DNA from: Sphaerolaimus hirsutus
Taxonomy: Eukaryota > Nematoda > Chromadorea > Monhysterida > Sphaerolaimidae
Length of the DNA stretch: 64,000 nt
NCBI GenBank assembly: GCA_964036195.1
Contig: OZ038460.1
Location: 19,741,526-19,805,525 of the forward strand
Reading direction: 5' to 3'
The translations under genes and the position numbers were made by a program. Position 1 is the stretch's first letter. Every line of letters begins with the position of its first letter. The notes below the pieces were generated by a model. That model made no database searches, was not told the origin of the DNA, and saw only the letters and a program-made list of their open reading frames with translations. Positions 1 to 64,000 of this stretch are shown here, piece after piece.

Positions 1-1342
1 ACCAAATCGGCCAGCTATCTAGCTATCTAGAAATTATGGAGTAAACGGTTGTAAATAAATAGAAAAGTTTCAAATGGCCTGTCAGATGACAAGTCAAGTG
101 TCACATTCCGTGTAAACACTTAACTAGTAATATGAAACTTTGTCAGAGATTTGCAACTTGACAGGACAATAGATGCATGGCGGTTGCGTGTTGGCACCTA
201 ACTAACATTAGATTTAATTGGGTTGAATCGATTGGTAAAACATCTGCATGTAAAAAGCACACTTTTCATGCGCAATGATGAATAATCGTCTTCAAAAATC
301 CTAGTAAAAATAATGATAATTGTAAATAACTATAGAATTATGAGGGAAAAGTGAACAATGACACAATTCTTCCATGCAGTTAAGTGAAAATAGAATGTAA
401 AAAGTGAAACACTTTATACGAAACAACATTTTCAACACACTTTTCACATATTTACTAATAAAGTATATACCTAGTAAAACAGCAGTGGACATTTGAATGC
501 TAGCGCGGAAAAAAAACTCTTTGAAACTTGGACAAACAGTGCAGAAAATTCGGAACTGCGCAGTGGGAAGTTTGGCGCTGACGCCATGGTTTCTGGCGCC
601 AATGAGTGGTGTTTGTGGAAATGAATCAATTTTTGAATGCAAACTGTCATGTAAAATATCTGTGGCCAGACCAGTACTACACTAACTTTTACTTTTAAAA
701 AAACAAACGTTTTTTAAACATGACGTCCGAAATGTTTTTTTTTTAAAAAAACATCGGCCGAAATTTTTAGTACTAAGCACTAGGTATTTTGCAAAATTTT
801 TGCGCGCAAGCGCGCAATTTCACACACAAATTGACATTGGTGGTCGTTTTCATTGGTTTTGTGGCATTTTTAGTATCAAAGTATCCATATCTATGTGCTA
901 CCATGGGTTAATAAGCCATCATATGTTGCTGTACTATATAATATTGAGGTAATGTGCTTCCATGTGCCTCCGCAGTGTGTAACTTCACTCCCAAAGTAAC
1001 AACCTCCTTTTATAACCTAGTTTGATCACTATTCCATGCCAAACTTTACCTGAAGTCACAAACATTCAACTATAAGGCGATATACGAACAATATGTCGAC
1101 GAAAAATGGATATTTTTGACACAAATCACCACTTATAATGCTATACCATGGCTCCACAGCTATTATATGGTCATATATAACATCACAGAGTATTGCCACT
1201 GTCTGATATACCTATATATGTTGACACAAGGTCATATCTGGGAGCTTTTTAAAAAAAACGTTTTTTATTAATAAAAAACGTTGTTTTTTTAAAAAAACAT
1301 CGAGTTAAAAAAAAACGTTTTTTTCCAACCCTAGAAAGGACC
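1..1342. other. AT-rich intergenic, no gene seen
   Basis: I see no coding exon with splice sites here. The short open frames at 301-685 overlap on both strands and have no recognisable domain. Poly-A/poly-T blocks built on AAAAACG/CGTTTTT at about 690-760 and 1245-1325 face each other and may be the ends of one decayed inverted-repeat element. Confidence 0.5.
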
Positions 1343-2478
1343 CAACGCACTTGACAACCAAAACTGTCAAAGTTGACAAAACTGTTTTTAACACATGAGT
1401 TCACCGGAATAAGGAGTCCACAGTTGACAAAACTGTTTTAAACACATGAGTTCACTGGAATAAGGAGTCCACAGTTGACAAAACTGTTTTAAACACATGA
1501 GTTCACCGGAATAAGGAGTCCACAGTTGACAAAACTGTTTTAACACATGAGTTCACCGGAATAAGGAGTCCACAGTTGACAAAACTGTTTTAAACACATG
1601 AGTTCACCGGAATAAGGAGTCCACAGTTGACAAAACTGTTTTAAACACATGAGTTCACCGGAATAAGGAGTCCACAGTTGACAAAACTGTTTTAACACAT
1701 GAGTTCACCGGAATAAGGAGTCCACAGTTGACAAAACTGTTTTAAACACATGAGTTCACCGGAATAAGGAGTCCACAGTTGACAAAACTGTTTTAACACA
1801 TGAGTTCACCGGAATAAGGAGTCCACAGTTGACAAAACTGTTTTAAACACATGAGTTCACCGGAATAAGGAGTCCACAGTTGACAAAACTGTTTTAAACA
1901 CATGAGTTCACCGGAATAAGGAGTCCACAGTTGACAAAACTGTTTTAAACACATGAGTTCACCGGAATAAGGAGTCCACAGTTGACAAAACTGTTTTAAA
2001 CACATGAGTTCACCGGAATAAGGAGTCCACAGTTGACAAAACTGTTTTAAACACATGAGTTCACCGGAATAAGGAGTCCACAGTTGTCAAAACTGTTTTA
2101 AACACATGAGTTCACCGGAATAAGGAGTCCACAGTTGACAAAACTGTTTTAAACACATGAGTTCACCGGAATAAGAAGTCCACAGTTGACAAAACTGTTT
2201 TAAACACATGAGTTCACCGGAATAAGGAGTCCACAGTTGACAAAACTGTTTTAAACACATGAGTTCACCGGAATAATGAGTCCACAGTTGACAAAACTGT
2301 TTTAAACACATGAGTTCACCGGAATAAGGAGTCCACAGTTGACAAAACTGTTTTTAACACATGAGTTCACCGGAATAAGGAGTCCACAGTTGACAGAGAT
2401 CCAAAAATATTCATTCCAGTAAACTCAAATGTGTTCAAAGCAGATTTATCAGTTTTGGCTGTCAACTAGTGTGTAAAT
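1343..2478. mobile_element. MITE with internal satellite
   Basis: The left end (from about 1343) begins with CGCACTTGACAACCAAAACTG. The reverse complement of the right end (to about 2478) reads CACACTAGTTGACAGCC followed by AAAACTG, and both ends continue into a related stretch containing AACACAT..GAGTT. This makes imperfect terminal inverted repeats of about 60 bp. Nearly the whole interior is the 51-bp satellite annotated separately. Terminal CACACTAG resembles other elements in the window at 6.67 and 33.3 kb, but the match is short. Confidence 0.55.
1366..2397. repeat. 51-bp tandem satellite, about 20 copies
   Basis: A 51-bp unit starting ACAGTTGACAAAACTG repeats head to tail, for example at 1420 and 1471, with copies 95-100 percent alike. 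A few copies are 50 bp because one A is missing from the TTTTAAA run. Since 51 is divisible by three, the minus strand shows a false 17-residue periodic open frame. Each unit contains the inverted motif CAGTT..AACTG. Confidence 0.97.
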
Positions 2479-3158
2479 ATGTTCCCAAAGTCACGCCAAT
2501 TTCCCATCCCTACACAGGCGGGCAGCTAGCAAGCAAATAAACAAATAAAAATAATAGGTAGAGAGATTTTGCGAGAAATTTCAACATATTCAAAAATTCT
2601 TCTGACATTTTGCACAGGTGGGCCGCGCAAAAACTAGTTTCCCCCATGGTCGCTCGAATAAAAAGACATTTGCATAGCAACAATTTTTTTTTGCACACTT
2701 CTCAGAGGAACATCATTGTGGAAGTGAACAACTTTGGGCGTATTTTGAAAAACATTTTACCATTGTTTTGAAGAGTAAACAATGTAATATGTACAATTGA
2801 GACGGTATGAAAGTGTAGAAAGTTTGTTGAAACTTTATATTCGAGTGTCCGAAATTATTTGTAATGAAAAGGGGAAGTGTTTATTGTAATGGTGACACAT
2901 AATTGCGAAATTTTATATTTATGACAATGAAATAAGAGTGTTGTATTTCATGAACAAATAAAAATAAACAGGGCAAAAAAGGGGCATTGGCATGCTGCCA
3001 AATTTTTCCCGGGATCCGGAATACCCGCCGGTTTTGTATTTCCGTTTACAAATACTAGTCTTTGTGTCTCCACAATCTCAATTAAAAAGAACCGGGCTAC
3101 CCAACAATCCCTGGCATTTACCCCCCCCCCCCCCCAAAAAAAAAAAAAATCAACCCAC
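2479..3158. other. Probable intron, no gene seen
   Basis: This stretch follows the donor of the minus-strand exon at 3159-3412 and would be its intron. It holds a C15/A14 homopolymer pair next to the exon (3121-3149). No second exon could be identified. Confidence 0.4.
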
Positions 3159-3412
3159 CTCCTCCACGCATAATACTGATTGAGCGCATTTTCAGCCGTG
3201 CTCAAAATCGAGTGCTGTCCGCATCCGGACCCCCCACTCGAGTGCGAAGCCCCAGCGCTGCTAGTAACCGCCGCCTGATTCTGACCGTACACGCCTCTAT
3301 CCGCATCTAACATAATATTGGAGGCGTAGTGCTGCTGGTGCGTGGAGGTGTCCAAGGTGTTCACCAACAGCGAGCTGACCGAGCTCGCCGACGAGGGCGG
3401 TAGAGATTGCAT
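3159..3412 (-). CDS. Exon of unidentified Ser/Gln-rich protein
   Basis: An open exon on the minus strand encodes 84 residues plus two bases. It may start at the ATG at 3412, since no acceptor AG lies close upstream. It ends at the donor AG|GTGGGT, the same donor hexamer used in several other genes of this window. The peptide is rich in Ser, Gln, Ala and Gly (SSASSVSSLLVNT, SSAGASHSSGGSGCG) and ends NALNQYYAWRR. Local GC content is clearly higher than the flanks, as in the other confirmed exons here. The composition would suit a low-complexity activation region of a transcription factor, but that is a guess. I found no partner exon within the window, so neither the family nor the full length can be given. 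Confidence 0.5.
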
Positions 3413-4900
3413 GGCGTCGGGGTTTTTTTGGGGAAGTTTATTTATTTATTTTTTATAGATTGTTGGTAAATGAATGTGTGGATGTGGAATGGAATGTATT
3501 TAGGGTGAATAAATAGTTTGAGATCTGAGAGGTAAATTTGATTTTTGCAAAAGAATTAGTGACATTTCTGGTGTTAATACAACAAAATCAAATCTCACTA
3601 ATTAATAAACCTCACAACCACTCGAAATCGACAAATTTCAACTGCATCAAATCAAACTAAACACACATTTAATACAACAAAAATATTTAAAAAGCAATGC
3701 AACAGAAGCCAGGCACAGGGCAATTCATACACAACATAACATTTCGCCCCGCTTATTTCATTTACATAAAAGCTATCCGATCCGAAATTGAACAGTCATT
3801 AGCAAATTCCGCTTTTGGTCAAGGCAGATCGCGCCCGGAATACAAATCAGTCTGCGGTTTGTGCGCATTGGATAATTGAGCGTTTGGTAACTTGTGAAAA
3901 TGCTGTGGACAGATGTTGGAGAACTTGTAAGGATTTTATATATTTTTAATAATTTTGAGCTGATCGTTTTCAATTTAACTTGTTGCCTTTTTATCATATT
4001 CAAACTGTTTAGCAATTTACCCACATATCAGGTGTTTAATATGGGGTGGGGGCTGAACCCCTCCACTCCCAAATGCTCCAGCTATCTATCTATCACAATT
4101 TTCATTTTTTTAAACACTAATTTTCATCCAGATTATAGTTTTTCATCTTCAAAATCACTAGCAAGATTTTTAAGACTTCAAGATTATTTATGTTCATGTC
4201 AATTATTGCCTATTTTCAACTATTTTAGGCTATATATGTGCTTATAGACAGTTCATAATTATTTTCATCTATTTTTAGCCACTTTTTCTTTCTACACCTT
4301 GAAAAAGCCTATATATTGAACCGCTGTGAAAGCCAAAAATTTTGTTGGCCGACTACCGCAAAATTATCCAATCAAGGTTACCTAATGACATCCAACCAAC
4401 ACTGGCGATGTTTCAGTCCCAATTTTCCATTTTGTAAACGAATAACATTACTTGCCCAATTCAATCAAGCACAAATTGTCTTGGCAGAAATGAACTTTAT
4501 CACAAATATCATTAGCAAAAGCAATATTCCTATCTTATTCATCAACGACAGCCGATTCAATTAAAATATTGGATAAATATTGTGTATTTAAAATCTAGAT
4601 AGAACTTCGATATGAACACTGCCAAGGGACACAATTGTGTCAAGACAAAGTTGACAATTGAATGTGAGTCGAAAAGTTAAATGAAAGTGTATTTGTGGTT
4701 GACATTTGACACTTTTTTATTCAAAACCTTCTTTGATACTTGAATCTAGACTTGACAAGATATTTTCAGACATTTGCGCCAGCTAACTAATCAATGTTAT
4801 ACTCAGCGCCAGGTGCTTTCGCAAAGTAGTTCACTCATGCAAATTACATTTTAAAGATTGTTAAGGATAATTAAATAAAAAGGGGAACATCTTCGAGACC
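3413..4900. other. Intergenic, no gene seen
   Basis: AT-rich sequence without convincing exons. Open frames at 3697-4564 are low complexity and lack splice context or codon bias. Part of 4030-4320 resembles the decayed ATATATAGG-type repeat also seen at 6.9-7.2 and 14.5-14.8 kb. Confidence 0.4.
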
Positions 4901-4905
4901 TTATA

Positions 4906-5095
4906 TCACTAGGGTTGGGAACCCGAACCGACCCGAACCGAATCGAGAACCGAGCAATATTTTGGAACCGAGAACCGGAACCGGGCTTGAGAACCAAACC
5001 GAGAACCGGAAATTTTCAGGACCCGAGAACCGATGCCCGAACCGGAATCTTTTGGAACCGAGAACCGGAACCGAAAATTTTGAATTTCCAACCCT
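4906..5095. repeat. GAACCGAGAACCGG repeat
   Basis: Irregular tandem copies of GAACCG / GAGAACCGG / ACCCGAACCG, bounded by GGGTTGGGAACCC on the left and TTTCCAACCCTA on the right. These ends make a short inverted repeat (GGTTGG/CCAACC), so it is probably a small element whose interior has expanded. Confidence 0.7.
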
Positions 5096-5465
5096 ATCAC
5101 TCGACTCACACTTAAGTTATGGCAATTGAAAAAAAATTCTAAAATAATTTTCCCCACTAATGATTTATGTCTAGTTTAAGGTGAATAATAGTGAAAGAGG
5201 TTCAATTATTTTAATTGTCCAAATAAATATTTATGTGTCCGACTTTCAGAACAGCCCTCACCACATACATTCCTACATTTTTATAACAAATATAGGAGGA
5301 AATATAGGAGGACATTCAGACTAGGAAATTTTTAACTTTGATTTTAAAAACAAAGCATGCATTGAAAACTTGCATGCATTGCTGACGGCCTGACGCATCA
5401 ACATATTTGGGAGCTTTAAAAACCCATTCTTCAAATATTAAACGCAGTTTAAAAACACATGGGGC

Positions 5466-5909
5466 CAGGGACGTAGCCAGGATTTTTGAGCGGGGGGGGC
5501 GGATTGTATACGGAGCCCGGCGAACGGGGGGGGCGGCGCCCCCCCCCCTAAAATGTTACCCCTGTAGTAGGGGAATGGCGCCATGGCGCTGGCGCCATTC
5601 GTAGGCGCCACGCCATGGCGCCACTGGCGTTGGCATTGGCGCCAAAAGGGCAGTATATGTCTGTATTTTACAGGCATATACAGCGACATGGACACGAATT
5701 GAGTCCATTTTCACTGGTTTTGAGGCCGCGGTGACCGGTCAGCCGAAAATATATGTTGTGAAGGGAAAATGCGCGCTTGCGCGCAAAAATTTTTCAAGCT
5801 GTCGACAAAATCGTCTTCTGAAAGTGCCATTTCTGGCACATTTTTTGGTCCGGCCCGGGAAGGGGGGGGGGCGGCCGCCCCCCCCGCCCCCCCCCTGGCT
5901 ACGTCCTTG
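5466..5909. mobile_element. hAT-like MITE with GC-rich interior
   Basis: The left end reads CAGGGACGTAGCCAGG and the right end reads CCTGGCTACGTCCTTG, a terminal inverted repeat of about 15 bp of the CAGGGGCGTAGCCAGG type common on hAT-derived elements. Long G and C runs flank a core at about 5571-5650 made of repeated TGGCGCCA units, which looks like a second inserted element of the GCGCC family seen also at 52.3 and 60.5 kb. Confidence 0.7.
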
Positions 5910-5920
5910 CATGGGGCACT

Positions 5921-6102
5921 CCCAGACCCCGTAAAAAGCCCTGTAAAATGTAAAATGTCATGCAAAGTGTCAAAAGTCATGGAAAATGCCCTGCAAAATG
6001 GCAACTCGGTTGCCATTTTGCAGGGCATTTTCCATGACTTTTGACACTTTGCATGACATTTTACATTTTACAGGGCATTTTACATGGTCTGGGACTGGCA
6101 CA
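5921..6102. mobile_element. Foldback MITE, GGCAGTCCC family
   Basis: The two halves are near-perfect reverse complements centred at about 6007 (GGCAACTCGGTTGCC). The ends are GGGGCACTCCCAGACC and GGTCTGGGACTGGCAC. It belongs to the family whose better-preserved ends read CAGGTGGCAGTCCC (copies at 7911, 12047, 47156 and 48292). Confidence 0.8.
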
Positions 6103-6308
6103 TGATCGTTTAAAAAACCGTTTTCCCATCCCTATCTCAAACAAGGCTGTTCTAGAAACATCAATTTATATTGAGCTCAAACTCTAGGCGAGCGAGCCAA
6201 AGTAACGAGAGAAGGGAGTATTAATGATTGCGTGACATGGACGGTCATTCAAACCGCTGCCCTATAAATATATTTCTTAGTTTATACTGAGTTCTAGTTG
6301 TACTGAGA

Positions 6309-6545
6309 ATACCGTAGTTGCTAGAATAATTACCCTGGAATTTTTCGTCAGGCTTTTTGAGGGGGGGGGGATTTTTCAAGTGGAGGAAGTATTAAAGGAG
6401 CAATTTATTATTTCGCCACAATTTTCAGGCATATTTCGGGGATTTTTCGAGGGTGGGGGTTTATTTTTTCTCCACTCGTCTAACAGGCGGGTATTATTAT
6501 AGAGGGTGAATTATTCAAAGACGAATTATTCAATCAAATACGGTA
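6309..6545. repeat. Decayed TACCGTA-type MITE
   Basis: Starts ATACCGTAGTTGCTAG and ends AAATACGGTAT, with G-runs and GGGGATTTTTC blocks inside, like the TACCGTATTTCCTCG family at 46-51 kb but more decayed. Confidence 0.45.
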
Positions 6546-6665
6546 TATTCTTCAGTAGTTTATACACAGAGTTATATAGCATAAGGTTGGATTTATTGTA
6601 ACGAGTTATAATATATAGAATATTGAAAACCGATTATTTTTATGCTGAATATTGATATAGAAAGT

Positions 6666-7283
6666 CGCTACACACACTAGTTTACTAATGAAATTTTTTT
6701 AAATTAGTAAACTCATAAATCAGTCTTGAACGCATTTGAGTTTAGTGTATTAGTTATTTTTTTCCCTCAGCCAACTACATTTTACGAAGGCGTAATTTCA
6801 GCAAACTTAAATCCCACTCAGGGGTCTCCTAGGGGGGGCTGGGGGGGGGGGCTGCCCCCCCCCAAATCCGCCAGCTACCTATCTATCTGGAGTGGTTTTT
6901 GAGATATTTTGCCCCAATTTTCGCTAAAAATCACCAATTTTCGCACCTTTTTATAGTTTTTCACCATCAAAATCGTGCTCTCCGGCTATATGCATGGTTA
7001 TATGCCTGTTTTTAGCCATTTTAAACCTACTTTTGCCACTTTTAACCGATTATTAGCGATTTTTTCCCATTTCGGACTTCTATGCACTGAAAAAACCTAT
7101 ATATTTAGCCCCCCCCAAGCCCCCCCCAGAAATTTTTTTCAGCTATCTATCTCTCCGGAGGAGCGATTTGCTATCTATCCAGCCCCCGCGAGGGCCAAAA
7201 TCTTGGAGACCCCTGATGCCACTCAAAGTTGATTTTTGAGTTTACTAAATGGTTAGCTTACTGTGAGTAAACTATTGTGTGCA
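6666..7283. mobile_element. MITE sharing ends with 17-kb element
   Basis: Position 6673-6685 is CACACTAGTTTAC, identical over 13 bases to the right end of the 23.5-40.8 kb element. The far end (7267-7279) is CACAATAGTTTAC on the minus strand, 12 of 13 matching. An unrelated repeat (AGCTATCTATCT blocks, about 6.83-7.21 kb) is inserted within it. Confidence 0.65.
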
Positions 7284-7910
7284 GCTATAAAGCCATTAAA
7301 AAGTTTGTATGGAACCGAATAATTGGATTCAGTTCTGGACTCATTAGAAGTTGAATGAACGATACGTAATGAAATAATTATGAAAAGAGAAACGTAAATC
7401 GCACAAATGGCATAAATATGATGATAAAGACAGATAAAATGAGATGAGTGTCCCATGAGAATGAAAAAAAGCGAAATAATAAAAACAAATAAAATGCTAA
7501 TAGACACACAAAAAAACACAGAAAAAATCCACACAACACTGCAAGCCCCTCACACATCAAAAAACCCTCAAAAAATCTGAAACACCCCGTAAAACCCATT
7601 TCAATCAATATACCACCACAAAATCAGGTACTTACATAAATACAAGCTGAGGCAAACAGAACGGAACCCCCAAACATTTGCAACGCAAGCGTAATGTAAT
7701 AAAAATCATCAGGGGGTGAGCACATGCAACATGAGCTCATGTTTAATATAGCCGAACGGGTTCCAGGGGTCACCAACACCAGGGGCCAGTTCCAATTTGA
7801 ACGTAAGAGACGCCCATTTTGTCGGGCGGCCCGATTATTTTATCGACAAATGAGTGATGTTCAACTTGTAAAAGTGCTCTATACTATGTATGGTATTCGA
7901 AAGGTTATAT

Positions 7911-8110
7911 CAGGTGGCAGTCCCAAGCCCTGTAAAGTGTAAAGTAAAGTGTCAAATGTAAAGTAAAGTGTCAAATGTAAAGTCAAATGCAAAGTAAACT
8001 GTCAATTGTCATGCAAAGTTCAGTAATAAAATCTTTTCTTTTTTGTTTTGATTCACACTTTACATTTGACACTTTACTTTACACTTTACAGGGCTTGGGA
8101 CTGCCCCCAG
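7911..8110. mobile_element. MITE, GGCAGTCCC family, best-defined copy
   Basis: Ends are CAGGTGGCAGTCCCAAGCCC and the complementary GGGCTTGGGACTGCCCCCAG, flanked by ATAT on both sides. The interior is repeated GTAAAGTGTCAAATGT-type sequence in inverted order. The left end contains CAG|GTGGC and the right end CCCCCAG|, i.e. splice-like dinucleotides in the element's own termini. Confidence 0.85.
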
Positions 8111-10028
8111 ATATAACTTAAAAACATTTTTTTTTTCAAAAGTTTAACTTTTCACAAATATAATCCTAATCAGAACCTAATTTGAGCCAGACGAACATCA
8201 AGTTGACAGTCGCTTTCCGGTCAACTGAAAAATCAATTTTAGACATGTTCTGATTGAAGACAGTTCATAAAAAGTTATGTTTACCGACAAATATACATTC
8301 CCATTTAACAAAACCGGTGTAAATTGGTAAACATGTTCAGTCGACAAATGATCGACTGTCAACTAGTGTTCCCAGCCAAATTTAATCAACCAGTGTGACA
8401 ATTTTTTACCCCCAAAATCGGGCTACCCGAAATGTCGGGCACATTGAATTTGATCCCTGGAAAGAAATCATGCATCAAAACAAGGAACACACGCATTTGC
8501 ATGATAGCACCCTCACCCCATACATAACACAATACACGCGTTGTGAGTACATGAGTTGAAACATGCAATCAATAAAATACAGTGGCAAGGAGTATATTTA
8601 ATTTGGACATGGGCTATTTTTGGCATGGTAATAATTATTGTGTCTATTTAAAGAGAGATATCGTTTTAATTAATGCATGTGATTAGGGAATTGCAATTTG
8701 AGTTTAATTGAGCGATTTGTAGCTATTGCAGTATCAAGTTAGGTAGATGATAGCGATTTGTTTTACATGGCGGCCTTAAAAGGATAAATGAAAATAAAAA
8801 TCTGCTATGAAAATCGGTTGACAGAAAATTTTGGCACCGAAATTATTCGCAAAGCAGATGGTAGAAATCTGAATAATCACAAAAAAGTCAGGGCTTTTAT
8901 TTCTCTTCCAAAATGATATTTTTCCCCATAGCATAAAAAGTATTTTTGTGCATTAAAAATGACACGTAAAATTCCGAATTCCTATTGGAGGTACAAGTGA
9001 CAGGATACCGGTCAACTAGACGTCAAACGGAAAAATTCCGAGGCTATATTGATCTTCCAATAACTCCTTGTTATAAATTTACCCAACATCAATGGCAAAA
9101 TGCCAAGTGCCTGGTGTTAAGTGCATTACACACACAATCTGGCACGTCGCCAAAAAAACAAGAACGTAAAAAAATCCCCACAAACCTGCTAGTGCAGTCG
9201 ACATCAGAAATCGGTGCATTTTGGGTCAAAAGTTTCGCACCCTTGGCCGACGCGCCTCTACCGTAATCCGAGACATAACTTCTTTTCGGGGGACGGCCCC
9301 TGCCCCGATACCCTCGACCTCTAGTCATTTTCTGGGACACCCTGTAGTTGGATTTTTTTTGCTTTCAAAGATAGGTGCTGGGAAAAATAGAGACAGATTC
9401 TGAATGTGAAAGGAAGTGAACACGTTTAGAGTGTTTGCGACAGCGAGACACGAATACTTTGGGGATCAAATTCGACACTTTGTCAAGTGAAAAGTGATGG
9501 GCAAGAAAAAGTTGCAGTACCGTATTTCTTGTAATAGAACGACACTTCCAATGGAACAGCAGGTAAAAAAGACAACGAAAAAACTTTTTATTTGAATATT
9601 ACTGCGCATACTACATGATATCCACAGAGCGTTACCATATTTTGACGAATAATGTGATGGGATTCTGTGATAAAATTCTGTACAAATTACTCAATCTGGA
9701 AAATGTATTGATTGGGGGGAAAATTACCCAACCAACTTTTGTTTCTCATAATATATGAAATATGGTAGATTTCAGAGCAAAGTGTGTAAACTTTACAAGT
9801 TTTCCACTTCAATTAGCACTTGACAAAGTGCGGAATTTTCACCAGCTTGATTCTTCAAAGTGATTTTTGACGTTTTTTGATAATCAAACAAAACAAAATA
9901 CCATAAAAAAATAACAAGTGAATGTAGTTCTAGAGAAAAGCAACATAACCATCAAAACTGAACCGCATAATAAATATCACTGAATACTTCGTACGGTATT
10001 TATACAACAACCGCAGCTAAAAACAAGT
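8111..10028. other. Intergenic with decayed repeats
   Basis: No supported gene. At 8175-8370 there is an inverted pair built on TTGACAGTCG / CGACTGTCAA, followed by CTAGTGTTCCCAG. At 9518 begins TACCGTATTTCTTGTAATAGAACGAC, a single end of the TACCGTATTTCTTCTAATAG element that is complete at 20940-21392. The open frames at 8985-9403 overlap on both strands and were not accepted. Confidence 0.4.
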
Positions 10029-11182
10029 TACCGTAAATCCTCGAATAAGTTCTCCCCCTCGAATAACACCCCCCCACCCTGTTAGCTGACTGAGGAATAA
10101 CTCCCCCGCGATTAACTCCCCCCTACTTCATGGGTGGAAACGACGTACATACAGGTAGGGTGGCAGAATTTACCATACCGTACCGTACCGCATTTTTGGA
10201 AAATTTACCGTACCGTACCGTACCGTTTACCGCACTTTTAGAAATTTACCGTACCGTACCGCGTACCGCATTTTCCGAAATTTACCATACCGTACCGCGT
10301 ACCGCACTCATTTACCGCAAAAATTGCGGTAAATTTTACTCGGTTTGACCTTTATTCATTTATTTCGGTTTGAATTTATTCATGACAATTTATGTTGTAT
10401 TCTGCAATTTTTTGCGCGCAAGCACGCAAATCTCAAAATTTCGCATGGGGGTTGGGGTGTCACTGAAATTGCATTCATGCCTTATTGCCTATTTTCAGCT
10501 ATTTTTGTGCTATAGTTACTGATATATCTATTTTCAACTATTCTTCACCTACTTTTAGCAATTTTTCACCCACTTTTAACAATTTTCCTCCATTTTTATC
10601 CTTCTACACCCTGAAAAATCCTATATATTGAGCCCCTGCATTGCAGGTAATTTAATTTTCTGTCATCATACCGTTATTGTGTTCTAAAGTCCATTATCAA
10701 ATTGTGTAATTGAATTTGGTGTCAATTAATGAAGTAAAAAATGTCTGTAGTCCGTAGTTTTTACATTTCTGACAATCAAAAATTTACCGTACCGTACCGT
10801 ACCGCGTACCGCACTTTTGGGATTTACCGTACCGTACCGTTTACCGCAAAATTGAAGATTTACCATACCGTACCGTTTACCGCACTATGGAAAATTTACC
10901 GTACCGTACGGTTTACCGCAAGGCCGTACCGTCTGCCACCCTACATACAGGTATAAACACGTTGTAGATGTATGTGTACATTAATAAGAATGTGTCCTTT
11001 TGCAGCTGATGATCACTAGCATTGATTCCATTGCATTAAATATGGATCCATGCATGAAAACAATTAATACAATTTATTGTTCATGCATTTTAAAAGCAAT
11101 CATGCAATCGAAAAAAGTCCCCCTGAAAAAATTCTGAAGATAAAAATAACTCCCCCGGGGAGATATTCGAGGATTTACGGTA
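10029..11182. mobile_element. TACCGTAAATCCTCGAATA MITE
   Basis: Left end TACCGTAAATCCTCGAATA and right end TATTCGAGGATTTACGGTA are perfect inverted copies over 19 bp. C-rich CCCCCTCGAATAAC and the complementary CCCCCGGGGAG blocks lie inside each end. A second element (10156-10943) is inserted within it. Confidence 0.85.
10156..10943. mobile_element. hAT-like MITE with TACCG arrays
   Basis: Terminal inverted repeat TAGGGTGGCAG / CTGCCACCCTA is perfect over 11 bp and is flanked by the 8-bp target duplication CATACAGG (10148-10155 and 10944-10951), which fits the hAT superfamily. Both subterminal zones (about 10165-10320 and 10780-10935) are made of clustered TACCGTACCGT and ACCGCACTTTT units in the same orientation. 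Confidence 0.9.
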
Positions 11183-11333
11183 AGAATAATACATACTGAC
11201 ATTTTAATACAGTTCTATAAGAAAATAGTATCCAAAACATCAAAAAGGCACAAAACAAAAAAAACTGATAACTAAAATAATAAATAGAATAATTAACAAA
11301 AAATCCAAAAACAACAAATACATTCATCCCAAC

Positions 11334-13501
11334 CTAAAACACATGTCTACACAGGGGGCAAGTACTCTGGTCGCTGGTAGTAAACCATTTATATAAACAG
11401 GCATTATGAAACTTATTATGGCATCTTCTACAGGCGACATTAGGAAGTCGATAATTATTTGCGTGAATCAACATCATGCAAATCGAGCACTCTGTACCCC
11501 CGGATAAATATTTGTCCAGTGAAGATTTCCACATTGAGAGCGCCGTGCATAATCGACCATTCTGAGTAGAGGGGATGTTTGTTGGCAAATTGCCAAAAAT
11601 GCGAAAAAAAAGTTGAAATTCGGATTGGATTGGGAATTAATAGTGAGCAATCAGTGGCGAACTGGTCAAAAACAAAAACAAATAAAAAAAACCTGTTTTG
11701 TATTCTACTATTTTCAGTGGTCAATTGTTCGAAAATTCATCGTCAAGAGACAAGAAAACAGTTAAATTTTTCTATACGATGGCTTTCGTAAAATTTATAA
11801 GATTTTACACCAGCGGCGATATTACATAATCACGCCTAGCGGCTAAATAAATACCTCTTAGTTTTATAAAACTTCCTATTCAAAAAAATCGATAGCGGAT
11901 AAAACTGCAAATGCGTGCGAAATGCGACTTTATTTCTCTCGATTTTACAAGATTCACGCATTGCATTGCATGTAAATATTTGCACTTTAACAATTTTGCC
12001 AATTCAGTCTACACGCACAGACAAAAACAAATCAAAATTCAGCATTCAGGGGGCAGTCCCGCACCCTGTAAACAGTTAGTATAGTCTCAAATTGTCATGT
12101 AAAATGTCAATTAAAAAAGACGCGATATTGTCACCAAACCTTCGACATTTTGCGTGACATTTGACAAATTTAAGCCAGTTTGCATGATATTTGACACTCT
12201 ACTATACAATTTACTGAGTGCGGGACTGCCGCCTGAATCCCAAATCAACCCAACCTGATGCGTCAAAAACACGTTCAACTGAAGTAGCCATTTTCTAGTA
12301 ACATCCCTCTGCGCTGAGACAGTCTTGTCAATTTCACTGGAAACGGAAACAGGCGTCAACGGGTAGTCAGGCGCCAGGGACATTTTTAGCCCCAATTTGC
12401 AGTCATCGTGAATGTAATTGGCACTTAATTCCCGCACTATTGACCGCACTTGGATCTGGGTTGGGGGGGGGGGGGGTGAAAGTGTGAGGAATAGAAAAAG
12501 TGATAAAAACAAAATAAAAAACATACCTCAAGACCAGTTAATTTTTCACTAGTAGCCGCATTTCGAACGGAATTCAATTCGTCAGTGCAAATTGTCGGGC
12601 TGACATATTTGGTTACAAATCTGCAAAAAATGATATATTGTGACGGCATGCTCCAGCAGTTATAAATTTGCCAATCAGTGAAAAACGATTGAAAACCCAC
12701 TTGGAAATCTCCACTGCATCGGCTCTATTTTGATTCACGTACCAATTTCTGACAAGCGCAGGCAGCACAGCCATCGCACTGATACACAATCCAAGCGCCG
12801 CCCTTTGAAACATCAAAATTGCGGGTTCAGGAAAACTCTGGCCAATTAGCATTTCGCAGGGCTCGCACTCGCTTGCTGATTGGCTGGAGAGCACAACAGA
12901 AGGCAGGGACTGGGGGAGTGCGCCAAACAGGTCGTCCATTAAGTTGTGCAATTGCTTTTCATCTTGCAAAAGTTTTGTGACAGCTGGCCGACTTTCAGCG
13001 GATAATTGCCTGAATGTGTGGGAGTTAAGACTTGATGGTTTTGGATGTTTGCCAAAATCACTTTCGTGTAAATATAATATAGTGCAACCAACTGAATGTA
13101 ATTCAGCAATAAATTCCACAAATGCACATAAGCCATGGGAATTTCACATTGACCTTTAATATCGACATCACTTTGCAACACTGGCAGAATCGTGAGAAAT
13201 TGCTCCCTGGGCCCACTTAGCGATGTCAAAATGAAATTAGTATAGGCCGCATTACTCGCTGAAGTTTCATCGCACTTCTGAACATCGATTTCAGCCGTTT
13301 CATCAGCATTTCGTTTCGAATCTATTTCGGCGATTTGCGCTGTGTACCTGAAATCGGGGACACTTTTTGGCATTATTCCAAGTTTGACACAAACGGTACA
13401 CTAACATAGAAAGCAATGAGTAGGCGGCTCGTCCCACAACTTTTGGACCACTCAACAATTGGACACAGCGCACAATGACCATCTGCAGCCACTCTGGATA
13501 T
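11334..13501 (-). CDS. LTN1: Listerin E3 ubiquitin ligase, C-terminal exons
   Basis: Listerin is the RING E3 ligase of ribosome-associated quality control; it marks nascent chains stuck on 60S subunits for degradation. Six exons join in frame: 13348-13501 (partial start), 13154-13277, 12701-13091, 12527-12620, 12255-12455 and 11334-11561, about 396 residues plus TAG. Introns are 70, 62, 80, 71 and 693 bp, the last holding a MITE. The final exon encodes the listerin C-terminal C4HC3 RING: CSIC, then CRRCHNKFHNACLYKWF, then CPLCRHVF at the very end of the protein. This matches my memory of animal listerins, in which the RING is C-terminal. The preceding exon (ANYIHDDCKLGL, DYPLTPVSV, LQLNVFLTHQ) fits the RWD region. 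The 13092-13153 intron uses the weak donor GTCAAT. Upstream exons of this usually ~1,700-residue protein were not found; MITEs begin at 13527. Confidence 0.9.
12047..12235. mobile_element. MITE in last listerin intron
   Basis: Ends CAGGGGGCAGTCCCGCACCC and, reversed, CAGGCGGCAGTCCCGCACTC. It lies 20 bp inside the 3' side of the donor-proximal end of intron 11562-12254 and does not disturb either splice site. Confidence 0.85.
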
Positions 13502-13526
13502 CTGTAGGTGGGGATAAAGTCATCCT

Positions 13527-13915
13527 AGGGCCAGTTCCGCAAGTGGTAGAGGAAAAAGGAAGACTTTACTCTTCACTTTACTCTACTCTTTACTTTTTAC
13601 TCGACTCTTTACTTTTCCACTTGTGGAACTAGCGCCCGGGGGCAGTCCAAACGTGTCAATTGTGTTTCCAAATATTATGTTTTGTATCCAGATCTTATGT
13701 TTTTGTATCCAAATCTTATTATCAACAAAAGATTAGGATAAAAGACATGATCTGGATACAAAACATAAGATTAGGATACACAGTTGTCAGTTTGGGACTG
13801 CCCCATGGTGCGGGTGGAATATTAAGTGGAATATTAAACAGTAGCATAAGAAGTGAAAAGTAGAGTAAAGAGTAAAGTGAGTTTTCCTCGTTGGTCACTG
13901 CGGAACTGCCCCCTA
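13527..13915. mobile_element. CCAGTTCCGCAAGTGG MITE with nested MITE
   Basis: Left end GGGCCAGTTCCGCAAGTGG; right end GTCACTGCGGAACTGCCCC is its degraded complement. The subterminal zones are repeated TTTACTCTTTAC / GTAAAGAGTAAAG blocks. A GGCAGTCCC-family MITE (13636-13804) is inserted inside and carries the GTATCCAAATCTTATG core also seen at 47.2, 56.6 and 61.6 kb. A fuller relative of the outer element is at 56431-56910. Confidence 0.75.
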
Positions 13916-13947
13916 GAGTCCTTGGCAAGTGATAAGTGATGAGTTAC

Positions 13948-14176
13948 GGGGCAGGCCTGATACGCACACGTGCCCGATACGCACATATGCCCGTTTTTTT
14001 CACTTGACACTTTTTCAAGTGATTTTCCAGATATGAGTGAAGTGAAAAAAGTTCACTAATGTCATTGCGCAACCATTTTGTCACTTTACTAATATCTGAA
14101 AATCACTTGAAAAAGTGTCAAGTGAAAAAACGGGCAAATGTGCGTATCGGGCAGATGTGCGTATCAGGCCTGCCCC
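13948..14176. mobile_element. Foldback element, GATACGCAC arms
   Basis: GGGGCAGGCCTGATACGCAC at the left is matched by its exact reverse complement ending at 14176. The arms continue through GGGCA...TGTGCG and CACTTGACACTTTTTCAAG. A partial extra copy of one arm follows at about 14236-14283. Confidence 0.85.
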
Positions 14177-15229
14177 TAAAAATTTTACTAGCACACAATT
14201 ATCTGATTAGCATTATCTAATGAGACCCAGCCAACCAAGTGAAAAAAACGGGCATATGTGCGTATCGGGCACGTGTGCGCATCAGTGAGTTACCCCTGAG
14301 TTACCCCCCTAACGCGCTTTTTCAACAGCCTTTAAAAAGCGCGGCCGTTGAAAAAGCGCTTTTTACATCCCCACACCTAACGGCGACAACAGGTGTTTTA
14401 TTTAATATTTTGTCCCTTCGCCGCCGTTACGTTAAAAAGACTGAAAATCAGCAACGAGCAGGGGTATCTTGAATTTTGACCCTCCGAGTGGTTGGATAGA
14501 TAGCAAATCGCTCCTCCGGAGGGATAGATAGCTGAAAAAATTTTCTGGGGGGGGGGGGTTGGGGGGGGGGTTTGGGGGGGGGGTTGTGGTGGTTCGATAT
14601 ATAGGCTTTTTCGGGGCATAGAAGGAAGAAAAGGGAGAAAAATCGCTAAAAGTAGGTGTAAAATAGCTCAAAATGGGTATACAAGAGCATATAGTACTTA
14701 AAATAGCTGAAAATAGGCAGTTAGACGCATGAACCAGTGATTTTGAAGGTGGAAATCTATATATAGGCATGAAAAATAGCGATTTTGAGCGAAAATTGGG
14801 GTAAAGTTTCTGAAAAATCGTTCCAGATAGGTAGATAGCTNNNNNNNNNNNNNNNNNNNNNNNNNNNNNNNNNNNNNNNNNNNNNNNNNNNNNNNNNNNN
14901 NNNNNNNNNNNNNNNNNNNNNNNNNNNNNNNNNNNNNNNNNNNNNNNNNNNNNNNNNNNNNNNNNNNNNNNNNNNNNNNNNNNNNNNNNNNNNNNNNNNN
15001 NNNNNNNNNNNNNNNNNNNNNNNNNNNNNNNNNNNNNNNNTTTGATTAGCGCTTGAAAAAACCATTTTGACATTTTAGGATGCTTTGTCATACTTTATTG
15101 CAAAACCACATGGATCTATTTTCTATCTAATATCTATTGTTGTAGTGGCACTACATTGTATTCTATTCTATACTCTGTTCAATTCTACATACCTAAATAC
15201 TCTGTATTCTGTTCTAATAGGGTTCAAAC
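14177..15229. other. Repeats and assembly gap
   Basis: A palindromic block AAAAAGCGCGGCCGTTG lies near 14335. From 14460 to 14840 is the G-run / ATATATAGGC repeat seen reversed at 6.83-7.21 kb. Bases 14841-15040 are 200 Ns, a standard-size assembly gap; open frames spanning it are meaningless. Confidence 0.8.
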
Positions 15230-15800
15230 GGGATTGACTTTTCGGGATCGGGATCGGAATTCACTTTTTGAGAATTCGGGATCGGGATCGGGATCGGGAT
15301 TGGGGTTTTGGGATCGGGATCGGGATTAGTATTTTGAGATTTCGGGATTGGGATCGGGATCGGGATTGGCTGGGATTGGGGTCACGGGATTGGGATCGGG
15401 ATCGGGATTGGCATTTTTTCGGGATCGGGATTGGGGTCTAGGGATAGAGATTTTCGTCACTGTTCTGGCATTCACAGTTGTTCATAAAGGTCTCAAAACA
15501 CTGTTGGATGCCAGAAAAGTGACATAAAATGGACGCTGGGGGTTTGCGTTCACATTTTTGCATGCAAAAATGTCATTTTTTCACTTTTTATAAATTTCAC
15601 TATTTTTTCTGGGATCGGAATCCCGGACTTGGGAGATTCTCAGGATCGGGATCGGGATTTGAAAGTTTTCGGGATCGGGATCGGGATCAGGATTGGTATT
15701 TTTGGATTTCGGGATCGGGATTGGGGTTTTGGGATCGGGATTGGGACTGCTAAATCCCGGAATTTCACGGGATCCGGGATCGGGATCGGGATCCCGTTTG
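15230..15800. repeat. GGGATC/GGGATT minisatellite
   Basis: Irregular array of GGGATCGGGATCGGGATTGG units interrupted by a non-repetitive block at about 15445-15600. It opens with GTTCAAACGGGAT and closes with ATCCCGTTTGAACCCTA, which form inverted ends, so the array is probably the interior of a small element. The complementary CCCGATCCC array occurs at 30.7-31.4 kb. Confidence 0.9.
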
Positions 15801-16117
15801 AACCCTAGTTCTAAGTAGGTTTTTAGGTAATAGTCTGAACCCCGAAACTTCACGTTTCAACCAATCTCTATAAAGTGGCTATTTGTTATGTTGAATCAGT
15901 TCAGTTCATTTGCCCAGTTTTGGCCTATTTAGTTTTTTGGCGAGGGGCCATTGGAAAGTCAAGGAATATGAAGTGGTGAGAAAAGAATTTGAGCATGTCG
16001 CACAGCGATGGTGAACCCTGGGAACTCAAAATAACACTGAAAATCACACAGGCTTTTCCATCATTCATCTTGTCAGTGTGGACGAGCTCTGTTGAGAATC
16101 GTAGCTGAATAACACAT

Positions 16118-17505
16118 GGGCCAGATTTAATTCTCCGATAGATTTTTTAAAGTTAGCCGCATCGACGCACATGCACCGAGAGCAAGACGGTTTGTAAAAT
16201 ATACGAAACCATCCCTTAAGGCAGAGTTGCGAAAGTGTATTTACACTTACCCGAAATACCCAGGTAAATGGGTATTTATATTTACACTTACACTTACACT
16301 TTCATAAAATACCCATACACTTTTTTTACACTTTCCTGAGCAAAATACCCGGGTACAGAAAGTGTATTTTTTTCTTTCAGATGGCCCTGTTTTATGCTTT
16401 TGAGTAAGCATAAAACAGGGTCATGTACAAAAAATCACTGCACAGTGCACACATGCAGTTATGCATCGAATGTAGAAAATATGGCAAATGTACAAACTAG
16501 CTTTTGATCTCCAACGTTTGATCAGTACTCATGGTATTCTACAGTTTCATCATACTTTTGTAAAAAGGACAAGATCAATGGAAATTCACCAGCTGGACAC
16601 AAAGTCAACTGGCTTTTGCATTGACATTTGCTGCATATCAATTCTTGCATTTAAACAGTCTGTATCGCATTGCTTAATCAGTAAAATATCAACACTGAAA
16701 AAGTGCCATTATTATGGAACTTCATACCACTACAGTATTTGTTACAGTCTGAAATGTTTCATAAAAGGCAGTAAAATGTGAAAAAATGCATGAAAATGTC
16801 AAATAAATTGATCTAAAGGTGAAAACAGTGGTGTTTTCTAATGCTTAACAGTGAGAGCTCCTCTAAAAAGATTTTTACACTTACACTTTTTTTACACTTT
16901 CCTAGGTATTTTTAAAATACCTTACACTTTTTGTATCCATACTCAAAATTTGGAAAGTGTATTTACACTTACACTTACACTTTCCAAAAATACCGGTATT
17001 TTCACAACTCTGCCTTAAGGTCGCCGATATTGCAATATGCAGTATATCGCTTCGATTTTGGCACGGAAATCATGATTTCGTCATTTCTTGGCCGTCGGCC
17101 ACTTCGTTTTTTATTTTATTTTGTCGAACGGGTTACTCGCATAAGTCGCGCTTTTGTGTAGTCAGGTGGTCACTTTTTTAGTGTTCACTGTCTGCAACCG
17201 AAACCATGAGGGCAGCGACAATAAAGAAATGCATGCACGAGCGTACAAAAGCGCGACTTATGCGAGTAACCCGCCCGACTAAATAAAATAAAAAGCGAAT
17301 TGGCAGACGGCCAAGAAATGACGAAATAGTGATTTCCGGGCCAAAATCGAAGTGATATACGTCATATTGCAAGATCGGCGACCTTAAGGGATGGTTTCGT
17401 ATATTTTACAAACCGCCTTGCTCTCGGTGCATGTGCGTCGATGCGGCTGAACTTTAAAACTTATATCGGGCGTACAAATCTGTAGGGAGAATTAAATCTG
17501 GCCCC
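16118..17505. mobile_element. Foldback MITE with inserted element
   Basis: Outer ends GGGCCAGATTTAATTCTCC and its complement at about 17486-17504. The arms match over several hundred bases (for example GCCGCATCGACGCACATGC and CGCATAAGTCGCGCTTTTGT with their reverse complements). The left arm is interrupted by the element at 16221-17013; the right arm preserves the uninterrupted sequence CCTTAAGG at 17379-17386. Confidence 0.85.
16221..17013. mobile_element. GCAGAGTTG element with 6-bp target duplication
   Basis: Ends GCAGAGTTG / CAACTCTGC are flanked by CTTAAG on both sides (16215-16220 and 17014-17019). The subterminal zones are rich in GTGTATTTACACTTACAC and its complement. The interior (about 16400-16850) is 90+ percent like the copy at 62162-62958, which is flanked by a different 6-bp duplication, TATTTA. 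The short open frame MYKLAFDLQ at 16488 is shared by both copies but has no recognisable domain. Confidence 0.9.
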
Positions 17506-17975
17506 AGGGTGAGCCTGCCTCTTAGCCCTGCCCAGCGTGTTACACTATTTCTGCACATTTTTTGTGTTCATTCGACTTACATTTCCATTTTTAATTTCAT
17601 AACACCCTACTTTCAAAATTTCATAATGTAAAATGTTGATTTCAAGAAAATTGCATTTTAAGTTTCATTTGCAATTCTCAGCCTCCAATGCATTCCAGAT
17701 GAACTTGTTCACTGTCTCTTGTAAATCTTCAAATGTTGATATTAATGTGGAAAATTTTGCCATCTCTGCTCTTTTATAATTTAATTATGGAAAGATTGGC
17801 CTGTCCACAGAATCCATTTGGACAGAAAAACATCTAGGAAGAAGTCCAGTAAACACGTCGCCTTTTTGCCTGTGACAAAAGTTTGTTCCTGGCCTAGACA
17901 AATTTGCCTTATTAGTAATTTATGGACTTATCAACTGTCATGAATCCATGTATTCTGCTGTTTTTTTGACTATAC

Positions 17976-18160
17976 GGATCCAGAGAAGTTTGCCGTGCAC
18001 TGCTTTTCCCTATCACACCACCTTATCACCTGCTTGTCTCTGGTGTGCACTGCACCGGCCCCTGAGGTCCAAATGATGCCGTTAAGTTTAAGGGAATGTG
18101 TCTGATCACAGTTTTTTGGAGAACATGCAGTGATCCACTTGTGCACAGCGCTTACACTTA
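17976..18160 (-). CDS. Possible C-type-lectin-like exon fragment
   Basis: A minus-strand open stretch of about 60 residues contains LNGIIWTSGAGAV and RWCDREKQC and ends at a usable donor (GTATAG). The IWTSG motif and following Trp-Cys pair are like the middle of the C-type lectin fold, and other lectin exons lie nearby on the opposite strand. Both strands are open here and no neighbouring exon could be joined, so this may be a stray fragment or no exon at all. Confidence 0.25.
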
Positions 18161-18164
18161 GCAC

Positions 18165-19270
18165 AAGCAGCGCAATGAAAAGCGATTGGTTATTGGCAAC
18201 TAAAAGAGTACAGTTAGTATAATTACTCAGGTCAGTCCAAGTTGGTTGGGAAGAGAATTTTTTTTTTTGGGCGATGAAAATATGCTAAAGCAGCAGAGTT
18301 GAAGCAATCAAATTTTGAAGTCAAAGTGAATGTGAAAAAACAAAAATTAGCTACTTATAAGGCGTAGTTAAGTACCACAACCGAAATGAATAAAAAGGCT
18401 AAAAAATACAATCTAATAGAAAGGCACGTAATCATTGTTGAATCTGGTAAACACTTAATAGAATCGAAAGACACAGGTAGTGAAAAAATGCTTACATAAA
18501 TAGATCAACTAAGTGTGCGGTAACTACTAAACACATCAAAAGCATCAAATATTAGCTTCATGCAACATTGGGCTTAATTTAAAGAATAGTAGATATACAA
18601 TAAACCAGTAAATACTTCCATAACTACCTACAACTTCCTACTTAACTAATACAACCTAAAATACATATCAAAGCAGCGCAATGCATATTTACACATAAGG
18701 GGAGCGAATGAAATAGAATCAATTAAATGTGAAATCAGGAAAGTTGTAGGAAATCAACCTGAATGATAATGAAACAATTAAGATACAAGCTTACAATTAT
18801 CACTAATTAATATTTCTACTAATTGCTAATGCTTAAGCTCATGAAAATCAAAAATCGGCGCAACATAATATTTACAGAATTTCTACATGTCACGTGAAAG
18901 CTTTTTACAGGGGGTTTGTATTCAAAGATTACGGTAGCTAGCACAATGCTCTCAAGCGCAGGTGCTTATCACCTTCAACGCCGCGACACATTATTGTGAC
19001 TATCCGGCCAGCTTGCACCCGTGAGCAAGGTTTCAGCCCGCTGGCCTCGCCCTTCTGAGCGTGATGGGATAATTATGCTGGGGCGGCGGAAAATGTATTT
19101 TTTTGGACTGCAGCTTGTCACTTGGGGCGTGATCAGGAGCTGTCTCTACCACCCACTGATACTAGATGACACTGTCTACAATGTGGGGAAAACCTTGGAA
19201 CAGTATATATTTTGATAAGTTTCAGTGAAATTCATTGTTCCTGTCTTCCTGGTTGCCACCTACCTATCAG
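18165..19270. other. Intergenic, no supported gene
   Basis: AT-rich to 18900. The GC-richer block at 18950-19200 contains a plus-strand open frame with WPRPSERDGII that I could not assign or splice. Confidence 0.35.
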
Positions 19271-19445
19271 TTGCAGTCTCCGCCTATGCCCAAAGATAAG
19301 TGAATGTGGAATGTGCATTCGGCCGCCCAGAAAGTCACAACACTGCCGACAACTTCAAAAGTGCCTGCACGCTGTGCCGCGGCATTATTATTGGAAATGT
19401 GAAATTCCCCTCTCACCTTGTGACACGTGGAATGTAGCTGTGTGA
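19271..19445 (+). CDS. Possible Cys-rich terminal exon
   Basis: After the acceptor CTATCAG, a frame of 57 residues runs to TGA with eight cysteines (CSLRLCPKISECGMC, then QHCRQLQKC and WKCEIPLSPCD). The Cys density suggests a secreted protein. No upstream exon was found, and the adjacent frame on the same strand is also open, so support is weak. Confidence 0.3.
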
Positions 19446-20134
19446 AAACTGATAATGACGTAATTAATCTTAATTTAAGGGAACACATGGGGAAAATAAA
19501 TTAGATGGAAACAAAAACATGCAGAGCACTACAACCACAAAAACATGGAAAACTCGGTCTGCCAGTGTAGCGGGGTCAATCTTGTTGTGCAGTGCTGTGT
19601 CACTGCATGCCACGCAGGCCCGGTAGACTACGAATAGCCGACACGATGTTATTTGAATTTGAATTGGGGTTATTTGAATTGTTAGTTTACAGAACTATCT
19701 TGCAGTTTACATTACGTGAACTGTTATTGCGTTTGGTTGTCTAAAAATTTGTGGGGTGGTGTTTTCCCATCATAAAAAGTGGTCTTAAACAACATTTAGA
19801 AATCAGTGTCGACGATTAACTTATTGAGTTGTTTGCTGTTATTCCCAAAAGAAAGAGTGGACTAAACAAGCTTTGCTACAGTCTAGGTGGATCAATCCAG
19901 AAAATGCAATAAATATGTTTTTGAAATACATATTCAATTCAAGGTAATATTGTTACAAACACTGCTGTTCTGTACAAATATCAATGTGATCAATATCGAT
20001 ATGTAATATATTAAATGAATGTGGTGATGTCGTGATGACATAATTGCATAAAGAGAGTTTGTCCAAGTTGTAATTTGTAATTTGCATTTACTACTATCAA
20101 AACTCAACAAGGGAGAACTTTGAATCTCAGCAAA

Positions 20135-20643
20135 AAATGGGTGTGTGATGCGTCGTGAGGCGTCTTGAAGTATTTTAACACCAACACTTCCTGACACTTC
20201 ACGAAGCTGGTGGCACTTCCCAGCGCTTCACGAATATCGTCGTGAAGGCCCTTCACATCACAGACACATGTGTCACCACGCTGCACAATGTATGTGAAAT
20301 GTCTTCAATGTGTCAGCGTTGGCAAGCGAGCTTCACGAAAATGCGGGCTATGTGAACTAGGTGAAGTGAGTGGAAGTGTCTTCACAGACCGCGCTTCCAC
20401 ACACTTCACGAACCCATTTTTTGCTGTGATCGTAATGTTTTTTGGGGGGCAACTCACTTTGTGAAGCGCACTTCCCTACGGTGACGCTGCCCCCACGCAT
20501 CAAATGGATGCCTGATGATCGATGTTTTCACGACGAAATTCGTTAAGTACTCTCCGCCGGGAAGTTTTCACTAGATTTTAAGCATTGGAAAGTGTCACCA
20601 AGAAAACACTTCATGACACTTCACGACGCATCACATACCCATC
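20135..20643. mobile_element. MITE with GATGCGTCGTGA ends
   Basis: Left end ATGGGTGTGTGATGCGTCG and right end reversed ATGGGTATGTGATGCGTCG, then GTGAAG-type subterminal repeats (CTTCACGA / TCGTGAAG) throughout. The middle at 20390-20470 carries another inverted TTCACGAACCCATTTTTTGC copy. Confidence 0.8.
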
Positions 20644-20939
20644 GTTTCTGTGAGAGGACCTGATAAAAAGTCATCATGATACTTATTTGAGGATTTATGG
20701 TGTATTTATTGAAAGAGAATGAAAATGTACTGTGCAATATTGTCATTATTGATAAAGGACTTTGGATGCGGATGAGGCAGAAAACGTAACTTTTGTATTG
20801 ATGTTACTTCTGATAAAAAAATATGTCAGTGCGCATTCTAAATGAAAAGTGATTGATCTCAATCTATCACATAGATTATTTCATGGTAATTGCATTTCAT
20901 CATTAAAGAAATGAGGGCGAACTGTTGGAAAAATCTAAA

Positions 20940-21392
20940 TACCGTATTTCTTCTAATAGAACGGCATACCTCCAATAGAACGGCACCTCCAATTGAACGG
21001 CAGGTTTTGGCACTTTTTTACACCTAAAATACGAAAAGAATAGAACGGCAGCCTCCAATAGGACGGCCCTTCCATTAGAACAGCATGTAGAAAAAACGTT
21101 ATAAGAGTGCCAAAACACAAAAATATTAAAAAATAAATGGTGAGAACATCCAGAGTGTCCCAAACTATGATTCAGGGGTTGTTTTCACATTTGGATTGTT
21201 GCTGCGATATTCAAACATCGCTCATGTTTCACAACAAATACTAAGCTCAAATGAAAATCGTGTGAAAATAAAATGTCTGATGAAAAAAATAGAACAGCAG
21301 CCACCAATAGAACGGCACCTCCAATAGAACGGCAGGTAAACAAGTTGACGGTTAAAATCAAACGGCGCCGTTCTATTAGAAGAAATACGGTA
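20940..21392. mobile_element. TACCGTATTTCTTCTAATAG MITE
   Basis: Left TACCGTATTTCTTCTAATAG and right CTATTAGAAGAAATACGGTA are perfect inverted copies of 20 bp. Inside, units such as CCTCCAATAGAACGGCA repeat from both ends. It is close in design to the TACCGTATTTCCTCGAAATA family. Confidence 0.9.
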
Positions 21393-21532
21393 TTCCGTTT
21401 TTTTAATATAATACTTTCAATGGGTTTTCAAAGTTTTGAATGTCAGAAATTTCTAAAGGGGCTTTCAATTTTTGAATTTTCACATTGAATTCTGAGTTTT
21501 TGAATTTTCTCTCAAAGCTTGGAATATTCTAA

Positions 21533-22150
21533 TTGTGGCGTCTAATTCTAAAAGTCGACAAGTCCACAAAATTTTAAGTTTCATTTCCAATTCCAGGTCC
21601 GTGGTGCGTGTCCAATGGGGCTCTCTCATGCTCAACATTAAGTTCCAAATGTTAACAATATAGTGTCAAATTTTCAGCCCCTGCTCTCAACGTATAATGG
21701 AAAAATTGGGTGTCTATAAAATTCTACTCGGACAGAACAAAACCGTTTTGGGGAGGAAAATGCACTTGTCGACTTCTTGCACTCGAGAACATTTTTGTTC
21801 CTGCCGGCGTTGCGCTTGCGTTATGGACTTGTCGACTTTTAGAAATCGGTGTCCATGATGGACTCATCACATTTCTAGTGTTTTTTCCCATAAAATTAGG
21901 CTGCGGAAGGTGGACTTGTCGACTTTTAGCCCAAAACTAAATGGACTTGTCGACTTCTTGCCCAAATTTTTTGCATTTTTCCCTAAAAATGTCAAATTTG
22001 GCACTTTGCCATATGGGCATGTGAGGTAAAATTTGTTTTTGGAAAATGATGAAAAATGAGCTGGAGTAGCCCCAGATGACGTTTCCGGGCCTCACTCAAA
22101 ATTTTCATATTTTGGACTTGTCGACTTTTAGAATTGGACGGACGCCTCAA
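21533..22150. mobile_element. GTCGACAAGTCCA MITE, copy 1
   Basis: Ends TTGTGGCGTCTAATTCTAAA and, reversed, TTGAGGCGTCCGTCCAATTC, both continuing to AAAGTCGACAAGTCCA. The interior repeats TGGACTTGTCGACTT several times. A second copy is at 49164-49989 in the same orientation. Confidence 0.85.
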
Positions 22151-22863
22151 TTAGGTATATTTAGTATTCGATTGAACAAAGTTAATGAATAAAACATGGG
22201 TAATTTTGAAAACTATTTTCTTTTATGAAAATGAAAACAATTTCGAATTACTGAATATGTTTACAAAACATTTATTTTGGCGTGCTTTCTGACTATGACA
22301 TTTTTTCAAAACTCAAAAATATACAATTTTTTGAACTTTCAAATTTTGGTTTGCCATCTTCATCTAGATCAGTTGCACAAAAATGTAAAATGAGACCAGC
22401 AGTATTGTTCTTTTAGAGTTGGAGAGCTTTGCTTCAAATTTTAGTTGATGAAAAAAATACGTTTATAGGTTAAAAACAGAACATTTGTTGCTGAAAGAAT
22501 GAGTTTACAGGGATTGTTTGGCTTAAACCCCCCCCCCCCAATAATCTATTCAAATTACACATTCAATCCAAAAGATCCAAATCAATCCATAATTTTTCGC
22601 GTTTTACAGTCAGGAAAAATTGCCTCTAAAAAATAGGTATACCAATGCCCCAACTGAATATTACTTAAGAATTTTATTTGGATGTCATGCTGAAAAGAGT
22701 TGGAACAAAAACAAAACAGAATATGGCCAGAATATTCTGACATCATTCTGTGTAAATCAATTTGCACAAAAAAATAACAACACCAAGAGTAGTCCACCCC
22801 AAAAAAACTTTTGCAGGTGAAAAAAATGGAAATGAAACAGCTGTAGGCTGTACATTTTATAAG

Positions 22864-23333
22864 ACAAAGTGGCTGTATTTATAAAGGAAATAGAATGGAA
22901 AAATGGCAAACCAGGGCAAATCCACAGTCATGATTGTGGCACTTCACAGTCTGTATGGAATTGGAGCAATGGCAGTTATTTACCCCACAGGCTTGACATT
23001 TTTGAAGAGAATAGTGAAAGACAAAGTTGCATACAACATTTAATTCTCTTTCAGATGTTCAAATTGAAATGCACAGAATGTGTATGAATCATTCAAGCAG
23101 TCTGCAATGGACAATAATACAGGATAACTGTTTCTTCTTTGACAAGAGCTTTCTGGCTGCTGGGTGGTAAGTCTTTTTTTATTCGAACAAGGATGAATTC
23201 ATGCAAAATCCACCTAAACAGGACAAATAACTGGCGATATTGTGAGGAAACCATGCCTGGGAGCAGAATTGCACATGCGTATACCTATTCACTCCTTTTG
23301 GCTCTATCAGTTCAGAGTGTACTTGTGAACAAA
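22864..23333 (+). CDS. C-type-lectin domain gene, partial
   Basis: Three exons join in phase on the plus strand. Exon A begins at 22864 after TTTTATAAG and contains VWNWSNG, like the W-x-W-x-(D/N)-G motif of a C-type lectin. Its donor is uncertain: 22974 (80-bp intron) or 23013 (41-bp intron) both keep phase 1. Exon B is 23055-23166, exon C 23222-23333 with the strong donor AAA|GTAAGT. Across B and C the text DNCFFFDK ... NNWRYCEETMPGSRIAH is the typical opening of a second lectin domain (Cys, Trp, Cys, Gly, Ala spacing). The second half of that domain is missing. The 17-kb transposon begins 208 bp downstream, so the gene is probably split by it. Start and end exons were not found. Confidence 0.55.
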
Positions 23334-23544
23334 GTAAGTGAATTTGGTCTATTTGTAGAATGTCAATGCACTATTTCTGGACAATATGTCTTCTATTACT
23401 CCAGTGGAGATGTGAAAGCGCCATGGCACCGGCACCTGGCACTAGCGCCAAAACAAAATGTGTGTCATTCAATTGAGGGTGTACTTGTTAATATAAATAG
23501 AAAGCGCCATTTTGTTAATTATTAGAATGTGCAATGTGGCTGTA

Positions 23545-23557
23545 CACGCTAGTTTAC
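23545..23557 (+). repeat. Left terminal inverted repeat
   Basis: CACGCTAGTTTAC; identical to 33324-33336 and differing at one base from the right end. Preceded by GGCTGTA. Confidence 0.65.
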
Positions 23558-23565
23558 CAACACGG

Positions 23566-23633
23566 CACGTCGATCAAAAATGTAAACTGAAACGCGACGC
23601 GTCGCGCGTCGGTTTACATTTTTGATCGACGTG
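23566..23633. repeat. 22-bp hairpin near left end
   Basis: Perfect 22-bp arms (23566-23587 and 23612-23633; CACGTCGATCAAAAATGTAAAC and its complement, given here in two parts as CACGTCGATC + AAAAATGTAAAC) flank a 24-nt loop rich in GCGACGCGTCGC. Further palindromic GCGACGCGTCGC units follow at about 23698-23815. Confidence 0.95.
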
Positions 23634-24148
23634 TGTACTTTAGTTTACGTTGGTGTTTCACTTTCTGGGGTTAGTGGTTTCGGCAAGTCACAAAAGTGCG
23701 ACGCGTCGCACGATTACACACAAATGTGACACAGCTGGGTAAACTGGAAGTGACAATTATGCGACGCGTCGCTTTCGTCGCGCGACGCGTCGTATGCGAC
23801 TCGCGACGCGTCGTACAGCCAAAAATAAGGAAGGATTTATTCCCCGAGACTTATCAGGTGAGCAGTAAACTAATTTTTTTAGACTTTTCAAATTCCCTAA
23901 CGTATCTTTGTTGCGAAACGTAGACAATTTAGACGTGACAATTACGTTTGTGTGTGTCTGCTAACATTTGTTCTTTATCGTGACTGTTGATATTTCGTTT
24001 TTTATCGTGACTGTTGATAATTCGTTTTTGTTACTTTTTACTTCAATTTACAAATTGAAATCTACTCAACCGATTTATTGCGTGATTTCATCATGTTGTT
24101 ACGGATAGAAAAATTAAAGATTACATGGACACTTGATTTGTATGGAAG

Positions 24149-24366
24149 TTCGACAAAAAGAAATGCAAGGAAGTGCGACAAAAAAAATGCAAACTTTGTA
24201 CTCGCTAATTTTCAATTTAAATCTAAAACTGTAAAAAGAAATTATTCTCCTTCTCGTTTCGACAAAAAGAAATGCAAGGAAGTGCGACAAAAAAAATGCA
24301 AACTTTGTACTCGCCAATTTTCAATTTAAATCTAAAACTGTAAAAAGAAATCATTCTCCTTCTCGC
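24149..24366. repeat. 109-bp tandem duplication
   Basis: Two direct copies, beginning TTCGACAAAAAGAAATGC at about 24149 and 24258, nearly identical. They give a false open frame of 83 residues. The duplication lies in the untranscribed or 3' flanking part of the element. Confidence 0.9.
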
Positions 24367-24910
24367 TGTAACAAAAACTAAGAAAAAACAAAAACAAGAC
24401 TATATTGCTGTTGACAAGAGTTACACTTTTGAGCAAAATTTAAAACTTGTTTACCTATCTCAGAATGCGAAATTTGACAATTGTATACGGAAGAAACTAA
24501 AAAAGTACATAACGTTTTCACTTTGAAATGTGATAATTTGCGAATGATTGAAATGTTACAAAAAAAGGAACTGGATGAAAACGTAAAATGATAAGAAACT
24601 GCGTTAAAACGTATTCACTACTTTCAGCACTTTCACATGACTGAAGCCTTCTGTGCATGTAAACCCAGTGTGCATGTGGACCCTAATTTTAACTCAAATT
24701 CGACAATTTCCATAACTTTTTATCTATTTTCACCTTTGAAACCACTAGTCCATGTGTTTTATTTTTAAGAACTATCAATTGCTCAAGAGGAGTCTACCAA
24801 ATCCCCTGGAGCCTCGTGGAAAGTCAACATGTAGAATACCGCTGACATGCACATGGGGTAAACATGCACAGAGGCACACGCCCCTTTCACATTACCAAAA
24901 AAAACACATT

Positions 24911-27900
24911 TCAATCATCAAAATCCTCCAGTTCCTCGTAATAGTCTTCATTGGTCGCCTGAGAATGTGTGCAATTTCAGTATACTGTTCTATTTTTTTA
25001 AATTTTTAGAAGTAAACAGTTTACATCTGTGAACATCTGTAATGGTAAACTTATAGAAAACTTTCCAACTGTTTCCCAGAAATATATATGCACACTGGGG
25101 AACTGTACATATCAATTACTGTAGAAATACTAAAGTCTAGTAGACACTGCACATTGAAACATGTACAACACCGAAAACCACAATTGAACCGAATACGTAC
25201 CACAAGTTGTTTGGCGTAGCGCTCCTCATCTAAAGGGCAATTGCGCGGCCTCGTACCGGCACGCGATTGGCGGATCGGCTGTGGCACGGTAGGGCGCTGT
25301 TCACTGGTCGGCGGCAGTTTGCTTGTCTGCACATTTTCATACTGTAAACATAGATTACAGTACGAAGCAAAATATCGAAGCAATTTTCTATCCTAACCGT
25401 TTCGTTCCCGGCAGCCGCTTGCTCATTCTTCTTTGCACTTTTGTGCGCGCTGGCCGGGGAACTGGCAGCAGTCTGATTCTGAGTTTATATTATCAGTTTA
25501 TAATGGCAACAAAGTTGTACAACAGAAGCACTGCAGACGGAAACTTACTGTCAGGCGGTACCGCTTCGCAGCACATTCTGTGTCCGGTACAGGCTGGCCA
25601 GTGCGTTTCTGGGCACTTTGCGGCAGTACGACGCCATCGTCGTTCTCGCAGTCCATTTCAGCGGGCTGTAAAAAAGCGGATAGAATTTACTTGCTTCTTA
25701 ACACTGAATTATAAGTAGGAAAAAAACAGAAACTGTCAGTCACCTCGGCATACTGCAGCTGTTGATGCTGCCGCTGCGGCGCCTGCGATGCCACAAACGA
25801 GTACGTGATGCCGTCTTCAGTGGCATCCACCTGGTGGCACAACTGCAAATATACATGAGAAATTTCAATTTGCATATGGTATTGCATATGAAGAAGTAAT
25901 GAAATGTCTTACTAACGTTAACATTTTGCAGGGCTTGCTGCAAGTGCTTCACCTCAAACCGGGTCGCCTCAAGCTTGGCAGCCAGGGCAACCTCGGAAGC
26001 CTGCCTTTGCATCAAGTGTGCGGCGATGGTCGTCGCTGTGTTCACATTCACCGGTGACGTGTACGGCAAACTCGGTGCTTGCACGTTCTGTTGCGGAGTG
26101 GGCAATTTCTGCACGGTGTGCAATTTGCCCTTTTCCGTCGGCACGGATTTCTTGGCTTTTTTCATAGACCCGGCAAGTTGGTCCAGTTGTTGCGTCGGCT
26201 GTAAGTACGATATGTCACTTTATCATAATCATAAATAAATGCACTACTACAAATAAGTACCACTGTGCACACTGATTTACCGAAATATGTATAAGAATGT
26301 GTAAATTGGATTTGATCAAAAGTAACAAGAAGTAAATCTTTTAAATTACACATTTTCAATTTACCAAAAGATGCATCTTAAGTAGTTTGTTGACACAAAA
26401 GAAAGAGTGCAATCCTCACAATTTGAGCCAGGTATTGTACCAGACTGTCATCTTGGTCCGGTTCGGCAACTTTCGCCTCCTGCTGCGGAAACGCAAAGTT
26501 GCCCGGGATTGTTTTCTGATGTAAGTAACATTAGTAGTTAGTACAGGGTTGTTAGTTACATGCTGTTTACGTACATCATGAAACACCACCGTTATACTCA
26601 CCTGCACCGGCGTGACGTTGTAGTCCATTTCCACGTTCTTTTGCGGCGCGGCGAGGGGCGACACAATGAGCCCGCTGGTCCTGCGGCGGCGGCGTTCGAG
26701 CAGCGCACTGCCAGACGGATTGGCAGGCGGAGCCGCAACGATCGGCAAACTGGTCGTTCCAGTATGGGCAGATTCCTACGAAAAGTGAACATCATTTACG
26801 AAACGTTTCAAGTAAATTACTTTTTCCTACTTTTAAGTGGTGACGTTGAGATACATTCAAGGCAACAGTCCCGAAAACACACACACTCCATCCACGAAAT
26901 GTTTATCAATCAAATAACCTGGTTCATGATGAAGTCCTTGATCATGTCACAGAACTTGTTCAGATCGGCCTTCAGCAGCGTGTTGATGACGCCGATTTCC
27001 TGCTGCACCACGCCGATGAACCGTATGTTGTTGATGAACAAGCAAATGCAGGGCAGTTTGCTGCGCTTCACGCTGTTCGCATTCACGCTTGTGCTCTGCA
27101 AATTAGCACATTTGAAAGATATGGTAGAATTGACTGAATACATGACAATAAAGAATAGTTTACCGATTGGGTGCACTGCGACAGCATACTTTCCATATTT
27201 AGGCGCATTGCACGAATCGCTGCAACATCCATCTTGTCGATAATGGGCGCGCACTGTTGCAGCACGCTGTGAAACTGGGGGTTTGTCAGCTGCTCGTGCA
27301 CGCGGCATGTCTGGCGGTGGTTACGGCAATGTAAAAAAGTGTATATTTAAAACGGAAAATAAAACTAAAATGGTCAAAACGTAACACTTAACAACAACAA
27401 TTTACTATTACACTTTAACGTTAACACAAAGTACATTTTTCTTCACTCCTTACAATTTTCCTGTTACATTCATGCAACTTGCACCTGGTTGTTGTCCTGC
27501 ACCATGATGGGCACGTTGTCCTGCGCCATGATGGGCGCGTTGTCCTGCGCCATGTCGGGCGCGTTGTCCTGCGCCATGATGGGCGCGTTGTCCTGCGCCA
27601 TGTCGGGCGCCTTGTGAAAGTCCTCCGGCGGTGGGCTATCGACCGTTTGCACCGTCCCTGGCGCGGGGGGAACGGCACTCGCAGCCTGTTTAACTCGGTA
27701 ATCCACGAGTTGCACTGCCATACTTTGCGGCTCCAATTTCTCCGGCGTGAACGTGGTTTTCACCAATTTGCCGAGCATGATGTAGAAGTTTCCCTGGCAC
27801 ACGTTGTGCCAGTAAACTTGCATTGCCCGGCGCCAATCGGTCGCTGTAAAGTGCACAACCACTGCTACAAACGTACAAACATAAAAACAACATTAAATGA

Positions 27901-30900
27901 TACATTTCAGTAAACCAACATCTACTGGCCTTTCCCTCTTTGAACACAATCATGGGCATGGTGGAGAACTGGATCATTTCTTCCGCCAGTTGCATAGCCT
28001 GGGCCTCCGATTGCCGCATTTGGTGCACCAGGGTAAAAACGATGTCCGCCTTCAAGTCGTTTCGCACCTTGTCCAACTCGATTTTCCACGCGTAGTGCCC
28101 CAGCTCGCGCCGGCTGATCTGAATAAACGTGTTGAAAAGGTTAGTACTGTTCCCCAAACTGTGATAATTCACTGACGCAAGGCTTATCTGAATCAACCTC
28201 GGGCAGTTCTCCTGGCTTCACTTTCGGAATGGCGGCTTTTTGTTCAGCGGTGCGGCCCTGACTGCGCAGGCGTTCCACGATGTCGGGAAACACTGAGTAG
28301 TTGTACCATTTTTGCGTAATGCAAATGCGAAGTTTACATCTACATGGCCCGGAAAGGGTAAACTCACCGGACTTGTCTGCATAGTAGTCCATGTGCTTCA
28401 GAGTCGCGAAATTGAGCTCCATGATCTTCTTGTAGTAGTGCGCCCCGAGGTCCTCGTTTGACACGCCGCTCAGACGGCCGCCGTAAAGTATGCGCGCTTG
28501 GGTCAACGCTCTCTGAAAGGACAGTGAAACAGTGTTACGTGTACGGTGTAAAACAAAGTTGCTTACTTAAAACTGAAAGTAAAAGATTGTTTTCACTTGC
28601 TGTAAAACGGAAACTGAAAGCTATTTGCACTTGCACAAAAACAAATACTGCGAAATGTTTTGCACTTGCCAGAAAAGGGAAACAGATACATTTCCCGCAC
28701 TTGCCGTAAAACGGCATACAGAAATTTGACACAGCAGTACTCATCAACTGTAAACTGAGAAGTCTAAAACATGGTTAACCTTGAACTGCCGCTTTTTTGT
28801 GTCCCACATCGACTGCAACATGCTGCGGCGGGCCACCAGAGCGTCCTGGTTTGTTTTGGCGGACTCGTTCGCCACCTCGTGGGTCAACCACATCTTGTTG
28901 TTGGGGTAGTTGTCGTACGGGGGCTCAAAGTAGCTCTCCCTTGTGAAGTTGTTCCACGACCTGTTCACCGCCGGGTGATCGGACTGCTGAAAAAATAAAT
29001 GAAAGAATGGTTACAGAAAGGAATCTTTAACTCTCAAATGAAAGTAAGCAGTAAACTGCAACTAACGTTTGTTTGCCTTTCCGGGTGATGCAGGTCGTAC
29101 TTGGTGCACTCCTTCATGCTCCAGCACCTGGGAGTAATGTACATGTTCACAACGTCCATTTACTTGTGTGATAAAAAAATACAAACAGAATTCTGGAACA
29201 GCTCATGGAACTTCTCCCAGAATTCTTCTGATTTCTCGGCCGGAATCAGCACGCTCGGCCGGCCTCCGACGCCGACGCGGCTCACATCGCCGGTAATCTG
29301 AGGTCACTCACACACCGTCTTAACTGTCCAGTATACTGTTTCCAGCCATGCACGTTTGTAAATATCCTGTTAAATACAGGTAGCCTTCCGGCTAACCGTT
29401 TTATCATGATATTGTACGAATTGCAAGGCAAGCAACAGTTTACATTTACTTGCAGACGGTGTGTGACTGTCACCGGTTTTTTCGTTTTTTTCCCGGCCAC
29501 TTTCAGCTTGCTCGGGCGCTTTTCAGTCTTTGACTGGGCCACCGCCAGCGACCGCTCATCGTCATCGGATGGCGTTTGCGACCCGTCGTTGGGCCCGCGG
29601 CCGCGCGGCCCCAACGGATTCATTTCCTGAGTTACGGGAGGTATGTGAGATTGTCACATAACTGAGTATGTATGGGAAAGTCACAATTATGCATGATCCC
29701 GAACTATCCAAACCGAAGGGGTCCGAATCGTAAGCTACCTCTTGGTCATCATCCTCCTGGGTGAAGTCCTCCACCCAGTCCTTGTCCTTCTGTGGATTGT
29801 CCTTGTCCACTTGGCCATCCTGAAGCTGTTTCAGTTGCTTCGTGGCATTCACGCGAGAGCGGCGCACGCTGCTGTTGGTGCGGCGGATGACTGGCACTTG
29901 CTGTATACAAGAAAGTGCTACTGTAAATGCAAACTCTTCTTTTGAAAATGCCAAAAACGGTCATTTAAACGTGCCACTTTAGCGACCTGTGCAGCCAGCG
30001 CCCTCGTTTGCTCCTCCAGTCTCTTGGCATTTTCCTTCCTCCGCCTTTCCATTTCCACGTCCACTGCGCTCGGTGGCGACTTGGCGGTCTGACTGTACCG
30101 CGGCGTGATGAAGTCGTCATCATCGTTCTGCAGTTTACAATGCTAAGTTTACTGTTTCATGTAAAGAGAACTTAAAAAGAAGTTTACTACATCTGCGCAT
30201 GCACATGGTAAACTGCAAACTTTGTGCTTGTAGGCATTCATAAATGTGTTTGGAACGGATTGCAGTTTACTTGAATGAGTTATGCCCCAGTAATTGTGTT
30301 TGACATATACATTATTTTGGTGAACTGACATGCATTCAAAGCCAATTTATGACGTTTCCAGCACACAGTTTGCAGTTCAGCGTGTGTACCCAAGTTAAAT
30401 TAACCTCCCAGTTGTCCCACTTCACCTTGGCGCGCACATTTTCTTTTTTCACGCGTTCTTTGTGCAGGCTCCTTTTGCTTTTGGACGCCTTGCTCTTCAG
30501 CGCCACGTGTCGCTCGTACTCGAGCTTTGCCTGAGAGATATTTCAAAGTAGTGTTTTGCAGTGACAATTACACAGTGTTTGACAAAACCGGGTGTTTCAA
30601 ATTCATGTATACAGCAAGACTCGCTGGTGGATTTTAGAACGGTACAAATCGTGGAATGTGTCTATATAGTTACTGCTTGAAAGATGAAAGGTGTGGGTTC
30701 AAGCAAATCATGTTTACTGTGAGAACCCATATCCCGTGAAAGTCTGGGGTTTGGCATTCCCGATCCCCATCCCGATCCCCATCCCCATCCCGATCCCTTC
30801 TAAGTAAATTCCGTTTTAACCGTACTGAAAATAACACACTGTTTTTAAACACAGTGTGTTCCAAATAGAGGATGCATTGATGTTCTAGCAACCCATAGCA

Positions 30901-33900
30901 ACGCTAGGTTTGCTAGAGTGTTTTGAATGGTAGAAATAGTGCAACATGTGTATATAGTTACTGCTTGAAACATGATAGATGTGGGTTCAAGTCCCTATCC
31001 CGATCCCCATTCGTATGCCGATCCCAATCCCAATCCCTATCCCGATCCCAATCCCCATCCCGATCCCAATCTCGATCCCCATCCCGATAAGTAAATTCCC
31101 TTTGAACCGTATTGAAAATAACACACTGTTTTTAACACAGTGTGTTCAAAATATTGGGAAGCTTGCAGTGTGGGCCTACACACAACTCACTTGAATCTCC
31201 ATTTGTATTGTAGGAATAGTGGAATGTGTGTATATAATGTGTGCTTGAAACATGAAAGAAGCGGGTTCAAGCAAATCACGTTTACTGTGAGGAACGTGAT
31301 TCCCATCCCGATCCCGATCCCCATCCGTATGCCGATTCCCATGCCCATCCCGATCCCAATCCCGATCCCGATCCCGAAAACTCTATCCCCTTTGAATCCT
31401 ACTGACAATGACACACTGTTTAACTACAGTGCGTTTCAAATAAATTTTTGCTGTAATATTTTCATGTAAATACACGAATATTTCCAGATTTATAGTGTTT
31501 TGCTGTATGGAAGAAATCGTGCAAGGTGTCTACAGTGTGTGCTTGAAACATGAAAGATTTGGGTTCAAGCCAAAAATGTCCGAAACATTTAAACGTTAGA
31601 ATGACACACGGTTGTTAAAAACCGCGTGTTTCAAATAATGAAGGTAACTCAACCTGTCAACTGCACACAGGTATTTTTGGCATGACATTCATGTGTACAG
31701 TGCGTGCTTGAAACATGAATGATGTGGGTTCAAGCAAAAAATGTCCAAAATTTAAATGTCCAAAATTTAAATGTCCAAAAGTCAAACGTCACCTTCTCAG
31801 TCAGCGTCAGATCATACTCCGATGGCGGGCGGGCAGTCTGAAAAAAATTTAAAGTCGGAAGTGCGCACACGTCTAACGTGTCATACAACAGAAAAAAAGC
31901 AGTATGCCTAGCCTAACTGAACAACTTAATTCACTGGCAGTTGGGAACAAGAGCGAAATGTTGCAGCAAGGGCAGCAATCCAGCGGGCCTTACGCTGCGC
32001 AACAGTCGCAGTCCGATTTCAGTCGCACTTTCTCACATGGTCAGATACGCGGCATGTTCCAGTTTCCCGCCACAACGAACACCTCAGCCTACCCCTTTCC
32101 ACCACCGCCCCCAAACAGGTGCTTGTGTACACATTTCAGTATCGTTTCTCTAAAGCTACCTGCCTATCAAGAACCAATTAAAATTTAAACAGCACATTCT
32201 AATAAAGAATGTGCTCCAAATAGTGACGTATGATCGTTTTGGACAAGGATTTACGCAACAACATTCTGCTTGAGACTGCCACCAAACACTAAAAATGCAT
32301 GCCATCATCATTTTCCCTGAAACATGACATTAGCGGGTTTCACTTTTCACACTGCTAAATGCTTTTTGTGATTGCAGGTGCAGCAAACAGTTCTTATGTG
32401 ATAAGGTTTGTGTATGAGAAAATGTAACAGTGTGTACACAAGCACAGTTTTCGTTTTCTGGTACCCGGTGCGTCTACACCCAATCAAACAACACAAGTGC
32501 AAAGCGGAACTTCAGTGTCCACAGCGGAAGGCATGAGTATTGACAGGAGTGAGGAGGATGCAGGCCCCAGAATGACACCATTTCAAGCTGTTAGTTTACA
32601 GTGCGGTAAAAACTGACCATGTTGACAAAAATTTGTCAAAGTTGATCACATGTTATTCTTCAAGAAATACGGTTTTTTTCCATTTCTTTCAAAATGCAGA
32701 TGGATGAGCTCATCAACTTCACAAAAACCACCGAGAACAACATCGTACACGTGAACACGCAAGTGCAGAAACTGGTGAACACAGTGAACCAGTTTACGGG
32801 CAAGATGCATATGGCCAGTAAAGCTACGGAGGTTCTGTTGGAACACACTAAGTTGCTCGAAAAGAAAGAGAAGGCTTATGAGCTCATGGTGACAGAGCTC
32901 GTTCCGCGTGACCTGCAGCGTACCCATCCTGTCAATCGCTACATGTGAAACACTGAACCAACTGATTCCCCCCTTTTATACAGAGAACTGTGATGTTCAG
33001 AAAGTACTGCTTAAAAGTGAACCGTTCTTGTAATAAATGTCTCGGAAAGCACAACAGAACTGCAAACTCACTTTACTATTGTCAAAATTCAAATTTCGCT
33101 TCACGTCGGACGCTGTGGGCGTGGCTCTGTCAGCGGGTTTGCCCGGCGGTGCGGTCCGGACAGGCTCGGCGGGCTTGGCGGGCTCGGCGGGCGTGTCGGG
33201 CTCGGCATTATCGGGTGGGTTCTGGTTATCCGCCCACCACGGAACACGATGCTCTACAGCCTGAAAAAATGAGAAATGTTGAAAGAATTTTGCATTAGAG
33301 AAAGCTGTAAAGTAGCGCATGCACACGCTAGTTTACTGCCACATGTAGGTAAACTGATAAAGCAGCTTTGAACGCATTTCAGTTCACTGAAATGGTTTAT
33401 TCATTGACTGCAGTTGCCAGAGACATCATTGTATGAAACGCAAATGCGTTATAAGTTGAGGTATCAGTTTACATAAATGTTGTGGTAAAGTAGTGTGTGC
33501 ATGACCATTAGTACAACAGAAGCTGGATTACAGGGAAGCTAACTAACACCAAAGAATGACACCAAAAATGAGGGAAAAAAGTATAGATGGTGCATGTACT
33601 TCAGCAATGTACATGCTTAAGAATTAGTTGAAATCAGAATCCACCTTCCTTTCACCAACACTGGGAAAGTGCACAGTTAATAGTCCTAGAAGCTACAAAA
33701 AACTTTAAATGGTAAGTGCCACTTACAGTTAAACTTACACTGTCAAACGGCCTACCTGCCATTCAGAAAGTTATTCGAAAAAAGTTAACAGTAAAATGGT
33801 AAACAGTGTCGGGCTAACAATATCCATCAGGCGACGCGGAAGCGAATTTGTGCGGTGGTAAATTGGAAAGGGTGCAAACAGGCCCGGTGTCCTCGTCGTG

Positions 33901-35892
33901 TGCCGAATCCAATTGTCGTCACCGGGACCCGAGTGAACCCAGCCCTGACCCTTGTCCAAAACATCTGCAGAAAAGAGCACGTTACAATGAATGTTTCGTT
34001 TCCATGTTAAACTGACAGTTAGAAAAGAGTACCGTCTTTGTACATGGCCGGCAACGGGGTAGTGCACGTGGGCATGAACAACTTGTTCCGGATTTCTTGC
34101 AGGGTCTGCGAAATAGGAGAAACATTTTGAGAAAATGTTTTGCAAAAGGAACTTAGCCATGTATAATTTTTTAAATACAAAATTATAAAATCAGAGCAGT
34201 TTAAGCGAGTTTCGATTCAGCCAATGTAATTCTCACTTTTTAAGAAACAATTAAAATTTTAAGACAGTGAAAAAGTGGGCATTTTGATGGCTGAAAAATA
34301 TATATATGGAACACACTGATACATTTTTGATTCCAAGAATATACACCTTTCTAAGAACCAATTAAAATTGTCAGCCAGTGAAACAGTGAGAAATTTGATG
34401 GCTGAAAAATATATATATGGAACAGACAGAGACATTTTTGATTCCATCAATCTACACCTTTCTAAGAACCAATTAAAATTGTCAGCCAGTGAAACAGTGA
34501 GAAATTTGATGGCTGAAAAATATATATATGGAACAGACAGAGACATTTTCGATTCCATCAATCTACACCTTTCTAAGAACCAATTAAAATTGTCAGCCAG
34601 TGAAACAGTGAGAATTTTGATGGCTGAAAAATATATATATGGCACACACTGAGACATTTTTGATTCCAACTTCTGATGCATGAGGTGAACAATTTTGAAA
34701 ACAGAAACATGGGAAAAGTGATTTTACAGAAAGATTTTGGTACAACAAAAATTTAAATATGGAACCCACTTAGACATTTTTTGATTCCAAACATACCTGC
34801 AGAATGTGCAAAATTTTCAAAACAGAAACATGGTGAAATTTTATTTCACATGAAAGATTTTGGTTATACACAAATATAAAAATGGAAGCCACTTAGACAC
34901 TTTCGATTCCAACGGAATATGCAGAAGGTGAAAAATTTTCAAAAGAGAAACATGTGAAAAATGGATCTCACATGAAACATTTTGGTTGAACAAAACTATA
35001 TATGGAACCCTGTCAGACACTTTTTGATTTCACACATATACGCAGAGTTTGCCAAAACTTAGAAACGGAATTATGGGAAAAAGTCATTTTACATGACCGA
35101 TTTTTGGTATAACAAAAATATAAATATGAGCCCATTTCCCTACTTTTTTGATTAGTATACGTCTCCATATTTCACCAAAAAACCATTTCACCGTACTGAA
35201 CTAACTTCGGCGGTGATTGTGCCCTTCACCTTCTGCACGCCACTGCTTTTCGGCTGACGATCAGTGCGCTTATCTGGCACAATCGGATCGCTATACTGAA
35301 ATACGTAAGAGTACATCTATTGAAGAATTTACAAAACTGAACATTCTTATATTGAAACTTCCACATACTTAAAATTTACATTTAACGAAAACAAAGTGCA
35401 AAAAGGATGAAAGTAAAGAAGTAAACTTACTTCATTCAGAGCGGCAGTTCTGTACTCGCACGTCCTGTTGTGCTCCTCCCTCAAGCGCTTCTTTTCCGCA
35501 ATCTTCCCGGGGCTGTCCGGCGGAATTGGTAGGCCGGCCTCCATCGCCGCGCGCGCTTCCCCATCCTGCAACACATTCAGAAACGTCTAAAACATGTCTC
35601 AAGAACACTGAAAAAATTCTTACTGAAAGTAAACTAACGTAAATACCGTGACACCGCGGCTTGTCACAAATGAAGAGCGGCCACTTTCGCTTGGGCTTCT
35701 CGGCTGCGGCAGCGTCTTGGCCAACTGTCGGCGTCAAAGGTTTGGCCTTCTCGGCTGTGGCAGTGTCTTGGCAAACTGTCGGCGTCGGGGACCGGGAACC
35801 CCCGACAACGACAGTTTTCATTTTCAGTTTCTTCTGTTGCACGGGCGCCGGCAATTCCTTGGCGGGCGGTACGACTGCCGCGGGTACGTGTT

Positions 35893-35934
<42 letters not shown>

Positions 35935-37189
35935 ACACGGAAGCCGTAGTGCTTGCAGCGGGTGCAACCACTGCGGACGGCACAAGGGGACCACCGTACA
36001 CGTTCGTGGCTGCCGCACGTGCCTGCCGTTGCAGCTCCTGCTGCAAAGTGACAGTGTGTGTGTGTGATCAAACTATCAGTTTACATCTACATTTTACATA
36101 ATGGGTAAAAGGTGCTACAGTATGTCTGTCACAGTGTGCAAAGTTACACTGTCATGGCAACATCAGTTTACATCTACTTTTTACATAAGTGGTGAAAACA
36201 GCAACAGTAGTTCACGTTGCGCAAACTTTCACAAAAGTGTACAGTGAGGTAATGCCGGAAAGAGAACGTATACAAATAAAGAAAAAATGACAAACCATTT
36301 TTTTCTCTTTCAATTGCAGCCTTTTCTGGTCTCTGCGCCGCTTCGCCCTGATTCTGTCATTTTCCAACTTTCTCAGCCTTCTTTGCTCCTCCATCGACAA
36401 TTTCTGCTGGCGCGCTCTTTCCTGCTCCTCCAAACGGTCACCGTCAGCGGGGACTTCCGGCTCAGCCGGAGACTCCTGACTCGCGAACAAATCCTGAAAA
36501 GGAACATTGTGTACACTTTTGACACGGTGGAAAGAGAATTCCGCATAGTTGAAACAAATGAAATGTGAGTTTATGAAAAAGCACAGAAGTTTGCTAAATT
36601 AGAGCTGAATTTAGACAAATTTCAAATAAAGAATCAACTGTGTGTGTGTAGAAAAAGTTCAGAAACCCGTACAAATATAAGTAGCAAACCTGCGACAAAA
36701 CCCTGCCAAACGAATGTGCGAGGTGATCGTCAGGGACAAGCACGCGCTGCGGCTCGGAAATGTCGCGCTGAGAACTCTGCGCGGCCTGCCCTCTGGTGCG
36801 CATGTTTGTTCCTCGGCCGCGCACGGGCGGTCCAGTTGGAACGGTCTGAAGTGGGGCAAACGATTTGTAAACATTGGTTGGCTTATCTTGGATTGTAAAT
36901 ATCGCGTTGGCTTGTAAACATTCGCAAATTGTAGATAAATTGGCAGCTGTCCAAAACACACTTGTACTCAAACAAAAATGATAACTAGAAAACGCATGAA
37001 AAGAAATGGTAAGATAACCAAAGAAATCGGATGAGTAACCTGTTCTGGGGGCTGGCTCTCAGTTTTCTGCTTTGGCGGCCGTCCACCTTTGTTTCCATTT
37101 TTGCCTTTGCCGCCATCCGAAGTCGTTTCCGCGGTCGCGGAAACGTTTTGCGATCCGCCGCGCACCATACCACCCAAAGTTCGGACCAT
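24911..37189 (-). CDS. 31-exon cargo gene, unknown function, ~1,575 aa
   Basis: Exons (minus, high to low): 37040-37189, 36690-36845, 36296-36493, 35624-36040, 35431-35565, 35206-35295, 34033-34105, 33819-33964, 33072-33260, 31793-31837, 30405-30530, 29987-30127, 29739-29900, 29474-29626, 29187-29297, 29067-29127, 28780-28986, 28368-28512, 28198-28292, 27926-28118, 27485-27861, 27164-27310, 26919-27095, 26602-26775, 26420-26515, 25917-26198, 25744-25842, 25549-25665, 25398-25478, 25201-25341, 24911-24958. The ATG at 37189 has context AAAATGG; the TGA is followed by AATAAA at 24763-24758. All joins keep frame except exon 15-16, where the boundary is unresolved. No family was recognised. Visible: AT-hook-like GGRPPKQK (residues 35-42), a charged helix EEQRRLRKLENDRIRAKRRR near 137-156, Ala-Pro repeats, acidic and basic patches, six MAQDNAPI-like repeats near 1083-1123, and an acidic C-terminus (DYYEELEDFDD). 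No signal peptide or membrane segment, so probably nuclear or cytosolic (inference). Confidence 0.8.
30540..31790. repeat. Tandem ~300-bp units in intron 10
   Basis: Four to five degenerate units share ACACACTGTTTTTAAC / CACAGTGTGTT hairpins, TGCTTGAAACATGAAAGAT, GGGTTCAAGC and CCCGATCCCCATCCC runs. The last two units have lost the CCCGATCCC part. All of it lies inside intron 30531-31792 of the cargo gene. Confidence 0.85.
31904..32948 (+). CDS. Nested coiled-coil gene, unknown, 201 aa
   Basis: A plus-strand gene inside intron 9 (31838-33071) of the minus-strand cargo gene. Exons 31904-32118, 32448-32589 and 32700-32948 join in frame with GT-AG ends (AACAG|GTGCTT, CACAG|T, AAGCT|GTTAGT, ATGCAG|A). 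TGA at 32946-32948 is followed 84 bases later by AATAAA (33032-33037), still inside the intron. The N-terminal half is Gln/Ser/Pro-rich (QQGQQSSGPYAAQQSQ, then PFPPPPPN). The C-terminal 82 residues lack proline until the end and show heptad spacing (NIVHVNTQVQKLVNTVNQF, LLEHTKLLEKKEKAYEL), a likely coiled coil. An optional 28-bp exon at 32378-32405 also fits phase but would leave a 37-bp intron. No known family; a Myb/SANT domain, the usual second Harbinger protein, is not apparent. Function unknown. Confidence 0.7.
33315..33506. mobile_element. MITE inside giant element, same ends
   Basis: Left ATGCACACGCTAGTTTACTG (CACGCTAGTTTAC at 33324-33336) and right, reversed, ATGCACACACTACTTTACC. It lies within intron 33261-33818 of the cargo gene. 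The ends match those of the 17-kb element, so it could be a non-autonomous relative that was inserted into it. Confidence 0.75.
34250..34680. repeat. 111-bp tandem repeat, intron 6
   Basis: Units start CTAAGAACCAATTAAAATTG at 34351, 34462 and 34573, with a diverged copy before the first; spacing is exactly 111 bp. Decayed copies (TGGAACCCACTTAGACATTTT) continue to about 35160. Because 111 is a multiple of three, both strands show long false open frames. Confidence 0.93.
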
Positions 37190-37440
37190 TTTCGACGCGA
37201 AATCAATCGAACGGTCTATTTTTGACTTTTCCACAAAATTTTCACTTTTTATTTCTTATCTGTGACAGATATGGATTTGTGACAAAAAAAAGTGACACGT
37301 CGTGATACAATTTTATGTTATTCATGGTTACTTTTTTTAATCACATGTTTCATTTCTGGCTATATGCCAGAAATGTCTGGCATATGGCCAGAAATCTGAA
37401 ATATTGATTGACAAAAACTGTCCCCAAAAAACGTTTCAAA
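37190..37440. promoter_or_regulatory. Divergent promoter of transposase and cargo gene
   Basis: The 251 bp between the two ATGs contains no coding sequence. It holds three spaced (T/A)GTGACA heptamers (37261-37267, 37278-37284, 37291-37297) and the 19-bp inverted repeat at 37352-37395. Shared control of both genes is inferred from the arrangement. Confidence 0.7.
37352..37395. promoter_or_regulatory. 19-bp inverted repeat, candidate operator
   Basis: Left arm ATTTCTGGCTATATGCCAG (37352-37370) and right arm 37377-37395 are reverse complements at 18 of 19 positions, with spacer AAATGT. It lies 46 bp before the transposase ATG. Each arm is itself near-palindromic (CTGGC..GCCAG). It could be a binding site for the transposase or a partner, or a hairpin in the 5' leader. 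Confidence 0.75.
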
Positions 37441-39931
37441 ATGGCGCACGATGAATCCGTTTTGGGACAAATGCAAAGAATGAACGAAGCGCTAGAGCGG
37501 AATTTGGATGGAACTGCGCCACTAACGCACAATCAGAAGAGACAAATATTAGCCGCTTTTTTGGCAGTCGGGAACACATTGTTTTCGTATGATGTGGACA
37601 ACGACGACGAAGAACAAGAGCAGGAACAGCAGAATGCCGCGCATGAACAGGGTGATCAGGGCAGGAAAAAGTACATGACACCGTATTTACTAGAAAGGGC
37701 GCGCTCCAGGGGCAATTACTGGCGAGCTGTTATTGCTGGCAAGAACACCGATCCAGCATGGTTTTACAAACTGTGCAGGGTTTGTTGTTTCACAATTTCT
37801 GTTATTTACGTAAAATATACAGACGTATATAACATCACTTACTGTGTTGTGACGTTTTCATGTTATTGTTTACAACAACATTGCAATCGAACAGTAAACT
37901 GATATGTATGAATGAACTCAGTTTACCGATAACGTTCACAATGATTACAAATTAATTACAGCTGTGGCCAACTGAATTCGAACAGCTGCACGCGATGCTT
38001 ACAGCTGTCGACCCTGAAACTGGTGAACAGTACCTGAGAACACGAGATGAAAGAAGACACATCGCTGTAGTGACAACAGAAATGCGACTGTTTTACTTTC
38101 TGTATACATGCGCAAACGGCCGGGAAGTTGAAGATTGTGCCGACCAGTCACAGGTGATACCATTTTTCATGCTTTTAGATTGCTTTATAGTTCATTGTAT
38201 TTTGGAAAAACATTTACAGATTTCCGGCGCTACGATTAGAACGATTATTGACGAAGTGTCCACCAGAATAGTGAAAGTTTTGAAGGACCACTTGAAACCT
38301 ATGGGGAGTGATTTAGGGCAAATGAAAGATTTCGCGCAGCAATACTGGAAACTGTGGCAGATGCCGAACTGTGTGGGGAGTCTGGATGGCAAACACATCC
38401 GTATTCGCAAACCCGCTGGTAAGTACATATCATTTTACGCATTCTATTTTTGCCCTCATGTGTGTTGTTTCCAGTAAACATAAACATGGTGAGTCGTATG
38501 CAACGTCACGGTAAACTAAGCGTCGCATTTGCGACGCTTGCGACGCTTGCGACGCGTGCGTCGCCTTCAATCAGAAATAGTCGCCAGTTTACCAAGGTTG
38601 CAAATTTTTTTGTGAAAACGTCGCTTTTCGTCGCATTTTGCGTCGCAAATGTCGCAAAATCGTCGCTTTTGCTTGAGTTTAACCGCAACCCCCACCGATT
38701 TCAAAGTAACTTCATTTGGGTCATGGGAATGTTGTGCAAATGATTTTTGGATGTACTTGTAGAGAAAAAAATTGCGCTTCTTCTGACGTACCTGGCTTCT
38801 CATAAAAGTTATCTAAAAAAAAGTTATGATTTTTTTTAAAAAAGGGCTAAATTGCGCGACGAAATGGCGACGGTCTGGCGACGGTCTGGCGACTGTAGAA
38901 AAATGACTAAATTCACAGTGATGGGAAACTGTGCAGTGAGGTGGAAATATTTACAGTTACAAAAGTAAATGAAAAACGCCTTGCAGAGGGTGGAACGAGG
39001 TACTGGTGCTACAAGGGCTTCTCGTCGATTATACTGTTCATCAGCGCCAGCGCGGATTTGAAAATTCAGTACGTGGACATCGGTATGCCGGGGTCACAAG
39101 CAGATGGTGCTGTGCTGATCACGTCTGATTTCGGGCAGGATTTGATGTGAGTTTACATCCTTTTTGACATGTTCCAATGAGGTGCTATACATTTACACAT
39201 GATAAAAGTGATACATTTACACAGACATGGCAGAATGCTGATGGCGCCACCCTGCTTGCTGCCCGGTGCAGATGCCAACGAACCTGCAAATACCATTCTG
39301 AGTTATTTTGTGGGTGATCAAGCGTTCGCGTTGCGCAAGTGGTGTATGGTGCCATATGCGCTGCATGCAGATGACAGCCAGCGACACTTCAACTATCGGT
39401 GTGTTTGAATATTCTGAAAGAAGCGTTGTTCGGTTAAACTGAAATCTAAATTTGACTGCAACTACTGCAGCTTATCCCGAGCTAGGCGCACTGTCGAATG
39501 CGTCTTTGGTATTTTGGCCAGCAGATGGCGCATACTGCTGACCTGTATCGCGATGGAACCGCCACGCGTACAAAGACTGGTTATGGCCTGTTGCCACCTG
39601 CACAATTGGCTGCGTGATATCCGCGGGGAAAGTGCTGCCAACCAATTTTATGAAAATGGCGATGAAAAACCACAAGACGACCCGAACAACACTGTTGAGC
39701 AAAATGTAAGTTTACCTTGCATATTCACTGTTACAATTCAACATCACATAAATTCATTCCCATACACAGCTGCAGTGGCGACCAGTGTACGACAACATGG
39801 ATACGATCGATAACGTGCCAATCCGAAGGGACGTTGACGAAAGAGATGTGCGCCCCATCAGGGATGCAATCAAGGAGTGGATGATGACAGACGCCGGTCG
39901 TGTTCCGTGGGTGAATCCCGCTGACTGCTGA
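37441..39931 (+). CDS. PIF/Harbinger (DDE_Tnp_4-like) transposase
   Basis: Seven exons (37441-37779, 37962-38153, 38220-38418, 38987-39146, 39225-39398, 39471-39705, 39770-39931) join with matching phases into 486 residues, ATG to TGA, without any stop or frameshift. Start context is CAAAATGG. The catalytic region follows the Harbinger pattern: first Asp in CVGSLDGKHIRI (D233), second in YVDIGMPGSQADG (D283), then FVGDQAFAL, and Glu in LSRARRTVECVFGIL (E364) followed by SRWRIL. A helix ISGATIRTIIDEV before the first Asp fits the family's helix-turn-helix. Harbinger transposases cut and paste DNA in the nucleus, usually with a helper DNA-binding protein. Intron 3 (38419-38986) contains a TTGCGACGC-rich inverted element. 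The gene looks intact and could still be active, or be a domesticated HARBI1-like gene; the flanking repeats favour a transposon. Confidence 0.93.
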
Positions 39932-40765
39932 ATTTGCAACTACGTTGAATATAAAAATCAAACTGAAATATTTCCGTTGCAGTGGCAGTTAGCATTAAAG
40001 TGGCACTGGAATGGTAAACTGATGTAACAAATACAAAAAATTCATTTTCATGCTATCTGCTACAGCTACACTTCATTTTTCGATTGCAACCGGTTATAAT
40101 GGTTGTTATGTCGTACACTGTCATTGAATGGACAATTTTCATTCACTATTTGATTTTTGGCTGATTTTTTCTTTTTTAATTGTGATTAAATCATAATTCG
40201 CAAAGTCTTTCGTTTCACGCCACGAAAAATTGTGTGATGTGTGCAGCTAATGTTCCTCTTTCATGTGTGATTTTTTTTTCCGGATTCGGGCTTTCCGTTC
40301 ATGTGCTAGTGATTTATTTGCGTTTAATTGAAATAAAATCATAAAAAATCGAAAGTTTATATTTCATGTCCGCTGTGTACACCAATCGATAGCGCAATGA
40401 AAAGTGATAATTTAGAACGTTTCAATAAACAAAAAAACGTAACAGGTGATTTTATAAAAATTTATTTCCACAAAAAAATGATAAATTCAATAAAAAATCC
40501 AATGTTGCACTTAAAAATATTTTAAAAATTTTGACAACATCTACACAACGTACTGTACACGATGACGCAAAAAAATTGCATAAACTATGCTCCGTTCTTC
40601 CACAATTAAAGAAATTAGAAATTTATGTTTACAGCGTAAATTCACATCACTGGCAAACTTGAAAAAAATAAAGATGGCGGCCTAAACTCCGCCCACTTTT
40701 ACTATGCGTGAATTTAGCCGGTAAACTAAAAAATTGAGTTTACCACCAGTAAACTGAAAACGCCA

Positions 40766-40778
40766 GTAAACTAGTGTG
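40766..40778 (-). repeat. Right terminal inverted repeat
   Basis: Minus strand CACACTAGTTTAC, identical to 6673-6685. The 60 bases inside it contain GTAAAC/GTTTAC four times, including the inverted pair GGTAAACT..AGTTTACC (40719-40744). Confidence 0.65.
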
Positions 40779-40780
40779 CA

Positions 40781-41510
40781 TGGGGCCAATACAGAGTATC
40801 TGGACAATATTTGTTTGATGGACAACTGTTCGATGTTTGATGTTTGATGTACGTAGGACTACAGGGTGATTTTTGCACACATAGTTCTAAGCACTAGGTA
40901 ATGGCGTGGCACCAGGACCAGACATCAAAATTGGCCCAGTGCCAGTGCCAGCACCAGCCGCTTTTGTACTGGGTGCCATGAAAAAGTGTCACAGTAGAAT
41001 AACTCCAAGCACAACAGCACATGGCTGTATTTGTTGTGGTGCTTGTCCAGGAGCCAGTGTCCAGATCAGGCTGTCCGGGAGGGGCACATACGTATGTGCC
41101 CCTGCATGTGCCCGGTATGTATGTTCCCCATATTTGGGAACATACATGTGATCAAATCAATGTATGTTTCCAGCTTCGGGCACATGCAACTTTTGAAAAA
41201 AGTGCATGTGCCCGCGCTTGGAAACATACACACATGTATGTTCCCGAAGATTTTGGGCACATACATTTGAGAAAAACGTGTATGTGCCCAGTTTGGGGAC
41301 CATACACAGAGAATTTTTTTTGCATGTTTCCAAATTGGGGAACATGCAACAGCAAATTATTTTGTGTTGATTCTATTCTATTGGCCGTTCAATTGGCTGC
41401 TGCTGTTCTGTTGTTATTAGTAGACGCAATCGATAAGCGATTAGGTGGCGCTAATCATTACGAGTCAAGTATACTCGGCGGTCAGCACACCTAGTATGAA
41501 AATCTAGCAT
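40781..41510. repeat. TGGCGCC-type fragment and GTATGTGCCC repeat
   Basis: A GGCACCAGG/CCAGTGCC-rich block lies at about 40905-40985. From about 41050 to 41350 is a repeat made of alternating TATGTTCCC..GGGAACATACA and TATGTGCCC..GGGCACATAC hairpins, opening with CAGGCTGTCCGGGAGGGG. The same element is present in opposite orientation at 44790-45065. Long open frames on both strands come from these palindromes. Confidence 0.8.
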
Positions 41511-41739
41511 AATTTGATGAATAAAATGTTTTGATAAATTTTGAAATCAATTTTTCTATAGTAAAAACGAAATATTATGATGAAAAAACTGTAAAATATT
41601 GGTTCATTATTCAGACGGGTTATAGTATGTTTCATATTGAGTGTGATGTCTGCCGAGTATACACAAAAACTAATGATTAGTGTTTAAACCACCGTGGATA
41701 TGCTATGGTCAATCAAAGGCATACAAACGCCCCGCCCCT

Positions 41740-42390
41740 CCCGCAATAGCATTGTGTACACTGGTAAATCACCAAAATTTGGCAAACGAATAAATATGTT
41801 TTTGACACATTTGAGTTTACCATAATGTCTGTGAAAGTCTGCCTTTTGATCAAGAATAATTCATTGTGGTAAACTCAAATGTGTTCAAAACGGATTTCTG
41901 AGTTTCCCAAATTTCAGTGGTGTATAGTTTGTGTTCACATTTTCAGCCGCACATCTATAGCGGCCCTTGTACTGTGTGGAGGTATTTAGAAAAGAAATCG
42001 ATTTGTACAAACATGCCCCCCACCAAGTATATATTCATTCAATGCGTTGATCTGGATCTTCACATTTCAGTCTCTGAATCTTGTCTCTAATCTTTGGGTT
42101 GCATAATTATCTAATTATTTGTTCACAGTGAGATATGGATAATTAATGTTGTGTTAATTGTGCAATTAAATAATTGTAGTGAAATTCAAAGATAGGCACT
42201 GCGCACACTAGTAAAACACTAAAATTTGGGAAACTCATAAATCCATTTTTTGACCCATTAGAGTTTACCGGTATGAGGAACCGTTAGCCACTGTTATCAA
42301 AAACCATTCATTCTGCAAAAATTCGAATTTGTTGAAAACAAACAAATGAGTTTCCCAATTAGGATGGTGTGCTAGTCAGCTTGGACACAA
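41740..42390. repeat. Two decayed CACACTAG-type MITEs
   Basis: 41752-41940 and 42190-42380 each start near GTACACTGGTAAA or GCACACTAGTAAAAC, carry inverted GAGTTTACC / GGTAAACTC blocks, and end near TTTCCCAA..GGTGT. They are related to each other and loosely to the elements at 1.3 and 6.67 kb. Confidence 0.55.
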
Positions 42391-42605
42391 AGAGTGGACT
42401 GCAGTGAAAAAATATTAGTGAAATTGCACTATGAATGCTTTTGCGGCCATCTTCTTTGATAAAAAAGTGTCGCGATCCACATGCCACCTTCTCCATGTAA
42501 ATGACAATCCACATTACTAGATGCAATTTGGCAATGTTGCCAGCATCAGCGCTATTTTATTTATTTATTTGAGCTTTGAGCGTTTGTAACATTTCCAGCT
42601 GTTTT

Positions 42606-42861
42606 AATATACTCCGATTACTTTACACCCTGCACGCGTGGTTCCCGCTGGAGGTGTGCCAACGATGGTTAACGCGTTCGAGTTTCATAGAAAGATGACA
42701 AAATTGATTGTTGTTATAATGTTATTCATTAACGTATTCACATTGATGAATTTTTTTCATATTTTTACGGAAATCGCATGATTGAATAATCATTGGCACG
42801 CTTCCAACAGGAGACTTAAATCAGTGCGAGGGCAGAGTATCACGTACGCCAAGTATATGTA
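42606..42861. repeat. Dispersed 250-bp repeat, copy 1
   Basis: TACTCCGATTACTTTACACC through ATCACGTACGCC is about 95 percent identical to 51901-52142, including ACCCTGCACGCGTGGTTCCC. Both copies hold a short plus-strand open frame (MVNA.EFH.KMTKLIVVIML). The origin is unknown. Confidence 0.85.
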
Positions 42862-42869
42862 CCCTTTAC

Positions 42870-43700
42870 AATATACTTTTTGACTATCTGAGTGTTGGCC
42901 AATCTTGTAAATATTTACATGGTGTCCCAAAATGCAACAGTGACAAAGATTAGTTTTTGGTCATTTTTTCAAAAACTTGATGTTTAAGTAGAAAATTCAA
43001 AAACAGTTTTTATTTATTTTTGAATAACTGCAACAGTCTTCAAAATTATTTCAATTGCTCAAAATTATGTAAATACTAGTCCACACTATCAGTGGGCCAA
43101 CTGGTAAAGTCATTGGCACAATCAAATGCACCAACATTTTACAGGGTGGTTCACATATTCTAAACTTCATGTGTTTTTGTGCAGACTAAGTTAAGTTTTT
43201 TTGTAGTGTCTAATGTTAAATTTCATTCTTATTAACTAAAATGAGTTTATTAATTCACATTTAATTTACAATTTTAGCAACAAAAAATACCTTTTCTGTA
43301 CACGTTTTTGAACCATTTTATCATTATGGGAAAAGTATTGGTGCAATTTTCGGCTGGTAACAAATTACGATTGAAAACATTATTTGGGCCACCATGCATG
43401 TACAAGCCATAGCGGCAGGACTCAAAGTAAATATGTTTTGAGATTTTTGTTGTACTGGATCACACAGAGTGCTATTAGAGTGCCATGGTGCAATTAGGTA
43501 CGTATTTACACCTGATTTAAGCACTTATGGAGAATTGGCTAAAGAATATAAATATATTTGTTTGTTGATCGTAAATCTATGTTCCCGCTGATCACTACAT
43601 AAGTGTAATTTATTAAGTGAAGTGTAATTAAGTCATTTACTTTACAAATTTTCAAATGTTTGTTTGCCATCATTAGGTACCGTTTTTTTCATCTTACAAT
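42870..43700. other. Intergenic, no gene seen
   Basis: AT-rich sequence without a supported exon. Confidence 0.4.
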
Positions 43701-43719
43701 TGGAGCTGGTCCCGGCAAA

Positions 43720-44610
43720 CATAGAGAGTAGTGCAGCGCGGTGGCGGATAACACAAAGGTGTCACACAGCTTTGTGAATATACCGCAGCCAGCATGATTG
43801 CACTGAACACATGCAGCTGATAAAAGGCGGCGGCCGCAAGTTTGCATGTGCTTAGCGCCGTCGCGCTGGCTGCAGTGGCGTCGGCATGTTCACAGAGCTG
43901 TGCGGCAACCCTTGAGCTCCTTTGTGTTTGCCGACACGGTGCTGCACCGCCCTGTGAATAAGGCAAAAAACATTTGAGGCGGCAAACAACATTTGAGGCG
44001 TCGACTGCTCCCATACATATTGAGTTAAGGGTGAGAATTTGACACTATATACCATATTTATTGTATTTCCTGTATTTCCATACATGACAAAAGTTGCTGT
44101 TTGTGAGCCGGGAACATTGTTGCAATTTCTACATACGTCATATGGCGAAATCATACCCCCCCCCCCCTCGAATAAAACCCCTGGGATACTTTACGATAAA
44201 CAGTGAGTGCCCCTATTTCAAACTTCTTCCCCCTTTTAAGACTTCTTGCCGCTTTTAAGATACCTATAGTCGGCGGACATCACACTTAGGTAGCATGGAA
44301 ATTTACCATAACCCACCTGAATAATGAACAAAGAATTATAAAGTTTTTACATGATTATATTTTGTTTTCACTGTTGCAGCAGCCATCGGCTGCAGCAAAA
44401 TCACAGAGCAATGCGAAAGTGGCGGCGAATACAAAGCTGCCGCTAATTCGCCGCGCAGCTCTGTGAACTGGCCGACGCTACTGCAGCAGGCTTAATGGCG
44501 CTGAGCACATGCAGACCTGTCACTGATGCATTTTACCAGTGTGTTAGCACTGCCGCGCTGGCTGCAGTAGCGTCGGCAAGTTCACAGAGCTGCGCGGCGA
44601 CTGGGTGTGT
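43720..44610. repeat. GCTGCAGT/GCGTCGGCA inverted repeats
   Basis: Two related GC-rich blocks (43720-43920 and 44380-44610) are built on GGCTGCAGTRGCGTCGGCA, TTCACAGAGCTGYGCGGC and their complements, separated by C-run and TACGATAAA sequence. The second block is close to a full foldback. No coding sequence was accepted. Confidence 0.7.
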
Positions 44611-44789
44611 TTGTCTGAAACATGTCTGTTTGATCTCCCATTGATCTCCCATTGTTCACATGCCGATGTTCTTAATTTTGGGCTGCTGAAATAAGTGCCG
44701 AAATTATCGCACTGACATCACACATAAAAGGGCACCTGTGTCAAAAGTGTCAAAAGTCATGTAAATTGCTCTGAAATCTGTGTTCAGGA

Positions 44790-45065
44790 TCACCCATGCA
44801 CAACAATTGTGCATGTGCCCGGTACAGGGAACATACAGTCTTTTAAAAACATGTATGTTCCCGCGTCTGGGAAACATACACGCGCTTGCGCGCATGCATG
44901 TGCCCAGCCGCGGGAACATACAAACATGCATGTAACCCATGGTTTGGGCACATACAAACTGTAAACAAATGTATGTTTCCAAGTTTTGGGCACATACAAA
45001 TTTGTATGTGCCCAGTGTACCCCAGTTTGTATGTGCCCCTCCCGGACAGCCTGGTCCAGATGCTT
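44790..45065. repeat. GTATGTGCCC repeat, inverted copy
   Basis: Reverse orientation of the 41050-41350 element, ending CCCCTCCCGGACAGCCTGG. Contains the same alternation of ATGTTCCC and TGTGCCC hairpins. Confidence 0.85.
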
Positions 45066-45321
45066 TTGCATCATTGTTATTGATGCAAAGAATACATAAA
45101 TCCAAAATAAAATACCTCGTTTTTCCAGCACACTCGTTTTGGATCAACGCATATGAATTTCACAAATGGCACATACGGATATCTCAGCATTGGTTATATT
45201 TATAAATTTTTTCATGTTTTTCATACTATCAGATTACAGTTATGAATGTATCAAAAGTGTTCAATCAAAGTCGCTCAAAAAATTCTGTGCAAATATTAAA
45301 CTTTCCCTTGCACAATTTCAG

Positions 45322-45399
45322 GTGCCCCAGGAGAAGATCAAAATCATTTCTGGCGGTTTTCCAGAGATCAGCTTATGGTCGGAACTGATTTCCCTGTGA
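45322..45399 (+). CDS. Possible terminal exon of secreted gene
   Basis: After the acceptor CACAATTTCAG, 25 residues (VPQEKIKIISGGF...) run to TGA, then TTCTCATTAAATG. It begins with GTG in phase 0 exactly like the last exon of the PAN-lectin gene at 51276. It could be the end of the lectin gene interrupted by the 17-kb element (22864-23333), but no exon links them. Confidence 0.35.
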   Translation: MPQEKIKIISGGFPEISLWSELISL

Positions 45400-46108
45400 A
45401 TTATTTTGATGAGTGAGCTTTCTGTGAATCTTCTCATTAAATGTTTCTATACTTCAAATTCTGCAAAATGGCTAGTGTTACAGCCAACTATTTGATCAAA
45501 AATTGTCACTATGCATGTGAATAAGTGTTGTTGTTAAAAATCAAGCAAGCATAGCATGATAACACCATTGAACACAAAACTGCATAAATAGGTTCATGTG
45601 GCCATGCCTGTGCTCACTAAAACCACTTCACCCAAGATAGGTAAATATGAGTTTGAGCCATGTAATAAAACCAAAATTGCTGGCATTTTATTCAGTACAG
45701 TTGATTTGGTTCTACAATATATAAAATAACAGAATGTTTCATTTGGTTCCAATGATTTGGGTCATATTTCTACACCCCATGGGGATGTAGAAGTTTGTTG
45801 CTTATTCTTCCCCACTTATTTTATTTTCCGCACTAATTTTTTTTCTCCACTTAACAATTGGCTCAAAAGACCATTTTTCACTTCAGTTGGTCGATTTGAA
45901 AGCGAAATCCATCAGTGAAAGCGAAACCTAACCAATACAACCTGAATTTCACAATATAGAGAAAAAATGGGATGGGATCTTCTGTCAAATTTTAAGTTCT
46001 CATTTACTTCTGGTCCATTTGAGACAACTGAAAATTGTTAACAGAAGTATTATACTATTTTCCTGTACTCAGACTGCAAACTCTTCTCAATCTGAACTAT
46101 AACTTTTC

Positions 46109-46289
46109 TTGTGTGTGGGTAAGTGTTGTGAGTCTCAAAACGAAAACACCACTCACAGTGTATCAAAGTTTCTACACTCAATGACGCCAGGTGTCTGCAA
46201 GTCTTACCAGTATGCCAAACCTTATGTATTAGATGGTCAAAATCACTGCGATTCTGGACTGTCCGGCCATGCTGTGATGTGTGAAAAAG
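46109..46289 (+). CDS. Possible upstream exon of PAN-lectin gene
   Basis: An open stretch ends GVCKSYQYAKPYVLDGQNHC..GHAVMCEK at the donor AAAG|GTGGGT in phase 1, which matches the phase of the next exon at 47118. Several cysteines suggest a secreted domain. The acceptor is not clear; the frame is open only from about 46109. Confidence 0.45.
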
Positions 46290-46597
46290 GTGGGTGATAG
46301 TGGGATGGTAAACTGCATAATTTATTCTGTTCCATACCAAGACAACTGTTGATGCGTGTATTGATTGTAATGATGTCATCGCAAAAATGCATGATAAAAA
46401 TGGTTTTGTAATGTGCAGAGAAGCACTGTAATGTGTATAGGATATTGATCTGTCATCAAGTTGACAAAATCTCAGCAATGAGAAAATAAGAATAGTTGTT
46501 CCAAGTTGCACCAAAATATCAGGCTATTGTTGAAATTGTTTTTGAAAATTTTACTCAACTTTATATTTTTCATGTAAGTTTTATGAACATTTTGGCT

Positions 46598-47058
46598 TAC
46601 CGTATTTCCTCGAAATACCCCCCGGGGGGTGATTGTTTCATAGTGGTCCCGAGAGGGGGGGGGGTCAAACGAGGGGGGGGGGGGGTATTTCGATGGGGGG
46701 GGGTTATTATTTCACAAGAAAATTTTCGAAAACCAAGTACGAAATTGTCGTCTGAAACGTACGCAGACGTCGAAAAATGCAACAAAAACCGCCATTTATA
46801 AGGTTCTGTAGACTAATATTAGTATGTAGATGGTATGTACACTGTTCTAACGTGATACCGACATTGTTTAAACGTGTGTTCTGCAGTACACTGAACACAA
46901 ACTACAGTTATTGTCATGTACGTTCCCTTTACACTCAATTTGGGGGGGGGTATTTCGAGGGGGGGGGTGATTGTTTCATAGTGGTCTCGAGAGGGGGGGG
47001 GTCAAACGAGGGGGGGGGGGTATTTCAAGGGGGGGGGGTATTTCGAGGAAATACGGTA
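46598..47058. mobile_element. TACCGTATTTCCTCGAAATA MITE
   Basis: Perfect inverted ends TACCGTATTTCCTCGAAATA, each followed by runs of C or G and GATTGTTTCATAGTGGT. The centre carries AACACACGTTTAAAC. Other copies: 50351, 50990, 55125, 55966, 57129, 58868, 63092. Confidence 0.93.
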
Positions 47059-47117
47059 GTTTGTTTTCAAAGAGCTTACTGTATATTTAGACACATAATT
47101 CTGGTTTATAATCTCAG

Positions 47118-50100
47118 CATCCCCAATGATGAGTTACGAGCTGGTTGGCAAGGACCAGGTGCCAGCCCCATACCCTGTAAAATACCCTGTAAAGTGTAAA
47201 AGACCCTGTCAAGTGCCATGTGTATCCAAATCTTATTGTATCGAATTCAAATCTTGTATGTTTTTGTATCCAAATCTCCAAACATAAGATTTGGATACAA
47301 TACAATACGATCTGGATAAACATGACACCTTACAGTGTCTTTTACAGGGTGTGGGACTGCCCCAGGTGCCACAGTTGGCTGGCAGGCAGACAGCGCAGAC
47401 GGGTGCGGACGTGCGTCGGTGCGCGCACGAGTGCCTGGTGCGGCAGTGGTGCTTCGCGTTCGCGCACAGCCCCGAAGCGGGGGACTGCACCACCTACAAG
47501 CAGCTGGCCGCCGACATGAAGGCCCTCCCGCTCGCGCCCAGGGAGGGGGGCAACTACTACGCCAGGAACATCATTGCAGGTGAATGCTGCTGCCTGCTGG
47601 GTCCATGAAATCAGCCAGAAAGCATAATAATTAATGCAAAAGGTCATGCGCACCCCACAAATCCCAACTTAAGACAAGTAAATATTTATTGGTAAAATTT
47701 TTCCCCTTTATACACTGTTTGTTTTCCAGATTTTCAGTCAAAATGCAATATGAAATTGGCTGCTGATGCTCAAAGCACTGGTAAAGTGGCATACTTTCTG
47801 GGCAAATGTTATGCAATCTTTAAAGATATAAACAATTTCAACTATGACACTGTTAAAACAACATGTCAACAAAAGGGCACTTTGTATGGATTTGATGGAA
47901 ATTTGGCATTCATCAAATCAAAGACAATGCTGCAAAGATTGGGGGAAGTATTTTCGGTTTGTAATCACTTAAAAATGTGAGCTGCTTAGAGCAGCACCCA
48001 CTGAGACGGCATGCTGAATAGTACCCATTGTAAATATGTTGAGGTAGGGTGTCAAAGAGAACCAGATGAAAAGTAAAATGGTAAAAAGTTTCATATTTGC
48101 ACCTGCCCCGAAATGGGAGTTGGAAAAGCACAAACCCAGAAAATGGAACATAAAAAGGTACAATTTGACAAAATATGATAAAGCATGGACAAACAACATT
48201 TAAAATATCAGCCACTTGCATGAGGGATGGCATGATTTGGTGCTCAGGCATACACCTGGCAGATCTGCCTTCCCAATTGAGTGTGTGCATCCAGGTGCCA
48301 CTCCCAGACCCTGTAAAAAGCCCTGAGAAATGTCAAATGTCATGCAAAGTGTTAAAAGTCAAGGAAAATGTCCTGCAAAATGGCAACTCGGTTGCCGGGC
48401 ATTTTACATGACTTTTGGCACTTTGCATGAGATTTGACAATTTACAGGGCTTTTTACAGGGCCTGGGAGTGCCCCCAGATGTAGGTAGATCAAAATGCAG
48501 ATGCATTTCAGGCTTTGCAAACTCATTATTTACCTGTATTTTCACACCACTGTAGGCATTTTCAAAAGCTGCATACATAGAAGGCTTTCAAGCAAACACA
48601 ACATTGGAGCCTTATGGAAACTGGGTATACCCTCACCCCGAAACAGGACAGTACATAGATTTTCATCTGGCACCCAGTGCATGGCATAGCAGCGAGCCGA
48701 ATGAACAAACATATTTGAGGGCTGCATTTATCAAAAATGGTGCACCCTATATCAAAGACTATTTCTACCAAAAATTTACATTGTACTATCCTCAAGATGG
48801 CTTTGTGCTCTGTGAATTTGGTATGCACCTTTTTTTAATCAGCATTTTGCATATGAGGTGAGGGAGGAGTAAGTGAAGACATTGCTATTATAAATACCAT
48901 ATTTCCTCCAAATCCCCCCAGGGGTTAATTCTTTCAGAGAGAAAATTTTTAGAGGGGTTTTTGGAGGGGGGCTTATTCGAGGGGTATTATTATTTCCTCA
49001 GAAATTTTCAAGAAGGGTCATAGTGAAGAGTGGCTTTGACATACCCAAAACTGGTGTAACCGTGATAAAACAGGATATAAATAGTTAGACATATCAACGT
49101 TAATGGCAACGCAAATTGTAGCTGCGATGCATATTGGCATCAATTAATAAATACATAATGTATTTGAGGCGTCTAAGTCGACAAGTCCACAAAATGCTCA
49201 TTTCCAATTCCAGGTCCGAGGTGCGTGTCCAATGGGGCTCTCTCATGCTCAACATTAAGTTTCAACTGTTAACTGTTAAAGTGTCAAATTTAGAAATTAG
49301 AAAAACCAATCCGTAACACGAAAAGTCGTCCCCGTTCGAACCCTAGCAGAAACTGAGCCTGCGCACATTAGTTGACGAGGCGTCAACTGATGTCACTTGT
49401 CAATTGAATGTTCTGACTAAATGTGAATTGTATGAGAATGCATCTAAATGAATTATTCGAAACACTTTAAATAAAAATTCAATGGACGCCGCGTCAATTA
49501 GTGTGTTCAATCCAAACTATCCCACTGGAGGAGAGATTTGGAACTTCCAGCACCCGCGAGGGTAAAATCCTGGAGACCGCTGAATAAGTCTCATAATTTT
49601 ACTTGTCAACTTGTCACTTGACACTCGAGAACATTTTTGTTCCCGTCCAATTTGCGCCTGCCTTATGGGAAATTTATAGACTTGTCGACTTTTAGAAATC
49701 GATGTCCATGATGGACTTATCACATTTCTTGCGTTTTTTTTCCATAAAAAACGGCGGCGGAAGGTGGACTTGTCGACTTTTAGCCCAAAACTAAGTGGAC
49801 TTGTCGACTTCTTGCCCAAATTTTTTGGCATTCTTCCCAAAAATGTAAAATTTGGCACTTTGCCATATGGGCATGAGGTCAAAAAATTTATGGAAAATGA
49901 TGAGAAATGTGCGGAAGTAGCCCCTGATGACGTTTTCGGGCCTAACTCGAAATTTTGGACTTGTAGACTTTTAGAATTGGACGCCTCATTTACATTGCAT
50001 ACGTGATGTACCAGATCATGATTCCAGACGGCGTTATTTCAAGGGGCGCTTATTTTTTCCTCAGCTGGAAAAAACCTGGATGTAGTGATGTAAAAGCGCC

Positions 50101-51383
50101 CTGGCGCTGGCGCCAGGCGCAAGCGCCAAAGCAAAAGGCGAGAATTTTCGGTATTGCCAGCTGATGTTGCAGGTGACCCTGCCAACAAGCACGAACCGAA
50201 GTGGGTGCCGATGGGGCAGGACGAGCACTGGGCGGAGGAGCACGTGCTGGACACGGTGCAGCCGGTGCCCTCGGCCCAGGGCTGCGGCTGGCTGTGCCGC
50301 AAACGCCTCGACTGCGCCGCCGTCGCCTTCAACCCCAGTGCACAGGTATATACCGTATTTCCTTAAAATACCCCTGGGGGGTTTATTTTTTAATAGTGGA
50401 AATTGCGAGAGGGGATTAAACGAGGGGGTATTTATAGGGGGGGGGTTTATTTCGCCATAAAATTTTTAGAAATCTCAGTTAATTGGTTGTTGTTAACGTA
50501 CATTGAGGTGGAAAAATGCAACGATAACTGACATGTATTAACGCTTGTAAACTTATATACAACACAAGTACTCCTTACACTCAATTTGGGGGGTATTTCG
50601 AGGGGGGTTTAAGTTGATAGTGGTCATTTTGAGTGGTGTATTTCGAGGGGGGTTTAAGTTGATAGTGGTCATTTTGAGTGGTGTATTTCGAGGGGGACCA
50701 TTTTTATGAGGGTATTTCGACGAAATACGGTACTTCAGCAGCGTTTACACGGTTTCATGTGCCGACAACAAAAATTCGTATTTTATCTGCAGTTCCAGTG
50801 AAGTTAAAGTGTGCTCACTAGTTAAGCGTACCCACATGCTGATTTGGATAAAAATAGTGAGTATTTATGTATCACTGCCTTTCGTTGCAGATGCGCAAAT
50901 TTACCACGGAACTTTTCGCTTCTTTTTTTTTGTCGGCACAAAATGCAGTAGTGTAAACGTGGCTTTCAGAAAACTCAGTTACCGTATTTCCTCGAAATAC
51001 CCCCCCCCCTGGAAATACCCCCCTCAAAATGGGCACTATGAATTTGTGGTCCGGGAAATGCATAACAGACGTTCAAAACACTTTCTGTGTTACGTTAGAA
51101 CATCGTTTATACCATCTACATCCTTATACAAGGCTGTAAAATCTTATAAATGGTGGTTATTGTTGCATTTTTCACGTTTTTCTCTCAAAATTGTCACTCT
51201 GAAAAAATAAACCCCCGGGGGTAATTCGAGGAAATACGGTAGTTCAATGATCAAACCAAATTTGCACAATTACAGGTGTGCAAGCTGCAGCGCTTTGAGT
51301 TCAATGAAGCTGGCGCAAGCCACATTCCAGTGAATGTGAGCAAAATTGCAGCACCTGGATTCACATTTTATGATGAATTGTGA
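47118..51383 (+). CDS. Secreted PAN - C-type lectin - PAN protein
   Basis: Exons 47118-47158, 47366-47579, 47730-47956, 48556-48820, 50173-50345 and 51276-51383 join with matching phases (about 342 residues to TGA), with AATAAA at 51556. Exons 1-2 form a PAN/apple-like domain: YELVGKDQ, then RRCAHECLVRQWCFAFAHS and GDCTTYKQL. Exons 3-4 form a C-type lectin-like domain: GKCYAIFKD, NYDTVKTTCQQKG, AFIKS, then GNWVYPHPETG, AWHSSEPNEQTYLRAAF and DGFVLCEF. Exon 5 is a second PAN-like module (WAEEHVLDTV, GCGWLCRKRLDCAAVAFNP). The EPN tripeptide is present in the position that in classical lectins binds calcium and mannose-type sugars, so sugar binding is possible. Such mosaics are extracellular. No signal peptide is in these exons, so a 5' exon is missing; 46109-46289 is the nearest candidate. 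Introns hold four MITEs. Confidence 0.82.
47156..47365. mobile_element. MITE forming an entire intron
   Basis: Left end CAGGTGCCAGCCCCATACCC and right end GGGTGTGGGACTGCCCCAG belong to the GGCAGTCCC MITE family. The intron between exons 1 and 2 of the PAN-lectin gene runs from 47159 (CAG|GTGCC) to 47365 (CCCCAG|), so donor and acceptor are the element's own terminal bases. CAGGTGCC occurs at both junctions. Exon reading frame continues cleanly across it (GKDQ / VPQLAG). The interior has the GTATCCAAATCTTATTG core. Confidence 0.85.
48292..48478. mobile_element. GGCAGTCCC-family MITE in intron
   Basis: Left CAGGTGCCACTCCCAGACCC, right GGGCCTGGGAGTGCCCCCAG, with a foldback interior centred on AACTCGGTTGCC. 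Lies wholly inside intron 47957-48555. Confidence 0.88.
49164..49989. mobile_element. GTCGACAAGTCCA MITE, copy 2
   Basis: TTGAGGCGTCTAAGTCGAC at the left and AATTGGACGCCTCA at the right, same interior as 21533-22150, inside intron 48821-50172. An unrelated block at 49330-49560 interrupts it. Confidence 0.8.
50351..50732. mobile_element. TACCGTATTTCC MITE in intron
   Basis: Starts five bases after the donor of the exon ending at 50345 and ends CGAAATACGGTA. Internal GGTATTTCGAGGGGGG units are duplicated (50591 and 50640). Confidence 0.85.
50990..51241. mobile_element. TACCGTATTTCC MITE in intron
   Basis: TACCGTATTTCCTCGAAATA to TTCGAGGAAATACGGTA, in the opposite internal orientation to the copy at 50351; 34 bp before the last exon of the PAN-lectin gene. 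Confidence 0.88.
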
Positions 51384-51574
51384 AATGTGATTTGATTACT
51401 TGGTTAGCAGTGTGAGATAATGCTTTCCAGGAAAACTGCATTGCAGATATCATATCAAAGTTGTAAAAAACCATAACTCAGGTTTTCTGAAACAGGGCAC
51501 CTGAACTGCAAATTCAAAAAATATTAATCGTTGACACAGCAGCCATCTCTGCTACAATAAATACATACACAAAG

Positions 51575-53560
51575 TAGAAAAAGTATCTGACACTAACTTG
51601 TAAAACAGTTGTTAAAACGTATTTACGTTTACTCAAAAAGTACGTATATTTGAGTACTGAGTAAATACGTTGACGTATACTTTGAAAAAATCAGCTGTAC
51701 TCGCTTTTACGCATACTTTTTGAAAGTAGTCGAGTACAGAAAACGTATTTCAGATAGGTTTTGTTATAGGCTTTTCAAGGCATAGTTGTGAAAAACGGGA
51801 GAAAAAAGTGAAACACCAGAACTTTTTTTCCCAAAATAGCTTAACATTGGCAAATAACACACACGGACTAGTTAATTTGAAGGTTTAAATGGTGAAAAAG
51901 GTATACTCCGGTTACTTTACACCCTGCACGCGTGGTTCCCGCTGGAAGTGTGCCAACGATGGTTAACGCGTCCGAGTTTCATAAAAAGATGACAAAATTG
52001 ATTGTTGTTATAATGTTATTCATTAACATATTCACATCGATGAATTTTTTCATATTTTTACGGAAATTGCATCATTTAATAATCATTGGCACGCTTCCAA
52101 CACGAGACAAATCAGTGCGAAGGCAGAGTATCACGTACGCCGAGTATACGAAAATTGTTTATTGTGAGTGAAAATTGCGGCGAAACTCCTAAAAAATACT
52201 TTAACGTTTTCTGGGGGAAAAGTATTATACTCGTGGTTTACTCATGAGTAAAAGTAAAAAAATTACTTTTTCTGTACTCAGGGGTAGTGATGTAAAAAGC
52301 ACCAGAGTTTTGGCGCCATGCGCCAAAGCGCCATGGCGCTTTTCGCATTGCGGCGCCAAGCGCCAATGGCGCCAGACGATTTTAGCGCCAAGCGCCAAAA
52401 GCGCCATGGCGTTTTTCCAGACCGTAGCGCCAAGCGCCAATGGCGCCAGAGGACTATAGCGCCAAGCGCCAATAGCGCCAGCGCCAAAATTTCTTGGTCG
52501 ATTTTTAGTTAGCCATGTAACACCTTCCCGGTCACGTCGGCACCCTATTATTGACTTTACTTGTGACATCCTATCACCAGTTCTTGGGCGCGCCAGAAGC
52601 TGAAACTTGGGGGAGATATTGGCGCAACCCCCCTCTACTTTGCATTAATTTGGGGGGTCGCGGCGACTCCTCTCGGGGTTGGTCGCCCTAAGTACAAAAT
52701 TTTTTTTGGCTTTTTTGGTGTCCCACAGCAGGTCGGCACCCGCTGATTTCTGAGCTGTGGGAGGGGTATAAATCTAAAATTTTGGGGATGTGTTTCCAAC
52801 ACCACTCCCCTACTATACACTATTCAATAATGTGAGATTAATGTGGAAAATTTCTCAAAAATTCGCTTATTCTCTAAAAAAACACCACTCCCCAATAGAT
52901 GGATGACAAAAAATTCACTTTTTGGAACTTTTTTTATTAGACACTTGAAGAGATGGTTTACAATACTTTAAGGGAAGGGTTTNNNNNNNNNNNNNNNNNN
53001 NNNNNNNNNNNNNNNNNNNNNNNNNNNNNNNNNNNNNNNNNNNNNNNNNNNNNNNNNNNNNNNNNNNNNNNNNNNNNNNNNNNNNNNNNNNNNNNNNNNN
53101 NNNNNNNNNNNNNNNNNNNNNNNNNNNNNNNNNNNNNNNNNNNNNNNNNNNNNNNNNNNNNNNNNNNNNNNNNNNNNNNNNNGTACAGAAAACGTATTTC
53201 AGGTAGGTTTTGTTATAGGCATAGTTGTGAAAAACGGGAGAAAAAAGTGAAGTCAGAACTTTTTTTTTCAAAAATAGCTTAAAATAGGCAAATAACACAC
53301 GGACTAGTTAATTTGAAGCTTTAAATGGTGAAAAAGGTATTTACGAAAATTGATTATTGTGGGTGAAAATTGCGGCTTAACTCCTAAAAAATACTCACTT
53401 TTACGTTTTCTGGGGGAAAAGTATTTTACTCGTGTTTACTCATGAGTAAAAGTATAAAAAAAATTACTTTTTCTGTACTCAGGGGGTGAGTAAAAAAAAA
53501 CTTTGTTTAAATACGTATACTTTGAAAAAAAGTTAGGTACTTTAAACAACTCTGTTGTAA
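51575..53560. repeat. ACGTATTTACGTTTACT element, duplicated around gap
   Basis: 51600-51850 and 53183-53560 share GTACAGAAAACGTATTTCAGR, AGGTTTTGTTATAGGC and GGGGGAAAAGTATT; a relative is at 59895-60183. Between them are the second copy of the 250-bp repeat (51901-52142), a TGGCGCCA-rich block (52285-52490) and 200 Ns (52983-53182). The near-identical flanks of the gap suggest a repeat the assembler could not cross. Confidence 0.75.
52285..52490. repeat. GCGCCATGGCGC palindrome cluster
   Basis: Starts GGTAGTGATGTAAAAAGCACC and is composed of AGCGCCAATGGCGCCAG-type units. The same leader (AGTGATG.AAA.GCGCC) marks copies at 50080, 56281 (reversed) and 60478. Confidence 0.8.
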
Positions 53561-53829
53561 AAGAACAAACTGCTACTTTTCCAGAATTTTTATTGATCAC
53601 AGAACTCCCCACACATTTAAACCAGAACAATCACAACACACGAATTGGGCAAATGGCCCAGGGCCAACAGGGCCCACCACATCCAGATCACTCACATCAT
53701 TTTAAATCACAATTACTACCGTAAAATGCTGATTAAGAGCCCAGGGGGTCGTACAGTTTTTGTTTCTTGTAGGAACACTATTCCGAATTCAACATTAAGT
53801 AAATATTGCATTACAATTATTAATTAAAT

Positions 53830-54270
53830 GTTCATCCTACCGCCAGCAAAAAACTCATTCTCATAAAGAACAGGTATCCCTCCAATATAAGGTACATTCT
53901 TATAAAAGGTATAACTTTTGGCTTTTTTGAACGCGATGAAATGAATATATAGCATACCCGCAATAGAAGGTACCTATACCTCTAATACATCGTAAGTACA
54001 GCATCGTAATAGAAGGTACAGCTAGCTGCGTGCCAAATCGTAAAAAATGTTGCCAGAAATGGCGGACAACGATGAAAATGGTGCCGAAAAATAAATACAC
54101 AGACAAATTACTGCGTCAACTTCTATTATGCCCGTTTCACCATATTGTTACATTCCTGTTTGAAAAAATAAATTGCGTTGCTGTTCACTGTTGGTTAAAT
54201 ATTTGCCAAAATCTGGCGAAAACATTTGAAGGTACCCTGTAATAATAATAGGTACCCTCCAATATAAGGT
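53830..54270. repeat. AATATAAGGTAC / AATAGAAGGTAC element
   Basis: Units such as CCTCCAATATAAGGTA occur at both ends (53878 and 54251, same orientation), with AATAGAAGGTAC copies between. Similar in plan to 20940-21392. No gene seen. Confidence 0.55.
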
Positions 54271-54424
54271 AGCCGGATTCTCTGTAAAAACCTAACGAAA
54301 TCAATTTACCTTACATTGTAGGTATTACGGTAATTTCTATCACTCTGAAAAAACCTGGCACATTGCCAGGCCCTCAATGGGGCCCCCTGAACTCTCAACG
54401 GGCATTTAACGGTAGTATATTCTA

Positions 54425-54740
54425 AACACCTTCCCGGACAAGTTCACCACCCATTTTTTTATTTCACTTCTAACCCAATATCTCCGTCCATGGGGGTGTT
54501 ATAAGGCTGAAACTTTGTATATATAAAGTTGTAAGACCCCCTTACTCCCCAACAATGGGGGAAGGTGCGGCGACTCACTACAGGGTGGGTCGCCGCACCT
54601 GCCCCATTGTTGGGGAGTAGAGGGGTCTTACAACTTTATATATACAAAGTTTCGGCTTTATAACACCCCCATAGACGGATATATTGCATTCGAAGTGAAA
54701 TAAAAAAATGGGTGGTGAACTTGTCCGGGAAGGTGTTTTA
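54425..54740. mobile_element. Foldback element, CACCTTCCCGGACAAG arms
   Basis: ACACCTTCCCGGACAAGTTC at the left and its complement ending at 54738; arms match over about 140 bp with the turn at about 54575 (GGTGCGGCGACTCACTACAGG). Related sequence (ACACCTTCCCGG, GGTCGC) is at 52520-52700. Confidence 0.9.
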
Positions 54741-54777
54741 GTACTTACCACATTTGTCATTTGTCATCGCCAACGAT

Positions 54778-56413
54778 CTAGTGCGTGAAAGTTTGGCGCT
54801 TGGGCAGGTTGCACAGGTCCGTTTCGCACACCTCTTTCACAGCGTTTGTGATTTTCAGCCGGTCCACCTCGAGTTGGTACTGGTGCTCGCAGCCGGACCA
54901 GTACAGCTGGCGCTGCAACTTCGCCTGGAAGAATGGGGGGGTATTTTGGTTCGAAAGTACCTAAGTATTTGGGTGTTTAGGTATTTTGGGTACCGAGATA
55001 GGTACCTAAGTCTTTTTTATATAAAGCGAAATTAAGAAACAACGTTTTTTGGGTTATTTAATGTTCCCGGTCCGGCAGCGAGCGCCGACAGGGCATACCG
55101 CATTTGGGTAGACATACCGAATTACCTCGAATTATCCCCCCTTGAATTAACCCCCCCTCCCCCTCAAAATGGGCTGGGGAAATAATAAACCCCCATGGGG
55201 GTATTTCGAGGTAATACGGTATTTACCCATTTCTAATCGAGAAACACGGTTTATATTAACCGTATTTGCTCGAATTACACCCTCATGGACAAACCCTATA
55301 AAATCTATGAAAATGGAAAATCTGATGAAGTAATAATCCCCCTTGAAAAGTCATCCCCTCAAATTTTGCTGGCAAATAAATAATTTCACTTAAAAGGATT
55401 AGAATGAATAAAATTAACAATGAAACGAATAGAATTCGTCAAATGAAATTCGAATTTTGTAATTACGGTCAGTGGCATCGTCAACAGCACATTGGCGCCT
55501 TTTCTACAAGCAGTGCCAAAAAACAATTGCGCCAGAGTAAAATAGCGCCATGGCGATAAACTTACGATATTCACGCATATTTACCTTTCAATTTTCTGCT
55601 TTCCGCCAGATGAACTTTTTCACCTTTCCATTTTCCGTTTCATCAATTTGTATCAATAATTCGTTTCAATAATTCGGTTTTCCGAAATTTTATACCCGAA
55701 ACTCACAATGACACACTTTCCACCATCCTTCTTGTCATAGCTACCGCCGCAAAGTTGTGTGTCCTCAAAAGACCCTCGTGTTTGGGCACTTTGAGCGCTT
55801 TAAAGTGCTCGCACACGAGCGGAAACTTAGTCAATTCCGTGAAGGTGCCCGTGCCGTAGTCCGGCAGGCGGAAATCGATTTTGCCAGTGGGCAGCCAGTA
55901 AAGTGTGACCGTTTGAGAGTCTGTGGCACTGGGTCTGGTCGGTTCTGCGGGGGGGATTTATGGGTGTACTGTGTTTTCTCGAAATACCCCCCCCCCCGAT
56001 TAACCCCCCTCAAAATTTGCACTATCGAAAAACCCTATGGTGGTATTTCGAAGAAATATGGTAAAATATTTATTTTGAGGATAATTCGATCTGAATGATG
56101 AAATTGTCGTTGGATGCGCATGCGCATTGATAATCTTTTGAAGAAAAAAACAACTTTAAATAAAAATATCGAAATGAGAGATTTTTCAGTGACTTTTAAT
56201 TCACTTTCTTCCAGATTTTTTTTGGCCATGCGCCTAACTGGGACGAAATTGTTTTGCAACTAGTCCATAACGTTTCCTAAAGCTTTTTGCGCTTGGCGCC
56301 AAAATCCTGACGCTTTTTCCATCACTACTTGAGACCCAAATATCTTCCACAAATGCATCCCACTCACTATCCCACGTGCTCGAATAAGACCCCACCATAG
56401 CAACCCCATACAG
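54778..56413 (-). CDS. Unidentified Cys-containing protein, apparent frameshift
   Basis: Three minus-strand exons: 56329-56413, 55707-55920 and 54778-54924 (TAG). Junctions 56329/55920 and 55707/54924 each keep phase. Exon 1 reads LYGVAMVGSYSSTWDSEWD..., exon 2 begins SQTVTLYWLPTGKIDFRLP and continues to PLVCEHFKALKV, and exon 3 ends EVCETDLCNLPKRQ. Within exon 2, near 55768-55775, the frame of the first part and that of the last part (DTQLCGGSYDKKDGGKCVI) differ by one base at a T-run; each is open on its own side. This is a homopolymer error in the assembly or a real disabling deletion. The ending C-x3-DLCN resembles the close of Ly6/three-finger domains, but the Cys pattern is incomplete and I do not assign it. 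Introns carry a TACCGTATTT MITE and a GCGCC fragment. Confidence 0.5.
55125..55221. mobile_element. Short TACCGAATTACCTCG MITE
   Basis: TACCGAATTACCTCGAATTA to TTTCGAGGTAATACGGTA, 97 bp, in the intron of the 54778-56413 gene. A further decayed end (ACCGTATTTGCTCGAATTAC) follows at 55260. Confidence 0.8.
55966..56062. mobile_element. Short decayed TACCGTATTT-type MITE
   Basis: TACTGTGTTTTCTCGAAATA to TTTCGAAGAAATATGGTA, in the intron 55921-56328. Confidence 0.7.
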
Positions 56414-56430
56414 CTGAGCATCCATTCTGG

Positions 56431-56910
56431 GGCCAGTTCCGCAAGTGGAAAAGTTAAGAGATAAAGGTTAAGAGTTGAGTAAAATGACAAATGGCAAGTT
56501 AAGAGTAAAGTTAAATGATAAATGATGAGTTAAGAGACAAGAGTAAATTTAAGAGTAAAGTTAAATGACAAATGATTAGTTAAGAGATAAGAGTAAAGCT
56601 AAGAGTCAAGCAAGTGTATCCAAATGTTATTTTTTCGTATCCAGATCTTGTTTTTGTATCCAAATATTATTTTTCAACATAAGATTTGGATACAAAAACA
56701 TAAGATTTGGATATGAAAAATAAGATTTGGATACACTTGCTTGACTCTCAACTTTACTCTTATCTCTTAACTAATCATTTGTCATTTAACTTTACTCTTG
56801 TCTCTTAACTCATCATTTATCATTTAACTTTACTCTTAACTTGCCATTTGTCATTTTACTAAACTCTTAACTTTTAACTTGTAACTTTTCCACTTGCGGA
56901 ACTGGCACCT
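56431..56910. mobile_element. CCAGTTCCGCAAGTGG MITE, large copy
   Basis: GGCCAGTTCCGCAAGTGGAA to TTCCACTTGCGGAACTGGC. The arms are repeated GTTAAGAGTAAAGTTAAATGA blocks and their complements; the turn holds the GTATCCAAATCTT / AAGATTTGGATAC core near 56620-56740. Confidence 0.92.
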
Positions 56911-56912
56911 GG

Positions 56913-57128
56913 TCAATTCCATCAATGAAATTGCATTATTGACAGGTATCAAACCGCGTTTGATAGTGGCCATTGTTCGAATGTGTTCTCCATCTGGCGG
57001 ATTATAGTGGGCACATTCGCAGCTCTTGTGAGCGAATGATATTTCTGTCGGTTTTGTCGGGTCCCAGTTTAGGCCAGACTGCGAAGTGTTGGTTGAGATA
57101 AGTTATTGTTTTGAGGAATTTATCTACC
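56913..57128. other. Short intergenic, no gene seen
   Basis: Includes a GC-moderate block with no accepted exon. Confidence 0.4.
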
Positions 57129-58418
57129 TACCGTATTTCCTCGAAATACCCCCGGGGGGTGATTGGTTCATAGTGGTCCCGAGAGGGGGGGGGGGGTTAA
57201 ACGAGGGGGGAGGGTATTTCGAGGGGGGGGGGTTATTATTTCGCCAGAAATTTTTTCAAATCCTAGTACAAAATCGTCGTTTGTGATGTACACTGGGGAG
57301 AAAAATGCATCAATAACTGACATGTTTAGACTCCTGTAGACTAATAGTACTATGTAGATAGTATAAACACTGTTCTAACGTGATTACGACATTGTTTTAA
57401 CATGTGTTCTGCACTACGCAGAACACAAACTGCAGTATTTGTTATGTACGTTCTCTTTACACTCAATCTGGGGGGGGGGGTATTTCGAGGGGGGTGATTG
57501 TTTCATAGTGGTCTCGAGCATGGTTGGTTTTAGTAAAATTCTTTTTACTAAAATTGTATTTTATTTTTATTAAAAATGTATTTTATTTTTATTTTATTCA
57601 TGTTTCAGTTTATTTTATTTTATTTTATTCTGAAATGTCATTAATAAAATAAAATGAAACCATTTTACAAAAATTTTACAAATATTTTACAAAAATTTTA
57701 CAAAAAAATCCGAATCTTGGATGCAAGGAAGTAAAACAACGTGCACGCTAGAAGCATGCAGATGAATACAAAAAAATCTCAATGCAGACTTTTGACACGG
57801 GTTGCGACAACGGTATCTTGAATTTTGACTGTCACAGGGGCCGGATAGATAGGTAGCTAATTGCTCCTACTGAGGGAAAGATGACTAAAATTTTGTTATT
57901 TTTCGGGGAGGGGAGTTGGGGGGGGGGGCTTGCGGGGTTCAGTATATAGGCTTTTCAAGGTATGGAACAAAGAAAATGGTCAAAAATTCACATAAATTAG
58001 TGATTTTTTAGGGTGAAAATATATAAAAAGATGTGAAAATTTGCAATTTTGAGCAACAATATTTTTCAGTCACAACAATGAAAGCCACAACAAGGCACCA
58101 GTTCTGCAAATTAGCAGCTAGAATCTTATAGAAAACTTTTTATAGAATTTTACAGACACTCAAGTTTTTGTAAAATTTTACTAAAATTGTACAAAAATTC
58201 GAATTTTTGTACAATTTTGCTAAAATTTTACTAAAATTCGAATTTTAGTAAAATTGTATTTTTATTTTATTAATTTTCCATTTTATTTTATTTTATTTTA
58301 TTCTTCGATTTTCCATTTTATTTTTATTTTATTTTTATTTTTTTCTGAGATTTTGCCAACCCTGGTCTCGAGAGGGGGGGGGGGTATTTCGAGGGGGGTA
58401 TTTCGAGGAAATACGGTA
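57129..58418. mobile_element. TACCGTATTTCC MITE split by insertion
   Basis: TACCGTATTTCCTCGAAATA at the left and TTTCGAGGAAATACGGTA at 58401-58418. The right half of the element is interrupted at GTCTCGAG by the element 57519-58364. Confidence 0.92.
57519..58364. mobile_element. hAT-like MITE, CAGGGTTGG ends
   Basis: Ends CATGGTTGGTTTTAG and, reversed, CAGGGTTGGCAAAATC, flanked by the exact 8-bp duplication GTCTCGAG (57511-57518 and 58365-58372). Interior is TTTTATTTTATTTTT and AAAATTTTAC arrays plus the G-run repeat. A sister copy is at 61021-62147. Confidence 0.93.
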
Positions 58419-58867
58419 TTCACATATGAATTGTGAAGATGCATAAGTTCTGGAATTTTTTCTTAACTGCTCTCCACTCAAGTCTGGCAGTCATTATGTC
58501 ATTGCTATGCAGCTACAGGTATTGGGGGAAAATCTGAAATTTTTGTGGAAGATCACCAACACACTCCTCCTGTTTTACCCTTATTTCATATGTTTGCTCT
58601 TTCTGTTGCATTGACCATGTATTTTTACAATACCTTACTCTTTAGTACCTATTACTGTTCAAATTGGTAAAAGAAATTTAGACTTGCTTTCTTCAAATAC
58701 CACTATTTTTACAACTCTGGTGCTAAGTCAATGAAATGTCAACTAGACACCCTCCCAGACAAGTTCAGCATCCACTTGGTTCTTTGATGCCAGATGTTTT
58801 TCCTCCAGCTATGGAGCGGGGGGGGGGGGGATCAAACTTTAGGGATGTACCTCACCCACCCCACTGC
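58419..58867. other. Intergenic, no gene seen
   Basis: AT-rich with a G-run at 58820. No supported exon. Confidence 0.4.
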
Positions 58868-59278
58868 TACCGTATTTCCTCGAAATACCCCCGTCTCGAA
58901 ATACCTCCTCAAAATGGACACTATGAATTTATACACCCCCCCCCCAATTGACTGTAAACAGAACGTACATGACAAAAGCTACTGTTTGTGATACGGACGA
59001 TGCAGAACAGACGTTAAAAACAATGACTGTGTTACGTTAGAACCTGTTTTACACCATCTACATACTTATGTAAGTCTATAGACTCTTATACATGGTGCTT
59101 TTTGTTGCATTTTTCGACGTCAGCGTACGTTACAAACAACATTTTAGTACTGGGGAGTTCAAAAAATTTCTGGCGAAATAATAAGCCCCCTCGAAATACC
59201 CTCCCCCTCGATTGACCCCCCTCAAAATTTTCACTCTGAAACAATCACCCCCTGGGGGTATTTCGGGGAAATACGGTA
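58868..59278. mobile_element. TACCGTATTTCC MITE
   Basis: TACCGTATTTCCTCGAAATA to TTTCGGGGAAATACGGTA, interior like 50990-51241 (AACAGACGTT, TACACCATCTACAT). Confidence 0.9.
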
Positions 59279-60410
59279 TATACAATGTGACAACAAAATC
59301 TTCAAATGAAAATACTTCTCACATGGCTCTCGCTTACAATTTCACTTCACTTTTCACGTGTGTACTTGTATAGCTACTCGCAAGAGGCATTTGTAAGGAA
59401 GGCAGTTGCACTTACCAATGAGCAGATATTCAGCTGACCATCTGACGCCACTAAATCTGCTCCACATCTGACGAGGGGGGTGTCTTTTTGTACGAATGCA
59501 CTCATAAAAACAAACAAACAAACAGACAAATTCTACAATAATTGTAAAACTGTAATGTGATTTTACGTTCACTTTACTTCACTTCTTCTTCAATTCTTCA
59601 CTTTCATTTACGCGTTCAATTTTACAATGAGCACACAATAATACTCAAATACCGCATTGAAAAAATCTATTGGCGTTAAATATCAGAAAATATAAAATGT
59701 AACAATTTTGTATATTTATCAATAATTTTTAAGGTTTATCAAGAGAATTTTTTCAACATTTTCTAAAATCATATTAAATCACCCACATTTCCTCAAAGTC
59801 ACCAGAGGTTCCCAATTCACTCCGGGGATGGTCCGGCCGTAAAGTAAACCCGAGCAACAAAAGGGTGCTACTTTAGGCCGGGCATCATTACGGCAGAGTT
59901 GTTAAAAGTACTGAACTTTTTTCAAAGTAAACGTAAACGTAAAGTATTTTATTGCTAGTCTCACCTGAGTACAGAAAACGTAAAGTAACAATTTTCTACT
60001 TTTACGCTGTGTAAAAGGTGAGTAAACGTAAATATCTTTAAATACTCGTTTTCTGTACTTGCGTACTTTCAAAAAGTACGCGAGTAAGTGAGTACCGGTA
60101 TTTTTTCGGGAGGAAACGTAAACGTATTTACGCAGCACTCGACTATACGTAGTTATCGAGTAAACGTAAATACGTTTGTACAAGTATGCATTATTGTACA
60201 ACTATGCATGATTTACTTTACGGCCGAAATCTTGCCATTCACCCCCCCCCCCCCCACTCACCCCCTAGCAGCGCGGTAGCTGAACACAGCGGGCAGCATA
60301 AACCTAGCCCTCCAACCATAATTGCAAAAGTCGCCCGTGCAGCAGTATACGTGCGGCAGGCTGCACAAACCACACCCAGTTTTTCTGGTACGCGTGAACG
60401 TTTTGGCGGC
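59279..60410. other. Intergenic with one CGTAAACGTAAA repeat
   Basis: 59895-60183 is a relative of the 51.6/53.2 kb element, starting GGCAGAGTTGTTAAAAG and carrying AAACGTAAATACGTTTG. A C-run is at 60240. No gene accepted; short open frames on both strands at 60186-60530 fall in GC-richer repeat. Confidence 0.5.
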
Positions 60411-60801
60411 CGGGTGGCAGTCCCAGACCCTGTAAAATGGCCTGGAAAATGTCAATTGGCATGCAAAGTGTTCGTTGAGTGATGGAAAGAGCGCCTGGAG
60501 TTTGGCGCCGAGCGCCAAAAGCACCATGGCGCTTTTCTACTCAGCGCCAAAAACCAATGGCGCCAGAGAAAAATGGCGCCATGGCGCTTTTTGCTTTGGC
60601 GCTAGCGTATAAGTGTGGCGCCGAACGCCAAAATAGCGCTAAGCACCATCCTTTGACGCTGGCGCCAGGCGTCAGCGCCATGGCGCTTTTCTATCACTAG
60701 TGTCGTTTGCCATTTTGCAGGGCATTTTACATGACTTTAGACACATTGCATGCCACTTGACACTTTACAGGTCATTTTACAGGGTTTGGGATTGGCACCA
60801 G
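60411..60801. mobile_element. GGCAGTCCC-family MITE with GCGCC insert
   Basis: CGGGTGGCAGTCCCAGACCC at the left and GGGTTTGGGATTGGCACCAG at the right. A TGGCGCC-type element (about 60478-60708, with AGTGATGGAAAGAGCGCC leader and CTATCACTAGT end) is inserted in its middle. Confidence 0.8.
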
Positions 60802-61020
60802 TGAACTTCCGATGGATGGGTCTCTCGATTGCATGCTCTCCCAATTGTCGCTGCAGCCCGAATGGAAGTAATGTCTATTTCTCCACGTGTAGAAACCCTG
60901 TGATAATTGGGGATAGGGGCAGCGGTTTTGGCAGGGACTTGAATTCTTTTGAAAATGGACTGTTTAAAGAAAACTTGCATGTCACGTTGGCCAACCATTC
61001 ACTTAATTGGAACTCTCACC

Positions 61021-62147
61021 CAGGGTTGGTTTTATAAAAATTCATTTTGGTAAAATTGTATAAAAATTGTATAAAAATTTTATTTTATTTTAATTTTATT
61101 CTTGTTTCATTTTATTTTATTTTATTTTATTCCCAAGTCATTAATAAAATAAAATGACACATTTTACAAAAATTTTACAAAAATTTTACAAAAAATCAGA
61201 AGCATGCATGCAAGGCCAGAAAAATGTTATAATTAGACCTATACATGAAAAACCTGTGACAAATTTTGCCCTTACTTTTCAAAAGTTGCATGCAGTATGT
61301 ATTTATTGTTAGCTAGCTGCAAGTATAAAGTTACAATTATTGATAAGAATGGTTTGCATTTTCAGTAGAAGGACTACTGGAGTGTGCTGGATCATTTGTA
61401 AAATGTCATGCAAAGTGTCAATTGTCATGACAAATGTAAAGTTAAGTAAGTGTCAATTGTCATGACAAATGTAAAGTTAAGTGTCAATTGTCATGCAAAA
61501 TGTCAAGTGTCATGTCAAATTTCAACCAAAGTGGCAATTGTCATGACAAATGCCATGCAAAGTGTAAAGTGTGTATCCAAATCTTGTGTTTTTGTATCCA
61601 TAGTATGTTTTGTATCCAAATCTTATGTTTTTGTATCCAAATGTCCACATAAGATTTGGATTCAACAACAACATAAATTGGATACAAAACATAAGATTTT
61701 GAAATAAAACATAAGATTTTGACACAATTTGCTTGACACTTTCATGAATTGATACTTTCATTTTTATATGTCATGACAATTTACACTTTACATGTCGTGA
61801 CAATTTACACTTTGCTTTACATTTGTCATGACAATTGCCACTTTGCATGACATTTTACATGACATTTGACACTTTGCAAAGCTTGGGACTGCCCCCAGAT
61901 CCATGAATAAACAGGTAGAAACGCAATCAATGAGATAAAATTTTACAAAAAATACGAATTTTTATACAATTTTACAAAAATACAAATTTTTATACAATTT
62001 TACAAAATTTTTACAAAAAATCGAATTTTTATACAATTTTTATTTTTATTCTTAAATTTTCCATTTTATTTTATTTTATTTTATTCTTGAATATTCCATT
62101 TTATTTTTATTTTATTTTTATTTTTTTCTGAGATTTTGCCAACCCTG
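61021..62147. mobile_element. hAT-like MITE, CAGGGTTGG ends, second copy
   Basis: CAGGGTTGGTTTTATAAAAA to TTTTGCCAACCCTG, with the exact 8-bp duplication CTCTCACC (61013-61020 and 62148-62155). A GGCAGTCCC-family MITE ending at 61898, with TGTCAATTGTCATG arms and the GTATCCAAATCTTATG core (61566-61720), is inserted inside. Confidence 0.93.
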
Positions 62148-62161
62148 CTCTCACCTATTTA

Positions 62162-62958
62162 GCAGAGTTGCGAAAGTGTATTTACACTTACCCGAAATAC
62201 CCGGGTAAATGGGTATTTATATTTACACTTACAGTTACACTTTCATAAAATACCCATACACTTTTTTTACACTTTCCTGAGCAAAATACCCGGGTACAGA
62301 AAGTGTATTTTTTTTTCTTCAGATGGCCCTGTTTCATGCATTTGAGAAAGCATAAAATAGAGTCATGTACAAAAAAATAACTGCACGGTGCACACATGCA
62401 GTTATGCATTGAGTGTAGAAAATATGGCAAATGTACAAACTAGCCTTTGATCTCCAACCTTTGATCAGTACTCATGGTATTCTTCAGTTTCATCATACTT
62501 TTGTAAAAAGGACAATATCAATGGAAATTCACCAGCTGGACACAAAGTCAACTGGCTTTTGCATTGACATTTGCTGCGTGTCCAATCTTGCATTTAAGCA
62601 GTGTTTATCACATTGCTTAATCAGTAAATATCAACACTGAAAAAGTGCCATTATTAGTGAACATCATACAACTACAGTATTTGCTACAGTCTGAAATGTT
62701 TCATAAAAGGCAGTAAAATGTGAAATGATGCATAAAAATGACAAATACATTGATCTAAATGTGAAAACAGTGGTGTATTCTAATGCTCAACAGTGAGAGC
62801 TCTTTCTAAAAAAATTTTTTACACTTACACTTTTTTTTACACTTTCCTAGGTATTTTTAAAATACCTTACACTATTGGTATCCATACTCAAAATTTGGAA
62901 AGTGTATTTACACTTACACTTACACTTTCCAAAAATACCGGTATTTTAACAACTCTGC
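62162..62958. mobile_element. GCAGAGTTG element, second copy
   Basis: Flanked by TATTTA on both sides (62156-62161 and 62959-62964). Its interior is collinear with 16221-17013 including the MYKLAFDLQ open frame. It sits directly against the preceding hAT-like element. Confidence 0.92.
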
Positions 62959-63091
62959 TATTTAGAGCTGGAATTGCAATCGTGCAACAACCAGTACTGG
63001 CATCAAATTTAAAGTGTAGTGGACAAAGGGTGTAAACAAAAATTGGAAATTTGTTAACTACTCTAAAAAAATCTCAGAAATTATAAACACC

Positions 63092-63360
63092 TACCGTAAA
63101 TATTTCCTCGAATTACCCCCCCCCCCCTCGAAATACCCCCCTCGAGATACCCCCCTCAAAATGGGCACTATGAATTAATAACCCCCCCCCCCACCGAAAT
63201 ACCCCCCCCCAATTGAGTGTAAAGAGACCGTCAATGACAAAAGCTGCGGTTTATGACCTGGGCAATGCATAACACACGTTAAAAACAATGATTGTGTACT
63301 TTAGAACATGGTTAATACCATCTACACACGTATGTCAGGCGGTAGACTCTTTTACATGGT
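63092..63360. repeat. Partial TACCGTAAATATTTCCTCG element
   Basis: Begins TACCGTAAATATTTCCTCGA and carries the family's C-runs and CAATGACAAAAGCTGCGG core. No matching right end was found. Confidence 0.7.
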
Positions 63361-63369
63361 TGCATTTTT

Positions 63370-63890
63370 CATTTCGGGAAAGACGGGAAATACGGGAAAG
63401 TGTTTTGCTCTTGCCAGAAAGCGGAAAAATATAAAGGCTTGGGAAACAGAAAACGGAACAACATGGAAACAGAAACAATTGCTGAATTTTTTTCAGAAAC
63501 AAAAAAATTTGCTGGGAAAAGAAAAAAAAATATGCAGAAGATATGCAGAAGATTTGAAGATGAGAAAATATGACAGAAATGAGGAAAAATCAGAAATTTT
63601 GCTGGAAGCAGAAAAACTTCATTCAATTGAAAACATGCATGCATGCAACCAGTTTGGCTGAAATAGAAAACAGAAAGTTGAGCCAGAAAATGAGGTGGGA
63701 AAAACAGAAAATTTAGCCAGAAAATTGATAAAAGCAAACAAATCCATAAATTAAGCGAGAAAACGGAAAAAGGCAGAACAACCGAAAAGTTACCTAGCTG
63801 GAAAAGGGAAAATGATCCGGAAAAACAGAAATGGAGAAAAAAATTAACAGCCGGAAAATGGAAACAGAAACGGAAAACGGAAAGTTGAAA
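63370..63890. repeat. Polypurine GGAAAACAGAAA tract
   Basis: Over 500 bases of strongly purine-biased plus strand (CAGAAAACGGAAA, AACAGAAAATTTAGCCAG). It opens with GTTTTGCTCTTGCCAGAAAGCGG, similar to GTTTTGCACTTGCCAGAAAAGGG near 28660 in the giant element. The long minus-strand open frame is a by-product of this bias. Confidence 0.75.
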
Positions 63891-63894
63891 ATGC

Positions 63895-64000
63895 GCAGTC
63901 ACAACGTTCGCACTGACCGCGACGCAATACTCTCCCGCTTTGCAAGCCACAGCCGCCGCCACTGTGCGCTCAGTTCTCAGCCCCGCGTGCCTGGTCGTCT
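63895..64000. other. GC-rich edge, possible exon
   Basis: An abrupt rise in GC content at the window edge, open on both strands (plus TTFALTATQYSPALQ after GCGCAG, or minus VAAAVACKAGEYC). It is like the exon/flank contrast elsewhere in the window but cannot be assigned without the next bases. Confidence 0.3.

Follow-up and report, generated by a model that had tools for sequence, protein, structure and literature searches.

The 17-kb block at positions 23536–40787 of the window, the 64,000-nucleotide stretch of Sphaerolaimus hirsutus DNA analysed here, is very probably one mobile three-gene element. The explanation that we favour as a whole, and hold to be probable, is that it is a PIF/Harbinger-like DNA transposon that was active recently and has three genes of its own, namely a DDE transposase, a giant gene and a gene nested in the latter. 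New here is the word AGTTTAC, which is conserved and dispersed through a Harbinger-like element.

A 17-kb element with common ends and target-site duplications

The complete element in the window, which belongs to the family here called A, is 17,252 bp long, and its ends and target-site duplication pattern are common to eight other copies. The left terminal repeat (GTGGCTGTACACGCTAGTTTAC; 23536–23557, + strand) has 22 bp and the right one (40766–40787, − strand) shares 15 of these 22 bases with it; the nine on the inner side, CTAGTTTAC, are identical in both when counted by eye on the alignment. AAT flanks the element on the left (23533–23535) and on the right (40788–40790), which is the short target duplication that an earlier, sequence-only reading had proposed to look for. 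That reading had also placed matching 13-bp inverted ends at 23541 and 40780; the inverted ends were found, with the limits shifted by a few bases. Its claim that the same ends occur on small MITEs in the window held in part. Positions 6673–6686 match the right end over 14 bp and a MITE-like inverted-repeat insertion with similar ends lies inside the element at about 33316–33506; the 22-bp left end occurs only once in the 64 kb at up to three mismatches.

When the genome was searched for further copies with the same ends and gene order, eight more with both ends were found. All nine two-ended copies, including that of the window, are 17.2–18.3 kb long and 97.4–99.9% identical, each is flanked by identical 3-bp target-site duplications (AAT in five, ATT in four), and by eye their 30-nt flanks differ. 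The common ends, gene order and perfect duplications in 9/9 copies bear out the proposal that a single element mobilises the entire block of 17 kb, and the full-length copies rule out a chance assembly of neighbouring repeats. Across the genome, the left end was 100% identical at all 40 scored places (265 candidates), and a stretch of the giant gene was 97–100% identical at 40 of 40 scored places (100 candidates). Among family A copies, transitions at CpG were 7.7-fold those at C/G positions elsewhere, an indirect sign that element copies seem to have been methylated at some time.

The three genes, all of them computed models known here from sequence rather than from transcripts, agree with what had been claimed for the block. 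The transposase gene (37441–39931, + strand) has seven exons and encodes 486 aa, with an open frame in six of the nine copies. Divergent from it, the giant gene (24911–37189, − strand) has 31 exons and is open in seven of nine; its product is 1,569 aa in our model and had been put at about 1,575 residues. The nested gene (31904–32948, + strand; exons 31904–32118, 32448–32589 and 32700–32948) sits in intron 9 of the giant gene on the opposite strand, encodes 201 aa and is open in eight of nine copies. By the gene models a spacer of about 250 bp (37190–37440) separates the divergent transposase and giant genes, and is presumably a two-way promoter.

The transposase covers the whole DDE_Tnp_4 profile of Pfam (E 8.5e-26; 90.9 bits, the cut-off being 24.8), is the only one of the three element proteins to pass its Pfam cut-off, and had no Mutator-type family listed in the same scan. 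Its SLDGKH, SQADG and VECVFG blocks, which we take to hold the catalytic D, D and E, are also present in family B, another family of this genome, whose transposase is 54% identical to that of family A over 433 residues. Pooled over ten pairs of five family A copies, pN/pS of the transposase was 0.30 (0.36 with CpG masked).

A short word conserved along the element

AGTTTAC occurs at 39 dispersed sites between 23551 and 40772 (21 on the + and 18 on the − strand; 37 non-coding), against a mean of 2.6 in shuffled sequence and a highest count of 8 among 300 shuffles. It is part of both terminal repeats, further sites run through the introns and ends, and it falls in 27 bins of 300 bp where 2.6 were expected, which places it first of all 7-mers by dispersion. 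Only 3 of 259 non-coding columns of these sites were variable against 16.4 expected (P 7e-5, the P values being approximate as the copies are related by descent), and AGTTTAC was the most conserved among 57 frequent CpG-free 7-mers. Columns adjoining the sites were also somewhat less variable (23 against 33.5 expected). Controls that include CpG overstate the contrast and a rate-matched, CpG-free comparison was used instead; the signal stayed with matched rates and CpG-free words, which excludes a CpG artefact. One dispersed small repeat was likewise rejected as a source of the word, since the sequences around the sites are not related to one another (2 of 741 pairs exceed 60%). Three of the 39 sites lie inside the MITE-like insertion. 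In family B, ranking by enrichment and dispersion found no word as clear as AGTTTAC: the signal was weak, the candidate AGTTTTCA (13 against 1.1 expected) being absent from the top words by dispersion.

On this pattern of enrichment and conservation, AGTTTAC is probably the site of an element protein, and is treated here as a putative one. A serious alternative, which we nevertheless think somewhat unlikely, is that the sites serve transposition only, the transposase or a partner binding the ends while internal copies are spares or decoys without a chromatin role. The presence of the word in both terminal repeats and its density there (five sites in the first 340 bp, four in the last 70) would fit such a use, as would the Myb-like protein of Harbinger3_DR, described as binding a 9-bp subterminal motif (PMC9710019). 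However, interior sites are as frozen as those at the ends, with 0 variable columns against 8.6 expected, which would be unexpected for spares.

It is unlikely that the word serves a host transcription factor, such as a forkhead-like one, or acts as a splicing signal. The reverse complement GTAAACT does resemble GTAAACA, which we take to be a forkhead-like site, and TGTTTAC too is overrepresented (12 against 4.3), but AGTTTAC outnumbers it three to one. Splice donors are overlapped by 7 of the 39 sites, and splicing may explain this minority; against a general splicing role, the introns of the giant gene contain sites in either orientation (8 forward, 14 reverse by our own count) and sites are also found beyond the genes, towards each end of the element.

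The giant and nested genes recur together

The giant and nested genes keep their order both in family B and at most of the genomic places that have a giant gene, and thus look like permanent parts of the element rather than a passenger that it captured. Of the exons predicted for the family B giant gene, two (7342–7951 in the family B sequence) run antisense to the nested gene there and two more lie by a poly-C run, which puts the exon count at about 27–30; its product is 26% identical to that of family A in full-length alignment (best exon E 2e-11). The family B nested gene again lies inside the giant gene on the opposite strand (42% identity over 85 aa, E 2.6e-17), and both extra genes have the same order in the two families. 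Genome-wide, 122 giant-gene places were found. A nested gene was present within 8 kb at 107 of them, and in every one of the 107 it lay on the same side and on the strand opposite to the giant gene, which answers the concern that the pair might have no other copy. All three genes were found at at least 87 of the 122 places, the list of transposase matches being partial, and 121 of the 122 matched exon-17 stretches were free of stops in a search that broken ones may escape.

The sequence-only reading had called the giant gene cargo, and the same reasoning makes it very unlikely that the giant and nested genes are host-derived passengers on an ordinary Harbinger element. Such an origin would agree with the profile searches, which recognised neither protein as a known transposon family. 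Pfam gave no match for the giant protein even at E values up to 1; the giant proteins of both families gave nothing significant in Pfam, NCBIfam and PHROGs, nor did a profile of the two in PDB. The nested protein, which looks coiled-coil by eye, was scanned against Pfam only, where its best match was COG6_N (E 0.011, 16.3 bits, under the cut-off of 27.4). Neither protein, nor the family B giant protein, matched a Myb/SANT/MADF domain in Pfam at E up to 1, a very diverged domain being possible, and neither matched YqaJ. Also in keeping with a passenger, the giant protein appears modestly constrained among the copies of family A: over the same ten pairs pN/pS was 0.54 (0.56 with CpG masked), pN of 2.4% (1.4% masked) was not below the non-coding divergence of 1.7% (1.2%), and frames were broken in two of the five copies. 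For the nested gene there were too few changes among the five copies to judge. Against these points, the three genes in the same order beside a transposase as diverged as that of family B largely refute a recent capture of cargo; an old capture of both genes by the element is possible.

Proposed mechanism

Judged by its domain, the intact ends and the target-site duplications, the DDE transposase would cut and paste the 17-kb unit. The giant and nested proteins, whose genes are inherited jointly across families, would take the place of the short Myb-like partner as part of the machinery. An element-encoded DNA-binding protein, the giant one being the likeliest candidate, would recognise AGTTTAC both within the terminal repeats and at some 30 places further inside, and the long element might thereby be coated or marked along its length. 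Such coating could either help to bring ends 17 kb apart together or keep the chromatin of the element open. That the giant protein is this binder is a tentative suggestion with more doubt than confidence behind it; to connect the motif with the giant protein is guesswork, since neither accessory protein has a significant profile match. Bolder still, and in our view unlikely, is that binding of the giant protein to AGTTTAC along the whole element protects the latter against methylation by the host, so that a sequence-specific system of anti-silencing or whole-element coating would have evolved independently of VANDAL and would explain the rise of a 17-kb DNA transposon to about ninety copies. 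The frozen sites would offer a direct and cheap way into the recognition or protection of long DNA transposons, a question that VANDAL/VANC raised in plants (PMC5735166; PMC10398659).

Comparison with known systems

The family A element resembles PIF/Harbinger elements (Harbinger3_DR, Ping/mPing, PIF) in its DDE_Tnp_4-type transposase, 3-bp target-site duplication, more than one element gene and deletion derivatives, the first two of which are the marks of the PIF/Harbinger-like superfamily. Harbinger elements are understood to transpose by means of two proteins. Family A differs from canonical two-gene elements in its length of 17 kb, in having two other proteins of 1,569 and 201 aa where a short Myb/SANT/MADF partner would be expected, and in the AGTTTAC sites that run through the whole element. 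The canonical duplication has the form TWA, whereas that of family A is AWT in all nine copies; for mPing, TAA or TTA is reported (PMC2836001). The terminal repeats, of 22 bp with 15 matches, compare with TIRs of 25–50 bp given for canonical two-gene elements (PMC9179366).

Partner genes vary among Harbinger-like elements, ISL2EU being described with a transposase and a YqaJ exonuclease and most Spy elements with one ORF (PMC9179366). Family A shares this variability and differs from ISL2EU in that its giant and nested genes lack a YqaJ match. Here the partners would be an intron-rich gene for about 1,500 aa and a gene nested in it, kept together across diverged families, suggesting that DNA transposons can carry large machinery unrecognised by the profile libraries used here.

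VANDAL21/VANC of Arabidopsis is Mutator-type, whereas the family A transposase is of another class, DDE_Tnp_4. The two are alike in being transposons with extra genes and a short word enriched in non-coding DNA. In VANDAL21 the element's own protein is described as binding YAGTATTAY, which is enriched in non-coding parts of the element including introns and rare elsewhere (PMC5735166); in family A, known from its sequence alone, the word is enriched and conserved and its binder putative. VANC targets are dense and lie in one orientation in fast-changing tandem repeats, whereas AGTTTAC sites occur in either orientation, dispersed along the element and frozen.

A 17-kb block transposes as a single unit

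The sequence-only reading had placed a Harbinger-type transposon at 23,541–40,780 and had supposed that one element mobilises the whole block. The window occupies C16:19,741,526–19,805,525 of a 348-Mb genome, and its spliced genes mark the host as a eukaryote. When this genome was searched with parts of the interval, 265 candidates were found for the first 160 bases, and all 40 that were scored matched at 100%; the last 181 bases matched at 98–100% at all 40 scored (281 candidates), and a stretch of the giant gene at 97–100% at all 40 scored (100 candidates). Ten candidate full-length copies were picked with left-end and giant-gene matches 6 kb apart, and eight of these had both ends within the retrieved DNA. 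One of the others lacked the right end and had a left flank in common with the following copy, indicating a local duplication, and another lacked the right end and contained 200 N. Identical 3-bp target-site duplications (TSDs) bordered all nine two-ended copies, the window copy included (AAT in five, ATT in four); the copies were 17,204–18,296 bp long and 97.4–99.9% identical, with flanks that were dissimilar by eye. The shared ends and TSDs moved the borders of the window element by a few bases, to 23,536–40,787. Thus the 17-kb block exists in near-identical copies across the genome (family A) and transposes as a single unit, as first supposed. An internal deletion derivative was found at another genomic locus (L007, 1495–3160), with window position 24,677 joined directly to 38,092 and without the giant gene, the nested gene and transposase exon 1.

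Other features were seen in the window. A MITE-like sequence at ~6668–7283, with ends CACACTAGTTTACT..AGTAAACTATTGTGTG, matches the element's right end over 14 bp. The words CCCCCCTC, ATTTCGAG and CGAAATAC are among those common to many bins at 41000–58000, and are probably the ends of another small repeat family. Minus-strand open frames at 11334–13143 resemble Listerin (LTN1), presumably a host gene, in its RING end and body.

Three predicted genes and their constraint

A splice-aware model predicted a seven-exon transposase of 486 aa (37,441–39,931, plus strand; Pfam DDE_Tnp_4, E = 8.5e-26), a giant gene of 31 exons and 1,569 aa on the opposite strand (24,911–37,189), and a three-exon nested gene of 201 aa within giant-gene intron 9 on the transposase strand (31,904–32,948). 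Because the splice-site weights were generic rather than species-specific, and some very small, doubtful exons were deleted by hand, individual exon borders may be off. The giant protein matched no Pfam family at E ≤ 1, and the nested protein had only sub-threshold Pfam matches. Giant-gene intron 6 (34236–35128) consists largely of 111-bp and ~122-bp tandem repeats. In intron 10 (30640–31780), several TCCCGA-rich arrays occur together with repeated GGGTTCAAGC stretches, which we take to resemble a tRNA B box.

When the models were lifted onto nine copies, the reading frame was intact in seven for the giant gene, six for the transposase and eight for the nested gene. Across ten pairs drawn from five copies, the pooled pN/pS was 0.54 for the giant gene (0.56 CpG-masked) and 0.30 for the transposase (0.36). 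Giant-gene pN (2.4%; 1.4% CpG-masked) was not lower than non-coding divergence (1.7%; 1.2%), suggesting that constraint within family A is modest. Between the nine aligned full copies, giant-gene exons were more divergent than non-coding DNA, which CpG explains in part but not entirely. This modest constraint counts as evidence against the three-gene reading, but leaves its odds unmoved, since families A and B are what the argument is built on.

The accessory genes as putative standing parts of the lineage

A DDE_Tnp_4 search of the genome (at least 163 matches, with 150 of 306 candidates scored) revealed, alongside family A, a second family (family B) whose transposase is 54% identical to that of family A over 433 aligned residues. 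In family B, too, a homolog of the giant gene lies divergent to the transposase (full-length alignment at 26% identity; exon matches at E = 2e-11, 8e-7 and 2.5e-4), and inside it, on the opposite strand, is a nested-gene homolog (42% over 85 aa, E = 2.6e-17). AAT adjoins the family B right end in both copies examined.

With exon 17 of the family B giant gene as query, all 122 candidates in the genome were scored: 14 matched at 88–100%, 95 at 36–40% (mostly family A) and the remaining 13 at 29–51%, further families among them; one of the 122 contained a stop codon. Searching for the nested gene yielded 128 candidates, of which 127 matched. A nested gene lay within 8 kb of 107 exon-17 places, always on the opposite strand and the same side, and 15 places had none within 8 kb; 18 nested-gene matches had no giant-gene match nearby. 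The transposase was within 16 kb of at least 89 exon-17 places and all three genes were present at no fewer than 87, both being lower bounds because they were set against 104 hand-picked transposase places. Outside families A and B, the giant–nested pair was found on contig C302, where a transposase was also present, at four places of one further family (with none of the 104 transposase places within 16 kb), and at C7:1,898,761, C143 and C2:30,197,243.

The giant gene had been called cargo, a label that is not supported, given the same order in family B and the nested gene kept at 107 of 122 giant-gene places. This order and genome-wide linkage argue that, for families A and B at least, the predicted giant and nested genes are standing parts of the transposon lineage.

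A heptamer is enriched and conserved in the element

No 7-mer was more enriched in the element than AGTTTAC, which forms the inner part of each terminal repeat. It has 39 sites, compared to 2.7 by Markov estimate and 5.5 at the flank rate; 300 dinucleotide shuffles averaged 2.6 sites and never exceeded 8. The sites occupied 27 bins of 300 bp (2.6 expected), with 37 in 10.5 kb of non-coding DNA and 2 in 6.8 kb of exons. Their orientation was mixed (21 versus 18), the surrounding sequence was unrelated (>60% similarity in 2 of 741 pairs), and 7 of the 39 overlapped splice donors. Three lie in an inverted-repeat, MITE-like insertion in giant-gene intron 8 (~33316–33506), whose ends resemble those of the element.

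In the eight other full copies the sites had no substitutions, and one site was deleted in one copy. Among 29 further copies, mostly partial, 222 of 224 covered sites were intact, compared to 2,570 of 3,206 composition-matched control 7-mers. These controls include CpG, and in the nine aligned full copies transitions occurred at 11.4% of CpG positions versus 1.5% of other C/G (7.7-fold); the test was therefore repeated on all 37 other copies, using rates matched for CpG, base and region. The results revealed 3 variable columns of 259, with 16.4 expected (P = 7e-5, approximate as the copies share ancestry), and 3 substituted cells, with 87 expected. By region, variable columns numbered 0 versus 2.3 expected at the left end, 0 versus 8.6 in the interior and 3 versus 5.5 at the right end. 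AGTTTAC ranked first in conservation among 57 frequent CpG-free 7-mers, flanking columns were variable at 23 positions (33.5 expected), and the direction was the same in every copy set. The family B candidate word, AGTTTTCA, was weak (13 versus 1.1) and overlaps GTTTTCA of the family B end.

Proposed mechanism and comparison with known systems

On the strength of its transposase and 3-bp TSD, the element was filed as Harbinger-like. Canonical two-gene Harbinger elements have a TWA TSD and a Myb partner, whereas here the TSD is AWT and no such partner was found; hence it was not filed among them. In PMC9179366 and PMC9710019, described Harbinger elements have two ORFs, a transposase and a Myb-like protein of ~300–400 aa, and in ISL2EU and Spy the partner is a nuclease or absent. 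Among the open-access papers listed, no title or abstract opening described a giant, three-ORF, three-gene or intron-rich Harbinger, which may be catalogued in subscription papers or Repbase-type databases.

The element is a single mobile unit of high copy number, with TSDs, three predicted genes in kept order and an enriched, conserved word. We propose that the transposase would move the element, and that the giant and nested proteins may take the place of the Myb-like partner, which in Harbinger3_DR recognises a 9-bp subterminal motif and is required along with the transposase (PMC9710019 and PMC2836001). AGTTTAC may be bound by some element protein. Binding along the element body could help to bring the distant ends together, or keep the element open. 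Judging by the CpG pattern, element copies seem to be methylated by the host, which would give the element something to resist; the pattern also shows that any protection is incomplete.

Keeping the element open would work like VANC of VANDAL elements: VANC21 recognises YAGTATTAY within the element's non-coding DNA, and methylation is lost as a result (PMC5735166 and PMC10398659). Two points speak against a close parallel: family B has only a weak candidate word, and, whereas VANC targets are densely packed, uniformly oriented and quick to change, AGTTTAC sites are scattered, of mixed orientation and frozen.
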